From positions 53,663,038-53,727,037 of the forward strand of contig OZ034972.1 of assembly GCA_964030785.1 (NCBI GenBank): a DNA stretch of 64,000 bases, given 5' to 3'. Shown here one piece after another: positions 1 through 64,000 of the stretch; within the stretch, counting starts at the first letter, position 1, and every line of letters starts with the position of its first letter. The notes beneath the pieces are model-generated. The model was not told the DNA's origin and did not search any database. It saw only the letters and a list, made by a program, of their open reading frames with translations. Made by a program: the position numbers and the translations under genes. The stretch comes from Siderastrea siderea. Taxonomy: Eukaryota > Cnidaria > Anthozoa > Scleractinia > Rhizangiidae.

Positions 1-161
1 GCATGCTTTTAAATTTTTAATCAATACAATTTATATAATTATCTTAGTATTTTTGGCGAATATTATTATCTTTTTCTATATCATGTTATTTGGACAGGAC
101 CTCTCTGAAATCCACTATACCATGACGGGAGCATCCTGGTTAATTATCATTATTTTTATGG

Positions 162-166
162 ATGAC

Positions 167-220
<54 letters not shown>

Positions 221-333
221 GCACAGGGCACGAACGTAGCCTATGCAGCTAATTTTCGGAAAAAAACCTAACTTCTACTAAAATGAATATAAAGCACTAA
301 CGCCGCTAAAATGTTCAAAGTCTGAAGAATCAC

Positions 334-391
<58 letters not shown>
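162..391. repeat. Two (ATT)n microsatellites
   Basis: Two runs of TTA/ATT trinucleotides, about 169-220 and 333-391, are separated by about 110 bases of ordinary AT-rich sequence. They create an artefactual poly-isoleucine reading frame. Confidence 0.95.
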
Positions 392-546
392 GTAAACGAG
401 AAACGTCTAGCTTCTGATTAAAAAAAGATGAAAGAGAAATTCGAGTTCGTATTTTTCTATCAGATTAATGCACAAAGGGGTAAAGCTGACAAGTGCATGA
501 AATATAGTATATAGTTATATATTTTTTCCATCTATTTTCCTTTTAG

Positions 547-1575
547 CTTCCTCACGTTCGCAAGATGTTTTTCAGCGGGTTCCATCTGCTTTTACGTCCA
601 CGTACAACAAAGAATTCACGGGTGTTTGTGGACCGCCAGCCCCGAACGCAAGGTACTGTAATTTTGTTCGATTGCACCTTGATTGTGCGCCCGGGGGGGG
701 GGGGGGTACCCCCGTCAATTTAGTATAGGTGTGTGCCGCCAAGGTTCTCAAACCCTGACCCTATTTAAGGGTGGAAAATCGAGAATTAATACCCTTTTAA
801 AGACCTCAAACCAAGAAATGGCACCCTATTTAAGGGAAACAAGATAACTTATAATTGGGTAACTGATATGTCGTTTTATTTCTTTTCCGCTGTACCCGGA
901 GGTTTAAAATCGCTTTGTTAAACTTTATAACGTGTATTCGGGCGTGCAGTGCAGTTTTAACAGACCATATCTTTTTCGTTTTGAGCGCTGAGGTGGGCAC
1001 TGTCTATTATACCGAACAGTATTGAGTGTTTGAAAACGTACCGCATTGAACTCTGGGTATGTCTGGATTCTCGTGTCAGTAAAATCAAAATGGCGTCTAC
1101 ATATCGGAGCGATCTAAAAACTCGATCACGAACGACTTTGAATTTTGCGCTTTAAAACTAAACTTTTACAACAATTGATGAACTTAGAGTCGAGGAAAGA
1201 AAAGAAAGGTACTCCAATGAAAGAACATTTTATTTTATTGTTATTGCTACTCTTTTCGTACTTCTCAAATCGTAGTCGCTCTTCGGGCGATCAAAACTCA
1301 ACTTTTAGTGGCCCTGGACACTTTTTAATCGCCACGGGCGACCGTGCGACTGCCAAGTTTTAACCCTGTTCAATCCTATATGAATATATACACCAACTGA
1401 TTAACGCACCTACCTCCACTAACACACACTTTCCTTCACTTGTACTCACTTTCCTTCATTTGTACTCACTTACCTTCACATTAGTGCCTTATATGTGGGC
1501 TACCATGACGTTCTGGCCGGGAGACCTGTGGTGAGCTCAACTTGAGGTTGGTTGGTTGGTTGGTTGATTGATTTT

Positions 1576-1668
<93 letters not shown>

Positions 1669-3496
1669 GCCTTTGATAGCTGGGGCCAGCATGAAAACCA
1701 ACAGCACGAGTGATGTGCATGTTTTTCTTCTTTAGAAAATTTGAAATCATCATCACCGGTTGTTGTGATTTATGACTTTCTTGTTTGAGTGTCATGGCTG
1801 TATCTGGAAGATATGAAGTCGTGTTTATCGTTTTGACGTCTTCTCGTGGAGTGCACCCTTAACGATAACTTTAATTTTAAAGTATAACGTTTTCAACTTG
1901 ATAAATCGATTTTTTTAGATATTTGCTCATCTGATTCTTTAGAGTACGAACGTCACGCTTCTACCCACCGGGACAACCATCGGTCGACTCTACGTACAGG
2001 ACCCACTTTCTTACCCACCAGAATAAGCCACGAGTAATAGTACCGTATGGTACCTCCTCAGGATGCAGGAGCAACAACCCGCACCCTCACAACATGGAGC
2101 AAGTCTTCAACCACCCCACAAAAGTACGTAAAAGACTGTTGGTTAGCTAATTTTCTCGCGTGACTCAAAATCAGTATATTATCAGTTTGCTTTTGTTAAC
2201 ACCGTCAATCCACCACCAAAAGACACCAATACAACACGGTCGTATTAACGTGGAGACTGGATTAAAGAGATGAACTGCGAAAATTTACTGCATAAAGAAA
2301 GCCAAATGTTACATCAAGTTCTTCTCGCCGATCTTTCTTGCACTCTATTTTTCACTGTTAAGGAGCCTGACAGGACAGTCCAGTCCTATGTGAAAACTTT
2401 GCACAAATTATGTTCAGTTTTTTGTCCGTGCTATTTATTGCATGTGGCGATTTTTTTACATGCCAGATGCTAACCAGGCCGTCTACCAATATTTTGAGCC
2501 CGAAAATCACTAAACCAAACGAAAACATGGAGTCAAGCGCTGTAAGCTAAGCATAAAATGTTAACGTTCAAAATCGTGAAATACTAGTCTGAAGGACCGC
2601 TGTTATTTGAAGGTAGTCGCGGTCAAGACACGTGAACTGATGAACTCTATCTCTTTATGTAGGACTATTTCGTTTGGTCCCATTACCGAAAGTTGCCGCC
2701 AGTGAGCCGTCGAGTGCATGCAACAGTTGAAGGGCCCTCCAGCTCTGAGCTCGTAAAGCAGGTGTGCCAGGACAAGACACGGTCCACTTATCAACAAGAT
2801 TATGTCCCTCCTCTCCAAGGTAGGTAGCTTTTGTCGTAAAGCTTGTCAGATCAAAGGTTCAAGCCAACGCGACAAGACCGAAAGGCGATATGGCTCGATA
2901 TGGGTGTTTTGAAAAGGAATTTTTCTAAATTAAATTAGCAATTCCTTACCCATACGAGAAACAAAACGCAGCTTTCTCACAATTGTCCTGACACGCTCAC
3001 AACAGGGAAAATTAAAGGGATTTACAACTATCCATACTATCTTTTGGTCTTGTCGCCTAGGTTTTTATCGGACTGCCCAATAATTTACGTTAACAACGTA
3101 GTATATTGGAAGGACTGGATGTGAACATTTTTTGTTAGTTCTTGATGAAGCCCCAACTTATTCGTCACATTTCGGTCGCGTCTCATTATATCAACCCAGT
3201 AATCACAAACAATTCCATTTTAAAAGCAAAGTGTGTTGCTGGCTTGGGTTGATTTACTGTGATTTTCGCCAGTTTTTCAACCCTCGAACTGTATTCGACA
3301 CAACTAAAATGCAACGTATTAATTGAAAATCATGGGAAGCAGGTGCAATTTTAAAGTTTATATGGTCACAAACTGGTCAAAACTGATATCGTTCGCTCGT
3401 TCTTTCTTTCTTCACCAGATTTATCCTCATCAACAATCAGTACAGCGGATGGTGGATTACACTTGGAAAGATAACAAAAATGCATGCATTTTATAA
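547..3496 (+). CDS. Unknown PHP/STY-motif protein, gene A (5' end outside window)
   Basis: I do not recognise this family. Three exons join in frame: 547-652, 1943-2123 and 3419-3496, ending in TAA. Acceptors are TTTTAG, CTTTAG and CACCAG; donors are GTACTG and GTACGT. The exon phases (1 to 2, 2 to 0, 0 to stop) match exactly. The first visible exon enters in phase 1, so at least one coding exon lies upstream, in or before the (ATT)n region. The ~120 visible residues are polar and proline-rich, with no membrane segment. They include S-T-Y-N-K-E-F followed by G-P-P-A-P-N-A, a second S-T-Y-R, and N-N-PHP. Genes B and C downstream share these motifs, so this is one member of a tandem family. Short proteins with repeated S-T-Y and PHP motifs recall ciliary microtubule-associated proteins, but that is a weak inference. 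The third exon is less certain than the first two. Confidence 0.6.
660..860. repeat. G-run-headed dispersed repeat fragment (tentative)
   Basis: In the intron after the first visible exon of gene A, CCC plus a 14-G run (693-706) leads into a stretch with repeated 'ccctatttaaggg' motifs. It resembles one end of the G-run-terminated element at 25372-25620. No second terminus was found. Confidence 0.35.
1546..1668. repeat. (GGTT)n/(GATT)n microsatellite
   Basis: A tetranucleotide tract starts as GGTT and turns into GATT. It lies in the first intron of gene A. On the minus strand it reads as an artefactual I-N-Q-S repeat peptide. Confidence 0.95.
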
Positions 3497-5399
3497 AGAA
3501 CAATGTAAAAAGGAATATTTAGAAACGCAAACACTTACCGCCGTCTCCAATGTTAAATATTGCATTTTTCCCTGCTGTTTAGACAATTATATCTCAAGTT
3601 TTCATTTTGTTTTACGACCTGTTTATACGCATCCTATTTTCCCTAAAGCCAAAGACAAGTACATATCGGCTACAAATGTTTTGTCCACGAATGTTATTGT
3701 GTCAACAGAATGTGAACATCGCTTAGAGTAAAAGCAAATTGTGAAAGTTGTGCTCAGTAGTGCTCAGTCTCTTTTAACTTCATCAAAGCGAAATCTGGGT
3801 CATACAGAGGTGGCTGTGCACCAGGGCTCTCGCTTTAAAGATTCTTTGAAAGTTGCCTGTTGTGCAATGTATTACACACACCTATTTACGTGAAGTCATT
3901 ATACAGGGGTATTTGTTAATCACATCCTTTGAATTGAGCGCGAGTACACATTTGAAGCTTTTTGGCACCTTGTGTTGAGAGCGAAAACAACGCCTATTGT
4001 TTCTGAAGTTGAATACTAATAAAGTAAATGAACTCACAAATATTTGTGTTTCTTTGTATGTATCTTATCTCCAAAGAATTAGACAACAATAAATGTCTTA
4101 GGTGAAACTTAAACTGTTCAAAAACGCATGTATAATTGGGCAAAGTCTGCATGTATTAGGTGTTACAGATAAGAGATCGCCTTCAATGTGCGTTATTTAC
4201 AAATTATAAGAACATGGGACATCTTTACCATTCTAGTTTGGGACATATGGTTCTTTTCTAACTGCGAACAGTTTACGTTTGGTGTTAACGAATTGACACG
4301 TAAAAACAGACCAAACAAAGCAGTGCATAGTTGGCTTATGTATGAGCGCTAATGGCCAATCAACGTAACGCAATTGTCAAGGGTATTAGACGCTCATGGA
4401 AACCGTGGAAACGACACGAATAAAACGCCGTAAACCAAAAGTTGCGTGCTTCTTAAAGCTCTGTCATTTCCATCCTTGTTTTCAGGTGAGAGAGTTTTTT
4501 TGCGACTAGTTTCTTAATGAAACATGCTGTTTGTATTAGTTAAGCTTCTTGGTTAGGTAAAACCACTTCGCGATTTCAGCAAACAACAAAGCCGCGATAT
4601 TGTACATTTAGTTAGGTTTCTTTACAAACAAGCGTTTCAAAGTGATTACTAAAATCTTTTTAAAAGTGCAAACAGTACCGGTCTCACTTGAGCTCACTTT
4701 ATAGCTCATGACATACTTAAAATGTCTACTATCCGTTGTTGACGTAAAAAATGGCCGTGTTTTCTTGCTTTCTTCCTTGAAAATAATCCCTAAACAGTGA
4801 CTTTGAAATGCTTGTGAACACTCTACATGCAAAACGTATGTATTCACATCATTGAAGGATATGACGTCACTTCGATGTTTGCACTTCACAGACTGGAAAA
4901 TTAATATCTTTTCAATTTTTTGTTCAATATCCCATATGCTTTCCCTACGGTAATTCTTTTCCCTTTCGCACTACGGAAGCAAGTTTTAGCCCGTGCACTG
5001 CAAAAGTAAAGTTACAAAACAAGATGTGATGGACATCAGATCGACCGCTTAACAATGCATCACTTATGATTCATTTCCCACACAGGAACCACTAATGGAC
5101 CCTTGAACGAAGAAATTGTTGCTAATTATCATGTAACATGCCATTCCAAGGCGGGGGATACCTACCTCCGATCGGTAAATAACAAACGTGTTTGTTTTAC
5201 GTATATACATACTGTGAACGAATTGTGGTCTGACCTCACTACAAAAAAACCGTATTAATATACATGGATGATGAGATTTCATCTTCATCAGACACAAGAT
5301 GATCATGAATGTAGGGCCACAAGGAATAAAACAAATATTCAATACGTTTGTCGTTAATGTGGTTCAATATATTAAACATTGTTGTTGCTCTTCTCGTAG
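3497..5399. other. Between genes A and B; no gene identified
   Basis: AATAAA-type signals at about 4018 and 4088 could polyadenylate gene A. The first coding exon(s) of gene B must lie here, because its exon at 5400 enters in phase 1, but I could not identify them. A CAG/GTGAGA junction near 4494 could belong to an untranslated exon. Nothing else is recognisable. Confidence 0.5.
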
Positions 5400-6710
5400 C
5401 GACTCCCGTACAATCAACATACCAAAAGGATTTTATCAGTCAGCCAGCGAATCCACCAAAGTCATTCAGACACAGGTCAACTAGTAGCTTGCGTGAGTAT
5501 GCTTACAATCAGAAAACAAAATGCTTCATTTCTAAAACTTGTAGTAAAGAGTTCTTGAAATTATTTACCTTTTTAAGCACGCGAACTGGATAAGGCAGTT
5601 CATGCAAACGTCAACAAACATGTCAGAACCTGGTACAGATGACGTCATCAGTTACGTTCAACGCGTGCGTGAATTTCAACTTCTGCTAAATTGCATCAGA
5701 CGTCAAGGTTTAGTTTTTTTTCTTTCAGCACCAATAAACTATTCAAACCATCGCAAGATAACTAATACTAAATACAGTGACGAGTTCCAAGGGACATTTG
5801 GCCCACCTGCTCCGAGCGCCAAGTAAGTCTACGTTACTACAATTTCATTTATTGACCGATTGAAAACCACGTCGCTCTCTGCCAGTGCAAAATCTCAAAC
5901 GACCATAGCAATAAATAATAGAAATTTTCTGAAATTTTCTTATTGGTGATTTCCCAGGCCTCCTCCGTACGAGTACCCGTCGAAGGATCCTTTCGAGACA
6001 TCAACATACAGAGCGAATTTCAGAAGAAGCAACGACCCGCGACAGGGAACCCTCCCAACCTCTCCCCTGAGGAAAAATAATCCGCACCCACAAACCATGA
6101 CAAACGCGTTCAACTTTCCTAACAGGGTAAGTTTTTTCTTGTTTCATGACGTCATATGTAATGTGAACACCCTATGTATAAGTGCTGTTCAAGTAAATTT
6201 GGTAGTAAGGGTTTTCAACGTATCCTGGGTTTGGCTAGATATTTTTGTAAGATGGCTTGCCGAGTGTTTAGCGAGAAATTTCTAAACCGGTTCTTGTAGT
6301 GCGTTACTACAAACAAACGAACTAAAAAGACAGACAAAGGGAAAAACAAATAGTACATGTTTGTTCCACAGGCGGACCGTGCAAACTGTTCGAGGCAGCG
6401 TGACGTCACGTAAGCTAATTTACTGTATTTTGTAACGGCAGCTCTCGGCTAAATTCTATAGTGATCGGAAGAAATGCCCCATAAAATGCTGAATTTTGCA
6501 TCTTTTGACCTCAAATGTTGATATATTGTAAGCCAGATGAATAAAGTTAACTTACCTTATGCTGTTAGTATGGTCTTGAACAGCATAAGGTAAGATAACT
6601 CTATTCGCCTTAAAACTGCAGCTTGTTTAAAACATTACACTTTCTGCTGTTTATCTTTTCAGGGTTACTGGGTGTGGCCGCACAGACTTCAGCCTATTAA
6701 TTTTCAGTGA
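5400..6710 (+). CDS. Unknown PHP/STY-motif protein, gene B (first coding exon not located)
   Basis: A paralogue of gene A whose family I do not recognise. Four exons, 5400-5492, 5729-5822, 5958-6126 and 6663-6710, join in phase and end in TGA. The 5492 donor is GCGTGAGT; using the weaker CAGGTCAAC site instead would put a stop in the next exon. The ~120 visible residues contain S-T-Y-Q-K-D-F, then K-Y-S-D-E-F with G-P-P-A-P-S-A, then S-T-Y-R-A-N-F, then N-N-PHP and F-N-F-P-N. They end in W-V-W-P-H-R. The order of S-T-Y, G-P-P-A-P, S-T-Y and N-N-PHP is the same as in gene A, which supports a tandem duplication. An AATAAA lies 54 bases past the stop. An alternative start at the in-frame ATG at 5357 would give a hydrophobic leader, but the pyrimidine-rich TCGTAG acceptor and the shared phase 1 entry argue for an upstream exon. 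Confidence 0.65.
6545..6600. repeat. Near-perfect intronic hairpin
   Basis: Arms at 6545-6566 and 6579-6600 are complementary over 22 bases with one mismatch, separated by a 12-base loop. The hairpin lies in the last intron of gene B. It is too short to carry a transposase and may be a tiny foldback remnant. Confidence 0.85.
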
Positions 6711-6764
6711 CCGACTGGTGAAGCCAAGCTAACTAAAGGATCCCAGGAAAAGTTGACAGAAGAC

Positions 6765-6770
6765 AATAAA
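6765..6770 (+). terminator. Polyadenylation signal of gene B
   Basis: A canonical AATAAA lies 54 bases downstream of the gene B TGA on the same strand. Confidence 0.6.
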
Positions 6771-7627
6771 GACGTAGATTACTGTGGCCAATTGTTTAGC
6801 TCAACGCATCATGGAATATTTAATGTTTTATGCACATCATAAGCAAAATGAACGAAAACCTTAACAAACGTTGATACCTACTCTTACAAAAGTGAAAATA
6901 TTCGACTGATAAGCCAAATAAAAATAGGCCATGACATTTTGCTACTTCTTTTAGTCTTTTAGAACCAAAAGGACTGCATGAAAAACCTGTCGCTAAGTCA
7001 GAATCGATCTTTTTACAGAGACGAAAACGATACTCAGTAAAGGTCAAGTAATACGGGTAACATTCTCGTGCAACAAAGTAGCGTTGCAGTTTGAGATTGT
7101 TTGTTACGCGCATTACCGCCTCCGCGCACAAATAGTGGATGTCACTTCTACTCTCTGCAACATCAACATTTGTTGCAGCTGAATGCAACGCAACTTTGTT
7201 GTGCGATAAGTTGCACGAAAATTTTGCCAGTAGCACTTGGGCTCGCCTTGTACACAATGCGCAACACTCTGTATGTACGTAATGAATAATAAAATGCAGT
7301 GTTTGTTCGACGCTCTAGTTTGATGTTTCTGCACTGCCAGATGTCTGCGAAAAACCGGAGAGAGGCCTTGAGATGTTACGAAGACCGACATAACTACTGA
7401 ACCCTCCCCCCTCCTCTCCCTCCTCTCCCCCCGAATTAAATACAGTTATAAAGAGTGCTTGAGCGAGGGGAAGGTGTACCTCTGGTTAATTTTATTCCAC
7501 AATTGCTGCAATAGGCAAACATTTGTCCAAGATTGAAGCCGGTGCATTGGTGTTATAGCACGACGTAAGCGCCTGTTCGAAGAAATATAGGGTGTTGCTG
7601 TTCGCATCTGAGCACATTAAATGTGTC

Positions 7628-7800
7628 TTCCTGTAGCTCAGTATCATGAGTCTTCCTGCAGCTCATTTGTTCGGAGCATCCGACCTGTGAGCACAAGATC
7701 CTGGGTTCGATTCCCCCCAAAGAACTCAGAATTTGTTCTTCCTAGTGAACCCTTGGTCCGGCAAAATCGTGACAAACTGAATTCTATCTAGTACTTTCTG
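7628..7800 (+). mobile_element. tRNA-derived SINE-like fragment
   Basis: A box A-like TAGCTCAGT/GCAGCTCATTT and a box B-like GGGTTCGATTCCC are about 45 bases apart, as in a tRNA-related SINE head. The 5' portion looks partly duplicated (GTCTTCCTGTAGCTCA, then GTCTTCCTGCAGCTCA). No tRNA cloverleaf closes, so it is not called a tRNA gene. Confidence 0.5.
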
Positions 7801-8149
7801 TCCATAAAGATATTACGAGCCATGTTGAATATAGTTGATCATGAGTCTAGCTGAATCCTGTCACTTATTCATCCGCTGACTAAGGAGTCCACCACCAACC
7901 AGACTCTTGTCTGAGCGCACTTGATCGAATTGAAAGAGAGGGGTTTTTCAATAAAAAACGTTTTTGTAGTATACAATTTTCAGTAAAACTAACAGCAATG
8001 AATTTCTAATGCCAGTGGTTGTTTCAACCTTTACTCCCTATAAAAAGCGCAAAAGTACTTACAAAATTAAAGTTTTTTTGCGATTTCTTTTCGGGAAATA
8101 ATTGAAAAACAAACAGCTCCAATGTTCAGCCTAGCTTTCATTTGAGTGA

Positions 8150-8585
8150 TTATACTTCAGAATTTCAACCAAACTCGGAATCTATAAACGCCTTGTACAG
8201 CAAAATAAGTGACACCAAGGGAACGTATTGCTCGGTAGCTTTTAATTGAATTTCAACTGAAAGAGACTCAAAAGCTAGAACCACCTTGTACAGCATAATA
8301 GAAAGAAACACAGGAAAGTATTGTTCAGTAGCTTTCATTTGAATGGTCTCACTTCAGGATTTCATCCACAGACTCAAAAGTTAGAACCACCTTCTATGGC
8401 ATAATAAACAAAACCGCAGGAAGGCACTATTAACATTCCTGTTTTTTTGAGTGGTCACACTGCAGGATTTCATCCACAGACTCAAAAGTTAGAACCAAAT
8501 TCTATGGCATAATAAACAAAACCACAGGAAGGCACTGTTAACACTGCTCTCTTTTGCATGGTCACATTACAGGATTTCGCATCCA
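8150..8585. repeat. ~108-bp tandem repeat, about four copies
   Basis: Diverged units share 'actcaaaagttagaacca', 'atggcataataaacaaaac', 'aggaaggcact' and 'ggatttcatccacag'. The two best-preserved neighbours repeat at 108 bases. A related single unit lies near 53.14-53.30 kb, so the family is dispersed as well as tandem. Confidence 0.8.
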
Positions 8586-9532
8586 CCTGACAGGCGCAAT
8601 AGTGAGCAAAGTTTGAAAACTTTAAGTCCTTTTTAGATTCATTGTTTACTGCTTAAGCCCAAAAAGATGACTGATGGAGCACGCAAAATGGGACTTTCAA
8701 TTCTCAAGTGGAAATAGAAAAAGAACTAGAATTTCAGTGTGACATTTTAAACAAGTAAAATATTATCAATTATATAACATCAAGTCATTTCCTTTTTTTC
8801 TTTCACTTCCAGGGGTATGTAATAGTCGTGACTACTGTTGCCAAACTGAGCGATACTGACTAATTGAAAAGAATGTTTGTGTAATCAACATACTTTAATC
8901 TGTATGCAAATAAACTGCAAGTTTCTCAAAGAACTGTTAAATAACAAAGTACAGCGCAAACAACCTTAAATTATTCATTATCACCTTGTAGACAAGTGTA
9001 TTTGCCACTTCATTAGCGGCTCGAAAATGCAAAACTGCAAAAGTGACTTCGCAAAATGACATGATATTCAGAACAGTGACAAGTTAGCAAGGATGCCGAT
9101 AACAAGGGCTTCCTTATGAACGAGCCAATAGCTTGGACGAATGCCCAAGCTGAAAACCTAATTTCTGCGCCCAGCAAAAGAGTTAACAGACCATAAACAG
9201 AAGCTAAGTTACTCCTTTTCACAAAGCGTTAATTCCTCAAACAATGGCACTCACAGATGTCCTTATCTGTTAAACAAATACTAAGTCTACAGCACCAAAC
9301 CGTGAGATTATGTCCGTAGTCGCATGAAAGTCCTTAAGAGAGTCCAGACATTGCAAAACATTGAGCATTGCGCAAAGCGCGCCGACGTATAAAAGCAAAG
9401 CTTGACATTTGCAATTTACTAAAGTTATCTCGGAGCTTACAATCACGCATCACACGGATCTATAATTCTAAGTTCAGCGCTGAACGCACTTATTTTTTTG
9501 GTCAACTATTTATCCTGTTGAAAACTACAAAT

Positions 9533-11397
9533 ATGAGGGAAACTATGTACGAAATTAAGTCGCCAAAGAGTAAAGGCACACCTTACAAAGACTGGGCAAC
9601 TACAGGTAATTCAGTTCAACGTTCATCATCTACTAGCTGGGGAATTGATTATCTTCGTTTCATGTAATATTTCTGATGAAGCACGGCGGTTGTACTTCAT
9701 TGTACTTTGTTTTATTGTTTGCAGTGAAGGAGGCCAGAGCTCGTCAAATTCCGATCGTTCTGCCAGAGAACTTGAAGAAATATTTCGACAACGCAATGAA
9801 AAAGCCTCCAATTTCGAACATATTCGGGTAAGAACGCTCCACTATTTTTCAATGTTTACTATTGTAAGCGGTAAAAATTATCGCTGAACTTTCCAAACCA
9901 TGGTAAATCCTGCCCCATAGCAACAATGCGGCAAACTTGTACTTTGAACTGCGAACGACTATCATCTAACTTGAACTGATTTCGTACTTTGCTCATGGCA
10001 TTATTTTGCTCTTTACAAAACGGTTGTTTTCAAATCTTAATCCATTACCAGTTTTCGCCATTTTTAGAGGTATGAATGGGAGACACAATTCTGTGGTCCA
10101 GTACTTGGTTCCGTTTTCACTTCACTAACCCTTAGCCGGGTTACTACTTATGTTGTTGCTTCATGTGGAGCATATGATGTGCTTTGGGCATGAATAACCT
10201 TAGATTTGCCATTAAGGGATTGTAACGAGCTATTTTTTTCCAAACAAAAAGTCTCTTCACTCTTTTGTATATGGCTGAACTGACCAACAGCAACATTCCC
10301 TGCTTTGTTGCTATTCTGGTTCTTTGAAAGGCATATTAAACGTTGAAAAACTAAAAATTATTTTGAAAGTTAGACGAAGATAATGACCTTTTCAATTACT
10401 ACAGGAGTAAATCCTTAACAATCTCATTACTGAACTTTCGCTACATTCGATTTTTAAAATTTGACGTCGCAAACGTTGCTTATTGATCAGAAAAAGGCAT
10501 TAGAAAATTCTCAAAATTTTGCGAAATGTTCTGTCGCAAAATGCACCGGCCCTTCCAAATTCAAACGTTGTGGCGAAATATGTTGTGAAAAGCTAGAAAT
10601 GTGCAGCCTAATTTTTAAGGTTGATGATAAAAGTTTAACCTAAACACTGCTAAAGAATGGTCTTTCAGGAGAACGTCGAATGGAAAAACATTTGTGTTGT
10701 TTTTTGTTGGACACATTCGTTCTGCAATTGGATTTTTTCTTTCCGTTCTTGAAACTGGTCTTCGTGGGAGTTGAATGTTTATAGGTTTATTTTTGATTTC
10801 AACTCTAGTGTTTGGAGTCTCCCATAAGAGATGGTTTCATTTTAATTTTTTTTACCATTCTTCTTTATCTTCAGCGGCGAAGCCCATAACGCGCACGAGC
10901 AGTATCGGTCACATGACAAGAGAGCGGCAAGGAAAAACGTGCTATGTCACGTCAGCAGAAACCGACCTCATCCGACGATATTCTTTCCGTTCCAAACTGG
11001 TGACAGGGTACGAAATAACACATCGTGCAACAAAAACAACAACTCGATTTACTTCTTCCTGAAATTGGCACATTTTCACTTTTTTCCTCGCAAAGTAATG
11101 GTGCTACGCCACAAAAAAAGTTGTGAATCCATGTGAATCTTGTAGAAACTATATTTCAGTTGTTGTTGTGGTTGCCTGCTTCCTGATGAGCTGTTCAAAT
11201 ACATACACGTGACTTCTGCACCAATGTTTTTTCCTGTGGAAACAATATGTCACTGCCTCTTCTGCGTGCTCTCTTCTTTGTGATATAATGATTAGGCGGT
11301 ATCATAATTAATTAATGTTTTTTTGTTTTGTTTTCTACGTGCTTTAACAGAGAAGAAACACCTGGTGGATCTGTTAAATAAACCATTAATATCATTG

Positions 11398-11459
<62 letters not shown>

Positions 11460-12126
11460 GTGATGGCAGAGTTAGATCGCCCACATTTTAGTCAGCTTGC
11501 GTGGCACTTCCCAGGGCGATTTGTCTTTTCAGTTTCTTTCAACAAGAAGCTCGTATGTAAAGTACATCCACGAGATACCCGCTTGGTGCCTTTGATTTTA
11601 CTTTTCTTTTGTCATTTGCACTACAGCTTTCGACCTACATGGTGTGGATACCAGAGGACAGACACCCAACCACAAGCACTCCTCTCCCTCCCGTCCCTCA
11701 CAAGCGGAACGAACGGACCCCTCCCTCGAGAAACTGTCACACAAGACTGAGCAGAAGCCATAGTTACGGGCAGTTCACAGGTCTGAACCAGACCACTTAT
11801 CAAGATGAAATTGCCCGGACGCCTTTCCTTCACAGATCTGGTGAGAACAACTTAAAAGGCTACTGACTGACTGACTGACTGACTGACTGACTGGCCTGTC
11901 ACATGACTGTTAGCTAAACATCTCACTTAGTTTGAGACAAATTTATTGACGCATGAATTAATCAGTAGCCACACTCACATATCCAGTAGACCTCTTTGGA
12001 AATCAACGAAATTCTGTGCCTAACAGTGTTATCTTTGGTTCTGTTCTAGTAAATATGGTGGATCACTTTCCAAGCGTTGGTATAACGAACAACAGAGCAT
12101 CATTGCATTGCGTGAGAGTGCAGTGA
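9533..12126 (+). CDS. Unknown PHP-motif protein, gene C (199 aa)
   Basis: Five exons, 9533-9605, 9725-9827, 10875-11007, 11627-11840 and 12050-12126, join with matching phases (1, 0, 0 and 1 at the four junctions). They total 600 nt from ATG to TGA. Donors GTAATT, GTAAGA, GTACGA and GTGAGA and acceptors TTTGCAG, CTTCAG, CTACAG and TTCTAG are all canonical. The product is a polar, basic, proline-rich 199-residue protein without signal peptide or membrane segment. Exon 3 ends with N-R-PHP-T-I-F-F-P-F, matching the N-N-PHP segments of genes A and B at the same position before a phase 0 donor. Exon 4 opens with S-T-Y and later has T-T-Y-Q-D-E-I. The family is unknown to me; a cytoskeletal or ciliary role is only a guess. 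In the last exon a second open frame (42 residues, ending at 12178) reads more protein-like but does not match the 11840 donor phase. Confidence 0.6.
11398..11462. repeat. (GAT)n microsatellite
   Basis: An uninterrupted GAT/ATG tract of over 20 units lies in the gene C intron before exon 4. It reads as artefactual poly-methionine. Confidence 0.95.
11863..11892. repeat. (TGAC)n microsatellite
   Basis: About seven units of TGAC/ACTG sit just inside the last intron of gene C, 22 bases after the exon 4 donor. Confidence 0.9.
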
Positions 12127-12190
12127 GAAAGTCCAACGCTGCAATACAAGGCAATGCCAAAGACGGTGTGGCATTGTGAAAACCTGCAAC

Positions 12191-12394
12191 GCAATTTTTT
12201 TTTTTTTGGTGTATCGTAAACGCACAATTAGTGTTTTAGAATTGTAAATTGCTGAAGTAACTGCGCTGTAAAATGTAAATTAAATACATTTGAATAAAAG
12301 ATCGTTTTTTCGCTCGCAAGAACCAAAGTATTCTTTTCCCAGCAAAAGCACTTAATATATATTGCCTTCCCCTGCTAGTTAAAAGTTGTCAGTG
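12191..12394 (+). repeat. Direct repeat, copy 1 (overlaps gene C 3' flank)
   Basis: This segment matches 15166-15397 in the same orientation. Shared landmarks are 'ggt.tatcgtaa', 'gtaaattgct', 'ctgtaaaat', 'atttgaataaaa', 'cttttcccagc' and 'cgccttccc'-like sequence. It includes the AATAAA that could serve as the polyadenylation signal of gene C (about 12292). Confidence 0.75.
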
Positions 12395-12459
12395 TCGGGT
12401 CCAGTTGAGGGCTACCTCCGACAAGGCCCAGGACTAATTTCTTTTTACGTCCACTTTAA

Positions 12460-14191
12460 GGAGGCTCGCAACAGTTTTTTTGACCTTGGAGTGTATCTTT
12501 TGAAATCAAAATTTCGCATACAAGATAAACTTCGATTTCTTTGATACTACACCACCTTTTCAACATATGACGAAAGTTTATGTTCTCTTTGGTTTCCTAG
12601 CAACAGCTGTCACCATAGCAACGGTAATGGACAACCCCTCATTTTAAATAATGTCGAATATCTCGAAAACTAGTCGGACACTTTATGACGAAACTTGAAC
12701 TATTGCAACTACTCAACCTACACAAGTTGTATACGAAATTAGAGAAAAATCTGTAAGAGCATTTTCAAGTAAATCATGATTCATTTTTTACGGGCTGATT
12801 TTGGTCATTCCTGCAATTTTCTCCTAGGTGGCTGCGATTTTAAGATATTTATATTTAAAAACTGCTAAAATGCAGCACAAATCAGTCCAAAAGTTCGTAA
12901 TTTGCATAAGTAGAAATAGCTCTAAGCTGCCCTTACAGATTTTTCTCTTAAATTGATTGCGGTTAGAATAATAATTCTTTTTGATGTTCCAACAAGTTTT
13001 ATGCTGAATAAACATTTCGTTTGTTAGATAAGAAGGGTGAATCTCGGTCAGGTTTCAGTCGTTATTAACTTTCAACGAGCAACAGTTTTATTTTGTTTTT
13101 CCTGGTCTTTTTCACGGTTATTCATTGCAATGAATATTTATACACGCTGCGCTTGTGTCCTCTCGTGCATTTATAATTCCTTGTCATAATAATAAAAAAT
13201 GTTCGTCTTCTGAACTTCTTCCTGGAGACTCTTTTCCATTAGTCTTTAAATACTGAAAGACGTTTTAGCATTTTTAATTACGGATTGCAGACATGTTCAC
13301 GCCCACGACGGCATTACACTGGGGCCGAAAAATAACGAGAAACAAGCTCAGAAGACGAATATTTTTTTACCATGAGAAGGAATTTTTTACGCGCCCGGGA
13401 GGACACAAGGGCAGTATAAATATTCATTGCACGTGAATAACCGCGAAATAGACCAGGAAAAACAAAATAAAACTGTTGCTCGTTGAAAGTTAATAACGAC
13501 TGAAACTTGACCGAGATTCAGTCTTCTTATCTAATCACAAAAATTTTTATTCAGCCCAAAACTAACTGGAACATCAAAAAGAATTATTATTCTAACAGCA
13601 ATCAATTTAAAAGAAGTATCTGTAAGAGCAGTTTAGAAATATTTCTACTTATGCAAATTACGAACTTTTGGACTGATTTGTGCTGCATTTTAGCAGTTTT
13701 TAAATATAAATATCTTAAAATCGCAGCCACCTAGGAAGCTCAATGTACATTAAGAATGTTTTGCTATCATAAAAGATCTTTCAACTGAAAAGAGAAAGTG
13801 TTAAGTTTTATCGTTCTTGAAATACTGGAGAAAATTGCAGGAATGACCAAAATCAGCCCGTAAAAACTGAATCATGATTTACTTGAAAATGCTCTTACAG
13901 ATTTTTCTCTAATTTCGCATACAAGTTGTATAGGTTGAGTAGTTGAAATAATTCAAGTTTCGTCATAAATTGTCTGACTAGTTTTCGAGATATTCGACAT
14001 TATTTAAAATGAGGGGTTGTCCATTACCGTTGCTATGGTGACAGCTGTTGCTAGGAAACCAGTGAGAAAATAAACTTTGATCATATTTTGAAAAGGTGGT
14101 GTAGTATCAGGAAAATCGAAGTTTATCTTGTATGCGAAATTTTGATTTCAAAAGATACACTCCAAGGCCAAAAAAACTGTTGCGAGCCTCC
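12460..14191. mobile_element. 1.73 kb palindromic DNA element with TTAA target duplication
   Basis: The element starts GGAGGCTCGCAACAG and ends with the exact reverse complement. TTAA lies immediately outside each end (12456-12459 and 14192-14195). Complementarity continues inward through nearly the whole length: left arm about 12460-13220, right arm about 13345-14191, with a ~125-base centre. Arms differ by scattered substitutions and small indels; the right arm has a short extra stretch near 13740-13820. A TTAA duplication is the hallmark of piggyBac-type insertion, but no transposase is encoded, so this would be a non-autonomous foldback-type element. Both arms contain the same ~63-codon open frame. 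Confidence 0.85.
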
Positions 14192-14629
14192 TTAAGGTGG
14201 CGGCCGATTAACGTTTTTAGCAGAATAAAAGAAAACTGTTTAAACAATTCAAAAATTAGTTGGATTCAAACCAATTTTCTGCTGCTTCTCTAAATTTACA
14301 CTATCAAAATGTTAGTTTCTCGACCTAGCCTTCATCTTTCAACTTTTTGAACTTTTCAAATTTATATAAAAAATTTTCTTACCCCATTGAACTGGCCCAA
14401 AGGTAGCTAAGCGGGCCAGTCATGTGTATCAATTGCCAAGAGTCCAGTATTATTACTGTTATTATTATTTTTTAAAAGAAATTAAGTTAAAAACATTACC
14501 ACATTGCTTGATTTTAAATATTTGCCGCTTTCTGAACCTGAAAACGTTGAAGGTTTTTCAAGATAATGAAAAAACGCAAATGTCCGCCATCTTGAAGTGG
14601 GCGTAAAAATAGAATTAATCCGGTGTCCT

Positions 14630-14735
14630 AATGGGATTTGGACCCCCCGGTCCAAATCCGCTAGCGAATATGGACCCCCGTGGGTCCACTTTCGCTAGCG
14701 GATTTGTACCTCCTTCGCGGATTTGGAACCCCGGT
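14630..14735. repeat. GGTCCAAATCCGC motif cluster 1
   Basis: Several direct and inverted copies of GGTCCAAATCCGC/GCGGATTTGGACC and variants are separated by G/C runs, including CGCTAGCG palindromic joints. The cluster is related to the one at 15035-15145. Confidence 0.75.
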
Positions 14736-15034
14736 AAAAACTTACGCTACCAAATAACTTCAACAGAAAATCTGGCTATTTGTATACAAACCACCGAAAC
14801 GACTCTTTCGCTCTTCAGCCTTCCCCAGCAAACTATTTCTCTTGGGTTTTAGAACACGGTAATTGAAAGCAAAAGAGTACTGTGCTATACGTAGAAGCGT
14901 AAAAGCTACTTTATTGAAAAGCTCCCGCGCTTGAAACCAAAAATATGTATATTCCTCGTTCTAAAAACGTTCCGGGAGACTGAAGACCTTCTTCTCAAAA
15001 CTTGCCGTTTCAGAAGGAAATTATTGCCTTATTG

Positions 15035-15145
15035 AAGGGGGTCCAAATCCGCGAGAGGGGGTCCATATTTGGACCGGGGGGTCCAAATCCCCCAGCGGAT
15101 ATGGACCGGGGGGGTGCAAATCCGCAGGGGGTCCGAATCCGCTGT
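15035..15145. repeat. GGTCCAAATCCGC motif cluster 2
   Basis: At least five copies of GGGGGTCC(A/G)(A/T)AT(C/A)CGC-type motifs lie in both orientations. About 300 bases of unrelated sequence separate it from the first cluster, so the pair may be the ends of one element. Confidence 0.75.
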
Positions 15146-15165
15146 GTCACCGGCCCGAAGGGCGA

Positions 15166-15397
15166 ATTTTTTTGGTTTATCGTAATTGCACCATAAGTGA
15201 CTTAGAATCAACCATTTACAGTTTTGCATTTACAGTTTTAGAATGGTAAATTGCTCACGCAACTGAGCTGTAAAATATCAGTTTAATAAATTTGAATAAA
15301 AAGGACGGTTCTTCGCTCGCGCAAACCAACGTTTTCTTTTCCCAGCGAAAGCAGGTAATATATATCGCCTTCCCTTGCCACATACAAGTGGTCAACG
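15166..15397 (+). repeat. Direct repeat, copy 2
   Basis: Second copy of the 12191-12394 segment. CCCGAAGGGCGAA brackets it on both sides (about 15154 and 15424). It has an internal duplication around 'catttacagtttt' that copy 1 lacks. Confidence 0.75.
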
Positions 15398-15439
15398 TCT
15401 TCCTTTTCTTCAAAAAAGGCCCGACCCGAAGGGCGAAAC

Positions 15440-16955
15440 TTTTTTCTAGTCAGCAACATACACACACCGCCCTCCTCCCTTTTTGTTCTCCTTGCCAATA
15501 CGTCATAAAAACGTATTCATCTGCCACTATGGTGTACTCAAAATAATGTTTTCACCAGATAGACCGCCTTTAAGTGTTGGTGGCTTTCATCCTCCATAAA
15601 GGGCAAGACTGACGCCTTAATTAAGCGTGAGCTCATTCAGCGCAATAACATGTGCAGGGTGTGTAGGTGCAGGTGTGAATACAAAAAGTGCGAAGTGCAG
15701 TTACTGGAGTGGAATCAGCCCAGGTAGTATGGTACCTGCTTTCTTGTAATAAACAGGTATGGTTGCGAGTTTGAAAGACATGTGCTGTGTCAACCTCAAA
15801 CCAGAAAAAAAAATAGCAAAAATGATAAATGCTATTTATGTTTAAAGTGGAAGTGCACTTAGCTAATACAACTCAACTTCACGTTCTAATACCTCTGGAT
15901 TGAAACTATCAGAAAGGTGAAAACGTGATTGAAGTTGGTGAAACGCCTTTAATAACCACAATTTTTTATTCTCCATTTTGACTTGGGTAATTTTAACAGA
16001 TTTTACAGAACATTCTCATTGGATACAAAAGATTAGTGCTAATTATATTTACAGGGATGTCCTGTTAGTCCATATTTAACACATAATTAAAAATAAAAAA
16101 GTCAAGAATGGCTGCTTTAAAAATTGTGCAGAGATCCGTGTAATGTATTATATTGATTATAATTATTAATAATTATTATTATAATTATTATTTATATTTA
16201 TATATATTAGGTCAATATATATGTATAAAACAAAGAAACCAGCTAGGACTACAATCTCGGACACATTTAGTTGGAGCATTTGGCAAAAGGACAACAATCA
16301 TTGCTTTACGCCTTCCCCCCTCCTTCCTCCTCCTCCATCAATGTTGCATCCAAGTTTTTTTGTCAGATCACATTAACGGGAGAGACGAGGTAATAAGTGT
16401 TCCAACCAAGGTGTCCTAGTTTTTAGCCTGTGTGAGAGAGAGAACTCTACACTTTGTAACGAGAACTGGACTGAGCAAAGAACAAGCCAGGGCGGCATGT
16501 CTAAGCAACTGAGACACGACAACGATTTGAAACTTTGAGCAGGAACAACCCTGAATTTTACTGATGTGATGCCCAATTACTGACTACTCGTTTCACGACA
16601 GAACACGAGATAAGAATTCTTTTCCACTTCAGACATCAGGGATACATGTGTATAATCCAGCAGTGTTGCAAACGGCAGAAAAACAGCAAAAAGAACATTT
16701 TTATGTACACCTGACTGACTTGCGAGCAGCTTAGGTGTTCAATTATGCTACCTACTTACAGGCTGTAGCAAGACAAAGCATTGAACACCCACGTGACCAT
16801 GCATGAATTATATGACCATAGGCACAGGGAGAACCAAGCAAAATCAAGAATCTTGTTATCAGGTCAGGTTGCTCAGGGCTCCTCTAATTTTACCCTTTGT
16901 CTGAGCAGAAACACTGTTATACCTACATGCTGCTAGAATACAGGGCTGAGAAAGA
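15440..16955. other. Intergenic, downstream of STK16; nothing recognised
   Basis: Unique-looking AT-rich sequence with an (ATT/AAT)-rich tract near 16.15-16.21 kb. The end of the STK16 3' untranslated region should lie here on the minus strand. No coding exon or mobile element is supported. Confidence 0.5.
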
Positions 16956-19900
16956 TTATGTTTGAATGGAATGATTTCTCGTTGGATCACAACTGAAGAC
17001 TGAAGACGGAGCTAAATTGTCCAGTCGTCGCATTATAATGTCCAGCGTGGGTCTTTCTTGAGGATCCACTTTAAGCATACTCATGATTAAACCATTTAAT
17101 TCCATTGAATAAACACTGAAAACCAAATGGAGTTACCATCAATAAATCAACACGAGTAGACAACATGCTGTTTAAATAGTTATTTACCTGGATGGGAGAG
17201 GTGTACTCCATATTGTTATATACATGTAAGCTACATATTGGGTGTGTCTTGCCCTAAAGGCTATGACATTAATTTAAGACCTTTTGGTCTGAAATAAGAC
17301 ATAGATTTTTACCATTTTTATCTGAAATCGAATATTCACCGACTGGTTTGAAATACATGTAGGTAATGGATTTTAGTCATCAAAGAGGAGGAGCACTGAT
17401 GGTGCAGTGGTGAGAGCACTCACCTCACACCACTATCACCTGGTATGAATCCCGGACTCAGTGTTATAGTTATTTGTGGCCTGAAATGTTGTTGCTGTTG
17501 GTTCTCGTTCTTGCTCTAACAGTTTTTCTTCGGGGTCTTCAGTTTCCCTTCCTCCACAAAAACCGACATTCCTAAATTCCAACTCAACATGGAGACAGTG
17601 AATGAAAAGCCTCCCTGTGGACACAACGCTGTAGATTCCCATTCATTTGTTCAGGAATGAAAAGGTCGACTGTAGTAGGGTTATGGAGCACAACCCTCAA
17701 CTCAGATTTCCGATTAAGAAAATAATGTTAAGTAGTCCCATCTAGGAGGATATCTGGACTGGGGATATCTGGACAGTGTTCCAGTCCAGCACACTAAACA
17801 CAAGTATGTGAGGGAAACATTTAAGTATAATTAAGCATTATTATTGACCATTTTAAAGTCAAAAACAATAAGCACTGTAGGCAAGGCATTCTACACAAAG
17901 CTTGTAAAGTTAGTCCCCTTCCATGATGTATGTACAACAGAAGGTCGTGGCTGCTTTATGTTAAATGTAGCTCTACAGAACAGTATCCAAACCTAGTTTA
18001 GCCAAACATGGAAGTGTTAAATGTTACAGGTAGCTAGGTGCTGTAAGGTCTATCTCTTTGTCGAATTACCTTAAAAATTATTAAAGTTCACCAAGTTGTC
18101 AAAATTACTTTTCTGAAAAGTGGGGTAAAGTTAGCTGAACAACTTCACCTCAGCTTTTCAGTACAGTAAAACTGCCAAGATGTTTATCCATTCCATGATG
18201 CACAGTAAAACGTAAAGACATACTAAGCTGTAGCTTTATGTACAGAACAGAAACCTAAGTTACTTTTTCAAGATTTATTAGTAGAAAAAGAGTTCTAATC
18301 AAGACAAGGATGAAAATGGATATTAATCTACTGGGAAAACAATTATCAACAAATTGGGAAATGTACCTGTCAGTTGGTATGTGTATATTTCCACTATTAG
18401 CTGACAGCGCTGAACCATCACATGGACTTTGACCTGGCACAAAACAAGCAACAATGTTAAAGAGACCCCCAAAATGATGAAAAGGCACAAAGGGACAAAA
18501 TAAAACAAATACGGTGCATTTGCTATCTTTACTTTATTTGAAAGATGGCAAATGTTTTACTTATTGATCGGTTAAATTACGGCTTATTTGGAGGCCCATA
18601 CAATGTAGCATTGAGCGCTCAAAGTCTGAATGGTTGTGCCACTGTAATGTCATAATGTAACAGCCCTTACTTCCCCCAGTCAGGTCGCACGCATAACGCT
18701 TACATAAACATTATAACAATTTACTGTTATTCGATTTCAATTTCTCAAAGCGTCAGTTTGGGCTGTCTGTGCTGTAACCCTTAAAATTCCTCATTGACTC
18801 CCTGTCTTTGGAAGTTATCTGAAACACTGCTGAACTGGACAGGGAGCCCGAAGAAGGTTAGAGAAAATATTGTGGCACATTCTACAACTTGTTTAAAGAC
18901 TATTCACTCATTAAAAATTCACAATGTCTTTACTTAGTAAATTTTAATCAATTGTTAATGAGAATTTGTAACTGACCATAAGCCATGGCATAGAGTGTGC
19001 AACCTAGTGACCAAATATCACTTCTCTCATCAATTTCACAGTTTGATGGCACTTCAAACAGCTCTGGCGCCCTGCAAAGTTAATAAATCATTACATTTAC
19101 ATGAGAAAGGGGAACTGCACCACTTTAAAGTGGTTTTCACACAAGTCATCTTTGCCTGGATTGAATTGAAATTTGTGGGTTTTTATAATGATACTGGTGT
19201 CATGTTAACACCCAGGGTTCTCATTACGATGCTGAGTAAAGGACAAGACAAGGTTTCTTCAGTAGCTGGCTGAGCTGGCAACTTTTAAAAATAAAATCTT
19301 CTGTACTTTTGTTAAGAAGTAGACCGTCCAGAAATTGGAGTAGGGAAGGGAGGAATAGTGAGAGAAAATCTCTCAGAGCAAAGTGAAAATCTAGGACAAC
19401 CTGAACCCATATGACGCAGAGTCTGGGATTCAAACCTGGTCACATTGGTCAAGCAGGTATTAAAGTGACCTCACCAATGTGCCAACTATACACTGACCAA
19501 AAACTTTTCTTTGTTAAATGACATCATTAATAGAGCACTGATAAAAAATTGACAAAAGTCATATTAAATTTGGTACCAACCTATATGCTGCAGTGCATTC
19601 TTGGGCACATTTCTCTTGGAGTGCCAGAGCTTCTCTTCTATGGCAACAAAAAAAGTAACAGTATGTTGAGAATGACTAAACATTCTAAATGTACATGAAA
19701 ACAGGAAATGGTACACTGAGTATGCTGTACTGTTCCAATAATTATATTATTAATAATACACATAAAAGCTTAATCCTTTCACTCTTCTAATGAAGGGAGG
19801 GCCCTAGCTCAACAAAGGAAATAAGCTTACCTTGATGTTATGGTGCATCTGGCTTTTGACACACTGCCAAGATCCATCAATACCACTGAATTTTCAGGAC

Positions 19901-22900
19901 CAATAAGCAAATTATGAGGCTGAAACAGAAAAAATGATCATCACTGTGACCCACAAGTGAGCGAAACTAAAACTATACTCTCAACAAACCAAACGTTTGT
20001 TTTTAAATCTTTTCTTTTTTGCTGCACCTTCCAATAACAGGCAAACTCTAAACAAGTTAGTAAATAACTGGACAACATCAAACAAGATAAACAAGTCTCA
20101 GTGTGAGATAGCAGGGGTTTCAAGATGGCTGTGAGATAAAAGGAATCAGACCCCGTAAAATGCTATCACCACAACTTAATCAAAAGAAGAAAGCTCACCT
20201 TAATATCTCTATGTGCCATAGGTGGATCCAGACTGTGAAATGCAAGTATAGCATCACACAGTGATTTGAACATGTGCAGGATATCTAGCTCAGGTATGTG
20301 ACTGTATTGACTCATGGTGCGCTCAATCAAGTCTTCAACCGTTCCATCCTGGAATCATGTTTAAAAAGTACACAGGTGATTAAAATGATTTGCAAAGATT
20401 TGTTCAGGTTTTCAATGCTTTACCAGTCACTCAGGAGCCAGAAAACCGTGAATAAATTCAAGCGTACGGTTAAATCTCCCAACCGAAAAATCAATTTGGA
20501 AGACAACCTCTACATGTAATTTTTCTGTGTAAGGTACATTCATTTGTTTTTAACTGTGAATTTTGATGTTGTGGTGGGGAGAAATTTAATATTGATGACT
20601 ATTGTAATATAAGGAGCATTTAGTTTACCTTGTAGTAGGTAACAAGCATACGAGCCTCTTTGTACGTTCCCTTGGTAACCACATCCACATCATGCAAGGA
20701 CAGGATGTTTGGGTGATCAACTGCTCTGTGTGCATCTACTTCACGCTCAAATGCCTGAAATAACACTGGATTGTTTTGTTTAGGAGTTTTGATGATCAAA
20801 ATTGACCAAGCTGTCTAGGTTAAAAAAGATTGCAAAACAACATTTTACTACGTTTATCACTTGATTTCTCTCAATTTAACAGACTCTTTGAGGCAGAAAT
20901 GGAGAATTGAACATGGAGGAAGCATAGACTGATGGCAAAATGACAGGTCAGACAGACATCTGTTGAAATAATGACAGAGTTGGTCATCATGGGATATACC
21001 ACTGACAACAACGTTCTGAAGTTACAAAAGCATGAACAAAGAGAAAAAAAATGATCAAAAATAAAGTTGTTGATAATATTTTATAGGTTATGAATAACAA
21101 AAAACATTACAAAAATACATTTTTTTCAAAGTTGTTTTGCACATGTGTAGGCATGGACAACTAACAGTACTAAATTTAGTAGTTTTTGTAACTATTTCCC
21201 ATGTCTGTGGGTGTTCTAAGTCAAATGCTTGTTAATGTGTGTATACATGGCCGCCCTCTGAATTTTAAAATCAGTTACGTCCCCGCTTTGGGGGAGTTTG
21301 CATGTCCCTGTCAGAATTTCATCCAGTGACCTTGCTTATATATTTGGTGCAGTGGAAACTTAAAAGTACACTGGTAGCAGTCAAGTCATTCATCGTTTTC
21401 ATCTACTTTTGTTCATGTCATGGTCTCAATGAATTTTTCTTGCAGCCTAAGAAGCATAAATTAGATGACTGGATGAGATGTCTGTTAATAGGAGTTGACT
21501 GCATTAAAATTTCTTCTTTTTTGCTAATTAACAACACAGGTTACCCTGTATTGTTGTACTGTGTGAGTACTAACACTGGGTGAAAAAACTGAATTGACTA
21601 TGTAGAACTTTGATAAATACTTTATAATCTGTGCAATATGTCAGAACTTGGGAAAAGAAAGTGTGTGTCTTCCAAGACGAACTACCAAAGTTAGTTAATG
21701 TCTAGAGGCATAATCCATCTTGTGCCCATCTTTATACTGAGATGCATAACCAGACAAACTAACTTTCTTTGCCCCTACAGTTCGTCCCAGACGGATTATC
21801 CGTCTCTAGTATAAAAATGGCCAATGGTAGCTACCCAAACAAACCATAATTAACTTACCTCCTCTTGCTCAGGGAGCTGAAGACGCATTCTTTTCTACAT
21901 AAACAAAAAGAAGACAGAAATTTACATTTTTACATAGTGACAAACTGTACTTTTCATACTTTCTCAGTTCACAATCAGTTGGATTTTATAGAAATTAGAT
22001 TTTATAGAAAATTAATTTGAAGGATCAGATGTTTAAGTAAGGATCTTGTGCTTGGTATCTGATCCATGGAGTATCAGATTTACCCTCTACACTTCTCCAA
22101 TTGAATAATGTCTTAAAAACCATTGTCTAGTAAAAAAAAAAAAAGAAAAGCAAAAAGGTCATTGCATCTTGTCAAAAATACTGCTGTAAGTGTAATACTA
22201 CAGTAAGTGACATTTATGATGGATTAAAAATGACTTCATTATTTTCAAAACATCAAAACATAAACTTACTAAGGCAAACCATTCCTTTCCATGGTGAACA
22301 AGGTGAACATAGGAGAAAGCTGAAAAAGAAATTAAAATTAAAATCCCGTTAACCACTAAATTGAAGATTGTATTACTTCAGGAAAACAACCAGTCAAGTG
22401 ACAAGCGGGGCGAGTAAGCGTCAAGTAAGGGCAAGTACTTTTTTGTGCAGATAGTAAGCTTATATAATATGTAACAAACTTAACTTACCTTTTGAATTCC
22501 CATACGTATGTAGTTTGTTTGTTTTCCTTTTTAATTTCCAAACCAAATTATTCATTTTCGTACAAGAACAGTTTGATTTTCAAACAGTTTGACCGAGTCA
22601 ATTCGAATATGCAAGAAGTGTTTACTGAGAAATGAGCAGGTATTAACATAAGATTTTTATACTAAATATTTTTGTGAATTTGTAATGTTTGTATTTTTTA
22701 CAATTTTGTACACTTGCAAGCAGACACACATACAGCTGTATTTGACATGGGCATTTACACATTAAAAAAACCCTCAGTGGAACAACTTTCCTTATAATTC
22801 CATATTTCAAAACATAGTGCACACTCTGCACTAAAAATTATGCCCATGTAAAATGTTTTTCAGTGAATTAACGAAGAGGACTCAATGGCCAGCTCTGGAG

Positions 22901-24410
22901 CTGCCACTGTTCAATTTGTTCATTGCATTGCTGGATGGAAAAGGAATGAAAAAGGGAGACAAAAGGATTGACGAATTCGAATAAAGACAATAATTGTTTG
23001 TGTTCGAATAAAAAAAAGGTCAAAAAAGATGCCAGATGGTCTAAAAGTCTTGTGCTAAGTTCCTCAAATTATACAGGGCTTGAAATAACGGCCGGTCAAC
23101 GGACAATGTCCGGTCAAAAATAGGTTTTGTCCGGTCAAATCCTTGGATGGCCGGACAATTTGTCCGGTCGTTTACCCTTGTAAAGAAAATTTTAAATTTT
23201 TAAAGCTTCAACATTATTGGCGTTCGTGAATGAAAAGGAGAAAGACAGAACGAGATACTACCAGACCAAAAACTTTTAACAAATGATTCATAATAGTGGT
23301 TGTAAAATTTCCGGTGGTTGCAAATTTTCGCTTTGTCATTCATCAAGCCGTCACCGCAAATTAGCGGGTGTTCCGGAGAAAGCGTGTGTAGCGGTGTGAA
23401 TTAACAGTGCCTCTCAGTGTCGGTACAAAGGTCCGGTCCAATAAAAAGAAAGCAAGTTTACATTTATTTGTCGACTTGTCGACATTTTGTGTGAATCACT
23501 CTAGGTCTAAATTCCGAGATTGACGAAACATCCCTGAGAGGTGATTTTCAAGGGAAACAAACCATTTAAACAGAAAGTTCACATATTCCATCAACTTCAC
23601 GACTTAAGTAGGTATTAAAATTTAACCGTATAGAAGACAAAGAACTGAAGCGATAGTTGTATGCACAAATGTAATATTGATTCTGCCGAACTTTGCGGCT
23701 GTACCGTGCGTTCCAGCATTGAGTTCGAGGCTGCATGTACAATAAAGGCGTAGAAAATGTACTTGCTTGATATGTAAACATTATGCGGGGGGAGGGGGGA
23801 TTTTATAGAGATATGACGTAATGGATATTTGTCCGGCCAAAAATGGGTTGTGTCCGAGCAAAAATAAGTTTGACCGGACAACTTGACCGGCGCCAGCCGG
23901 GAAATTATTTCAAGCTCTGTTATATAACTACACTGTGAAACTACTTCTGTACAAACTATGTTCTGTTTATATAATAATACGCTAAACCAGACTTGTGAAA
24001 TTCAGAGGTTGGATATATTTTGACGTACAACATCACATGACAAGAAAGAAACACAACAAAAAGAAACTCTATCGATTAAGCTTATATAACTTATGTTGAT
24101 ACTGGCGCTTTTGGAAATATGGCCAAGTCCATCAATAATCTTCTAAAATTGTTTTCTTAAAAAAGTCAACTCATTTCTCTCTCCCGACGGACTAATGCAG
24201 GCCTGCAACTGAATTGTTTTACCGCGAAGATCACAGACACAACCAGGTGATTGCTTGAGCAGGGGCTGAGTTTCTTGTTTCAGTCAGGCAACTAATTGGA
24301 AAGGTAACAACCTTGACTTTACCTCCCTCTCCGAGGTCTTTAACGACTCTGTATCTCCTACCGTTTACCGTCACAGATGGCCTGCAAAAACAAGAACATT
24401 TATGACCCAT
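16956..24410 (-). CDS. STK16: Serine/threonine kinase 16 (STK16/MPSK1), complete, 10 exons
   Basis: Exons in coding order: 24323-24410, 22270-22319, 21859-21894, 20629-20754, 20199-20348, 19831-19919, 19581-19637, 18977-19071, 18367-18433 and 16956-17115. They sum to 918 nt (305 aa), the usual family length, and every junction is in phase. The protein starts M-G-H-K-C-S-C-F-C. In this family Gly2 is myristoylated and nearby cysteines are palmitoylated, anchoring the kinase to Golgi and plasma membranes. Kinase landmarks are the glycine loop GEGAFSYV (27-34), Lys47 in WFALK, HRDIKPHN (catalytic Asp148), DLG (166-168) in place of DFG as is normal for this family, APELF (200-204) and DERSDIWSLGC. 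The start is fixed by the MGH signature, which lies in the same exon as the glycine loop. STK16 acts in secretory-pathway organisation and TGF-beta/VEGF-related regulation in vertebrates; its role here is inferred by homology. Confidence 0.96.
17385..17640 (+). mobile_element. tRNA-derived SINE in STK16 intron 9
   Basis: The box A-like TGGTGCAGTGGTGAGAGCAC and box B-like GGTATGAATCCCGG are followed by a body with 'gactcagtgttat', 'tgttggttctcg', 'tttttcttcggggtcttcagtt' fragments and an 'aaaaaccgac' end. The same body motifs recur at 19255-19490 (minus) and 46665-46795 (plus), so this is one dispersed family. Confidence 0.75.
19255..19490 (-). mobile_element. tRNA-derived SINE in STK16 intron 7
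   Basis: On the minus strand, GTTGGCACATTGGTGAGG and GGTTTGAATCCC (boxes A and B) precede CAGACTCTGCGTCATATGGG and a CTCTGAGAGATTTTCTCTC segment. This is the same family as the copy at 17385-17640. Confidence 0.75.
23074..23919. mobile_element. hAT-like non-autonomous element in STK16 intron 1
   Basis: Inverted ends begin CAGGGCTTGAAATAA on the left and CAGAGCTTGAAATAAT on the reverse complement of the right. This CAG(G/A)G terminus is typical of hAT transposons. Both subterminal regions carry many copies of GTCCGG/CCGGAC/GGTCAA motifs in opposite orientation. TTATA flanks both sides (23069-23073 and 23920-23924) and may be what is left of an 8-bp target duplication. No transposase reading frame is present in the 846 bp. 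Confidence 0.75.
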
Positions 24411-24667
24411 AAATAACCGCTTCCTTGGTGTATTTTAGCGTGTTTTCGTTTTGTTCGTCTGTCCGGCGAAGAACTATTTATTGTTTAGCGGCCAGTTCTC
24501 TCTCTAATTCTTCATTCGTGAGGGAATGGGTTCTATTCTACTAGTCCGCTGGGCATTTACTTTTGGGCGCTCCCGACACCCGGTGTCTCGTGTCTATTCA
24601 GTCGGGGGAACAAGGAGGAACAAGTACTTCGTTCGTATCTATGTCCGAAGAAGCCCGAAGCCCGAAT

Positions 24668-25253
24668 AATAGCCTTATTCAACCACAATTTGATTATTGC
24701 AACGTAGTGTGGGGAAGCTGTAACAAGGGCCTTGCTGAAAAACTGCAAAGGCTTCAAAACCGCGCAGCTCGTACCCTAATGTCTGCGAGCTATGATAGTA
24801 ATTTAGATGATTTGTTCCGGACACTGGGGTGGCGAAGACTCTATTATCAAAGATTGGAACAGAAGTCTATCCTAATGTATAAAACATTACATGGTATGAC
24901 TCCTGATTATCTGAGATCAAGATTCGTATATCGTGACGATGTTAGTGCTTATCGTTTAAGGAATACCGAAAACAAATTAGTTCTTCCACAACCTCGAACT
25001 GATTATCTCAAAAAAAGTTTTCGTACAGCGGAGCTCAGTTGTGGAACAACTTACCTGTAGACCTAAGACAAGCATCTTCACTGGCCGATTTCAAATCTAA
25101 ATTAAGTCGGCACAGTTTAAAGTAATATCTAAATCTTACATGTAAGTGAATTTTAGACACGGCCTCCATGAAAAGCAGACTTTTCTTTTGTTATTTTGAA
25201 TTTGTTGTTATTAAATTTTTGTAGTTAGTTAGATAGGTAGATAGTCCAGTAAT

Positions 25254-25299
<46 letters not shown>

Positions 25300-25307
25300 T
25301 TATCTTA
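24668..25307 (+). mobile_element. 5'-truncated CR1/L2-like LINE upstream of STK16
   Basis: From about 24668 the frame encodes the C-terminal part of a non-LTR reverse transcriptase: LIQPQFDYCNVVWGSC, then LQRLQNRAARTL, then the LGWRRLYYQR and SILMYKTLHG landmarks. After about 25030 a one-base frameshift moves the reading to LWNNLPVDLRQASSLADFKS and a TAA at 25123. The 3' end is AATAAAG plus (TTATC)n at 25288-25307, a typical short-repeat LINE tail. It begins only about 260 bases upstream of the STK16 start codon, on the opposite strand, so it may sit in or near the STK16 promoter. Confidence 0.9.
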
Positions 25308-25371
25308 AGGGACCCGACGAAGCTCTAATCAGAAAGAACTACGAACTCGCGCAGCACGGAGGAATCTGCAG

Positions 25372-25620
25372 CCCGGGGGGGGGGGGGGCGACTCACATAT
25401 GGAAATGACTGGAGATTGACGCTAAAGATTGACGTCGTTTGGTTTTTTCATATAGATATTTCTTTACGCACACCCTAAGCGACACCTGAATGGGTAAAAA
25501 TATTGGCTTTCCTTCCTAAAAACCGTAAGCGAGACCAAAATCTGCAATTTACAACCCTAAGCGAGACGACGAGCATCCCCGTCACTTTCATATGGGAGTC
25601 CCCCCCCCCCCCCACTCGGG
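25372..25620. mobile_element. Small element ending in G14/C14 inverted repeats
   Basis: The left end is CCC plus 14 G (375-388), then GACTCACATATGGAAATGAC. The right end is the inverted counterpart, GTCACTTTCATATGGGAGTC, with 14 C (600-613) and CTCGGG. Inside are repeated 'cctaagcgaga' motifs. It is a 249-bp MITE-like unit. A relative of one end may lie near 0.69 kb. Confidence 0.7.
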
Positions 25621-27162
25621 ATCCGCAGGCGGTAAACTTACTCCCAGTTATGCTTTGGCAGTATCAGCGAGAAGTTTGGCTGTTGGAGATTCTGAAATTT
25701 ATGCGTTACTGTTGAATAATGGTTAAAGACATTCTATTGAAGCTTTATTGGTTACATATTCAGATTGTTCTTCATTTATCTCGCCGTGGCGCATCACTAA
25801 ATTGCAAAACCATTGTTTTTAGGGCTTTCCAAGGCTGAAATATAGCGTTGCTCGAAGCATGTAAAAGATCCGATAGAAAAGAAGGTTATCTGATCTTAAA
25901 TAAGGCAGTTAAACTCGGGTTAAACGTGATTCACTCGTGGTTTTGACCTGATTGAAGACAGCTTTCCACGAAGGCGCGAGAAAAGAAATAATTAAGCTTA
26001 TATTAATAAAAGTGCTTCGAACCTGTATTTACACCTCGCTGCATTATTGTGGTGAAGCGATTATCCTGCACAAGTTAAATATTTTCCCCGTCCTTATTCA
26101 CATTCATGCATAAACTGAAGAAAAATTTGACTTACGGAGTGGAAAACAGCTGATTGCATGAAATTCTTCTTGCACTTGTCGGCTAGAGAACAAAGCAATT
26201 CTCCATTTTCAAAGCTTTAAAAGCCTTAATAAGATTCTGCGTTATTCCCAATGACCACTATTCTGAGCCAGATTAATTTTACACCAGAAAACACTAAAAT
26301 AACGGGCTTTTTTACTTGAACAAAAAACAACAGCTAAACTTGTTGTTTCCTCAGCGGTCCGCATGTTGCATTCATTCTTCTCGTCAATAATTCTCAAGTG
26401 TTTATTAGTGTTATTGACTTCGTTTATGACCCACAGAGAAACGCCTTCCAATTCTTCCAATTCTTTATTATTCAAGCTCAGAAGGAATTCATATTGAACA
26501 TCGACATTAAATCCACAAATTCCGACCTGAAACTGAAGTATTATAATTCGGTTCCAGTTCATAATTCTTCAGTTTCAAGACAAACTACTGCTCGTTTACT
26601 CAAGCATTTTGCTATAAATACAAAAATTGAAGCAAGACAATGTTTCGATATCGCTGACAACATTATCAAGACTGAAATAGTAATAAAGTGAAAAATTGAC
26701 AAGAATAAGAATACCGCGAATCTGAATCCGTAAGCCTGTGTAAGCTTTAAATCAGTTCGGTCCTAACAATGGATTACGCGCGGATCTACTGATAGCACGA
26801 CGGCAAAATTGTTGTTGTTGGTAGCAATCAGTGTTCGTTGAGTGGTAGTTTTGTTTCCCCATCCATTCCATGCTTAAGATATTTCAGAGACCACTCGTCC
26901 AGTCGACTTGTGGACTCATTTTAATACTGGCTCTTACCTGTGCGGCCCGTCACAAACAAAATAGATCTAGATGTCACCCAACTCTAATAGCGAGCACGTA
27001 GTTTGTCCTGATAAATATTTTAAAACAGTCTGCTTTTTTCCAAGTTGAGAGCTATCCGTTTTTCGAAGTAACAATAAACTGGCCTTCAACTTAAATAGTT
27101 AATTAAACAGACTTCTTCAAATATTTCACTCGAGGTGACCGAGACCTCGAGGACCCTCGGGG
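25621..27162. other. Intergenic; nothing recognised
   Basis: Unique-looking AT-rich sequence. Short frames on both strands near 26.2-26.7 kb have no recognisable domain and no supporting splice structure. Confidence 0.5.
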
Positions 27163-27240
27163 ATTCAGGTCGTAGATACGTGGTGTAACTATCATATAGT
27201 GGTTTGACTTAATCCAATATAGGCATAAACATAGGAAGCA

Positions 27241-30200
27241 ATATACATAGCTATACACAGACATACACAGCCATACATGGCTATACATGGCTATACATGG
27301 CTATACATGGCTATACACAGACGTACATAGACATATATAGCTATACACAGCTATACACAGCTATACATAGCTATACATGGCTATACACAGCTATACATGG
27401 CTATACATGGCTATACACAGCTATACATGGCTATACACAGATATACATAGCTATACACAGCTATACACAGCTATACACAGCTATACACAGCTATACACAG
27501 CTATACATAGCTATACATGGCTATACACAGCTATACATGGCTATACACAGATATACATAGCCATACATAGCTATACACAGCTATACACAGCTATACATGG
27601 CTATACACAGCTATACATGGCTATACATCGCTATACATGGCTATACACAGCCATACATGGCTATACATGGCTCTACATAGCCATACATAGCTATACACAG
27701 CTATACACAGCTATACATGGCTATACACAGCTATACATGGCTATACACAGATATACATAGCCATACATAGCTATACACAGCTATACACAGCTATACATGG
27801 CTATACACAGCTATACATGGCTATACACAGCTATACATGGCTATACATGGCTATACATGGCTATACACAGCCATACATGGCTATACATGGCTCTACATAG
27901 CCATATATAGCTATACACAGCTATACACAGCTATACATGGCTATACACAGCTATACATGGCTATACACAGCTATACATGGCTATACACAGCTATACATGG
28001 CTATACACAGATATACATAGCCATACATAGCTATACACAGCTATACACAGCTATACATGGCTATACACAGCTATACATGGCTATACATGGCTATACATGG
28101 CTATACACAGCCATACATGGCTATACATGGCTCTACATAGCCATACATAGCTATACACAGCTATACACAGCTATACATAGCTATAAATGGCTTTACACAG
28201 CTATACATGGCTATACATGGCTCTACATGGCTATACATGGCTATACACAGCCATACATGGCTATACATGGCTCTACATAGCCATACATAGCTATACACAG
28301 CTATACACAGCTATACATGGCTATACACAGCTATACATGGCTATACATGGCTATACACAGCTATACACGGCTATACATGGCTATACACAGCTATACATGG
28401 CTATACATGGCTATACATGGATATACACAGCTATACATGGCTATACACAGATATACATAGCCATACATAGCTATACACAGCTATACACAGCTATACATGG
28501 CTATAAACAGCTATACATGGCTATACACAGCTATACATGGCTATACATGACTATACACAGCTATACATGGCTATACACAGCTATACATGGATATACATGG
28601 CTATACATGGCTATACACAGCCATACATGGCTATACATGGCTCTACATAGCCATACATAGCTATACACAGCTATACACAGCTATACATGGCTATACACAG
28701 CTATACATGGCTATACATGGCTATACATGGCTATACACAGCTATACATGGCTATACACAGATATACATAGCCATACATATCTATACACAGCTATACACAG
28801 CTATACATGGCTATACACAGCTATACATGGCTATACATGGCTATACATGGCTATACACAGCCATACATGGCTATATATGGCTCTACATAGCCATACATAG
28901 CTATACACAGCTATACACAGCTATACATAGCTATACATGGCTATACACAGCTATACATGGCTATACATGGCTATACATGGCTATAGACGGCTATACACAG
29001 CCATACATGGCTATACATGGCTCTACATAGCCATACATAGCTATACACAGCTATACACAGCTATACATGGCTATACACAGCTATACATGGCTATACATGG
29101 CTATACACAGCTATACACGGCTATACATGGCTATACACAGCTATACATGGCTATACATGGCTATACATGGCTATACACAGCTATACATGGCTATACACAG
29201 ATATACATAGCCATACATAGCTATACACAGCTATACAGAGCTATACATGGCTATACACAGCTATACATGGCTATACACAGCTATACATGGATATACATGG
29301 CTATACACAGCCATACATGGCTATACATGGCTCTACATAGCCATACATAGCTATACACAGCTATACACAGCTATACATGGATATACACAGCTATACATGG
29401 CTATACATGGCTATACATGGCTATACACAGCTATACATGGCTATACACAGATATACACAGCCATACATAGCTATACACAGCTATACACAGCTATACATGG
29501 CTATACACAGCTATACATGGCTATACATGGCTATACATCTCTATACACAGCCATACATGGCTATACATGGCTCTACATAGCCATACATAGCTATACACAG
29601 CTATACACAGCTATACATAGCTATACACAGCTATACACAGCTATACATAGCTATACATGGCTATACACAGCTATACATGGCTATACACAGATATACATAG
29701 CCATACATAGCTATACACAGCTATAAACAGCTATACATGGCTATACACAGCTATACATGGCTATACATGGCTATACACAGCCATACATGGCTATACATGG
29801 CTCTACATAGCCATGCATATCTATACACAGCTATACACAGCTACACATGGCTATACACAGCTATACATGGCTATACATGGCTATACACAGCTATACATGG
29901 CTATACACAGATATACATAGCCATACATAGCTATACACAGCTATACACAGCTATACATGGCTATACACAGCTATACATGGCTATACATGGCTATACATGG
30001 CTATACACAGCCATACATGGCTATACATGGCTGTACATAGCCATACATAGCTATACACAGCTATACACAGCTATGCATAGCTATACACAGCTATACACAG
30101 CTATACATAGCTATACATGGCTATACACAGCTATACATGGCTATACACAAATATACATAGCCATACATAGCTATACATAGCTATACACAGCTATACATGG

Positions 30201-32658
30201 CTATACACAGCTATACATGGCTATACATGGCTATACACAGCCATACATGGCTATACATGGCTCTACATAGCCATACACAGCTATACACAGCTATACATGG
30301 CTATACACAGCTATACATGGCTATACATGGCTATACATAGCTATACACAGCCATACATGGCTATACATGGCTGTACATAACTATACACAGCTATACACAG
30401 CTATACATGGCTATACACAGATATACATAGCCATACATAGCTAAACACAGCTATACAAAGCTATACATAGCTATACATGGCTATACACAGCCATACATGG
30501 CTATACATTGCTGTACATAACTATACACAGCTATACACAGCTATACATGGCTATACACAGATAAACATAGCCATACATAGCTATATACAGCTATACACAG
30601 CTATACATGGCTATACACAGCTATACATGGCTATACATGGCTATACATGGGTATACATGGATATACATGGGTATACATTGAGATACACAGCTATACACAG
30701 CTATACATGGCTATACATGGCTATACATGGCTCTACATAACTATACACAGCTATACACAGCTATACATGGCTATACACAGATATACATAGCCATTCATAG
30801 CTATACACAGCTATACACAGCTATACATGGCTATACACAGATATACATAGCCATACATAGCTATACACAGCTATACACAGCTATACATGGCTATACACAG
30901 CTATACATGGCTATACGTGGCTATACATGCTATACACAGCCATACATGGCTATACATGGCTGTACATAACTATACACAGCTATACACAGCTATACATGGC
31001 TATACACAGATATACATAGCCATACATAGCTATACACAGCTATACACAGCTATACATGGCTATACACAGCTATACATGGCTATACATGGCTATACATGGC
31101 TATACACAGCCATACATGGCTATACATGGCTGTACATAACTATACACAGCTATACATGGCTATACACAGCTATACATGGCTATACACAGATATACATAGC
31201 CATACATAGCTATACACAGCTATACATAGCTATACATGGCTATACACAGCTATACATGGCTATACATGGCTATACGTAGCTTAAATGATTATACACAGCT
31301 ATAGACAGCTATACATGGCTATACACAGATATACATAGCCATACATAGCTAAACACAGCTATACATGGCTATACACAGCTATACATGGCTATAAACTGCT
31401 ATACACAGCCATACATGGCTATACACAGATATACATAGCTATACATAGCTATACATAGCTATACATGGCTATACACAGATATACATAGCCATGCATAGCT
31501 ATACACAGCTATACATAGCTATACATGGCTATACACAGCTATACACAGCTATACATGGCTATACATGGGTATACATGGCTATACATGACTATACATGGCT
31601 ATACACAGCTATACATAGCTATACATGGCTATACACAGTTATACATAGACACACATAGCTGTACACAGCTATACATAGCTATACATGGCTATAAACAGCT
31701 ATACATGGCTATACACAGCCATACACAGATATACATGGCTATACACAGATATTACATAGCCATACATAGCTATACACAGCTATACACAGCTACACATGGC
31801 TATACACAGCTATACATGGCTATACATGGCTATACATGGACATACATGACTATACACAGCTATACACAGCTATACATGGCTATACGCAGATATACACGGC
31901 TATACATGGCTATACATGGCTATACATGGGCATGCATGGCTGTATACAGTCATACACAGCTATACATGGCTATACATGGCTATACATACCCATATATAGC
32001 TAAACACAGCTATACACAGCTATACATGGTTATACACAGATATACATAGCCATACATAACAATACACAGCTATACATAGCTATACATGGCAAAACAGCTA
32101 TACATAGCTATACATAGCTATACACAGCTATACATGGCTATTCACAGCCTACATAGCCATACACAGCTATACATGGCTGTACGTGGATATACACAGCTAT
32201 ACATGGCTATACACAGCTATACATGATTATACACAGCTATACATTGCCATACATAGCCATACACAGCTATACATGGCTGTACATGGATATACACAGCTAG
32301 ACATGGCTATACACAGCTCTACATGGCCATACATAGCTATAGACAGCTATACATGGTCGTACGTGACTATACACAGCTATACATAGCTATACACAGCTAT
32401 ACATGACTATACACACTATACACCTCGCTATATACAGCTATACATAGCTATACACAGATATACATGGCTATACACAGCTATACATGGCTATACACAGACA
32501 TACATAGCTATAAACAGCTGTACATGGCTATACAGAGGTATACTTAGCTGTACACATCCATACATGGCTATACACAGCTATTAACAGCTATACATGGATA
32601 TAGACAGCCATACGTGGCTATACCCAGCTATAAATGGCTATACACAGCTATACACTGC
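27241..32658 (+). repeat. Left satellite arm: 10-bp tandem repeat, ~540 monomers
   Basis: Consensus monomers are CTATACACAG and CTATACATGG, with variants CTATACATAG, ATATACACAG/ATATACATAG, CCATACATAG and CTCTACATAG. From 27241 to about 30929 (~369 monomers) the 10-base register never slips; variation is by substitution only. A single-base deletion occurs near 30929, and indels become frequent after 31.27 kb, so the inner end is more decayed. Marker monomers such as CTCTACATAG recur at about 140 and 220-240 bases, showing a higher-order repeat of about 24 monomers. The plus strand reads as a decapeptide repeat in all three frames because 30 nt equals three monomers. Confidence 0.97.
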
Positions 32659-33971
32659 GTTTGTTTTCCCTATCCCTTCTCTTGAAATCTGCTGTTCTTT
32701 GTAATAATTTATTTATTGTTTGCGGTCTTTCCATCAGGGACCGCGCGAGGGGTGGGCTGAGGGGGCTTTTACCCCCTTTCCCTTTTTTGGTGCCATTAAA
32801 ACATAAATGAAAAAGTTGGACAATTTCTTTGTTTCAGAGTTAATCAGTTTTCGGTTTACCAGTTAAATATAATTTTTAATTTAGACCAAACAGGAACTGA
32901 ATACTATAACTCCGTGTTGAAATCGCCTTTCCTTCATTTGGCTTGATTATTTGAAATTCTCACGCGCTCTTGGGGAATCTCGAAGAGTCTGGACCTGTTC
33001 AGACTTTTTCAAGTCACTTGAATCGATGGAAGTTGAAACTGTCGCTCTCGCTCTTGTCGGTCCATTAACTCTGCGCGTACTGTCATCGACTCTTTCCTGT
33101 TGTTGAAGAGTTTGAACTTTAGTTGACTTTTGTTCTTGTGTTGTCCGGGCATTATACATTAGGACCGTTACTTTATCAAGCTAATCTACAAATGTAAACG
33201 TTTCGTCTAGGATATATAGTTGCCAAAAGATGTCATTTCCTCAGTTCTATCGATAAGAAATAAGGCGTTCAGTCCTTAATTAGGCCGCTACGGACTGACT
33301 TTGGTAGAAATGTACGTTTCATGATACTAAACTCAGTAGTGATTTAATATTCTACAGGTCTGCTTGTACAAGTTTTTTTTTAAGGGAAATGTTTTCATGG
33401 TTGAGATCTTTAAAAATGCGAATACGATAAGGTTCATAGCTTGCCGGTTTCATCTTTCGAGTAGAGCCGACCAAAGAACCTGTCAAGGAGCATTATTTTG
33501 GGACTGTTTTAACTGACAACTTTTATCACACTTGGCTGCTCCAGATACATTGCTAATTACTTGAAAAGAGAAAGTTTTTGCGTGAGATTTCCCCCCACCT
33601 GCTTTACACGAGCGATCACCAATTAGCCCCCTCAGACTCTAAAATAGGCCGCACGGTCCCTGTCTATTTAGTTGCCCCAGTTAACCGGTTTGAAACAACT
33701 TTTTTGGACAGTGCTCGCTCAGAAAATTAATCTAGAATCATGTAGTGACAACGGGTCACCGCTTGTTATTTTGTGTTAGCTCAGTCAGCTTTTAAGCAAT
33801 TATTAGTCAGGATATCCAGAATAATGAAGGCTTTAAAATTCTAAGTAAAACATCTGTAAGTTTCTCTGATCCCTAGCACAAACTAAAATTTCAGCACATT
33901 CTTCACAGACAGTGCATGTACCACCCTCATTTCGTTCGCTTCCACACTCACAGCTATACATAGCTATACAG

Positions 33972-34812
33972 GGGTAAAAAGGTACAACTCAGGGTAGTAT
34001 TAGTGGCCCATACCTTTTCAACTTATTCCTGAATGACTTGGAAATAGTTGGACACGAAGAGATATCTTTATTTAAATATGCAGATGATTCTACAATCTTA
34101 GTTACGATCTCTAGAGATTTACCTGATGTATCGGGCATTGCATTGATTAAATTTATGGATTGGACTCACGCAAATAGTGTGCACTGTAATACTAGTAAAT
34201 GCAATTACTCTTGCATAAGAAAGGCAACCCTACAGCCTATCCAATGTTATACAGTATAACCAGGAGCCCATTATGATATTATGCAGTATAGTTGTATCTC
34301 TATACTGGGAGTAACAATACAAAGTAATTGTTAGTTTAGCTTGCATGTTAAGGCAAAGCTTCATGAAGCCAGCAAATGTTTATTTATAATTACAGGCCTG
34401 TGTAAGGAAGGATACACACAGGGCGAATTAGATCAGCGTTTTTAATGCGATTGTGCCCCCTAAAATACTGTATGGCCTTTCAGTTTTTGCAGCTAGTGCT
34501 TCTGACCTCACCGCTGTGCAAAGCTTTTTAAAAAGATGCCACAAGCATCTTTGAGCTCTTGGAAAGTAGTAACCGCCGCCTTTTTGACAAACTTTAACGT
34601 ACTGACCATCCGTCACATAGTCTGCTTCCTAGGTATAAAGATTCATTGGAGCGCCGTAGAAATAGATCCAGTATAAGACCTTCCTATAAGTACAGAACGT
34701 TTTACAATGTAAAGATAGCTTTTTTAATAGATTAACATCTGATACCTATTTTCATCCGATGAATAAATACATTGTTATTACTATTATTATTATTATGATG
34801 ATGATGATGATG
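33972..34812 (+). pseudogene. Decayed non-LTR reverse transcriptase fragment
   Basis: From about 33980 the frame reads T-Q-G-S-I-S-G-P-Y-L-F-N, then ND-L-E, then K-Y-A-D-D-S-T-I-L. These are the conserved Q-G-S...G-P-L-L-F and YADD motifs of LINE reverse transcriptases. After stops and frameshifts, about 34440-34550 reads P-K-I-L-Y-G-L-S-V-F and F-L-K-R-C-H-K, a typical C-terminal LINE segment. The 3' end is AATAAATAC plus (ATT)n and (GAT)n tails. It is flanked on both sides by satellite monomers. Confidence 0.85.
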
Positions 34813-34870
34813 CAATTATACACAGCTGCATATGGCCATACACAGCTATACATAGCTATACACAGCTATA

Positions 34871-34901
34871 CCAGGAGCCCACAACCCTTGTGGGCTCCTG
34901 G
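34871..34901. repeat. Perfect 14-bp-stem hairpin inside satellite remnant
   Basis: CCAGGAGCCCACAA and its exact reverse complement are separated by CCC. The hairpin lies between two CTATA satellite pieces (CTATA on both sides), as if inserted into a monomer. CCAGGAGCCCA also occurs near 34260 in the LINE remnant. Confidence 0.85.
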
Positions 34902-35201
34902 CTATACATAGCTGCAGCCTTGCGCAAACTCCTTAGCTGGCCACATATCAAACGCGTCGCCCTCTTTTGATCAGACTTCCACATAGGGCAGGCATGCATA
35001 GGTGCCTTGAAGGCTGTTGAAAACCAGGAGCACCTGTCGGTTGAATGTAGAGTCCCGGTGGCTTTTTCCTTGCCTAGTTCCTGTGTGGCTTTTTACCAGG
35101 CCTTCACGGTCAATCCATTTAAGTGACGCGAAACGGTTTTTCCGCGACGAGATATAGAGGCCTAGGAACTATGCAAGCTTTTTCCCACAAGAATTCGAAT
35201 T

Positions 35202-35336
35202 GCTAGGAGCCGTGTGTAATATTTGTAAAAACAAACTCCTCTAGTTAAAAAAGAGGGGGTCTTCGTTTTCGTAATTACGAAAACCCCTCTCTTTTAACTA
35301 GAGGAGTTTGTTATTACAGTACACACGGCTCCTAGC
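35202..35336. mobile_element. 135-bp palindromic MITE-like element
   Basis: GCTAGGAGCCGTGTG at the left is repeated inverted as CACACGGCTCCTAGC at the right. Complementarity continues through AACAAACTCCTCTAGTTAAAA to the centre at GTAATTAC. Arms differ by a few small indels. No target duplication was found. Confidence 0.8.
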
Positions 35337-35838
35337 GTACTTCTGTGTTTTTACCACATTTTGAAGTCATCTGTGTGTTCATTATCAGAGTACACACGCA
35401 CGTCCAAATGGAATCCATTCGTTCAATAATAGTCCGAGTCCGAGTCATTTTGGTACACTGTCAAGCAGTTGCAACACTTTGTACCAATTCTGTGACTAAT
35501 AATGGTTTTCTGCAATTTGTGCACGTCACTGACTTCACCTGTCTTCGTTAAAATTAGTGGTTCGAACTCAGAGTAACAAATGTATGGTGATGGTATGTAC
35601 ATACGTCAGTCAAACTTTTATTAACCAAATGAGGACACCTAAAAAGTTCAAAACGCGGACCCATGAAATTACTTTTTTTATGATTGATATGGTGACATGA
35701 CACAAAGAAGCAGCAAAATACAACTTTATTAACCAATAACAACAACAAAAACAACTGAAGTCTGATGTAGAAGAAACGTACGGTGGATTTGCTTATCGTT
35801 TTTGCCTGTGATTTGTTAACCTCGATAGCACTCACCAT

Positions 35839-38800
35839 GTATAGCCATGTATAGCTGTGTATATCCATATATGACTTTGTATAGCCATATATAGCTGTGT
35901 GTAGCCATATATAGCTGTATACAGATATGTATAGCTGTGTCAGTATAGCCGTGTATACCTGTGTATAGCTGTGTATAGCCATGTATAGCCATGTATAGCC
36001 ATGTTTAGCTGTGTATAACCATATATAGCTGTGTATAGCTGTGTATAGCTATGTATGGCTATGTATATCTGTGTATAGCCATGTATAGCTGTGTATAGCT
36101 GTGTATAGCCATGTACAGCCATGTATAGCCATGTATAGCCATGTATAGCTGTGTATAGCCAGGTGTATAGCTGTGTATAGCTATGTATGGCTATGTATAT
36201 CTGTGTATAGCCATGTATAGCCATGTATAGCTGTGTATAGCCAGGTGTATAGCTGTGTATAGCTATGTATGGCTATGTATATCTGTGTATAGCCGTGTAT
36301 AGCTGTGTATAGCCATGTATAGCTATGTAAAGCTGTGTATAGCTGTGTATAGCTATGTATGTCTATGTATATCTGTGTATAGCCATGTATAGCTGTGTAT
36401 AGCCATGTATAGCTTTGTATAGGCATGTATAGCTGTGTATAGCTATGTACGACTGTGTATAGCTATGTATAGCTGTGTATAGCCATGTATGGCGGTGTAT
36501 AGTTATGTAAAGCTGTGTATACCCATGTATAGCTGTGTATAGTCGTGTATGGCTGTGTGTTGCTGTGTATAGCTGTGTATAGTTATGTATAGCTGTGTAT
36601 ACCCATATATAGCTGTGTATAGTCGTGTATGGCTGTGTATTGCTGTGTATAGCTGTGTATAGCTGTGTATAGTTATGTATAGCTGAGTATAGCTATGTAT
36701 GGCTATGTATATCTGTGTATAGTCATGTATACCTGTGTATAGCTGTGTATAGCTATGTATGGCTATGTATATCTGTGTATAGGCATGTATAGCTGTGTAT
36801 AGCTGTGTATAGCCATGTACAGCCATGTATAGCCATGTATAGCCATGTATAGCCATGTATAGCTGTGTATAGCCATGTATAGCTATGTATAGCTGTGTAT
36901 AGCTATGTATGGCTATGTATAGCTGTGTATAGCCATGTATAGCTGTGTATAGCTATGTATGTCTATGTATAGCTGTGTATAGTCATGTATAACCATGTGT
37001 TGCCATGTATAGCTGTGTATAGCCATGTATAGCTATGTATAGCTGTGTATAGCTATGTATGGCTATGTATATCTGTGTATAGCCATGTATAGCTGTGTAT
37101 AGATGTGTATAGCTATGTATGTCTATGTATAACTGTGTATAGCCATGTATAGCCATGTATAGCTGTGTATAGCCATGTATAGCTGTGTTTAGCCATGTAT
37201 AGCTGTGTATAGCTGTGTATAGCTATGTATGGCTATGTATATCTGTGTATAGCCATGTATAGCTGTGTATAGATGTGTATAGCCATGTATAGCTGTGTAT
37301 AGTCATGTATAGCTGTGTATAGCCATGTATAGCTATGTATAGCTATGTATAGCTATGTATAGTTATGTATAGCTGTGTATAGCTGTCTATAGCCATGTAT
37401 AGCTGTGTATAGTCATGTATAGCTGTGTATTGCTGTGTATAGCTGTGTATAGCTGTGTATAGTTATGTATATCTGTGTATTGCCGTGTATAGCTGTGTAT
37501 AGCTGTGTACAGTTATGTATAGCTGTGTATTGCCATGTATAGCTGTGTATAGCCATGTATAGCTATGTAAAGCTGAGTATAGCTATGTATGGCTATGTAT
37601 ATCTGTGTATAACCATGTATAGCTGTGTATAGTTGTGCATAGCTATGTAAGGCTATGTATATCTGTGTATAGCCATGTATGGCTGTGTATAGCTGTGTAT
37701 AGCCATGTACAGCCATGTATAGCCATGTATAGCCATGTATATCTGTGTATAGCCATGTATAATTATGTATAGCTGTGTATAGCTATGTATGGCTATGTAT
37801 ATCTGTGTATAGCAGTGTATAGCTGTGTATAGTTGTGTATAGCTATGTATGTCTATGTATAGCTGTGTATAGCCATGTATAGCCGTGTACAGCCATGTAT
37901 AGCCATGTTTAGCTGTGTATAGCCATGTATAGCTGTGTATAGCTGTGTATAGCTATGTATGGCTATGTATATCTGTGTATAGCCATGTATAGCTGTGTAT
38001 AGTCATGTATAGCTGTGTATAGTCATGTATAGCTGTGTATAGCCATGTATAGCTGTGTATAGCTGTATATAGCTATGTATAGTTATGTATAGCTGTGTAT
38101 AGCTGTGTATAGCCATGTATAGCTGTGTATAGTCATGTATAGCTGTGTATTGCTGTGTATAGCTGTGTATTGCTGTGTATTGCTGTGTATAGCTATGTAT
38201 AGCTGTGTATTGCCATGTATAGCTGTGTATAGCCATATATAGCCATGTACAGCCATGTATAGCCATGTATAGCCATGTATAGCTGTGTATAGCCATGTAT
38301 AGCTATGTATAGCTGTGTATAGCTATGTATGGCTATGTATATCTGTGTATAGCCATGTATAGCTGTGTATAGTTGTGTATAGATATGTATGTCTATGTAT
38401 AACTGTGTATAGGCATGTATAGGCATGTATAGCCATGTATAGCCGTGTATAGCCATGTATAGCCATGTATAGCCATGTTTAGCTGTGTATAGCCATGTAT
38501 AGCTATGTATAGCTGTGTATAGCTATGTATGGCTATGTATATCTGTGTATAGCCATGTATAGCTGTGTATAGCTGTGTATAGCCATGTATAGCTGTGTAT
38601 AGTCATGTATAGCTGTGTATAGATGTGTATAGCTGTGTATAGCTGTGTATAGCTATGTCTAGTTATGTATAGCTGTGTATAGCTGTGTATAGCCATGTAT
38701 AGCTGTGTGTAGTCATGTATAGCTGTGTATTGCTGTGTATTGTTGTGTATAGCTGTGTATAGCTGTATATAGCTGTGTATAGTTATGTATAGCTGTGTAT

Positions 38801-40270
38801 TGTCATGTATAGCTGTGTATAGCCATGTATAGCTGTGTATAGTCATGTATAGCTGTGTATAGCCATGTATAGCTGTGTATAGCTGTGTATAGCTATGTAT
38901 AGTTATGTATAGCTGTGTATAGCTGTGTATAGCCATGTATAGCTGTGTATAGTCATGTATAGCTGTGTATTGCTGTGTATTGCTGTGTATAGCTGTGTAT
39001 AGCTGTATATAGCTGTGTATAGTTATGTATAGCGGTGTATTGTCATGTATAGCTGTGTATAGCCATGTATAGCTATGTATAGCTGTGTATAGCTATGTAT
39101 GGCTATGTATATCTTTGTATAGACATGTATAGCTGTGTATAGTTGTGTATAGGTATGTATGGCTATGTATATCTGTGTATAGCCATGTATGGCTGTGTAT
39201 GGCTGTGTATAGCCATGTACAGCCATGTATAGCCATGTATAGCCATGTATAGCTGTGTATAGCCATGTATAGCTATGTATAGCTGTGTATAGCTATGTAT
39301 GGCTATGAATATCTGTGTATAGCCATGTATAGCTGTGTATAGTTGTGTATAGCTATGTATGTCTATGTATAACTATGTATAGGCGTGTATAGCCATGTAT
39401 AGCCATGTTTAGCTGTGTATAGCCATGTATAGCTGTGTATAGCTATGTATGGCTATGTATACTGTGTATAGCCATGTACAGCTGTGTATAGCTGTGTATA
39501 GCCATGTATAGCTGTGTATAGTCATGTATAGCTGTGTATAGCCATGTATAGCTGTGTATAGCTGTGTATAGCTATGTATAGTTATGTATAGCTGTGTATA
39601 GCTGTGTATAGCCATGTATAGCTGTGTATAGTCATGTATAGCTGTGTATTGCTGTGTATAGCTGTGTATAGCTGTGTATAGCTGTGTATAGTTATGTAGA
39701 GCCATGTATAGCCATGTATAGCCATGTATAGCTGTGTATAGCTGTGTATAAACACTGTATACCCATGTATAGCCATGTATAGCCATGTATAGCCATTCAT
39801 AGCCATGTATATCTGTGTATAGCCATGTATAGCTGTGTATAGCTGTATATAGTTATGTACAGCCATGTATAGCCATGTATGGCTGTGTATAGCCATGTAT
39901 AGCCATGTATAGCCATGTTTAGCTGTGTATAGCCATGTATAGCTGTGTATAGCTGTGTATAGCTATGTATGGCTATGTATATCTGTGTATCTCTGTGTAT
40001 AGCCATGTATAGCTGTGTATAGCCATTTATAGCTATGTACAGCTGTGTATAGCTGTGTATAGCTATGTATGGCTATGTATATCTGTGTATAGCCATGTAT
40101 AGCTGTATATAGCCATGTATAGCCATGTATAGCTGTGTATAGCCATGTATAGCTATGTATAGCTGTGTATAGCTGTGTATAGCTATATATGTCTATGTAC
40201 ATCTGTGTATAGCCATGTATAGCCATGTATAGCCATGTATAGCTGTGTATGTCTGTGTATAGCTATGTAT
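35839..40270 (-). repeat. Right satellite arm: 10-bp tandem repeat, inverted
   Basis: Reverse complement of the left-arm monomers (CTGTGTATAG, CCATGTATAG, CTATGTATAG). The register is kept from about 36251 to 39460 (~321 monomers), with indels near both ends. The same ordered variants as in the left arm occur (ATATACATAG followed by CCATACATAG, read on the minus strand). This arm is about 1 kb shorter than the left arm. Confidence 0.97.
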
Positions 40271-40449
40271 ATTGCTTCCTATGTTTATGCCTATATTGGA
40301 TTAAGTCAAACCACTATATGATAGTTACACCACGTACCTACCATTCAGGTCTGAATAGCCCACTGGCCAAATGCGGAAAATCGTGGGCTCAGTCTTTTCT
40401 CGAAGAAAAGATTTCGCCATCAAATGGCACTTGTTCCCTCGACTGTTGA

Positions 40450-41243
40450 TACCGTATTTTCTCGATTAAGCGCCGAGCCCCGAATAAACGCCGGGTTCAA
40501 ATAAACGCCGGGTCTACCGGGCCGAGTTTAAAATAAACGCCCCCGGCGTGTCCCGGCGTTTATTCGAGACGAGTAATCAGGATTATGTGTCGTAACTGCA
40601 TACTAGTTCCCTTTTTACCATTTTATTTGAATTTTATCCACTGATAATCAAACCTAAACTACCATTTACAATTGTTGTTCTAACTATAAAAACGGAGAAA
40701 CAAAAGACGCATCAGATATCGTGTCAATTTCTTTTAACCATGGTAACTTTTCTGCGGGCTTGTCATTAAGGCAGGATCATCTTGAGGGTCTCTCTAGCGT
40801 TTTTCCAAGCAGTTTCTCGAATCATTCCATGATTGAACTCATGGGCAAGAACCTCGACACCACCTTGTTCTCAATTGCTTGCAAAGTACTTTTGCTGTGG
40901 AGCAGTTGCCGATACATTTTTCCCTTGTTTCACGGACAAAAATTAACGTTGAGAAGAGCCTTAATCACCGTTCCTTTCAGTGACGTTTTTTGCTAAATGT
41001 CTTACCAAAATGAATCACTAACATAAGACAAAGTTGGTGACATTGTTTTATATTTTTAGCGTTTTTGTTGAAATTTGGTTTTTAATTTAACAAACCTCCA
41101 GTACCGCTGATAAAAAAAATGAATGGCTGAAAAACGGTCGAAAATGCACTCAATAAATAAACGCCGGGCCCTGAATAAACGCCGGGTCTCCGAGGCCGAG
41201 TTTTAAATAAACGCCCCCGGCGTTTAATCGAGAAAATACGGTA
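40450..41243. mobile_element. Non-autonomous DNA element with CCGTATTTTCTCG ends
   Basis: Terminal inverted repeats TACCGTATTTTCTCGATTAA and TTAATCGAGAAAATACGGTA bound a 794-bp unit. Multiple subterminal copies of AATAAACGCC(G/C)GG occur in both orientations. TA at each outer edge is compatible with a TA target duplication. No transposase is encoded. It lies only 100 bases right of the foldback element. Confidence 0.85.
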
Positions 41244-41296
41244 GATTCCATTTTGACGTCTTCTGTGATCTATTACTGAACAGACGCACGGCAACA

Positions 41297-41399
41297 TAGC
41301 CTCCCACGCAGTCGTTTTTAGGGGAGTCGTATTACCCTCCTCCTCCTTGTGGGGAGGAGAGTAATACGACTCCCCTAAAAAAGACTGCGTGGGAGGCTA
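41297..41399. mobile_element. 103-bp palindromic element with 9-bp target duplication
   Basis: TAGCCTCCCACGCAGTC at the left is matched by GACTGCGTGGGAGGCTA at the right. The arms continue inward through GGGGAGTCGTATTAC to a short CCTCC loop. ACGGCAACA is duplicated exactly on both sides (41288-41296 and 41400-41408). A 9-bp duplication suggests a Mutator-like mechanism, but no transposase is present. Confidence 0.9.
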
Positions 41400-42239
41400 A
41401 CGGCAACATGGAATCTATTTGTTTTAGATAATAAAGAGACAAAAAGTTGCCTAACATGACGTCACCTATGCGTCTGTCCTCTAATAGATCATAGCTAAGA
41501 ACCAACAAAAATGCGCGTAGAAGTCAGCATATTATATAAAACTTATGCACCAATTTTCGTGGGCACTTAAAAACAGTGGACCGGTTTTGCAAGGCTTTTA
41601 TAATTCTGTTCTTAAAGCGCTTTTTAATTTTAAGTGTCGTAACACCAAAACCAATCACAACACATTTCAGATGCGGAAGATGCAAATGTAAAGAAAACAA
41701 CGCTATTTTGTAGCCAGTTTTTTTGGGTTCTAAAGACCGCCAATACATCAGATACACGAGAAACACACGGAACAAAAAGTGTTTTGAAAAGTGCAAGTGA
41801 ATTCTCATTTTCTTGCACGAGAAAAGCGAGTCTTTAAGCAAGCTTAAGACGAACGAGAAAGTTGGGGGTAACAGTAAACCAATGGGTAAAACTCTCATTC
41901 AAGGCTATTTTTACTGTAATTATTAAGTATTAGACAACATGACAACATAGAAGGTTCCCAGTTCTCACAGGTAGATTATTCCTAGGTTTACAAAACTGAA
42001 ACTAAACAAGTGCATTTTGCCCTGTTTTTCCGCAACAGGGAAAAGAGCGGTGCCTACAAAACTGGCCGCTACACGCAATCAAGCTCGTGATGTACTTGCT
42101 TTTTTTTTTTAAAGGAATTATTAAATAACAAGAGCCTTATCGTATTATGTTAGCGTTAATAGCTGCACCGTGCATAAAAATATGCTTCTTTAATGGCACT
42201 CAGAGGCAAAAAACTTCGCTCGTTAGAAATGGGTAAAAT

Positions 42240-42365
42240 TGATATCAGTCAATAAAATCGAGACACTTTTTTGATGTGTCATCGATTTTTACCGATTGAT
42301 CGATAAAATCGATATTAATCAAATAAATTTTACCAATCTTTACCGATTTATCGATTAGTAAATCG
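42240..42365. repeat. ATCGATTTTAT-type inverted-motif cluster
   Basis: Repeated ATCGAT, TCGATAAAATCGAT and TTACCGATT-type motifs in both orientations within ~125 bases make a locally self-complementary segment. Confidence 0.6.
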
Positions 42366-43028
42366 TTGACTAGGCCGGGATTAAAAAGCATTAAAAGTAC
42401 GAGCCCCTTTATAAAAATAATTTTTGTGTACTTACACTTCACTCGTTCCAAAATAAGATCGTCCTTATTTCTTGTGTTATGGTCGTGAATGAGACGTTCT
42501 TATCTTAAAATAATTCGAGAGGTAGTCAGGCACATCATTTTCATTTCTTAACAAAACTGTAGACGTGAGCATCCCTTCGCTTGTTTAGAGGTTCCCAACC
42601 CAATGATTTCATCAGTAGATAGTTCTGCGGCAGCAGGGGAATAGTCTGTTCCTCCCACTCCTCTCTGTAAGCGTTCGATCATCCTATCGACCGGATTCGT
42701 CCCACACGACGTCTTAATAATCGAGGATCAGTAACACCATAGCTGTGTAGAGTCGATTGGCAGCTGTTAACATTAGTACAGGCCTCACTCTCGAAAATAC
42801 TCCGAGTATCCTCGAGACCTTTTTCGAGCCTTACATAAAGTATGTGATCATTAAAGGAAAGGGTATTATCGAGCACATGCAACACCCAGATACGTATACT
42901 GTGTTCAATCAGGAGCCGTAATCGATCCTGGTTCAATGGATCACAGTCTTTAGAGGCGGCTGTAAATAACCAAGTATTAGAAAAATATTGTCATTGTCAG
43001 CTCTAAAACCCAGATGGGCTGCTTTCCC

Positions 43029-43139
43029 CTATAACGGAGGCTTTTCACGGCGGCCATGTTGGAGGCACAAAACAATAAAAGCTATTTCCATATCGTTTCT
43101 TTTACCTCCAATATGGCCGCCGTGAAAACCCTCTATATA
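43029..43139. mobile_element. 111-bp palindromic MITE-like element
   Basis: The left arm TTTTCACGGCGGCCAT(G)TTGGAGG is repeated inverted at the right as CCTCCAATATGGCCGCCGTGAAAA, with about 40 unpaired bases between. No clear target duplication. Confidence 0.75.
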
Positions 43140-44170
43140 TACAACCACGGCAATTCAAGAAGCTACGCATTTCCAAAATATCTCAAAGGTATTTATTTCC
43201 GCGCAAATGCTACAGACATAACATAAATTTTTACATTCCAGGACGAAAAGCAGCATATTCCAGGTTGTCCTCAGCGGCAGCCCACTGTTTGAGACACGTG
43301 GTGGAAAACGAGTCTGAAACGAATGAGCAGCAGTACTGTAAATAGAAAAGTTGAAAGCTGCCCTAAAACGTTGGATACACACTCGCACGGCGTTTCTGAG
43401 CGTGAAAACCACCAGACAAAGGAAGAAATAGTCAAGAACTCCATGGAAATTAAGAATAAACAATAGAATTGCGGCCAAAATAGTTTTTATTCTTGTAATG
43501 GGTAGGAGCAATAGCTATGTGTCGTTTTATGCTACTTATTTCACAAGAACGTCACTAAAGAGATTAATCAAACCTTTGTTCTTCCCCCAAAGGGCCTGAA
43601 TGACTAAGTGTCAACATTCCCGCGCTTGCCGATCACCAAGAACTTTGTCGAGGAAACACGAATTTTAGGGAAGAAATTTCTTTTCTTTTTCTTTTACAAT
43701 ACTTTTCTCCCTACACAAATCTTGCTCGTGCGCGCAAACGGGAAAACACTGTGGGTTGGGTTGGAAAATAGTATTTCCACAACCCTGAAGTCTTCTCGTT
43801 TGTCCGATAAATTCGCGTTTGTGGTGAACGTGAAAACGTTTCCATTTTGTTTTCAAAAGGAAAGGGAATTAGACTTTAACACTCCTTAATGTTTTCCTTG
43901 TTTCCTTTGCTCAAACTTTGCGAACAAAAAACAAAACAACAAACCCAAAAAAAAAAAATGAAAAACAGTATTCAAGAGATTGGCGCGTGTCTTGGTAGAC
44001 GACAAATGGTAAATCGCCGTTTGCGGTAGAATGTGTTGTTTAACTTCTCTAATGAAAACAAAACTGGGTCAAGAAGGCATTAAGGGGGAGCCTTCCTGTT
44101 CCCTACCCCAGGGAGATTTATATTGCAGTCCGAGTGAAGCCCGAACTTCACATGCTTGGTCTGGGTTCAT

Positions 44171-47100
44171 TTATATTATTTCAAATAATTTTTTCAATTC
44201 GATCATCAACTGCCAGTCAGCTTTCTGTAAATCTTCTCTGAAGTAATCCTTTACAGCATCAATTGACTCCCGGCTTATCTGTAAGAACAAAGAGAAAAAT
44301 AAAACTTGCAAACTTGAAAATTTTAACACAAGTGCGGACATGTAAACACATGACTTTACGCTTTCTTGTAAGGCGGAACACCTGTTGATTAGCGTAATCA
44401 GTTTTTACCTCGTATCGTATTCTTTTCCCATACCAACGACATTTCGTTCCACGTTTTTACCTTTGCCAATATGGCAAAAAAAAAAACCTTGAAAGGCTCT
44501 ATTCTAGAAAGAAACTTGAGGTACATTTGTATCGAATTGAGCGGAAAGAGGGCAACATCCGAGACAAAAAGGGCCTTGTAGAGGTAACGGGAAACGGTAT
44601 AAATAGAAAATAAATTGGTTATATTTAGTGATATTTTGCAAAAAAATAAATAAAAACGCAAAAAGCGGAGCCGCAAGGAAGTGTCGGGAACAGGAAGTGT
44701 ACGGGAAGCGACAATATTTCATGTTCCCCTGCCCCATGAAATTCAGCGGCATTGTAATTTTACCTTGCTAACCAGGAGGTCTGTATGATCAAAGTGCCGG
44801 CCGTACATTTTCGGCGCCTCTCCGGGAGGAGATTCTATCTTCACACAAATTTCCATTCCCTTACGAGCTTCAGTGAGTGGCTTGTGGTTTGCTTCAATGC
44901 CGGTGACGACCCCGATATCCAGAAACTAAAAATAAAAAACAACCACAAATAACTAAGTTTTTCAGTGGAAGTAAAGACGGTGGATAAGAATGGTCTCTGT
45001 CGTTATCCAGACCGGAAACTTTAGGCCCCGACCACACTGATGCCTTTTTGTTTGAAAACGCAATACTTTTTATGCGTTTTGCCGACTGTCCACACTAAAG
45101 CGATCGAAAACAGAGCTGTTTATCAAAAGGAACGGAGGTTTTCGAAAACGCTCTCCAAAAAGGAGAATTTAGAAAGTGTTGGTCTATCGGTTTGGTGTGG
45201 AAGGCAGAAGCGAAGCTTTCCGAAAATGCTGAAGTGAAAACTAATTACGCAGTCGCTGGTAGAATCGCGGGAGCCATTGAAGCATGCGCATAAGAAAACA
45301 AAAAGGTCCGAAAACAACCCGAAACGCAAACGCATCTTTCGATATCCTTTTTTCATTACCTAAAGTGAACACTGATCTTTTTATCCGTTTTTGAGACACC
45401 AAAAACGGAGGATTTCTTAAATGCATTATTATTTATTTATTCATTTATTTCAGTTTATACAGGAACATCTGGTTTAGCATTAAAATAGAGCTAGTTTAAA
45501 CAGAGTCCTGTAAAAACAAATAAACAGATACCAGGAAAATCAATACAGAAAGTAGCACACAATAAAACACAGAGACACGCGATAATTAAAGAGACTGGAC
45601 ACTGGCGCTTGAAGTGCCGATTCGCCAGGGACTTGAACGTATTTAAGTCCGTTGCAGATCGAAAGCCTTCCATTAGTTTGGAAGGGGCCCTATTCGACAT
45701 TGTAATTATCTTCCCAGGTGTACAAATGGGAACTGACGAATCATTAAGGAAACCTAACAAAACCTTGGGGATAAAGATACGATTGACTAGCATTCCATCC
45801 AGGGTAGGGAGAGGTAATATTGCATTCCATCCAGGGTAGGGAGTGGTAATATTGCATTCCACCCAGGGTAGGGAGAGGTAATATTGCATTCCATCCAGGG
45901 TAGGGAGTGGTAATATTGCATTCCATCCAAGGTAGGGAGTGGTAATATTGCATTCCATCCAGGGTAGGGAGTGGTAATATTGTGATCCTCCTAGTGGGAT
46001 TGTGCAAATGAAATTGGATTAGCGGCAGTGAGGGTGTCCTGTGGGTTGTGTGCCACTTACGTGCAGTACAATAAATAATTCTCACCTCTTTGCTAGGGAC
46101 TGTGATAGGGGTCCCCTCCTTCACTACACCAGCCTCCACAGTCACACCAACAACAATGGGGCCTCGCGAGTTGAAGATGTGCTGAGGGAGGATTCGAAGT
46201 TTGCACGGAAATACCGCAATATGCTTGAATTCTTCACGCTTCTTTTGCTTCAGTTCCTGGTGAAGGGAATTTATTTGCAATTGTAAACACTCGGTTCTCG
46301 GTGTTTTAACGGTAAGGCAGATGTTTTGTTCTTGAGAACAAGCGCACTTGCAATGTAGATGGGGTCACCTTTGAAACAAGAACTCTGACCACAAAAACAA
46401 TATTACGATAACTTGTTCAGTTGTCACTGACAGACTGTTTTCAAAATTGTGCTGACTAGCAGAGTGTCGCCATGGTGAAGCACTAGCTTCACCTGACTCG
46501 TCCCCAGTCGTCTCTTGTTGTCTTCTCTGGAGGCCGGAGTCGTGGGAAACTGGGAGAACTCTCGGGACGAAGGTAATGATAGGAAGCCCTCGCACCCACC
46601 CTTTGCTTGCGAGGAGACCACTAGGAGCGAGTCAGCTTTCAAGTCAACTCACTTCTCTCAAAAAAGTCCCGGGTACTGACTCGGTATCACATGTGGCTCG
46701 GGTTCGTTGTTGGTTCTTGTCTGTGCTCCGACCGTTTTTCTCGGGGTTCTCCAGTAAAAACCAACGTTTTAAGATCCCAAGTTCATGCTTATGGGCCCCT
46801 TTCTTGATAGCTGAAGCACAGAGATTTGACGCTTACCTCTCTATAAGCTGTGAATTTGTCAAACAAGTGGTAGATGATGTCGGCGGCGAAGATTTTCACG
46901 CCTAAACTGTCGGCCATCTCTTGTGCTTCTCTCTCTATCCGCACGTCAAAAGCCAGGATAACAGCATATCTACAAGGTATACAAGCATGTAAAGCTTAGA
47001 TGACCACAGCAAAACGCAAAGTGCGTAACTGGATAAAGCTACTTAAGGGAATTTTCTATGTTTATGGTGGCAGATTGCGTAATGTTTGCTGCGCTTTTCC

Positions 47101-50100
47101 ACGCTTGCTAACGGGTTCAAGGTGTTTGTCTTTTTCAGAGCATGTTTCCCACGCTTAGAAGCGGTTACGTCTCCCCCCTGCTTAGTAGAACAGCTACAAG
47201 TGCTAGCCGGCTGATACACTTCCCCATGCTTGCCTGCACCTAGAGTTTTTTCTGCGGGTGTTAGCCGCTTATAATGTCGGGTTGTTTAAAGACCGCGAAG
47301 TTTAAAAACAAAATAGTAGCGAGTAGTGAAAACAGAGACTGCGTGTGTTAAGAAAAGTTCTATTCCCTTTCTTCAAGATTATTGTTAGTCATGGAAATAT
47401 TCGACGAAAAGCCCGATCGTAAAACGACATGAAAGGAAAAAAGTTTTAACAGCAAACTACATACTGTCCGTCATGCTCCAACATGGTTGAACATTTCATG
47501 ATATCTTTCTTGTGAACTGGACCAATGTTCACTCCTGAGTACTGTTGGTGAAAGAAAAACATACGGACCAGTTTCTCCAGAAGACAAGTTTCATTTGCTA
47601 TCAAGATGCCCCATTACAATTCATTCTCGAAGGTGGCAAAGTTGGGGGGAGAACATTTAAAATGAAATTGCGTTTCTTGAATGCTAGGTCCCGTCTACGC
47701 CCAACTACAGTTTTCCTTTGGCTTAAAACGCAGCAATGTCGTCTTCACCTGTTCATAGTAATACGACTTCATTTAAAACCGCACATGCCTTATAGGTGTT
47801 TCGTCCTTCGTTCACCTAAAACGATTCAAAATGGCTGGCTGGGAATCAACATTGTAAAGACTCTCGTTGACCCGTCCTTTCTACCCTATTGATGTTTAAA
47901 TTCATGTTAAGGTATCATAGCGTCTTCTTAACATGGGTATTCAAGGGTATACAGGGATGTACAGGGGTAAATATGGGTACTCAAGGATATACAGGGGTGT
48001 AAAGGGTAAATATGGGTACTGAAGGGTATACAGGGATGTAAAGGTGGGTAGTGAACGGTGTACAGGTATTTCAGGGCATACATAGGTATTCAAGAGTATA
48101 CAAGGATGTAAAGGGATACAAGTTGGTACACAAAGCCACCACCGGCCTTGAGGGATACTATAAGGAGGCTATAATATGGTACCCTGACATGAACTACATG
48201 CCGCTTTTATCGGCTCTAGCAGTCATATTTAATACTCACAGGAATTTTTGAAGTGCGCAGGAATTCAAGCAGGGCTTCCAGTGATCCAAGAGTAGAGGCT
48301 TGTACATACACACCCCGGTCAGACAGCTTGATCGACTGAAGTGTGTCACGCAATATGCTTGATACTTCATCCTGTTGAGAGACAGAACGTGATCAATAGT
48401 GAAAAACGTCACGTTTAGTTTGTTGCTCAGTTTTGATGGTCACACAACCTTTGGGAAACGTGACGTTGCATCGTTTCATATCAACCTCCCACTCGTAAAC
48501 ATTCGAACTGACTCGAATTTCGAGGCTCTGAAAACCGGAAACAACGTTGCTTTATGCGTTTGAAGTAGCGGTGAACTCTTCATGAACACTAGAAGTTTAT
48601 GAAGTAGCGGTGAACGTTTCGGTGTTCACCGCTACTTCAGGCTTGTTTGGATACGAGAAGACCAACCACCAAAGATTAACATATGCACTTTTCTATTCTC
48701 TCCTAACAAAAAATAACTTGTGCCTACGTTGCCTACGAATAACTAACGGCAGTCATACGCACCTTGAAGTAGTCCACTTCATCCGGCTGCTGCGCTACAA
48801 ACAATGGTATTCCGGCAAGCGCCTTTTCCAGGTCCTTCGCAGCAATCTTTATACCCTGGGCCCCAGACAGCTCTTTGTGGTTTAGGTACTGGTTTTTGAC
48901 CCTCAGTTCCTTCAGGGGCTGAGGTGTGAGAAGGGCCCTGATCTGTGTCACAATAGGACCCTCGATTCCAGCCACAACTATGGTGTCGCCCTCCTTCAGT
49001 TTTCCGTTTACCAGGATCACATCTATCGTTGTACCGAGGCCTGGTAACGCTTTGACCTGCGAACAACAACAATCGTTTGGAGGGTCTATTCTCACGGGGA
49101 ATGACAAGCACAACAGCCTCAATCCCTATGTTAAAATGCTGTGGCCCTATATATCCATGGAAGAGTTCCGAGTTTGTACGCCTAGTATGATTTGGTTTCC
49201 ATTCCTCTTTCCTTTCATTCACAGGCAGGTAAAACTCATTTTCATACGAAAGTTGTGCATTTGGCCTCGCTTTGAGAAAAAGGCACAAGACCACACGGAA
49301 ATGGCCTATAGTAGCCCGAAGAGTCTAAACTGCGCGTCGACGAAGGACTTTGTGAAAGTCTACAGTCATGTTGGAAAATGTTCGTAAATCCTCTCTTAGG
49401 AACAATTCTGCTTATTCAGTAAACAATCACCTATTGTAATTTCTGGAAAAATACTGATATCAGTTTCGTTTTTGGGGGAATCTTAACGCGTCTCAAGACT
49501 GATAAATCATTTCTTTCCACAAACGATACGAGCAAGCAAGTCACGTGTGCGATATTCAGAAACTTAACTCGAAAGTTTTGCCCCCTACTTTAGATACATC
49601 TCACACTTTCCTAAATAGTAATGAGCAGCATTAAGTCCTACCTCTAGCACCATGCACTGCAGCTCCTCGGAGAAGGCCAGTCGCTGAGCCAGCTTTGTTT
49701 GTGTCAGTCTCACCACTTGAGAGATAAGATCACCCATTCCATCCCCTGTGTGTGCAGATGTGGGCACTAAAGACACATATGATCTCGCGTCTGGATTGTT
49801 GTGGAAAAGTGCGGCATTCAGCGCCTAACACAAAACGAATGTCAACTCGAGTTAGACGAACATGGGTGGAAAGTGAAATACAAAATTTTAGATTATCAAC
49901 TGGGTTGATAAGGCAAAATGCTCTACGGTGGCCAATTTACTTCATCAACTCAGTTGATAAATCCAAATGCTCGTGTTAGACGTAGCCTGAGTCATCAGAT
50001 ACTTTTCTGGGGTCGTCCTCTCTTCTCATCTTCCCTTATTATGCTACTACTCATTTTTTTCCCTAATGAATAGAATTTTCTAGAAGTCAAGCAAAACCTA

Positions 50101-53100
50101 AAATGACAGTTTTCCAAAGAAGTCGTAGGGACAACAAAGGGTCAAAGAAGGCTAAAGCAAACGAAGACTGATCTTGAGATTACAGACAATGATAAAGGGC
50201 ACATTTTCTCGCGCTAATTGTACCAGCAGCACTTTTACGTGCTTGTGATAGGCAGCTTGATTCACTGGGTACTGGATGCATGCTTTTCCACGCTTAATTA
50301 ACATCAAATGAAAGTTTTCTCTCGACACTAGAGCTACGCTTTTGTGGGCATGACACCAGAGGCACCTTTTCCTGCGCTTGGCGCCTGACGCGATTGACAC
50401 CCGTGCTCGTCACCCAATTTACACCTGAAAAAGTGTTTTCCTGTGCCTCAAACAGGCTGCTTGTTAACAAAACCAACCTGTTCAGCAAAGTCTTTCACAG
50501 CGACCTGCACTCGCTCATCAAACTCTTGCTTGGTGTTTTTCTTTTGTTTTTTCATGGTGTCCACAATACCTGAGTTGGGACCTCTCTTCCACTCAAACAG
50601 CCTGTCAACCTTTAATCAAACAAGACTTATATGAGAAATAAAAGCAATAATAAAAATCACTGAAACGCACTGTCAGTCGAAAAGACAGCCAGGAAATTTA
50701 CAAATTTTGATAAGAAAACGTAACCTTATTTAATGCCACTATAAAAGGCGTTTTCCTTTTCTTCAGTAAGTTAATCGACTCGATTGTCTGTGGCTCCAAA
50801 CTGTGCATAATGTCCACCACTAAGATTGCCATGTCACACAGGGAGGAGCCTCGGGACCGCAGATTACTACAACATACAACAATAACACACGTTAGTAAAG
50901 CCCAGTTCAGGCCGGCCCTCAACTCCGATTTATGATACAAAAAAAAAGCAACTATACACATGGGTAGACAGAGACACAGTGTGGAGTGAACTTTCTTGTA
51001 CATTTGACGGTGAAGAGACCAGCCTTGAACTTCCGACCTTTTGAACAAAAGTCCCATCGAAGCCCAACGTACTGACGACTACAGAACCACGTCTCCACAA
51101 CGCTCTCTCTCCGGACCAGGGTCCCTCTCTGACGCTCCAGCGGGGGGGGGGGGGGGGGGGGTAGAAAGAGGTTACAACAGTTCACGTTTGAAGCCAAAAC
51201 AAAAGCCACACTTGTCATCTTTTCATTTAGAAACTCTAAGCAGTCACCTACAGTGTAGTAGGAAACAGGTCAAAGCAAGAGGACATGATGGACGCCTTAT
51301 GCTCTCTTGGTCAAAGGAAAGGATGGGAGATATCAGTCGAAAGCATCACTGTAAGTGCTCACCTATGAAATGCACTTTTTAACTGACCTGAAAGATTCGT
51401 GTCCAGGTGTGTCAATAATGAGAAGACCAGGCAACTTGATGTCAAAATCTTGGAACTGAAATGACGTTAAAACAATACAAGTTACAGATGTACTTGGTTG
51501 TCGAATGGTAACGAAGACAAAATGACAGCATCAGACGATTCTCGGACGATCGTAACTGTCTAGAATGTTATAATGCGAGTTTGATAAGTTGATTAATTAA
51601 TGTTTCAATTTTTTTTTCTTTTTGAGGTGTCTGTTATAATAAAAATGTCATTTTTATGAAGGATCACGACAAAATACAAGTGAACTTCCCGTAAGTAGGG
51701 ACACAAGTGTCTACTTGGGAGGTGTCTTTTGACTAATATTACAACTATTCAGAGATAATTTTAAACTCACATCCTTGATCATCTTAGTCTGTTCTCTTAT
51801 GGCGTCAACAGGAACCATGGTGGCACCGATCTGCTGAGTAATGCCGCCAGCTTCTCCATCTTGAACATGAGTGTGCCGTATCTACAGCAAGATACACTTG
51901 GTTAGAAAAAAAGGACCGCACTTAAAGTTGAACCAATTGCTGGAAAGCGACTTTCTACAACAGTCACGTGAGGGGTTTTCCTTGCAGGTTGCTTTTGCTC
52001 GCCACTTCTACTGCAGGTCAGTGCACTGTTCAAACTCTACAGATTTTTATTATTAACAACAATGCCAAAGAAATAAAATTATGTAAAGACTGCAGTTTAC
52101 CTTGTCTAAAATCTTAGTTTTTCCAGTATCCACATGACCCAGAACACAGATGACTGGAGATCGCAAGTTGTCTGTGGATCGGTTGGCTTCTGCCCTTACA
52201 CGTCTTTTCTGAAAGACAAATAAAAAGGATTTGTTTAAAGGAGTATTGAGAATATTAAAACAGCTTATGCTTACCCATCAATCCATCACATTTTTGTCCA
52301 GTTTACTCTACATTTGGTAATTTGCATCTTTGCTCAAGTGTAAGTTGATTTGGCTGACACACAGCTCAAACTACATTTTATTACTTTTTCCAAACACATA
52401 CACAATTACATGTACGGAATAAAATCGTCATATTAAGGTCGAGGAGATTTATGTTGTATTACTGTTTTTTTTTTTGGTTGTTGTTGTTTTTTTAACTTTG
52501 TGGTTGACAGTTACTAGTGAAAGTTTGCCAAAAAACTTTCATATTCTTCATTTATCCAAAACATCTTATTCGATGGTCAAACATAGAATACGCGCGGATA
52601 TTTTGCGAGTTGCGAGCAATGAGCAAAATGTCCGCGTGTATTATATGTTAAACCATCGAATAAGAGGTTTATTATTCCACTTAGAAATATCACGTCAAAA
52701 TTTGGTTTTTTCAGTCCTTCGGCCAGAGAACCTTTGAAACCTGGATTTTGCAGTGCAATACACAATTTTACTGTGCAATACCGTGGCATATTTTGCGCAT
52801 TCTCTTGACCTTATAAGGTAAAATGGCGCAAGAGTGAAATAATAAATGTTATTATTACCTCTATTCTCTCCTGCACTGTCTCTGTCTTGCTTTCATCCTC
52901 TTCAGATTCCTCTTCACTCTCACTTTCCTCTTCATCCTCCTCTTCCTCCTCATCTGATCCGCTGTCCTCTTCACTGTCCTCACTCTCCTCTGACTCTTCC
53001 TCGCTTTCTGCAGCTTCCTTGACAGGCTCTTTGACTTCAACCTACAAGCAATAATATTTAACATAATTATTCCCTTTTAAGCCCAAGAAAACAAAGTTAA

Positions 53101-56100
53101 AGACTGAAAAAAATCTGACACTTCATTTAGAATTATATTTAAGACAAATAGCACCAAGGGAAAGTAATGCCCAACAACATTCATTTAAAATTAATGGATA
53201 CATCTTGTGATTTATTCCACAGACTAAATGTAAGAAATGCCTTTACAAAGAGTGCAACAAGCAACACTACAGAAAAGCACTGTTCAGTTGGATACACCAT
53301 GTTCACATGACGCCCATGCATATACGTTTCAGTTCTGGAAAACGAATTTTCATGCAATTTGGTACAGGATTGTTTACAAGTATCACATCAACAAAACTTA
53401 GAGAGAGCCACAAGAGGGCTGAACACTTTGTTTAAAAGTAAAAACACCCCTTTGTCCATACCAGTACATGCAGGTCTTTATTGCACATTCAACATGCCGA
53501 AGTGAGATACTTTAAGGTCAACGTTTCTGAAAATGGCATTGAACTCAAGCTCCAGATATTGAGAATCATGTCCATGTACTAAACAATAAAAAGACTGACA
53601 GGCTTTACCTTGACAGTAACTGGTGTGGCATCAGAAACTGCAAATACGGAATATCTGTATTTGAGTACGTGAATTATGACAGCATAGGACACTTCACGGC
53701 CTGCAGCCTGTGAGTGTGGTGATTATGTCTGATTTCAAGACACCTAAGCGCGGGGGGTGGGGGGGGGGGTAGGGGGGCTTATTAAAGAGAGGGTGGCTAA
53801 TCTTGGAAATATCAAACTGCACATCTATAACTAGATCTGTATTTTTCAACTACTAAGCAGTATTACTCACTGGCAATTAAATTGCTCATCATCTTATCAT
53901 AGTCATCGTGTTGAGTGACTATGATGAATGATTCATTATGCACCCAGTGTCCCCCAGTTTGCAAATGTTGGTGCAGAAACATTAATACTTAACACAGTGC
54001 ATGTAAATGTACTTTTCACTCATTTTGGATCAGAACTGTCGACAGAGTATTTTTTAAAGTTAATACCATTGACAATTTACTTGCTTAAATTAGAAGCAAG
54101 TGCCAAATCACCCTAAAACTCAATCATAAAAAAACAGACCTTTGCCATCTTCTTTATCCTCATTTTCTTCGTCAGTGTCAACATCCCAAGAATCCTTGAC
54201 CTACAAAAATACAGTCTAGCTATTTAATGAATTTCTAATTGTGTGGTTTAACAAGAATTGAGCAGGTTTTGCCAAACTGTGTGATCAAGAGTGATTTCAG
54301 ACAAATTAAGCGAAATTGTACCCTCCCATGTTAAATCCCTGAAGAAATGTTAATGTAAATCATACCTCCTCATCTCGTTCTTCTGTCTCCTCTTCCTTTT
54401 CCTCAACTTGTTCCTCTTCCTCCTCAGCATCACCCATATCTTGTTGATCTGAAAGCATGAAAACTGATAAAAATTTTATTCACTTTTGTGATTACAAAAA
54501 AGTGGAAAGTTGACTTTATTCTAAAGTATTATCAACTCCAACAAAACTAAATCACCATCAGACTTCTTGTCTTCATCCTCTTCAGGGGTTGCCCCCTCAG
54601 TGGCAGCTTCTGCAGAGTTAACAAATTACAGGTTACGGTACATGATCAGTGAGATCTTAACAATGTCATATTATCACACTCCTGGGTGGGGTGAGATGGG
54701 GTAGACAAGTACCATTGTACACAGGCCACATAAAGCCTTCAAAGCCAGACTTAAAAGCCAGTTTCAGTTGTAAGAAGGAACTGTTTCTATTCCACTGAAT
54801 GGTTACATGAAGCATTTTGTTTTTATGTTTCTCTAATGGTCTGTTGGTTACCATTTATACACCTGGGTGGAGAGTTGACAAAGTAGCAGTAGGGTGGGTT
54901 AGAGCACAGTTATAAAAGTGAGAAGAGTACAAAACTAAATTTGATGTGTTTTAACTCTCACTGTGTCCAAAACTTTTGTGATTATTTATCTCCCAAAGAT
55001 CAATTAAATGACAAATGCAGTTTTTCTTACTGAGATCATCAGTTGGTTCTTCTGTTTTCACTTCCTGGTCCTGTTGCTGTTGTTGTTTCTTGGGTTTCTT
55101 GGTGCCGTACCGAACAGGTCGTCTCACTCCATCTTGTTCTTGCTGGTTGAGGGCAGGGATGTCAATCAGTCCTAGAGAAAGAAAGTTTTAAGAATATAAG
55201 GTGCATGTAAATTGTACATTTATTTTCAAGTCTTACTGGAATTTGGACAGTCACTGTTAAACCATTACATCAATACAAAGGTAACTACAGTGTAGGTCAC
55301 ACAAGGGTCCAAAGCAGCCCACACATTCTGCTCTGAACTCCAGTTTCTGTAGCATGTTCAAAGCATTAAATGCTTTGTAATACTCTTAAACTAACTTTGT
55401 TTAAGAGTATTACTACCCCCCCCCCCCCGACAGTGTTGATGAGATGCCTGGGTTTTCACCCCCTGGGTCAAACCCCAAATGTACCCTGTGGTTTTCATAC
55501 TGTACCTTGTTTTTTCATAGAATCCAGCATGGCCTGAGCTCTCGCTTGCTGTTCCTTCTGAGCCTTTGTGAGAAATTTCCCCTCTTTCTTTAACCTGGCA
55601 ATCCTTTCCTGAAATTAAAAAACCTTGTCAAAGTTACATTTTTTCAACAGTCTCTCCTAAACTATAGATTTCAGATGTAATCATTCCACTCAGTTAGACC
55701 ACTTCAACTGTGGCAACGAAAATGGAAGAGATGAGGATGCCCACCCCTGCACAGCAAATGCAAAGACAGCATGAAAGTAAGTCCAAGTAGGAAATGGAAA
55801 TGGAAGCTTGATATGAACCCAGTTTTCACAGTGTTTAGCAAATAAGGATTCCCTACAAATGTCTAAAATGCAGTGGGATTACCATTATTGTACCTTTTCT
55901 TTCTGTTTTTTCCTCTCCTTTCTTTCTTGCTCAAGTCTCAACTGAAAAATAATAATGTGTAACAACACGAATATTAAACTTAATTGTAGGCCAGGAAAGA
56001 CCAGTTTTAAACCACCAGTCAATTCCAAAATTGCCCATCCCCCAGGCGACCCCTTGGCACTAGCTTCTTCGAACTGGTAAATGTTCCACTGTGGGGAGAA

Positions 56101-58768
56101 ATGAGGTTTTTCAGAAGTCCCCAACATAGTGAAAAAAACATTGATTTCCCCATATAAGTAGGCTCATCTACATGCTAGCATTAGTTACTTCAGGTCAGTT
56201 CTCAGTATTGTTCCAGTGACTTTTCATTATGTAGATCTGTCATTACACTAACAATAGTCGATAGTCTTATGATAGTCGGTAGTCTTGGCTGGTGAACTTA
56301 CATGTATTATTGGAGCAATGCTGCAATCAATACTGTAAGGTCAAAATTATGAGGACATCAAATGTCCTGGGGTAGACTACCGCCCAAACCCTCTGACAGA
56401 CAATGTGGAAAAATACTGCAAAAATATCCCTGGGGGCTAGGTATTGATTAAAGCATGACCACCTATCTATGAGCCTCCTTGCACTCCTTTAAAGTGCCTC
56501 TACAATGTAAAGTGAATACCTTTTCAAGTCTCCTGTTTTCAGCTTCCTCTAGAGCTCTCTGTTTCTCTTCCTCCTCCTTTTTAAGCCTTTCCTCTTCCAG
56601 TCGTAGCTGCTCTAGCCTCTGCTGCATCTCCTTTACCATGGCTTTGTTGGGCTTCTTTGGCTTCTTTTCTTCTTTTTCTCCTTTTTTCTTCTTTTTCTTT
56701 TTCTTCTTGTCCTTGTCATCAGCATCTTCCCCACCCTCTCCACCCTCCTGTTCTTCTCCTTTGTCATCGAGATCATCTGTGGCTGGCTTACTGGTGTCAG
56801 GATCCACTAAATCCCCTTCAAAAAGTTTATTTCAAACAAATGTTAGCAAATGCTGGACTGTTGTAAAGTTTTGAAATCCCTAGTCTTCCCTCCCAAATCC
56901 CATCATTGAATGAAAATAATACAATGTAATTAATATTAATGAACCTTTCCGAGAATTAAATTTATGTGATCCTCAGTTGAACCTACAGTGACAACTACCA
57001 CAAGAGACACACAACGGGCAAAATTTGGGTGACAGGGAAGCATGGCCAATCTAGGGATGCAGGGGGACCAGGAGGGCCCCCCCCCTGGGGGGGGGGAGAC
57101 CAGATCAGCTGGTACCAGGGGTAGCCACCCTGGACAGTGGTCCAGATCTGTCTCCAGTGGAGTCCTCAGCTGCTTAGACATCCTGACAAGAAGCACTGAA
57201 TACATGGGTTGCTGCAGCAAAAAACTTGAGCAGAGGAAAATTAAGCTCACGATGGAGATCCCAGACTGCTATCAAGTACAACTTGTTCATAGGAAAGAGA
57301 TTGGGCTGGGTGGGATGTGAAATACACAAGGGTGAGTTCTGATGCAAGTAGGAAAGGGAGAACCCACCATGGAATGGATCTTTTTTCCAGACCCATCTCC
57401 AACAGCTAAACCTTACTGTGGGGTAAAGTGCAGCCAAGGGGTGCACTTCCCTGCCACCAGAATGTCATTGATTAAATTGCTAAAAGACAGGCACCACTCA
57501 AGCTAGAGTGCAGTTAACAATCTGAGAAAACTACTGACAAAGGTTCCAATCAAGGGAGGGTGGGAGGGGAAAAAACTAGAGCTGTGCATGTACCAAAGCC
57601 CATAGAAGAATGAGAATAGAATACGCATTACAACATATGTGGGGAGACAAAAACTTGCAGTGAGCATGTTTTAGTGAGCATGTGTTTGGCTGAATGGAGC
57701 CTTTGTAGAAATACATAAACTTGAACAAAAATGAACATAAAATATTAATGAGCTTTATTTGAACTACCTCTCTGCGTGTAAACAACTTGCTGCGCCATAT
57801 TTCATCGCAAATTGAGAGACAAAAAAGTTTTTCTAGTACCCCGGAAGAGTTCTAAAAATATGCGCAAAAGACATATTCTGATTGGTTTATTTGTCCCCTT
57901 TAACAATAGAACAATAGGGGAAACAAAAATACTTAAGGAGGGGAGGGTAGAGGATTTTTCAAACACGTGGTTTCTCTGGTACAGTTTTGGGCGGTTCAGG
58001 AAATTCTGGGGTTGTCACGCACTGGCGGTTACGGGCGGTTCAGGTGTCAATGGGTTAATGAGCTTTACTTGAGGAGAACATATGGTAGATTCCACTACAT
58101 GTTGAGTTTGGGTTTATACCTGACAGGTTTGATGCCGCAATTCTCTCTCCATCTTTATCAGCAGATGATTCTGTTTCTACTTTTCCTTCTTCTGTTTTAT
58201 CATCCACACTGGCTTCTGGTTTGCTTTCTTCCTTCTTAGCCTTGAGTTTTGCCTTAGCTTTCTCTGCTTCTCTTTTCTTTTTCTCTCGTTCCTTCTTTTC
58301 TGCTCGTTTTTGTGCAGCTGTTTTTATAATCCCTGTTTCACCTTCATCAGGCACTGTTTCAGTTTCAACTTTCTTTTCTGCACTGTCTGGTTTTTTTACA
58401 GGTTTAACTTTTTCTTCATCGCCAGAGTCATCTTCAAAATCAAAATCTTTTTTGTCCTTCTTTTTCTTTTTAGATTTTTTAGAAGCTGGTGCATGAGGTT
58501 CCATATCTGCAATTCCATCACCATTTGCTTCCAAAGCCTTGTTTTCATTTTGCTGATCATTGTCATCATCATTATCAACAGCAGTACTTTTAGTTTCAAC
58601 AGTTTCTGTTGTTTCTATTGTAGTTTCAACATGTTTCTTTTTCTTTTGTTTTTTACTTTTCTGAGCACTTGTAACCATTTCCATTGAGTCATCATCTCCG
58701 TCATCTCCCGCTGGCCCATCATCTTCAATATCAAGACCTGCAAATCTTCCACCAGCTGGTTTCTTTTC
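44171..58768 (-). CDS. EIF5B: Translation initiation factor eIF5B, 23 exons, 5' end missing
   Basis: A ribosome-dependent GTPase that joins the 60S subunit and positions Met-tRNAi. Exons in coding order: 58120-58768, 56520-56815, 55894-55941, 55506-55608, 55031-55171, 54556-54609, 54366-54448, 54140-54200, 53609-53637, 52859-53041, 52101-52208, 51771-51881, 51388-51455, 50725-50866, 50478-50609, 49642-49824, 48763-49056, 48240-48371, 47465-47541, 46837-46969, 46086-46256, 44764-44925, 44171-44278. They total 3468 nt (1155 codons) and all phases match. The first ~510 residues are a Lys/Glu-rich, low-complexity region and coiled coil. The GTPase core follows: GHVDTGKT (G1), [10 protein letters not shown] (switch I), DTPGH (G3), NKVD (G4) and SAHTGDG (G5 region). 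The C-terminus [20 protein letters not shown] end matches the family's domain IV. The start codon is absent, as the phase 0 first exon opens with EKKPAGGRF. The 56815 acceptor could instead be 56806 (three codons shorter). Confidence 0.96.
45425..45780 (-). mobile_element. Probable LINE 3' remnant in the eIF5B intron
   Basis: On the minus strand the frame reads [13 protein letters not shown], which resembles the conserved C-terminal segment of CR1/L2-type LINE proteins (S-A-x-S-L-x-x-F-K). It is followed by stops and an (AAATAAAT)-rich tail near 45425-45450. The body upstream is lost, and the 32-bp tandem repeat abuts it. Confidence 0.5.
45790..45981. repeat. 32-bp minisatellite, six exact-length copies
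   Basis: Units start at 45790, 45822, 45854, 45886, 45918 and 45950. Each begins GCATTCCATCCAGGGTAGGG, with one or two substitutions between copies (GAGAGG/GAGTGG, ACCC/ATCC, AAGG/AGGG). Located in the eIF5B intron between the exons at 46086 and 44925. Confidence 0.97.
46665..46795 (+). mobile_element. SINE body fragment in eIF5B intron
   Basis: ACTGACTCGGTATCACATGT, TGTTGGTTCTTG, 'gctccgaccgtttttctcgg' and 'taaaaaccaac' match, in order, the body of the SINE at 17385-17640. The tRNA-like head is missing or replaced. Confidence 0.65.
47930..48135. repeat. Degenerate ~40-bp tandem repeat
   Basis: Successive units of the form GGGTA(C/T)T(C/G)AAGG, then TATACAGGGATGTA and CAGGGGTAAATAT, are about 39-41 bases long and decay to the right. 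In the eIF5B intron left of the exon at 48240. Confidence 0.8.
48601..48638. repeat. 15-bp-stem hairpin
   Basis: GAAGTAGCGGTGAAC and its exact reverse complement flank an 8-base loop. A direct copy of the left arm lies ~40 bases upstream (near 48562). Intronic in eIF5B. Confidence 0.85.
51142..51161. repeat. 20-G homopolymer
   Basis: An uninterrupted G run lies in the eIF5B intron between the exons at 51388 and 50866. Similar G/C runs occur at 693, 25375, 25600, 53749 and 55416. Confidence 0.95.
53139..53300. repeat. Dispersed copy related to the 8.15 kb tandem repeat
   Basis: 'caccaagggaa.gta', 'cattcattt.aa' and 'gattta.tccacagact.aa..gtaagaa..cctt' occur in the same order as in the 108-bp repeats at 8150-8585. 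In the eIF5B intron between the exons at 53609 and 53041. Confidence 0.5.
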
Positions 58769-59532
58769 CTGTGTTCAAAATGTAAGAAAAATAATGCAAC
58801 CATCAATATTATGCCCAAAGGGGGTGGGGGACCCTGGAAGGATTCCCACCCTGCGGGGTTTAATGCTAAACACAATAGGTCCTGTAAATGATTTGAGAGG
58901 GGGGGAAATCATCCAGAATAAGGAGATTTAACCTGATTTGATTAAAAAATTCTTCAAAAAGTCAAATGTGCCACAGCTGCCCAGGGCCCGGTTGTGCAAA
59001 AGCTGATTAACACTAATCCTGGATTAAAAGTTAACCAAGGCTCCTGCTTCTCTTGAGGAAAAGAGTTCTCAGCTTTACAAGAATCCTCATCACTTGGCTA
59101 TTAGACTGAACTAAAAACTGGCACTCATCTGCGGTTAGCTCAATCCTCCTTTGAACGACTGGACCCAGGGTCCCCACTGAGGTTTAACACTGCTTCATGT
59201 ATTTGCATCAAGACTATAATACATGTACATGTACCTTTATTACATTCTTTTACTTGGTAATAGAATTTCTAGCTTTTTTATTGGCTCAAACGCAGGTTAT
59301 TGGTGAAAAAAACCTGCTTTTTGCAATGGCTTATCAATGTCAAGTGGCAATTAAAAGCTTTTCCTGCTAGGCAAAAGGTTTGTCTAAAAATATCACAAAA
59401 ATGACACGAAAATGCCGTAAAACACGACCATAAATTGGAAATACCACAATAATTTGCATGATTGCCAGCTTCATGCTTGACTGACTTTATGCTGTAACAC
59501 AACATGCAGACCTTTTGTGACCTTCTAACAAA

Positions 59533-59944
59533 ATGTCTAAGCTGAATTTCTCCAGCTATTTTAGCAGTGAAAGAAATGAAGAAACTCAAAAAGACAAAGA
59601 TCAGGACTCGAGGGTTGAAGAAGCTGAAGGCGATGGTAATATGAATCCCACAGTGAGAAAAACGTCTAACGAAAGCAATTTTCAGGCAAAATGGAACAAA
59701 AGAACACACACGGTTGAGATGCGAAAATCAAGCTATGTTTTGTCATTTTCGTCGCTTCGTTAAAAAGAAAAACCCTTTTGCAAGTGATAAGGGCTGTTCA
59801 AATTTTAAAATAACAACTCTAACCAGGCATTTATCACTGCATGAACACCAAGATGCCACCATGGAAGCTCAATTACAGCAGACCTTCACCGAGGCTTGGA
59901 GTGAGCTGTCAGCGAGCAGGGACAAGGAATCATCACTGCCATGA
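59533..59944 (+). pseudogene. TTF-type zinc-finger (hAT/ZNF862-like) fragment, frameshifted
   Basis: Frame 1 (from 59533) reads M-S-K-L-N-F-S-S-Y-F and ends in N-F-Q-A-K-W. A shift near 59700 moves to R-C-E-N-Q-A-M-F-C-H-F-R-R-F, then G-C-S-N-F-K-I-T-T-L-T-R-H and H-E-H-Q-D, up to a stop at 59944. This spacing is the N-terminal TTF-type zinc finger of ZNF862/ZMYM-like proteins and hAT transposases. The second Cys of the C-x-x-C pair seems lost (CHFRRF). No dimerisation domain follows. It is best read as a decayed fragment of a hAT-derived gene on the strand opposite eIF5B. Confidence 0.75.
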
Positions 59945-60199
59945 AAACTGTTTATTGGCTTGCCAAAGAGGAAATCGCTACTCATAACATATTATCATTT
60001 ATGTTACATTTGCTATAATGATAAAAAATGTCCCCCCATTGTTCCTGTTTGTCCCCTTCCAAAGGCCTTGAAGGGACATATTTTCTCCTAAGGCCCGAGA
60101 GCTGGCTCAAACCCTGCATGATTTTAATCACCTATTGCTGAAAACAAGGCGATTATAACTAACTCAGTGATAAGTGACACATGGTTATTAATAACACTT

Positions 60200-63100
60200 A
60201 ATATCCAACACAAAATGTCGAGTAATAAAATTTTGTAAGCCTAACACTCCATCAGGCAGAGCCTACAGGGAACATTACCACTTAAACTTACTATAACATA
60301 GAAGGGTTTATGAATGCATAATGGCAGGCTGGTCACGTTTCTCTTGCTCCTTAATAATCTACCTCTTAGTAGGTCTAATCGCAGTCCAGTTTTTCAATAA
60401 TGCTCCCAAACTACCTATGCATGATAAGCTACAGATTCTATCGACATCCCAGGACCTGAACCGACCTAAAATCGACTCTGCGCCTTCCGAAGTGAAGACA
60501 AGCTCCAAATCATCTTCCAAAATGGCGCCGACTTCGAAGCTGGTCCTCGCCGCGAAACTTCTGAATATCACACTAGCTACAAACCTACTACTCCTGGCTA
60601 ACGATGTGTCTCCAAATCCAGGGCCTGCAACATCACTGCCTTTCGAAGCGAAAGGTCTCCGGGCATTTCACATCAACATCTGTAGTCTGAGGAATAAGAT
60701 GGACGAGTTGCGACTGTTCTGTGACAAGTACAAACCTCACGTCCTGTCTCTTAATGAATCTTGGCTAGACGATTCTTTCTCGGATGCAGAGCTCTCTCTC
60801 CCTGGCTATCAGCTAATGAGAAGAGACAGAGACCGCCACGGGGTGGTATAGCTGTTTACATAGCAGATAATTTGAGTTTCAATCGCCTCGATACTCCCGC
60901 CGAGAATATCGAAGCTCTTTGGTTTGAGTTATCACAACCGAACAGTAAAAAGATCCTGTTTGGGGCTATCTACAGACCACCAAACCTCGACGCTTCGACA
61001 TTTACGGACAGTTTGGAGGAAATGTTAAATAACCACGTAAACGAAGGTTTCGAAACTGTTCTACTTGGTGATTTCAATTTTGATTATACTTCACCAAATG
61101 CGGCGACAAAACATTTCCAGCGCATTACTAATCTATTCAACTTGAAGCAGCTTATTACCGACCCTACCAGGATTACTCAAAATTCAAGAACTCTTATCGA
61201 TTTATTTTTTACTTCAAAGCCTGAACTTTATGTATCTGGAGTATTACCGATCGGTTTTTCCGATCACTCCGCCATTTTTGGAATTAGGAAGCTTCACAGA
61301 ATCCCGCTTCCATCGCCAAGGTTTGTCGAGGCTAGGAATTATAAACACTACGACCCCGCTTTGTTTTGCGAGGATTTAAACAGCATCCCTTGGGATATCT
61401 TAGAACTTGACCAAACTCCTAATGATGCGTGGCAGTCATTCAAAGACCTATTTCTCACAGCGGCCGATGAACACGCGCCCGTTGTCACGCGCCGTGTCCG
61501 CGGAAGATCTGTGCCATGGTTAACGCCTGAGATAAAAGACCTCATGCATCAGCGTGATTATCAACACAAAAAAGCGATAACAACAAACAAAGAGCTTCAC
61601 TGGAGCAACTACAAACGATTACGTAATGCTGTGAACACAAAAAAGCGTAAAGAAAAACGTTGTTATTATTCCACCCAGCTCTCTAATGATCAAAGCTCTA
61701 AAGAAATGTGGCGAACACTAAACAAGATCTTACCAAAACAAAAGAAATCTGCGCCCGGAGGATCAGAAACAATGTCGGCAACGAACTTTAACAAGTTCTT
61801 TACATCAATTGCAAAGAATCTATGCAGTGTCTTCAAAGACCCTGCCTTGCCTAGAATTTTAGCCCCCAGAGTTAACAATGACTTTGCTCTGCAAGAAGTT
61901 AGTGCTAGTTTCGTGCGCCACGAGCTGTCAAAGTTAAAATCATCCAAAGCTACCGGGCTTGACAAAATCCCCGCAAAACTCCTCAAAGATGCATCCTCTG
62001 TAATAGCCAAGCCAATCACTTATCTCATAAACCTCACAATTTCGTCTGGCGAAATACCATCTCAGTGGAATGAGGCTAAAGTAACTCCCATCTTTAAGGC
62101 AGGGAAAAAGGTTGACGAGAACAACTATCGTCCGATTTCAGTTCTCCCCCTCGTTTCCAAGATCATGGAACGAGCGGTCCAAGTTCAACTGTTAGCATTT
62201 TTTGAGGTTAACAAAGTTCTATCACTATATCAATCCGGCTTCCGTAAGAAGCATTCTACCGAAACGGCGGTCGTCCACTTGGTCGATCATATTTTAGAAC
62301 ACATGGACAAACAACAGTTGACTGGCGCTGCCTTTATTGACTTAAAAAAGGCTTTCGATCTTGTTGATCACAAATGTCTCCTTCACAAGCTAGGGCACTA
62401 TGGAGTTAGAGGACACAGTCTCCGCTGGTTCAGAAACTATCTCACCACTCGCTCGCAGCGAGTTCAATATGGAAAAGAGTTATCATCTAGCCTTCCTCTC
62501 GACTACGGTGTTCCTCAGGGTTCCTTGTTGGGGCCTCTATTATTTGTGATACACATAAACGATTTGCCTCAATGTTTACTTCACTCGTCGATTAGCATGT
62601 ATGCGGATGACACTGTTATCTATTATTCTGGATCTGAGGTCAACAACATTAGGGAAAATTTACAAGAAGACCTCAACCGTGTTGAGCAGTGGTTGGTGGA
62701 CAGTAAGCTAATACTAAATCAGAGCAAAACCAAAGGGTTACTCTTTGGAACAAGACAATTGCTGCAAACCACCTCAGACTTTGTCCTGCAGATTCAAGGC
62801 AAGGACATAGAGAGAGTGACAAAGTTCAATTACCTTGGGACTATGCTCGATGAACAGCTTCACTGGAAAGAGCATATAGACACTACTTGTAACAAAGTTA
62901 ATAAGCGTCTGGGACTTCTTGCACGGATACGATCTTGCCTCACTCTTAAAGCAGCAAAGTGTGTCTACAATACCCTTATTGACCCAATCTTAAGTTATAC
63001 TGACACTGCTTGGGGTGAACTGTCTGTTGGCTCCAGCAAAAGTCTACAGCGGCTGCAAAACCGTGCTGCCCATATCATTCTTAAGCGTGACTCTTCTAGA

Positions 63101-63667
63101 GATACTTTTAATGTTTTAGGGTGGGCTGACTTAGAAACAAACCGTAAAATACACAAATGTGTTTTAGTTTATAAATGTCTGCATAACTTAGTTCCTCAGT
63201 ATTTAAGTAACTATTTCATTAGGAACTACAATGTACATGGCTACAACACTTGAAGGAAGGCTGACCTCCATCTACCTAAACCCAAGCTTAGCCTTGGCAA
63301 GCGTACTTTTAGATTTTCTGGCTCAGCCCTTTTTAATTCACTCCCTTTAAAAATCCAACAAGCTGCATCTCTCTCCTCTTTTAAAAATCTTGTTAAAGCC
63401 CACTTTTTTTTATAGCACCTAATTTACGATATTTATCTTTTCTATATACCGTTCATGCTTGTAATTCGTTTTAGTTTTTAAACTCTTTTTATATAACTAT
63501 TTTAATTACTAAACATTAGCTTTTAACTCTATTTTTATAACTATTTTAAATAATTAGATATTTTACATTTTTAGAAATTGTATTTAGCAGGGCCCCTCTG
63601 GAGACCAGCCACTGTGCTGAATGGGCCACCCTGTATAAATAAAGTTTTACCTACCTACCTACCTACC
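60200..63667 (+). mobile_element. Nearly full-length CR1/L2-like LINE
   Basis: A non-LTR retrotransposon with a single long ORF and an AATAAAG plus (ACCT)n tail (about 63639-63667). The 5' boundary is uncertain (about 60.2-60.3 kb). It lies in the presumed 5' intron of eIF5B in opposite orientation. The coding region is described separately. Confidence 0.85.
60321..63415 (+). pseudogene. LINE ORF: APE endonuclease plus reverse transcriptase, two lesions
   Basis: Opening frame 60321-60851: a hydrophobic N-terminal stretch, S-P-N-P-G-P, then H-I-N-I-C-S-L-R-N-K and L-N-E-S-W-L of an APE-type endonuclease. At the G run 60840-60843 one base appears missing; the next frame continues G-G-I-A-V-Y-I, G-D-F-N-F-D and F-S-D-H-S-A-I-F (endonuclease active-site motifs). 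The reverse transcriptase follows: K-A-T-G-L-D-K-I-P, Y-R-P-I-S-V-L-P, F-I-D-L-K-K-A-F-D, GVPQGSLLGPLLF and YADDT. At 63251 a TGA interrupts; the same frame then continues R-F-S-G-S-A-L-F-N-S-L-P to TAG at 63413-63415. The TGA is consistent with decay of a CGA Arg codon. Apart from these two lesions the frame is open for ~1030 codons, so the copy is young. Clade assignment (CR1/L2 group) is from motif style only. Confidence 0.9.
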
Positions 63668-63959
63668 ATAGACACATTTTTGCTATGGACAGTTTAGTTT
63701 GCATGGTGCAACTTTAAGGTGACTACTTTTCTATTTCTCTCCTTTCTCTCCCAAACAATGGTCTTACCAGGAAGTGAACTCCCAAGATCACACCATGCAG
63801 GTACATTGGTACATGTATAATCATGTATATGAGGTCATAATGGGTGTGGTTATTCATCCATTTTGCTTTGAAATAGTTTATTTATTTTGCCTGTTTTTGG
63901 TCTGAAGGGTTAGGGTTTCAAGATCAAGGGGTAAACACTGCACCAAAACGGTAAGTACC

Positions 63960-64000
63960 CAAACTCTTACCCCCCATCTGCCAACTGAGCTAAATAGGTG
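63960..64000 (-). mobile_element. Possible SINE head at window edge
   Basis: On the minus strand the window's last bases read TTTAGCTCAGTTGGCAGA, a tRNA box A-like sequence. The downstream part does not show a clear box B, and the rest lies outside the window. Confidence 0.35.

Follow-up and report, generated by a model that had tools for sequence, protein, structure and literature searches.

The window, a stretch of 64,000 nucleotides from the coral Siderastrea siderea, carries one copy of a dispersed family of transposable elements, which have asymmetric ends, inverted arrays of a 10-bp unit and for the most part a common core, and which lie as precise units between 8-bp duplications. Many of the insertions are found 8 bp from a one-sided motif, GGYCAGCGG. 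We take the family to be a non-autonomous foldback-type cut-and-paste DNA transposon, moved by what is most likely a Mutator-like (MULE) enzyme, with insertion directed by the motif and with decay of CpG in the arms, and give this reading as a whole a probability of about 0.78. The window copy occupies exactly the span given to it in a first-pass annotation, 27171-40342, and has the foldback architecture that was proposed there, with inverted tandem-repeat arms around a core (Table 1). In that annotation it also looked like one transposed unit and not two unrelated satellites, and transposition of the unit is borne out by the dispersed ends, the 8-bp target duplications and the unoccupied targets. 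The offset motif, the asymmetry of the ends and the scarcity of CpG in the arms go beyond what was noticed there.

Table 1. Features of the foldback element and its immediate surroundings, in window coordinates.
Feature	Position	Strand	Remarks
Target-site duplication ATTCAGGT, left copy	27163..27170	.	read in sequence and paralogue alignment
Left terminal inverted repeat, C-end (CGTAGATACG...)	27171..27241	+	71 bp
Left arm, 10-bp array, consensus TATACATAGC	27242..32654	+	541.6 copies, 5.4 kb
Core	32655..35836	.	3.2 kb; segments common to 10/13 other complete copies, 95.0-99.5% identity
10-bp array remnant within core	33946..33970	+	
Reverse-transcriptase fragment	33978..34256	+	Pfam RVT_1, 2e-8; old passenger, also in other copies' cores
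10-bp array remnant within core	34817..34869	+	
31-bp palindrome	34871..34901	.	adjoins array remnants; possibly inserted into array
Palindromic core segment	35202..35336	.	
Right arm, inverted array of the left arm's 10-mer	35837..40271	-	442.7 copies, 4.4 kb
Right terminal inverted repeat, G-end (GGTAGGTACG... on minus strand)	40272..40342	-	
Target-site duplication ATTCAGGT, right copy	40343..40350	.	
Weak target motif GGCCAGTGG	40360..40368	-	8/9 if pyrimidine allowed at position 3; 9 bp outside duplication

The outer 95 bp or so of the element had been described as inverted copies. The 71-bp terminal repeats are identical at 69 of 70 bases (27172-27241 against 40272-40341), and the ungapped inverted match between the two ends runs for 129 bp with 127 identities. 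Within the window a 19-base piece of the end, with up to 3 mismatches allowed, is found only at the two termini, the expectation for the window being 0.01 occurrences. The direct repeat that had been reported outside both ends is present as ATTCAGGT on either side; the C that had been placed at the end of it belongs to the left end, which other copies show to start with this base, and the duplication is taken as 8 bp without it. Of 200,000 random position pairs, 133 showed an 8-bp direct repeat by chance when a shift of up to 2 bp either way was allowed.

That the arms are arrays of the same 10-mer in opposite orientations was confirmed, and their sameness can be demonstrated near the tips only. 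Aligned tip-to-tip the arms score 375, as against at most 327 elsewhere; without the outer 130 bp or so of array the score is 274, with 310 and 268 the best at other array positions. Collinearity beyond the tips finds no support in this comparison, the deeper parts of the arms being not separable from other array positions. The units TATACATGGC and TATACACAGC dominate in both arms. Long exact repeats are found inside the arrays and point to growth by the copying of blocks, and the pieces of array within the core suggest an originally longer left arm that was later interrupted. A search of the window against Rfam at the gathering threshold gave no match.

Across the assembly (G000, 830.9 Mb in 402 contigs, of which C1-C14 measure 42 to 83 Mb, with the window on C7) a 30-base word, with up to 3 mismatches, locates 170 ends, the reversed control giving none, and a 75-bp end query has at least 25 full-length identical matches, including the window's own, among the 40 candidates scored out of 187. 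No copies were found in the prokaryote and viral collections with the exact words used. The ends that were read, 101 distinct ones, are those at the first 100 of the 170 places together with one inside a fetched locus, so that diverged copies are under-represented among them. They are asymmetric and take two forms: 52 of the 101 start with C-GTAGA (CGTAGATACG) and 38 with G-GTAGG (GGTAGGTACG), with 11 other variants. Plus and minus ends lying less than 80 kb apart form 31 pairs, 27 of them with an exact 8-bp duplication and one with a single mismatch, the remaining three having no matching duplication (2, 5 and 6 mismatches). The 28 good pairs span 335 bp to 71.6 kb, and by their first base 27 of them join one C-end to one G-end. 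An exact duplication partner is found for 60 of the 101 ends, a count that takes in cross-matches between repeats, which are not single insertions. As the first-pass annotation had supposed for a true family, the other copies recovered with the end sequence share both ends and arms and are flanked by different duplications.

Thirteen other complete copies, of 0.45-22.6 kb, were fetched. All 13 have arrays in both orientations, very variable in length and with one arm reaching about 14.9 kb. In a 5.1-kb copy (L035) the left array stands apart from the end, and a further copy, of 335 bp (L016), has its array in a single orientation. Core segments of the window recur in ten of the 13, with 95.0-99.5% identity once reverse matches of a palindrome (about 142 bp, 81-82%) are set aside; two of the other three have no core and one shares its core solely with other copies. 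With a 14.4-kb copy the window core is 99.4-99.5% identical over 965 and 2,214 bp, and since some cores are more than 99% identical, the family was recently active. The reverse-transcriptase fragment recurs in the cores of other copies, which marks it as an old passenger, and the largest copies (17.8 and 22.6 kb) contain nested retroelement genes, which do not make them autonomous.

The flanks of the window element, once joined, align along their full 82 bp with copies of a dispersed repeat, the best matches being 95, 93 and 93% identical (40 of 104 candidates scored). Four unoccupied sites of this type were aligned, and they are unbroken where the window carries the element; at the position of the duplication they have ATTCATGT, ATTCCTGT or ATTCATAT, as against ATTCAGGT in the window. 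These paralogous sites are direct evidence for the precise insertion of the window element into the repeat. An empty site had been named in advance as proof of insertion; the unoccupied targets found are at paralogous copies of the repeat and are not the allelic site of another individual. For the copy at C1:31119502, the joined flanks minus the second duplication occur at no fewer than 23 places with 100% identity over 82 bp, among the 40 candidates scored out of 247. The copies at C1:31119502 and C2:3050563 have hit one repeat at the identical base in opposite orientations, which for these two excludes a single insertion that was duplicated with its flanks.

The motif GGYCAGCGG, counted at 7 or more matches out of 9, lies beyond the duplication at a distance of exactly 8 bp, on one flank, in 19 of the 28 good pairs and is absent at that spacing from the other nine sites. 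At 26 other spacings the same pairs give counts of 0-2, the background being 0.0009 per position. Taking all 101 ends, 37 have the motif at the expected offset, with 0-5 at 14 other offsets. It was first noticed in ends L001-L030, and the 50 ends L051-L100, which include second ends of known elements and ends in similar repeats, were then tested apart from the other 51: 17 of the 50 have it at that offset, or 10 of 37 when redundancy is removed, with 3 at the next-best offset. In the unoccupied paralogues of the window site the spacing is 8 in two of four, as against 9 in the window. On the opposite flank an average of 2.5 of the 9 motif bases match at this spacing, which does not support a symmetric target. 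A hairpin structure as the target was rejected, hairpin potential being not general among the targets. The motif stands beside 27 of 62 C-ends and 10 of 39 G-ends, by which a preference for the C-end is not established (Fisher p 0.09).

No transposase was identified through Pfam in eight frames of the window core, in four frames from two other copies or in five long frames of two large copies; three of these last five hold reverse transcriptase or integrase, one a sub-threshold zinc knuckle and one nothing. In nine of the 13 copies the open frames of 90 aa or more were otherwise judged by eye; the remaining four have no frame longer than 127 aa outside the arrays, and the 127-aa frame and a 74-aa one run over an element end. 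A pair of ends 71.6 kb apart on C5 was considered as an autonomous copy and rejected, its two inner frames matching no Pfam family above the cut-off. A relatives search with one of these frames gave 16, of which 15 are unnamed. A frame beside one end of the family (L101) has 16 relatives, the one with a name being from the stony coral Desmophyllum pertusum, with 72% identity over 57% of the query. With no transposase in the frames examined, we infer that mobilisation is by an enzyme made elsewhere.

There are 53 MULE matches genome-wide, none inside the 32 end pairs checked (from 101 of the 170 ends), and no match comes closer than 110 kb to any of the 101. Five of the 53 fall in frames of 984 aa. 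One MULE with an open 984-aa frame, at C1:11866600-11876400, scores above the cut-off for PF10551 in the genome search (30.4 bits) and below it on an 823-aa stretch (24.6 bits). Like the foldback family it has inverted short-tandem arms; unlike the family it has, besides the long frame, a unit of about 9 bp, arms of about 170 bp each (90% alike) and a 9-bp duplication, ATCTCCTCG, which like the tip was read by eye. Its tip, GGCATGTAC, agrees by eye with the foldback tip GGTAGGTAC at 7 of 10 bases, and BLAST of this MULE against the foldback ends gave no homology past short words. The two are different families, and no direct link between them was seen.

It would seem most likely that a transposase from elsewhere, probably Mutator-like, joins one C-end to one G-end and moves the whole unit. 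The arrays would have started at the inner edge of the terminal repeat, where CATAAACATAGG resembles the array unit TATACATAGC, and expanded through slippage or unequal exchange; they may act as many weak transposase-binding sites. Such binding at many sites in the arms is suggested by analogy with Galileo, in whose arms repeated sites for the THAP domain were identified (PMC3688188). Either the transposase itself or a partner protein would read GGYCAGCGG and cut at a fixed distance from it, and the arms would have been CpG-methylated in the germ line, with loss of the CpG of an ancestral TATACACGGC unit by deamination. A MULE is favoured, by analogy, because of the length of the duplication, the Tm1-like asymmetric tips and short tandem arms, and the MULE on C1. 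Target duplications of MULEs are given as 8-11 bp (PMC6446971), a range that the 8 bp found here fits. That an integration complex reads the one-sided motif and cuts 8 bp beyond it, and that the arms, about 14.9 kb in one copy, are methylated multi-site transposase arrays which spread satellite DNA, is a combined proposal that we put forward tentatively, at slightly less than even odds.

That the arrangement is an artefact of assembly, or two unrelated satellites that face one another by chance, is scarcely conceivable. Long inverted arrays are hard to assemble and the arm lengths come from the assembly only, but the ends and their arrangement recur on many contigs, where the flanks differ and the duplications match, and uninterrupted targets are found elsewhere. 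The artefact that the first-pass annotation had named as a possible refutation is not credible because of this recurrence within the assembly. The question of which enzyme moves the same foldback transposon is weighed differently. A duplication of 8 bp is also the length for the P element and hobo (hAT), both of which leave such duplications (PMC3276498), Galileo of the P superfamily is described with foldback-like arms that carry repeated THAP-domain binding sites (PMC3688188), and no transposase was found in the family's own frames examined. A P-superfamily (Galileo-like), hAT or other transposase leaving 8-bp duplications would nonetheless be a less likely mover than a MULE; the asymmetric tips and short tandem arms, in their resemblance to Tm1 as described, and the MULE with short-tandem inverted arms in the same genome both speak, weakly, against it.

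Doubts of a different kind attach to the motif and to the composition of the arms. GGYCAGCGG may be read not by the transposase but by a host DNA-binding protein, or repeats and promoters that bear it may guide insertion. Several flanks with the motif fall in recurrent repeats, some are promoter-like when judged by eye, and one-sided recognition at a distance could represent tethering. However, the 28 non-redundant motif flanks have little in common outside the nine bases, the spacing is fixed at 8 bp, and the lack of any general hairpin potential also counts against guidance of this kind, which we regard as a serious possibility, though the less probable one. In the arms, CpG is scarce: the observed/expected ratio in the window is 0.07 and 0.08 in the two arms, as against 0.76 for the core and, for the two flanks, 0.81 and 0.67, and for the arrays of the 13 fetched copies it is 0.079 when pooled (90,099 array bases) and 0.04-0.17 per copy, with 0.56-1.20 in their flanks. 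In place of methylation and decay, two units, TATACACAGC and TATACATGGC, could have been the founders that were amplified, as these dominate both window arms and arrays grow by block copying. Against such founders, the pooled arrays are depleted in CG at the same two positions of the unit, 7-8 (n = 6,855; 81 observed as against 1,198 expected under independence), with TG and CA in excess (2,468 against 1,340 and 3,048 against 1,902) and TA low (995 against 2,127), the pattern expected if each CpG was hit once, on either strand. The simplest reading of these sequences is that an ancestral TATACACGGC unit lost its CpG through methylation and deamination on either strand; founder amplification is credible enough to be kept in mind, and we think it somewhat improbable.

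The foldback architecture itself is already known. Elements of this type with tandem-repeat arms occur in flies, nematodes and others, and FB of Drosophila and TU of sea urchin have long inverted arms of short tandem repeats that are much shorter than those found here, TU with repeats of 15 bp and duplications of 8 bp. Three things look new as far as a limited literature search goes, outside which most subscription papers lie: the offset target motif, the size of the arms and the coral host. Among the papers listed there was no description of a foldback element in corals and no mention of the end or unit sequences. The family shows satellites growing inside transposons and travelling with them. 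A strong one-sided motif 8 bp off implies that the target is read by a separate domain or partner, a point that can be tested directly, and the family offers a test case for the binding of transposase by short tandem arms, something untested for Foldback and Phantom elements according to PMC3688188.

Among described systems, Tm1, a Mutator/Foldback family of root-knot nematodes, has tandem terminal repeats of 13-15 bp, asymmetric tips, mostly non-autonomous copies and duplications of 8-10 bp, mostly 9, for which the account in PMC3169594 gives no clear target consensus. By that description the coral family is alike in its inverted short-tandem arms, its asymmetric tips and in that no autonomous copy was found; unlike Tm1 it has a 10-bp unit, arms of up to about 14.9 kb, an 8-bp duplication and the offset motif. 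Tetris of Drosophila virilis is a non-autonomous foldback element with duplications of 8-10 bp. Its internal tandem repeats seem to have arisen from the terminal repeat and to expand into satellite-like arrays, although its unit is of about 220 bp as against 10 bp here and no offset motif is mentioned for it in the passages of PMC4079207 consulted. Galileo resembles the coral family, by description, in its foldback-like arms, in its case with repeated binding sites for the transposase domain, and differs in arms of more than 1 kb and in a transposase that is known (PMC3688188). The MULE-related Rehavkus has a minisatellite near the terminal repeat; as characterised in PMC6446971 it differs in that the minisatellite stands before the 3' end only, in its occurrence in arthropods and annelids and in its 9-bp duplications, the duplication here being 8 bp in 28 of 31 pairs. 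The choice of target by cut-and-paste elements is usually described as a weak palindrome at the cut, and for 22 TIR and LTR families of D. melanogaster the motifs reported are palindromic and extend no more than 3 bp outside the duplication (PMC3276498). In contrast to these, GGYCAGCGG is one-sided and offset; read as proposed above, it would make for a choice of target that somewhat resembles a restriction enzyme cutting beside its site.

In each of two pairs of family ends, made up of a C-end and a G-end (the asymmetric forms of the end, named by their first base), the two ends share a target duplication. On contig C12 the ends lie 199 kb apart, share an exact 8-bp duplication, TAGAAAAT, and are oriented as in a single insertion. 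An inverted array is fused to the left end of this pair, and 1.6 kb inward of that end lies a frame for a Tc1-like transposase. It is possible that this pair derives from a huge insertion within one element, or possibly from a large segment transported between foldback ends. On C5, where the distance is 71.6 kb, the duplication shared by the two ends, GAGAGCTC, is palindromic. The left end of this pair is without an array and is adjoined by a reading frame, the single named relative of which is a stony-coral hypothetical protein.

The flanks at C4:2842073-2854067 and C12:25483064 (loci L022, L057, L089 and L090) are paralogous targets in which the insertion points almost coincide; the orientations of the insertions are apparently opposite. 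A palindromic repeat, CCCAGAG...GGTCAGCG or GGTCTGCG...CTCTGGG, recurs in sequence flanking several copies, L008, L030 and L079 among them, and at L101:54-120. This type of repeat contains the target motif, GGYCAGCGG, and has been struck by several insertions. At C13:41755034 (L026) a family end directly abuts an incomplete second copy of that end. The junction looks as though an element had been inserted into a second one, or had been cut at it.

Long-range end pairs, the Mutator-like element (MULE) on C1 and features of the window
Feature	Position	Strand	Loci or remarks
C-end / G-end pair	C5:56418663 and C5:56490212	+ and -	L101, L102
C-end / G-end pair	C12:25483064 and C12:25681971	+ and -	L089, L090, L103, L104
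MULE, 6.9 kb	C1:11866600-11876400		L105-L109
Inverted CAGGGACCG ends	window 32735-33662		within core, 902 bp apart
Exon-like frames	window 45490-58774	-	by eye
32-bp minisatellite	window 45790-45982		amid the exon-like frames
Open frame, 831 aa	window 60758-63253	+	reverse-transcriptase and endonuclease domains

Within the window, the 831-aa frame is a non-LTR retrotransposon, and the exon-like frames, judged by eye, may encode a protein similar to translation factor eIF5B; the relatives found for them were unnamed. The inverted CAGGGACCG ends, for which no clear duplication was seen, we take to be reminiscent of hAT-type tips. The MULE on C1 is apparently complete, with an open 984-aa frame and a 9-bp duplication; frames of this length hold 5 of the 53 MULE matches in the genome. 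Its arms are inverted and consist of a tandem repeat of a roughly 9-bp unit (CGAAACCAC).
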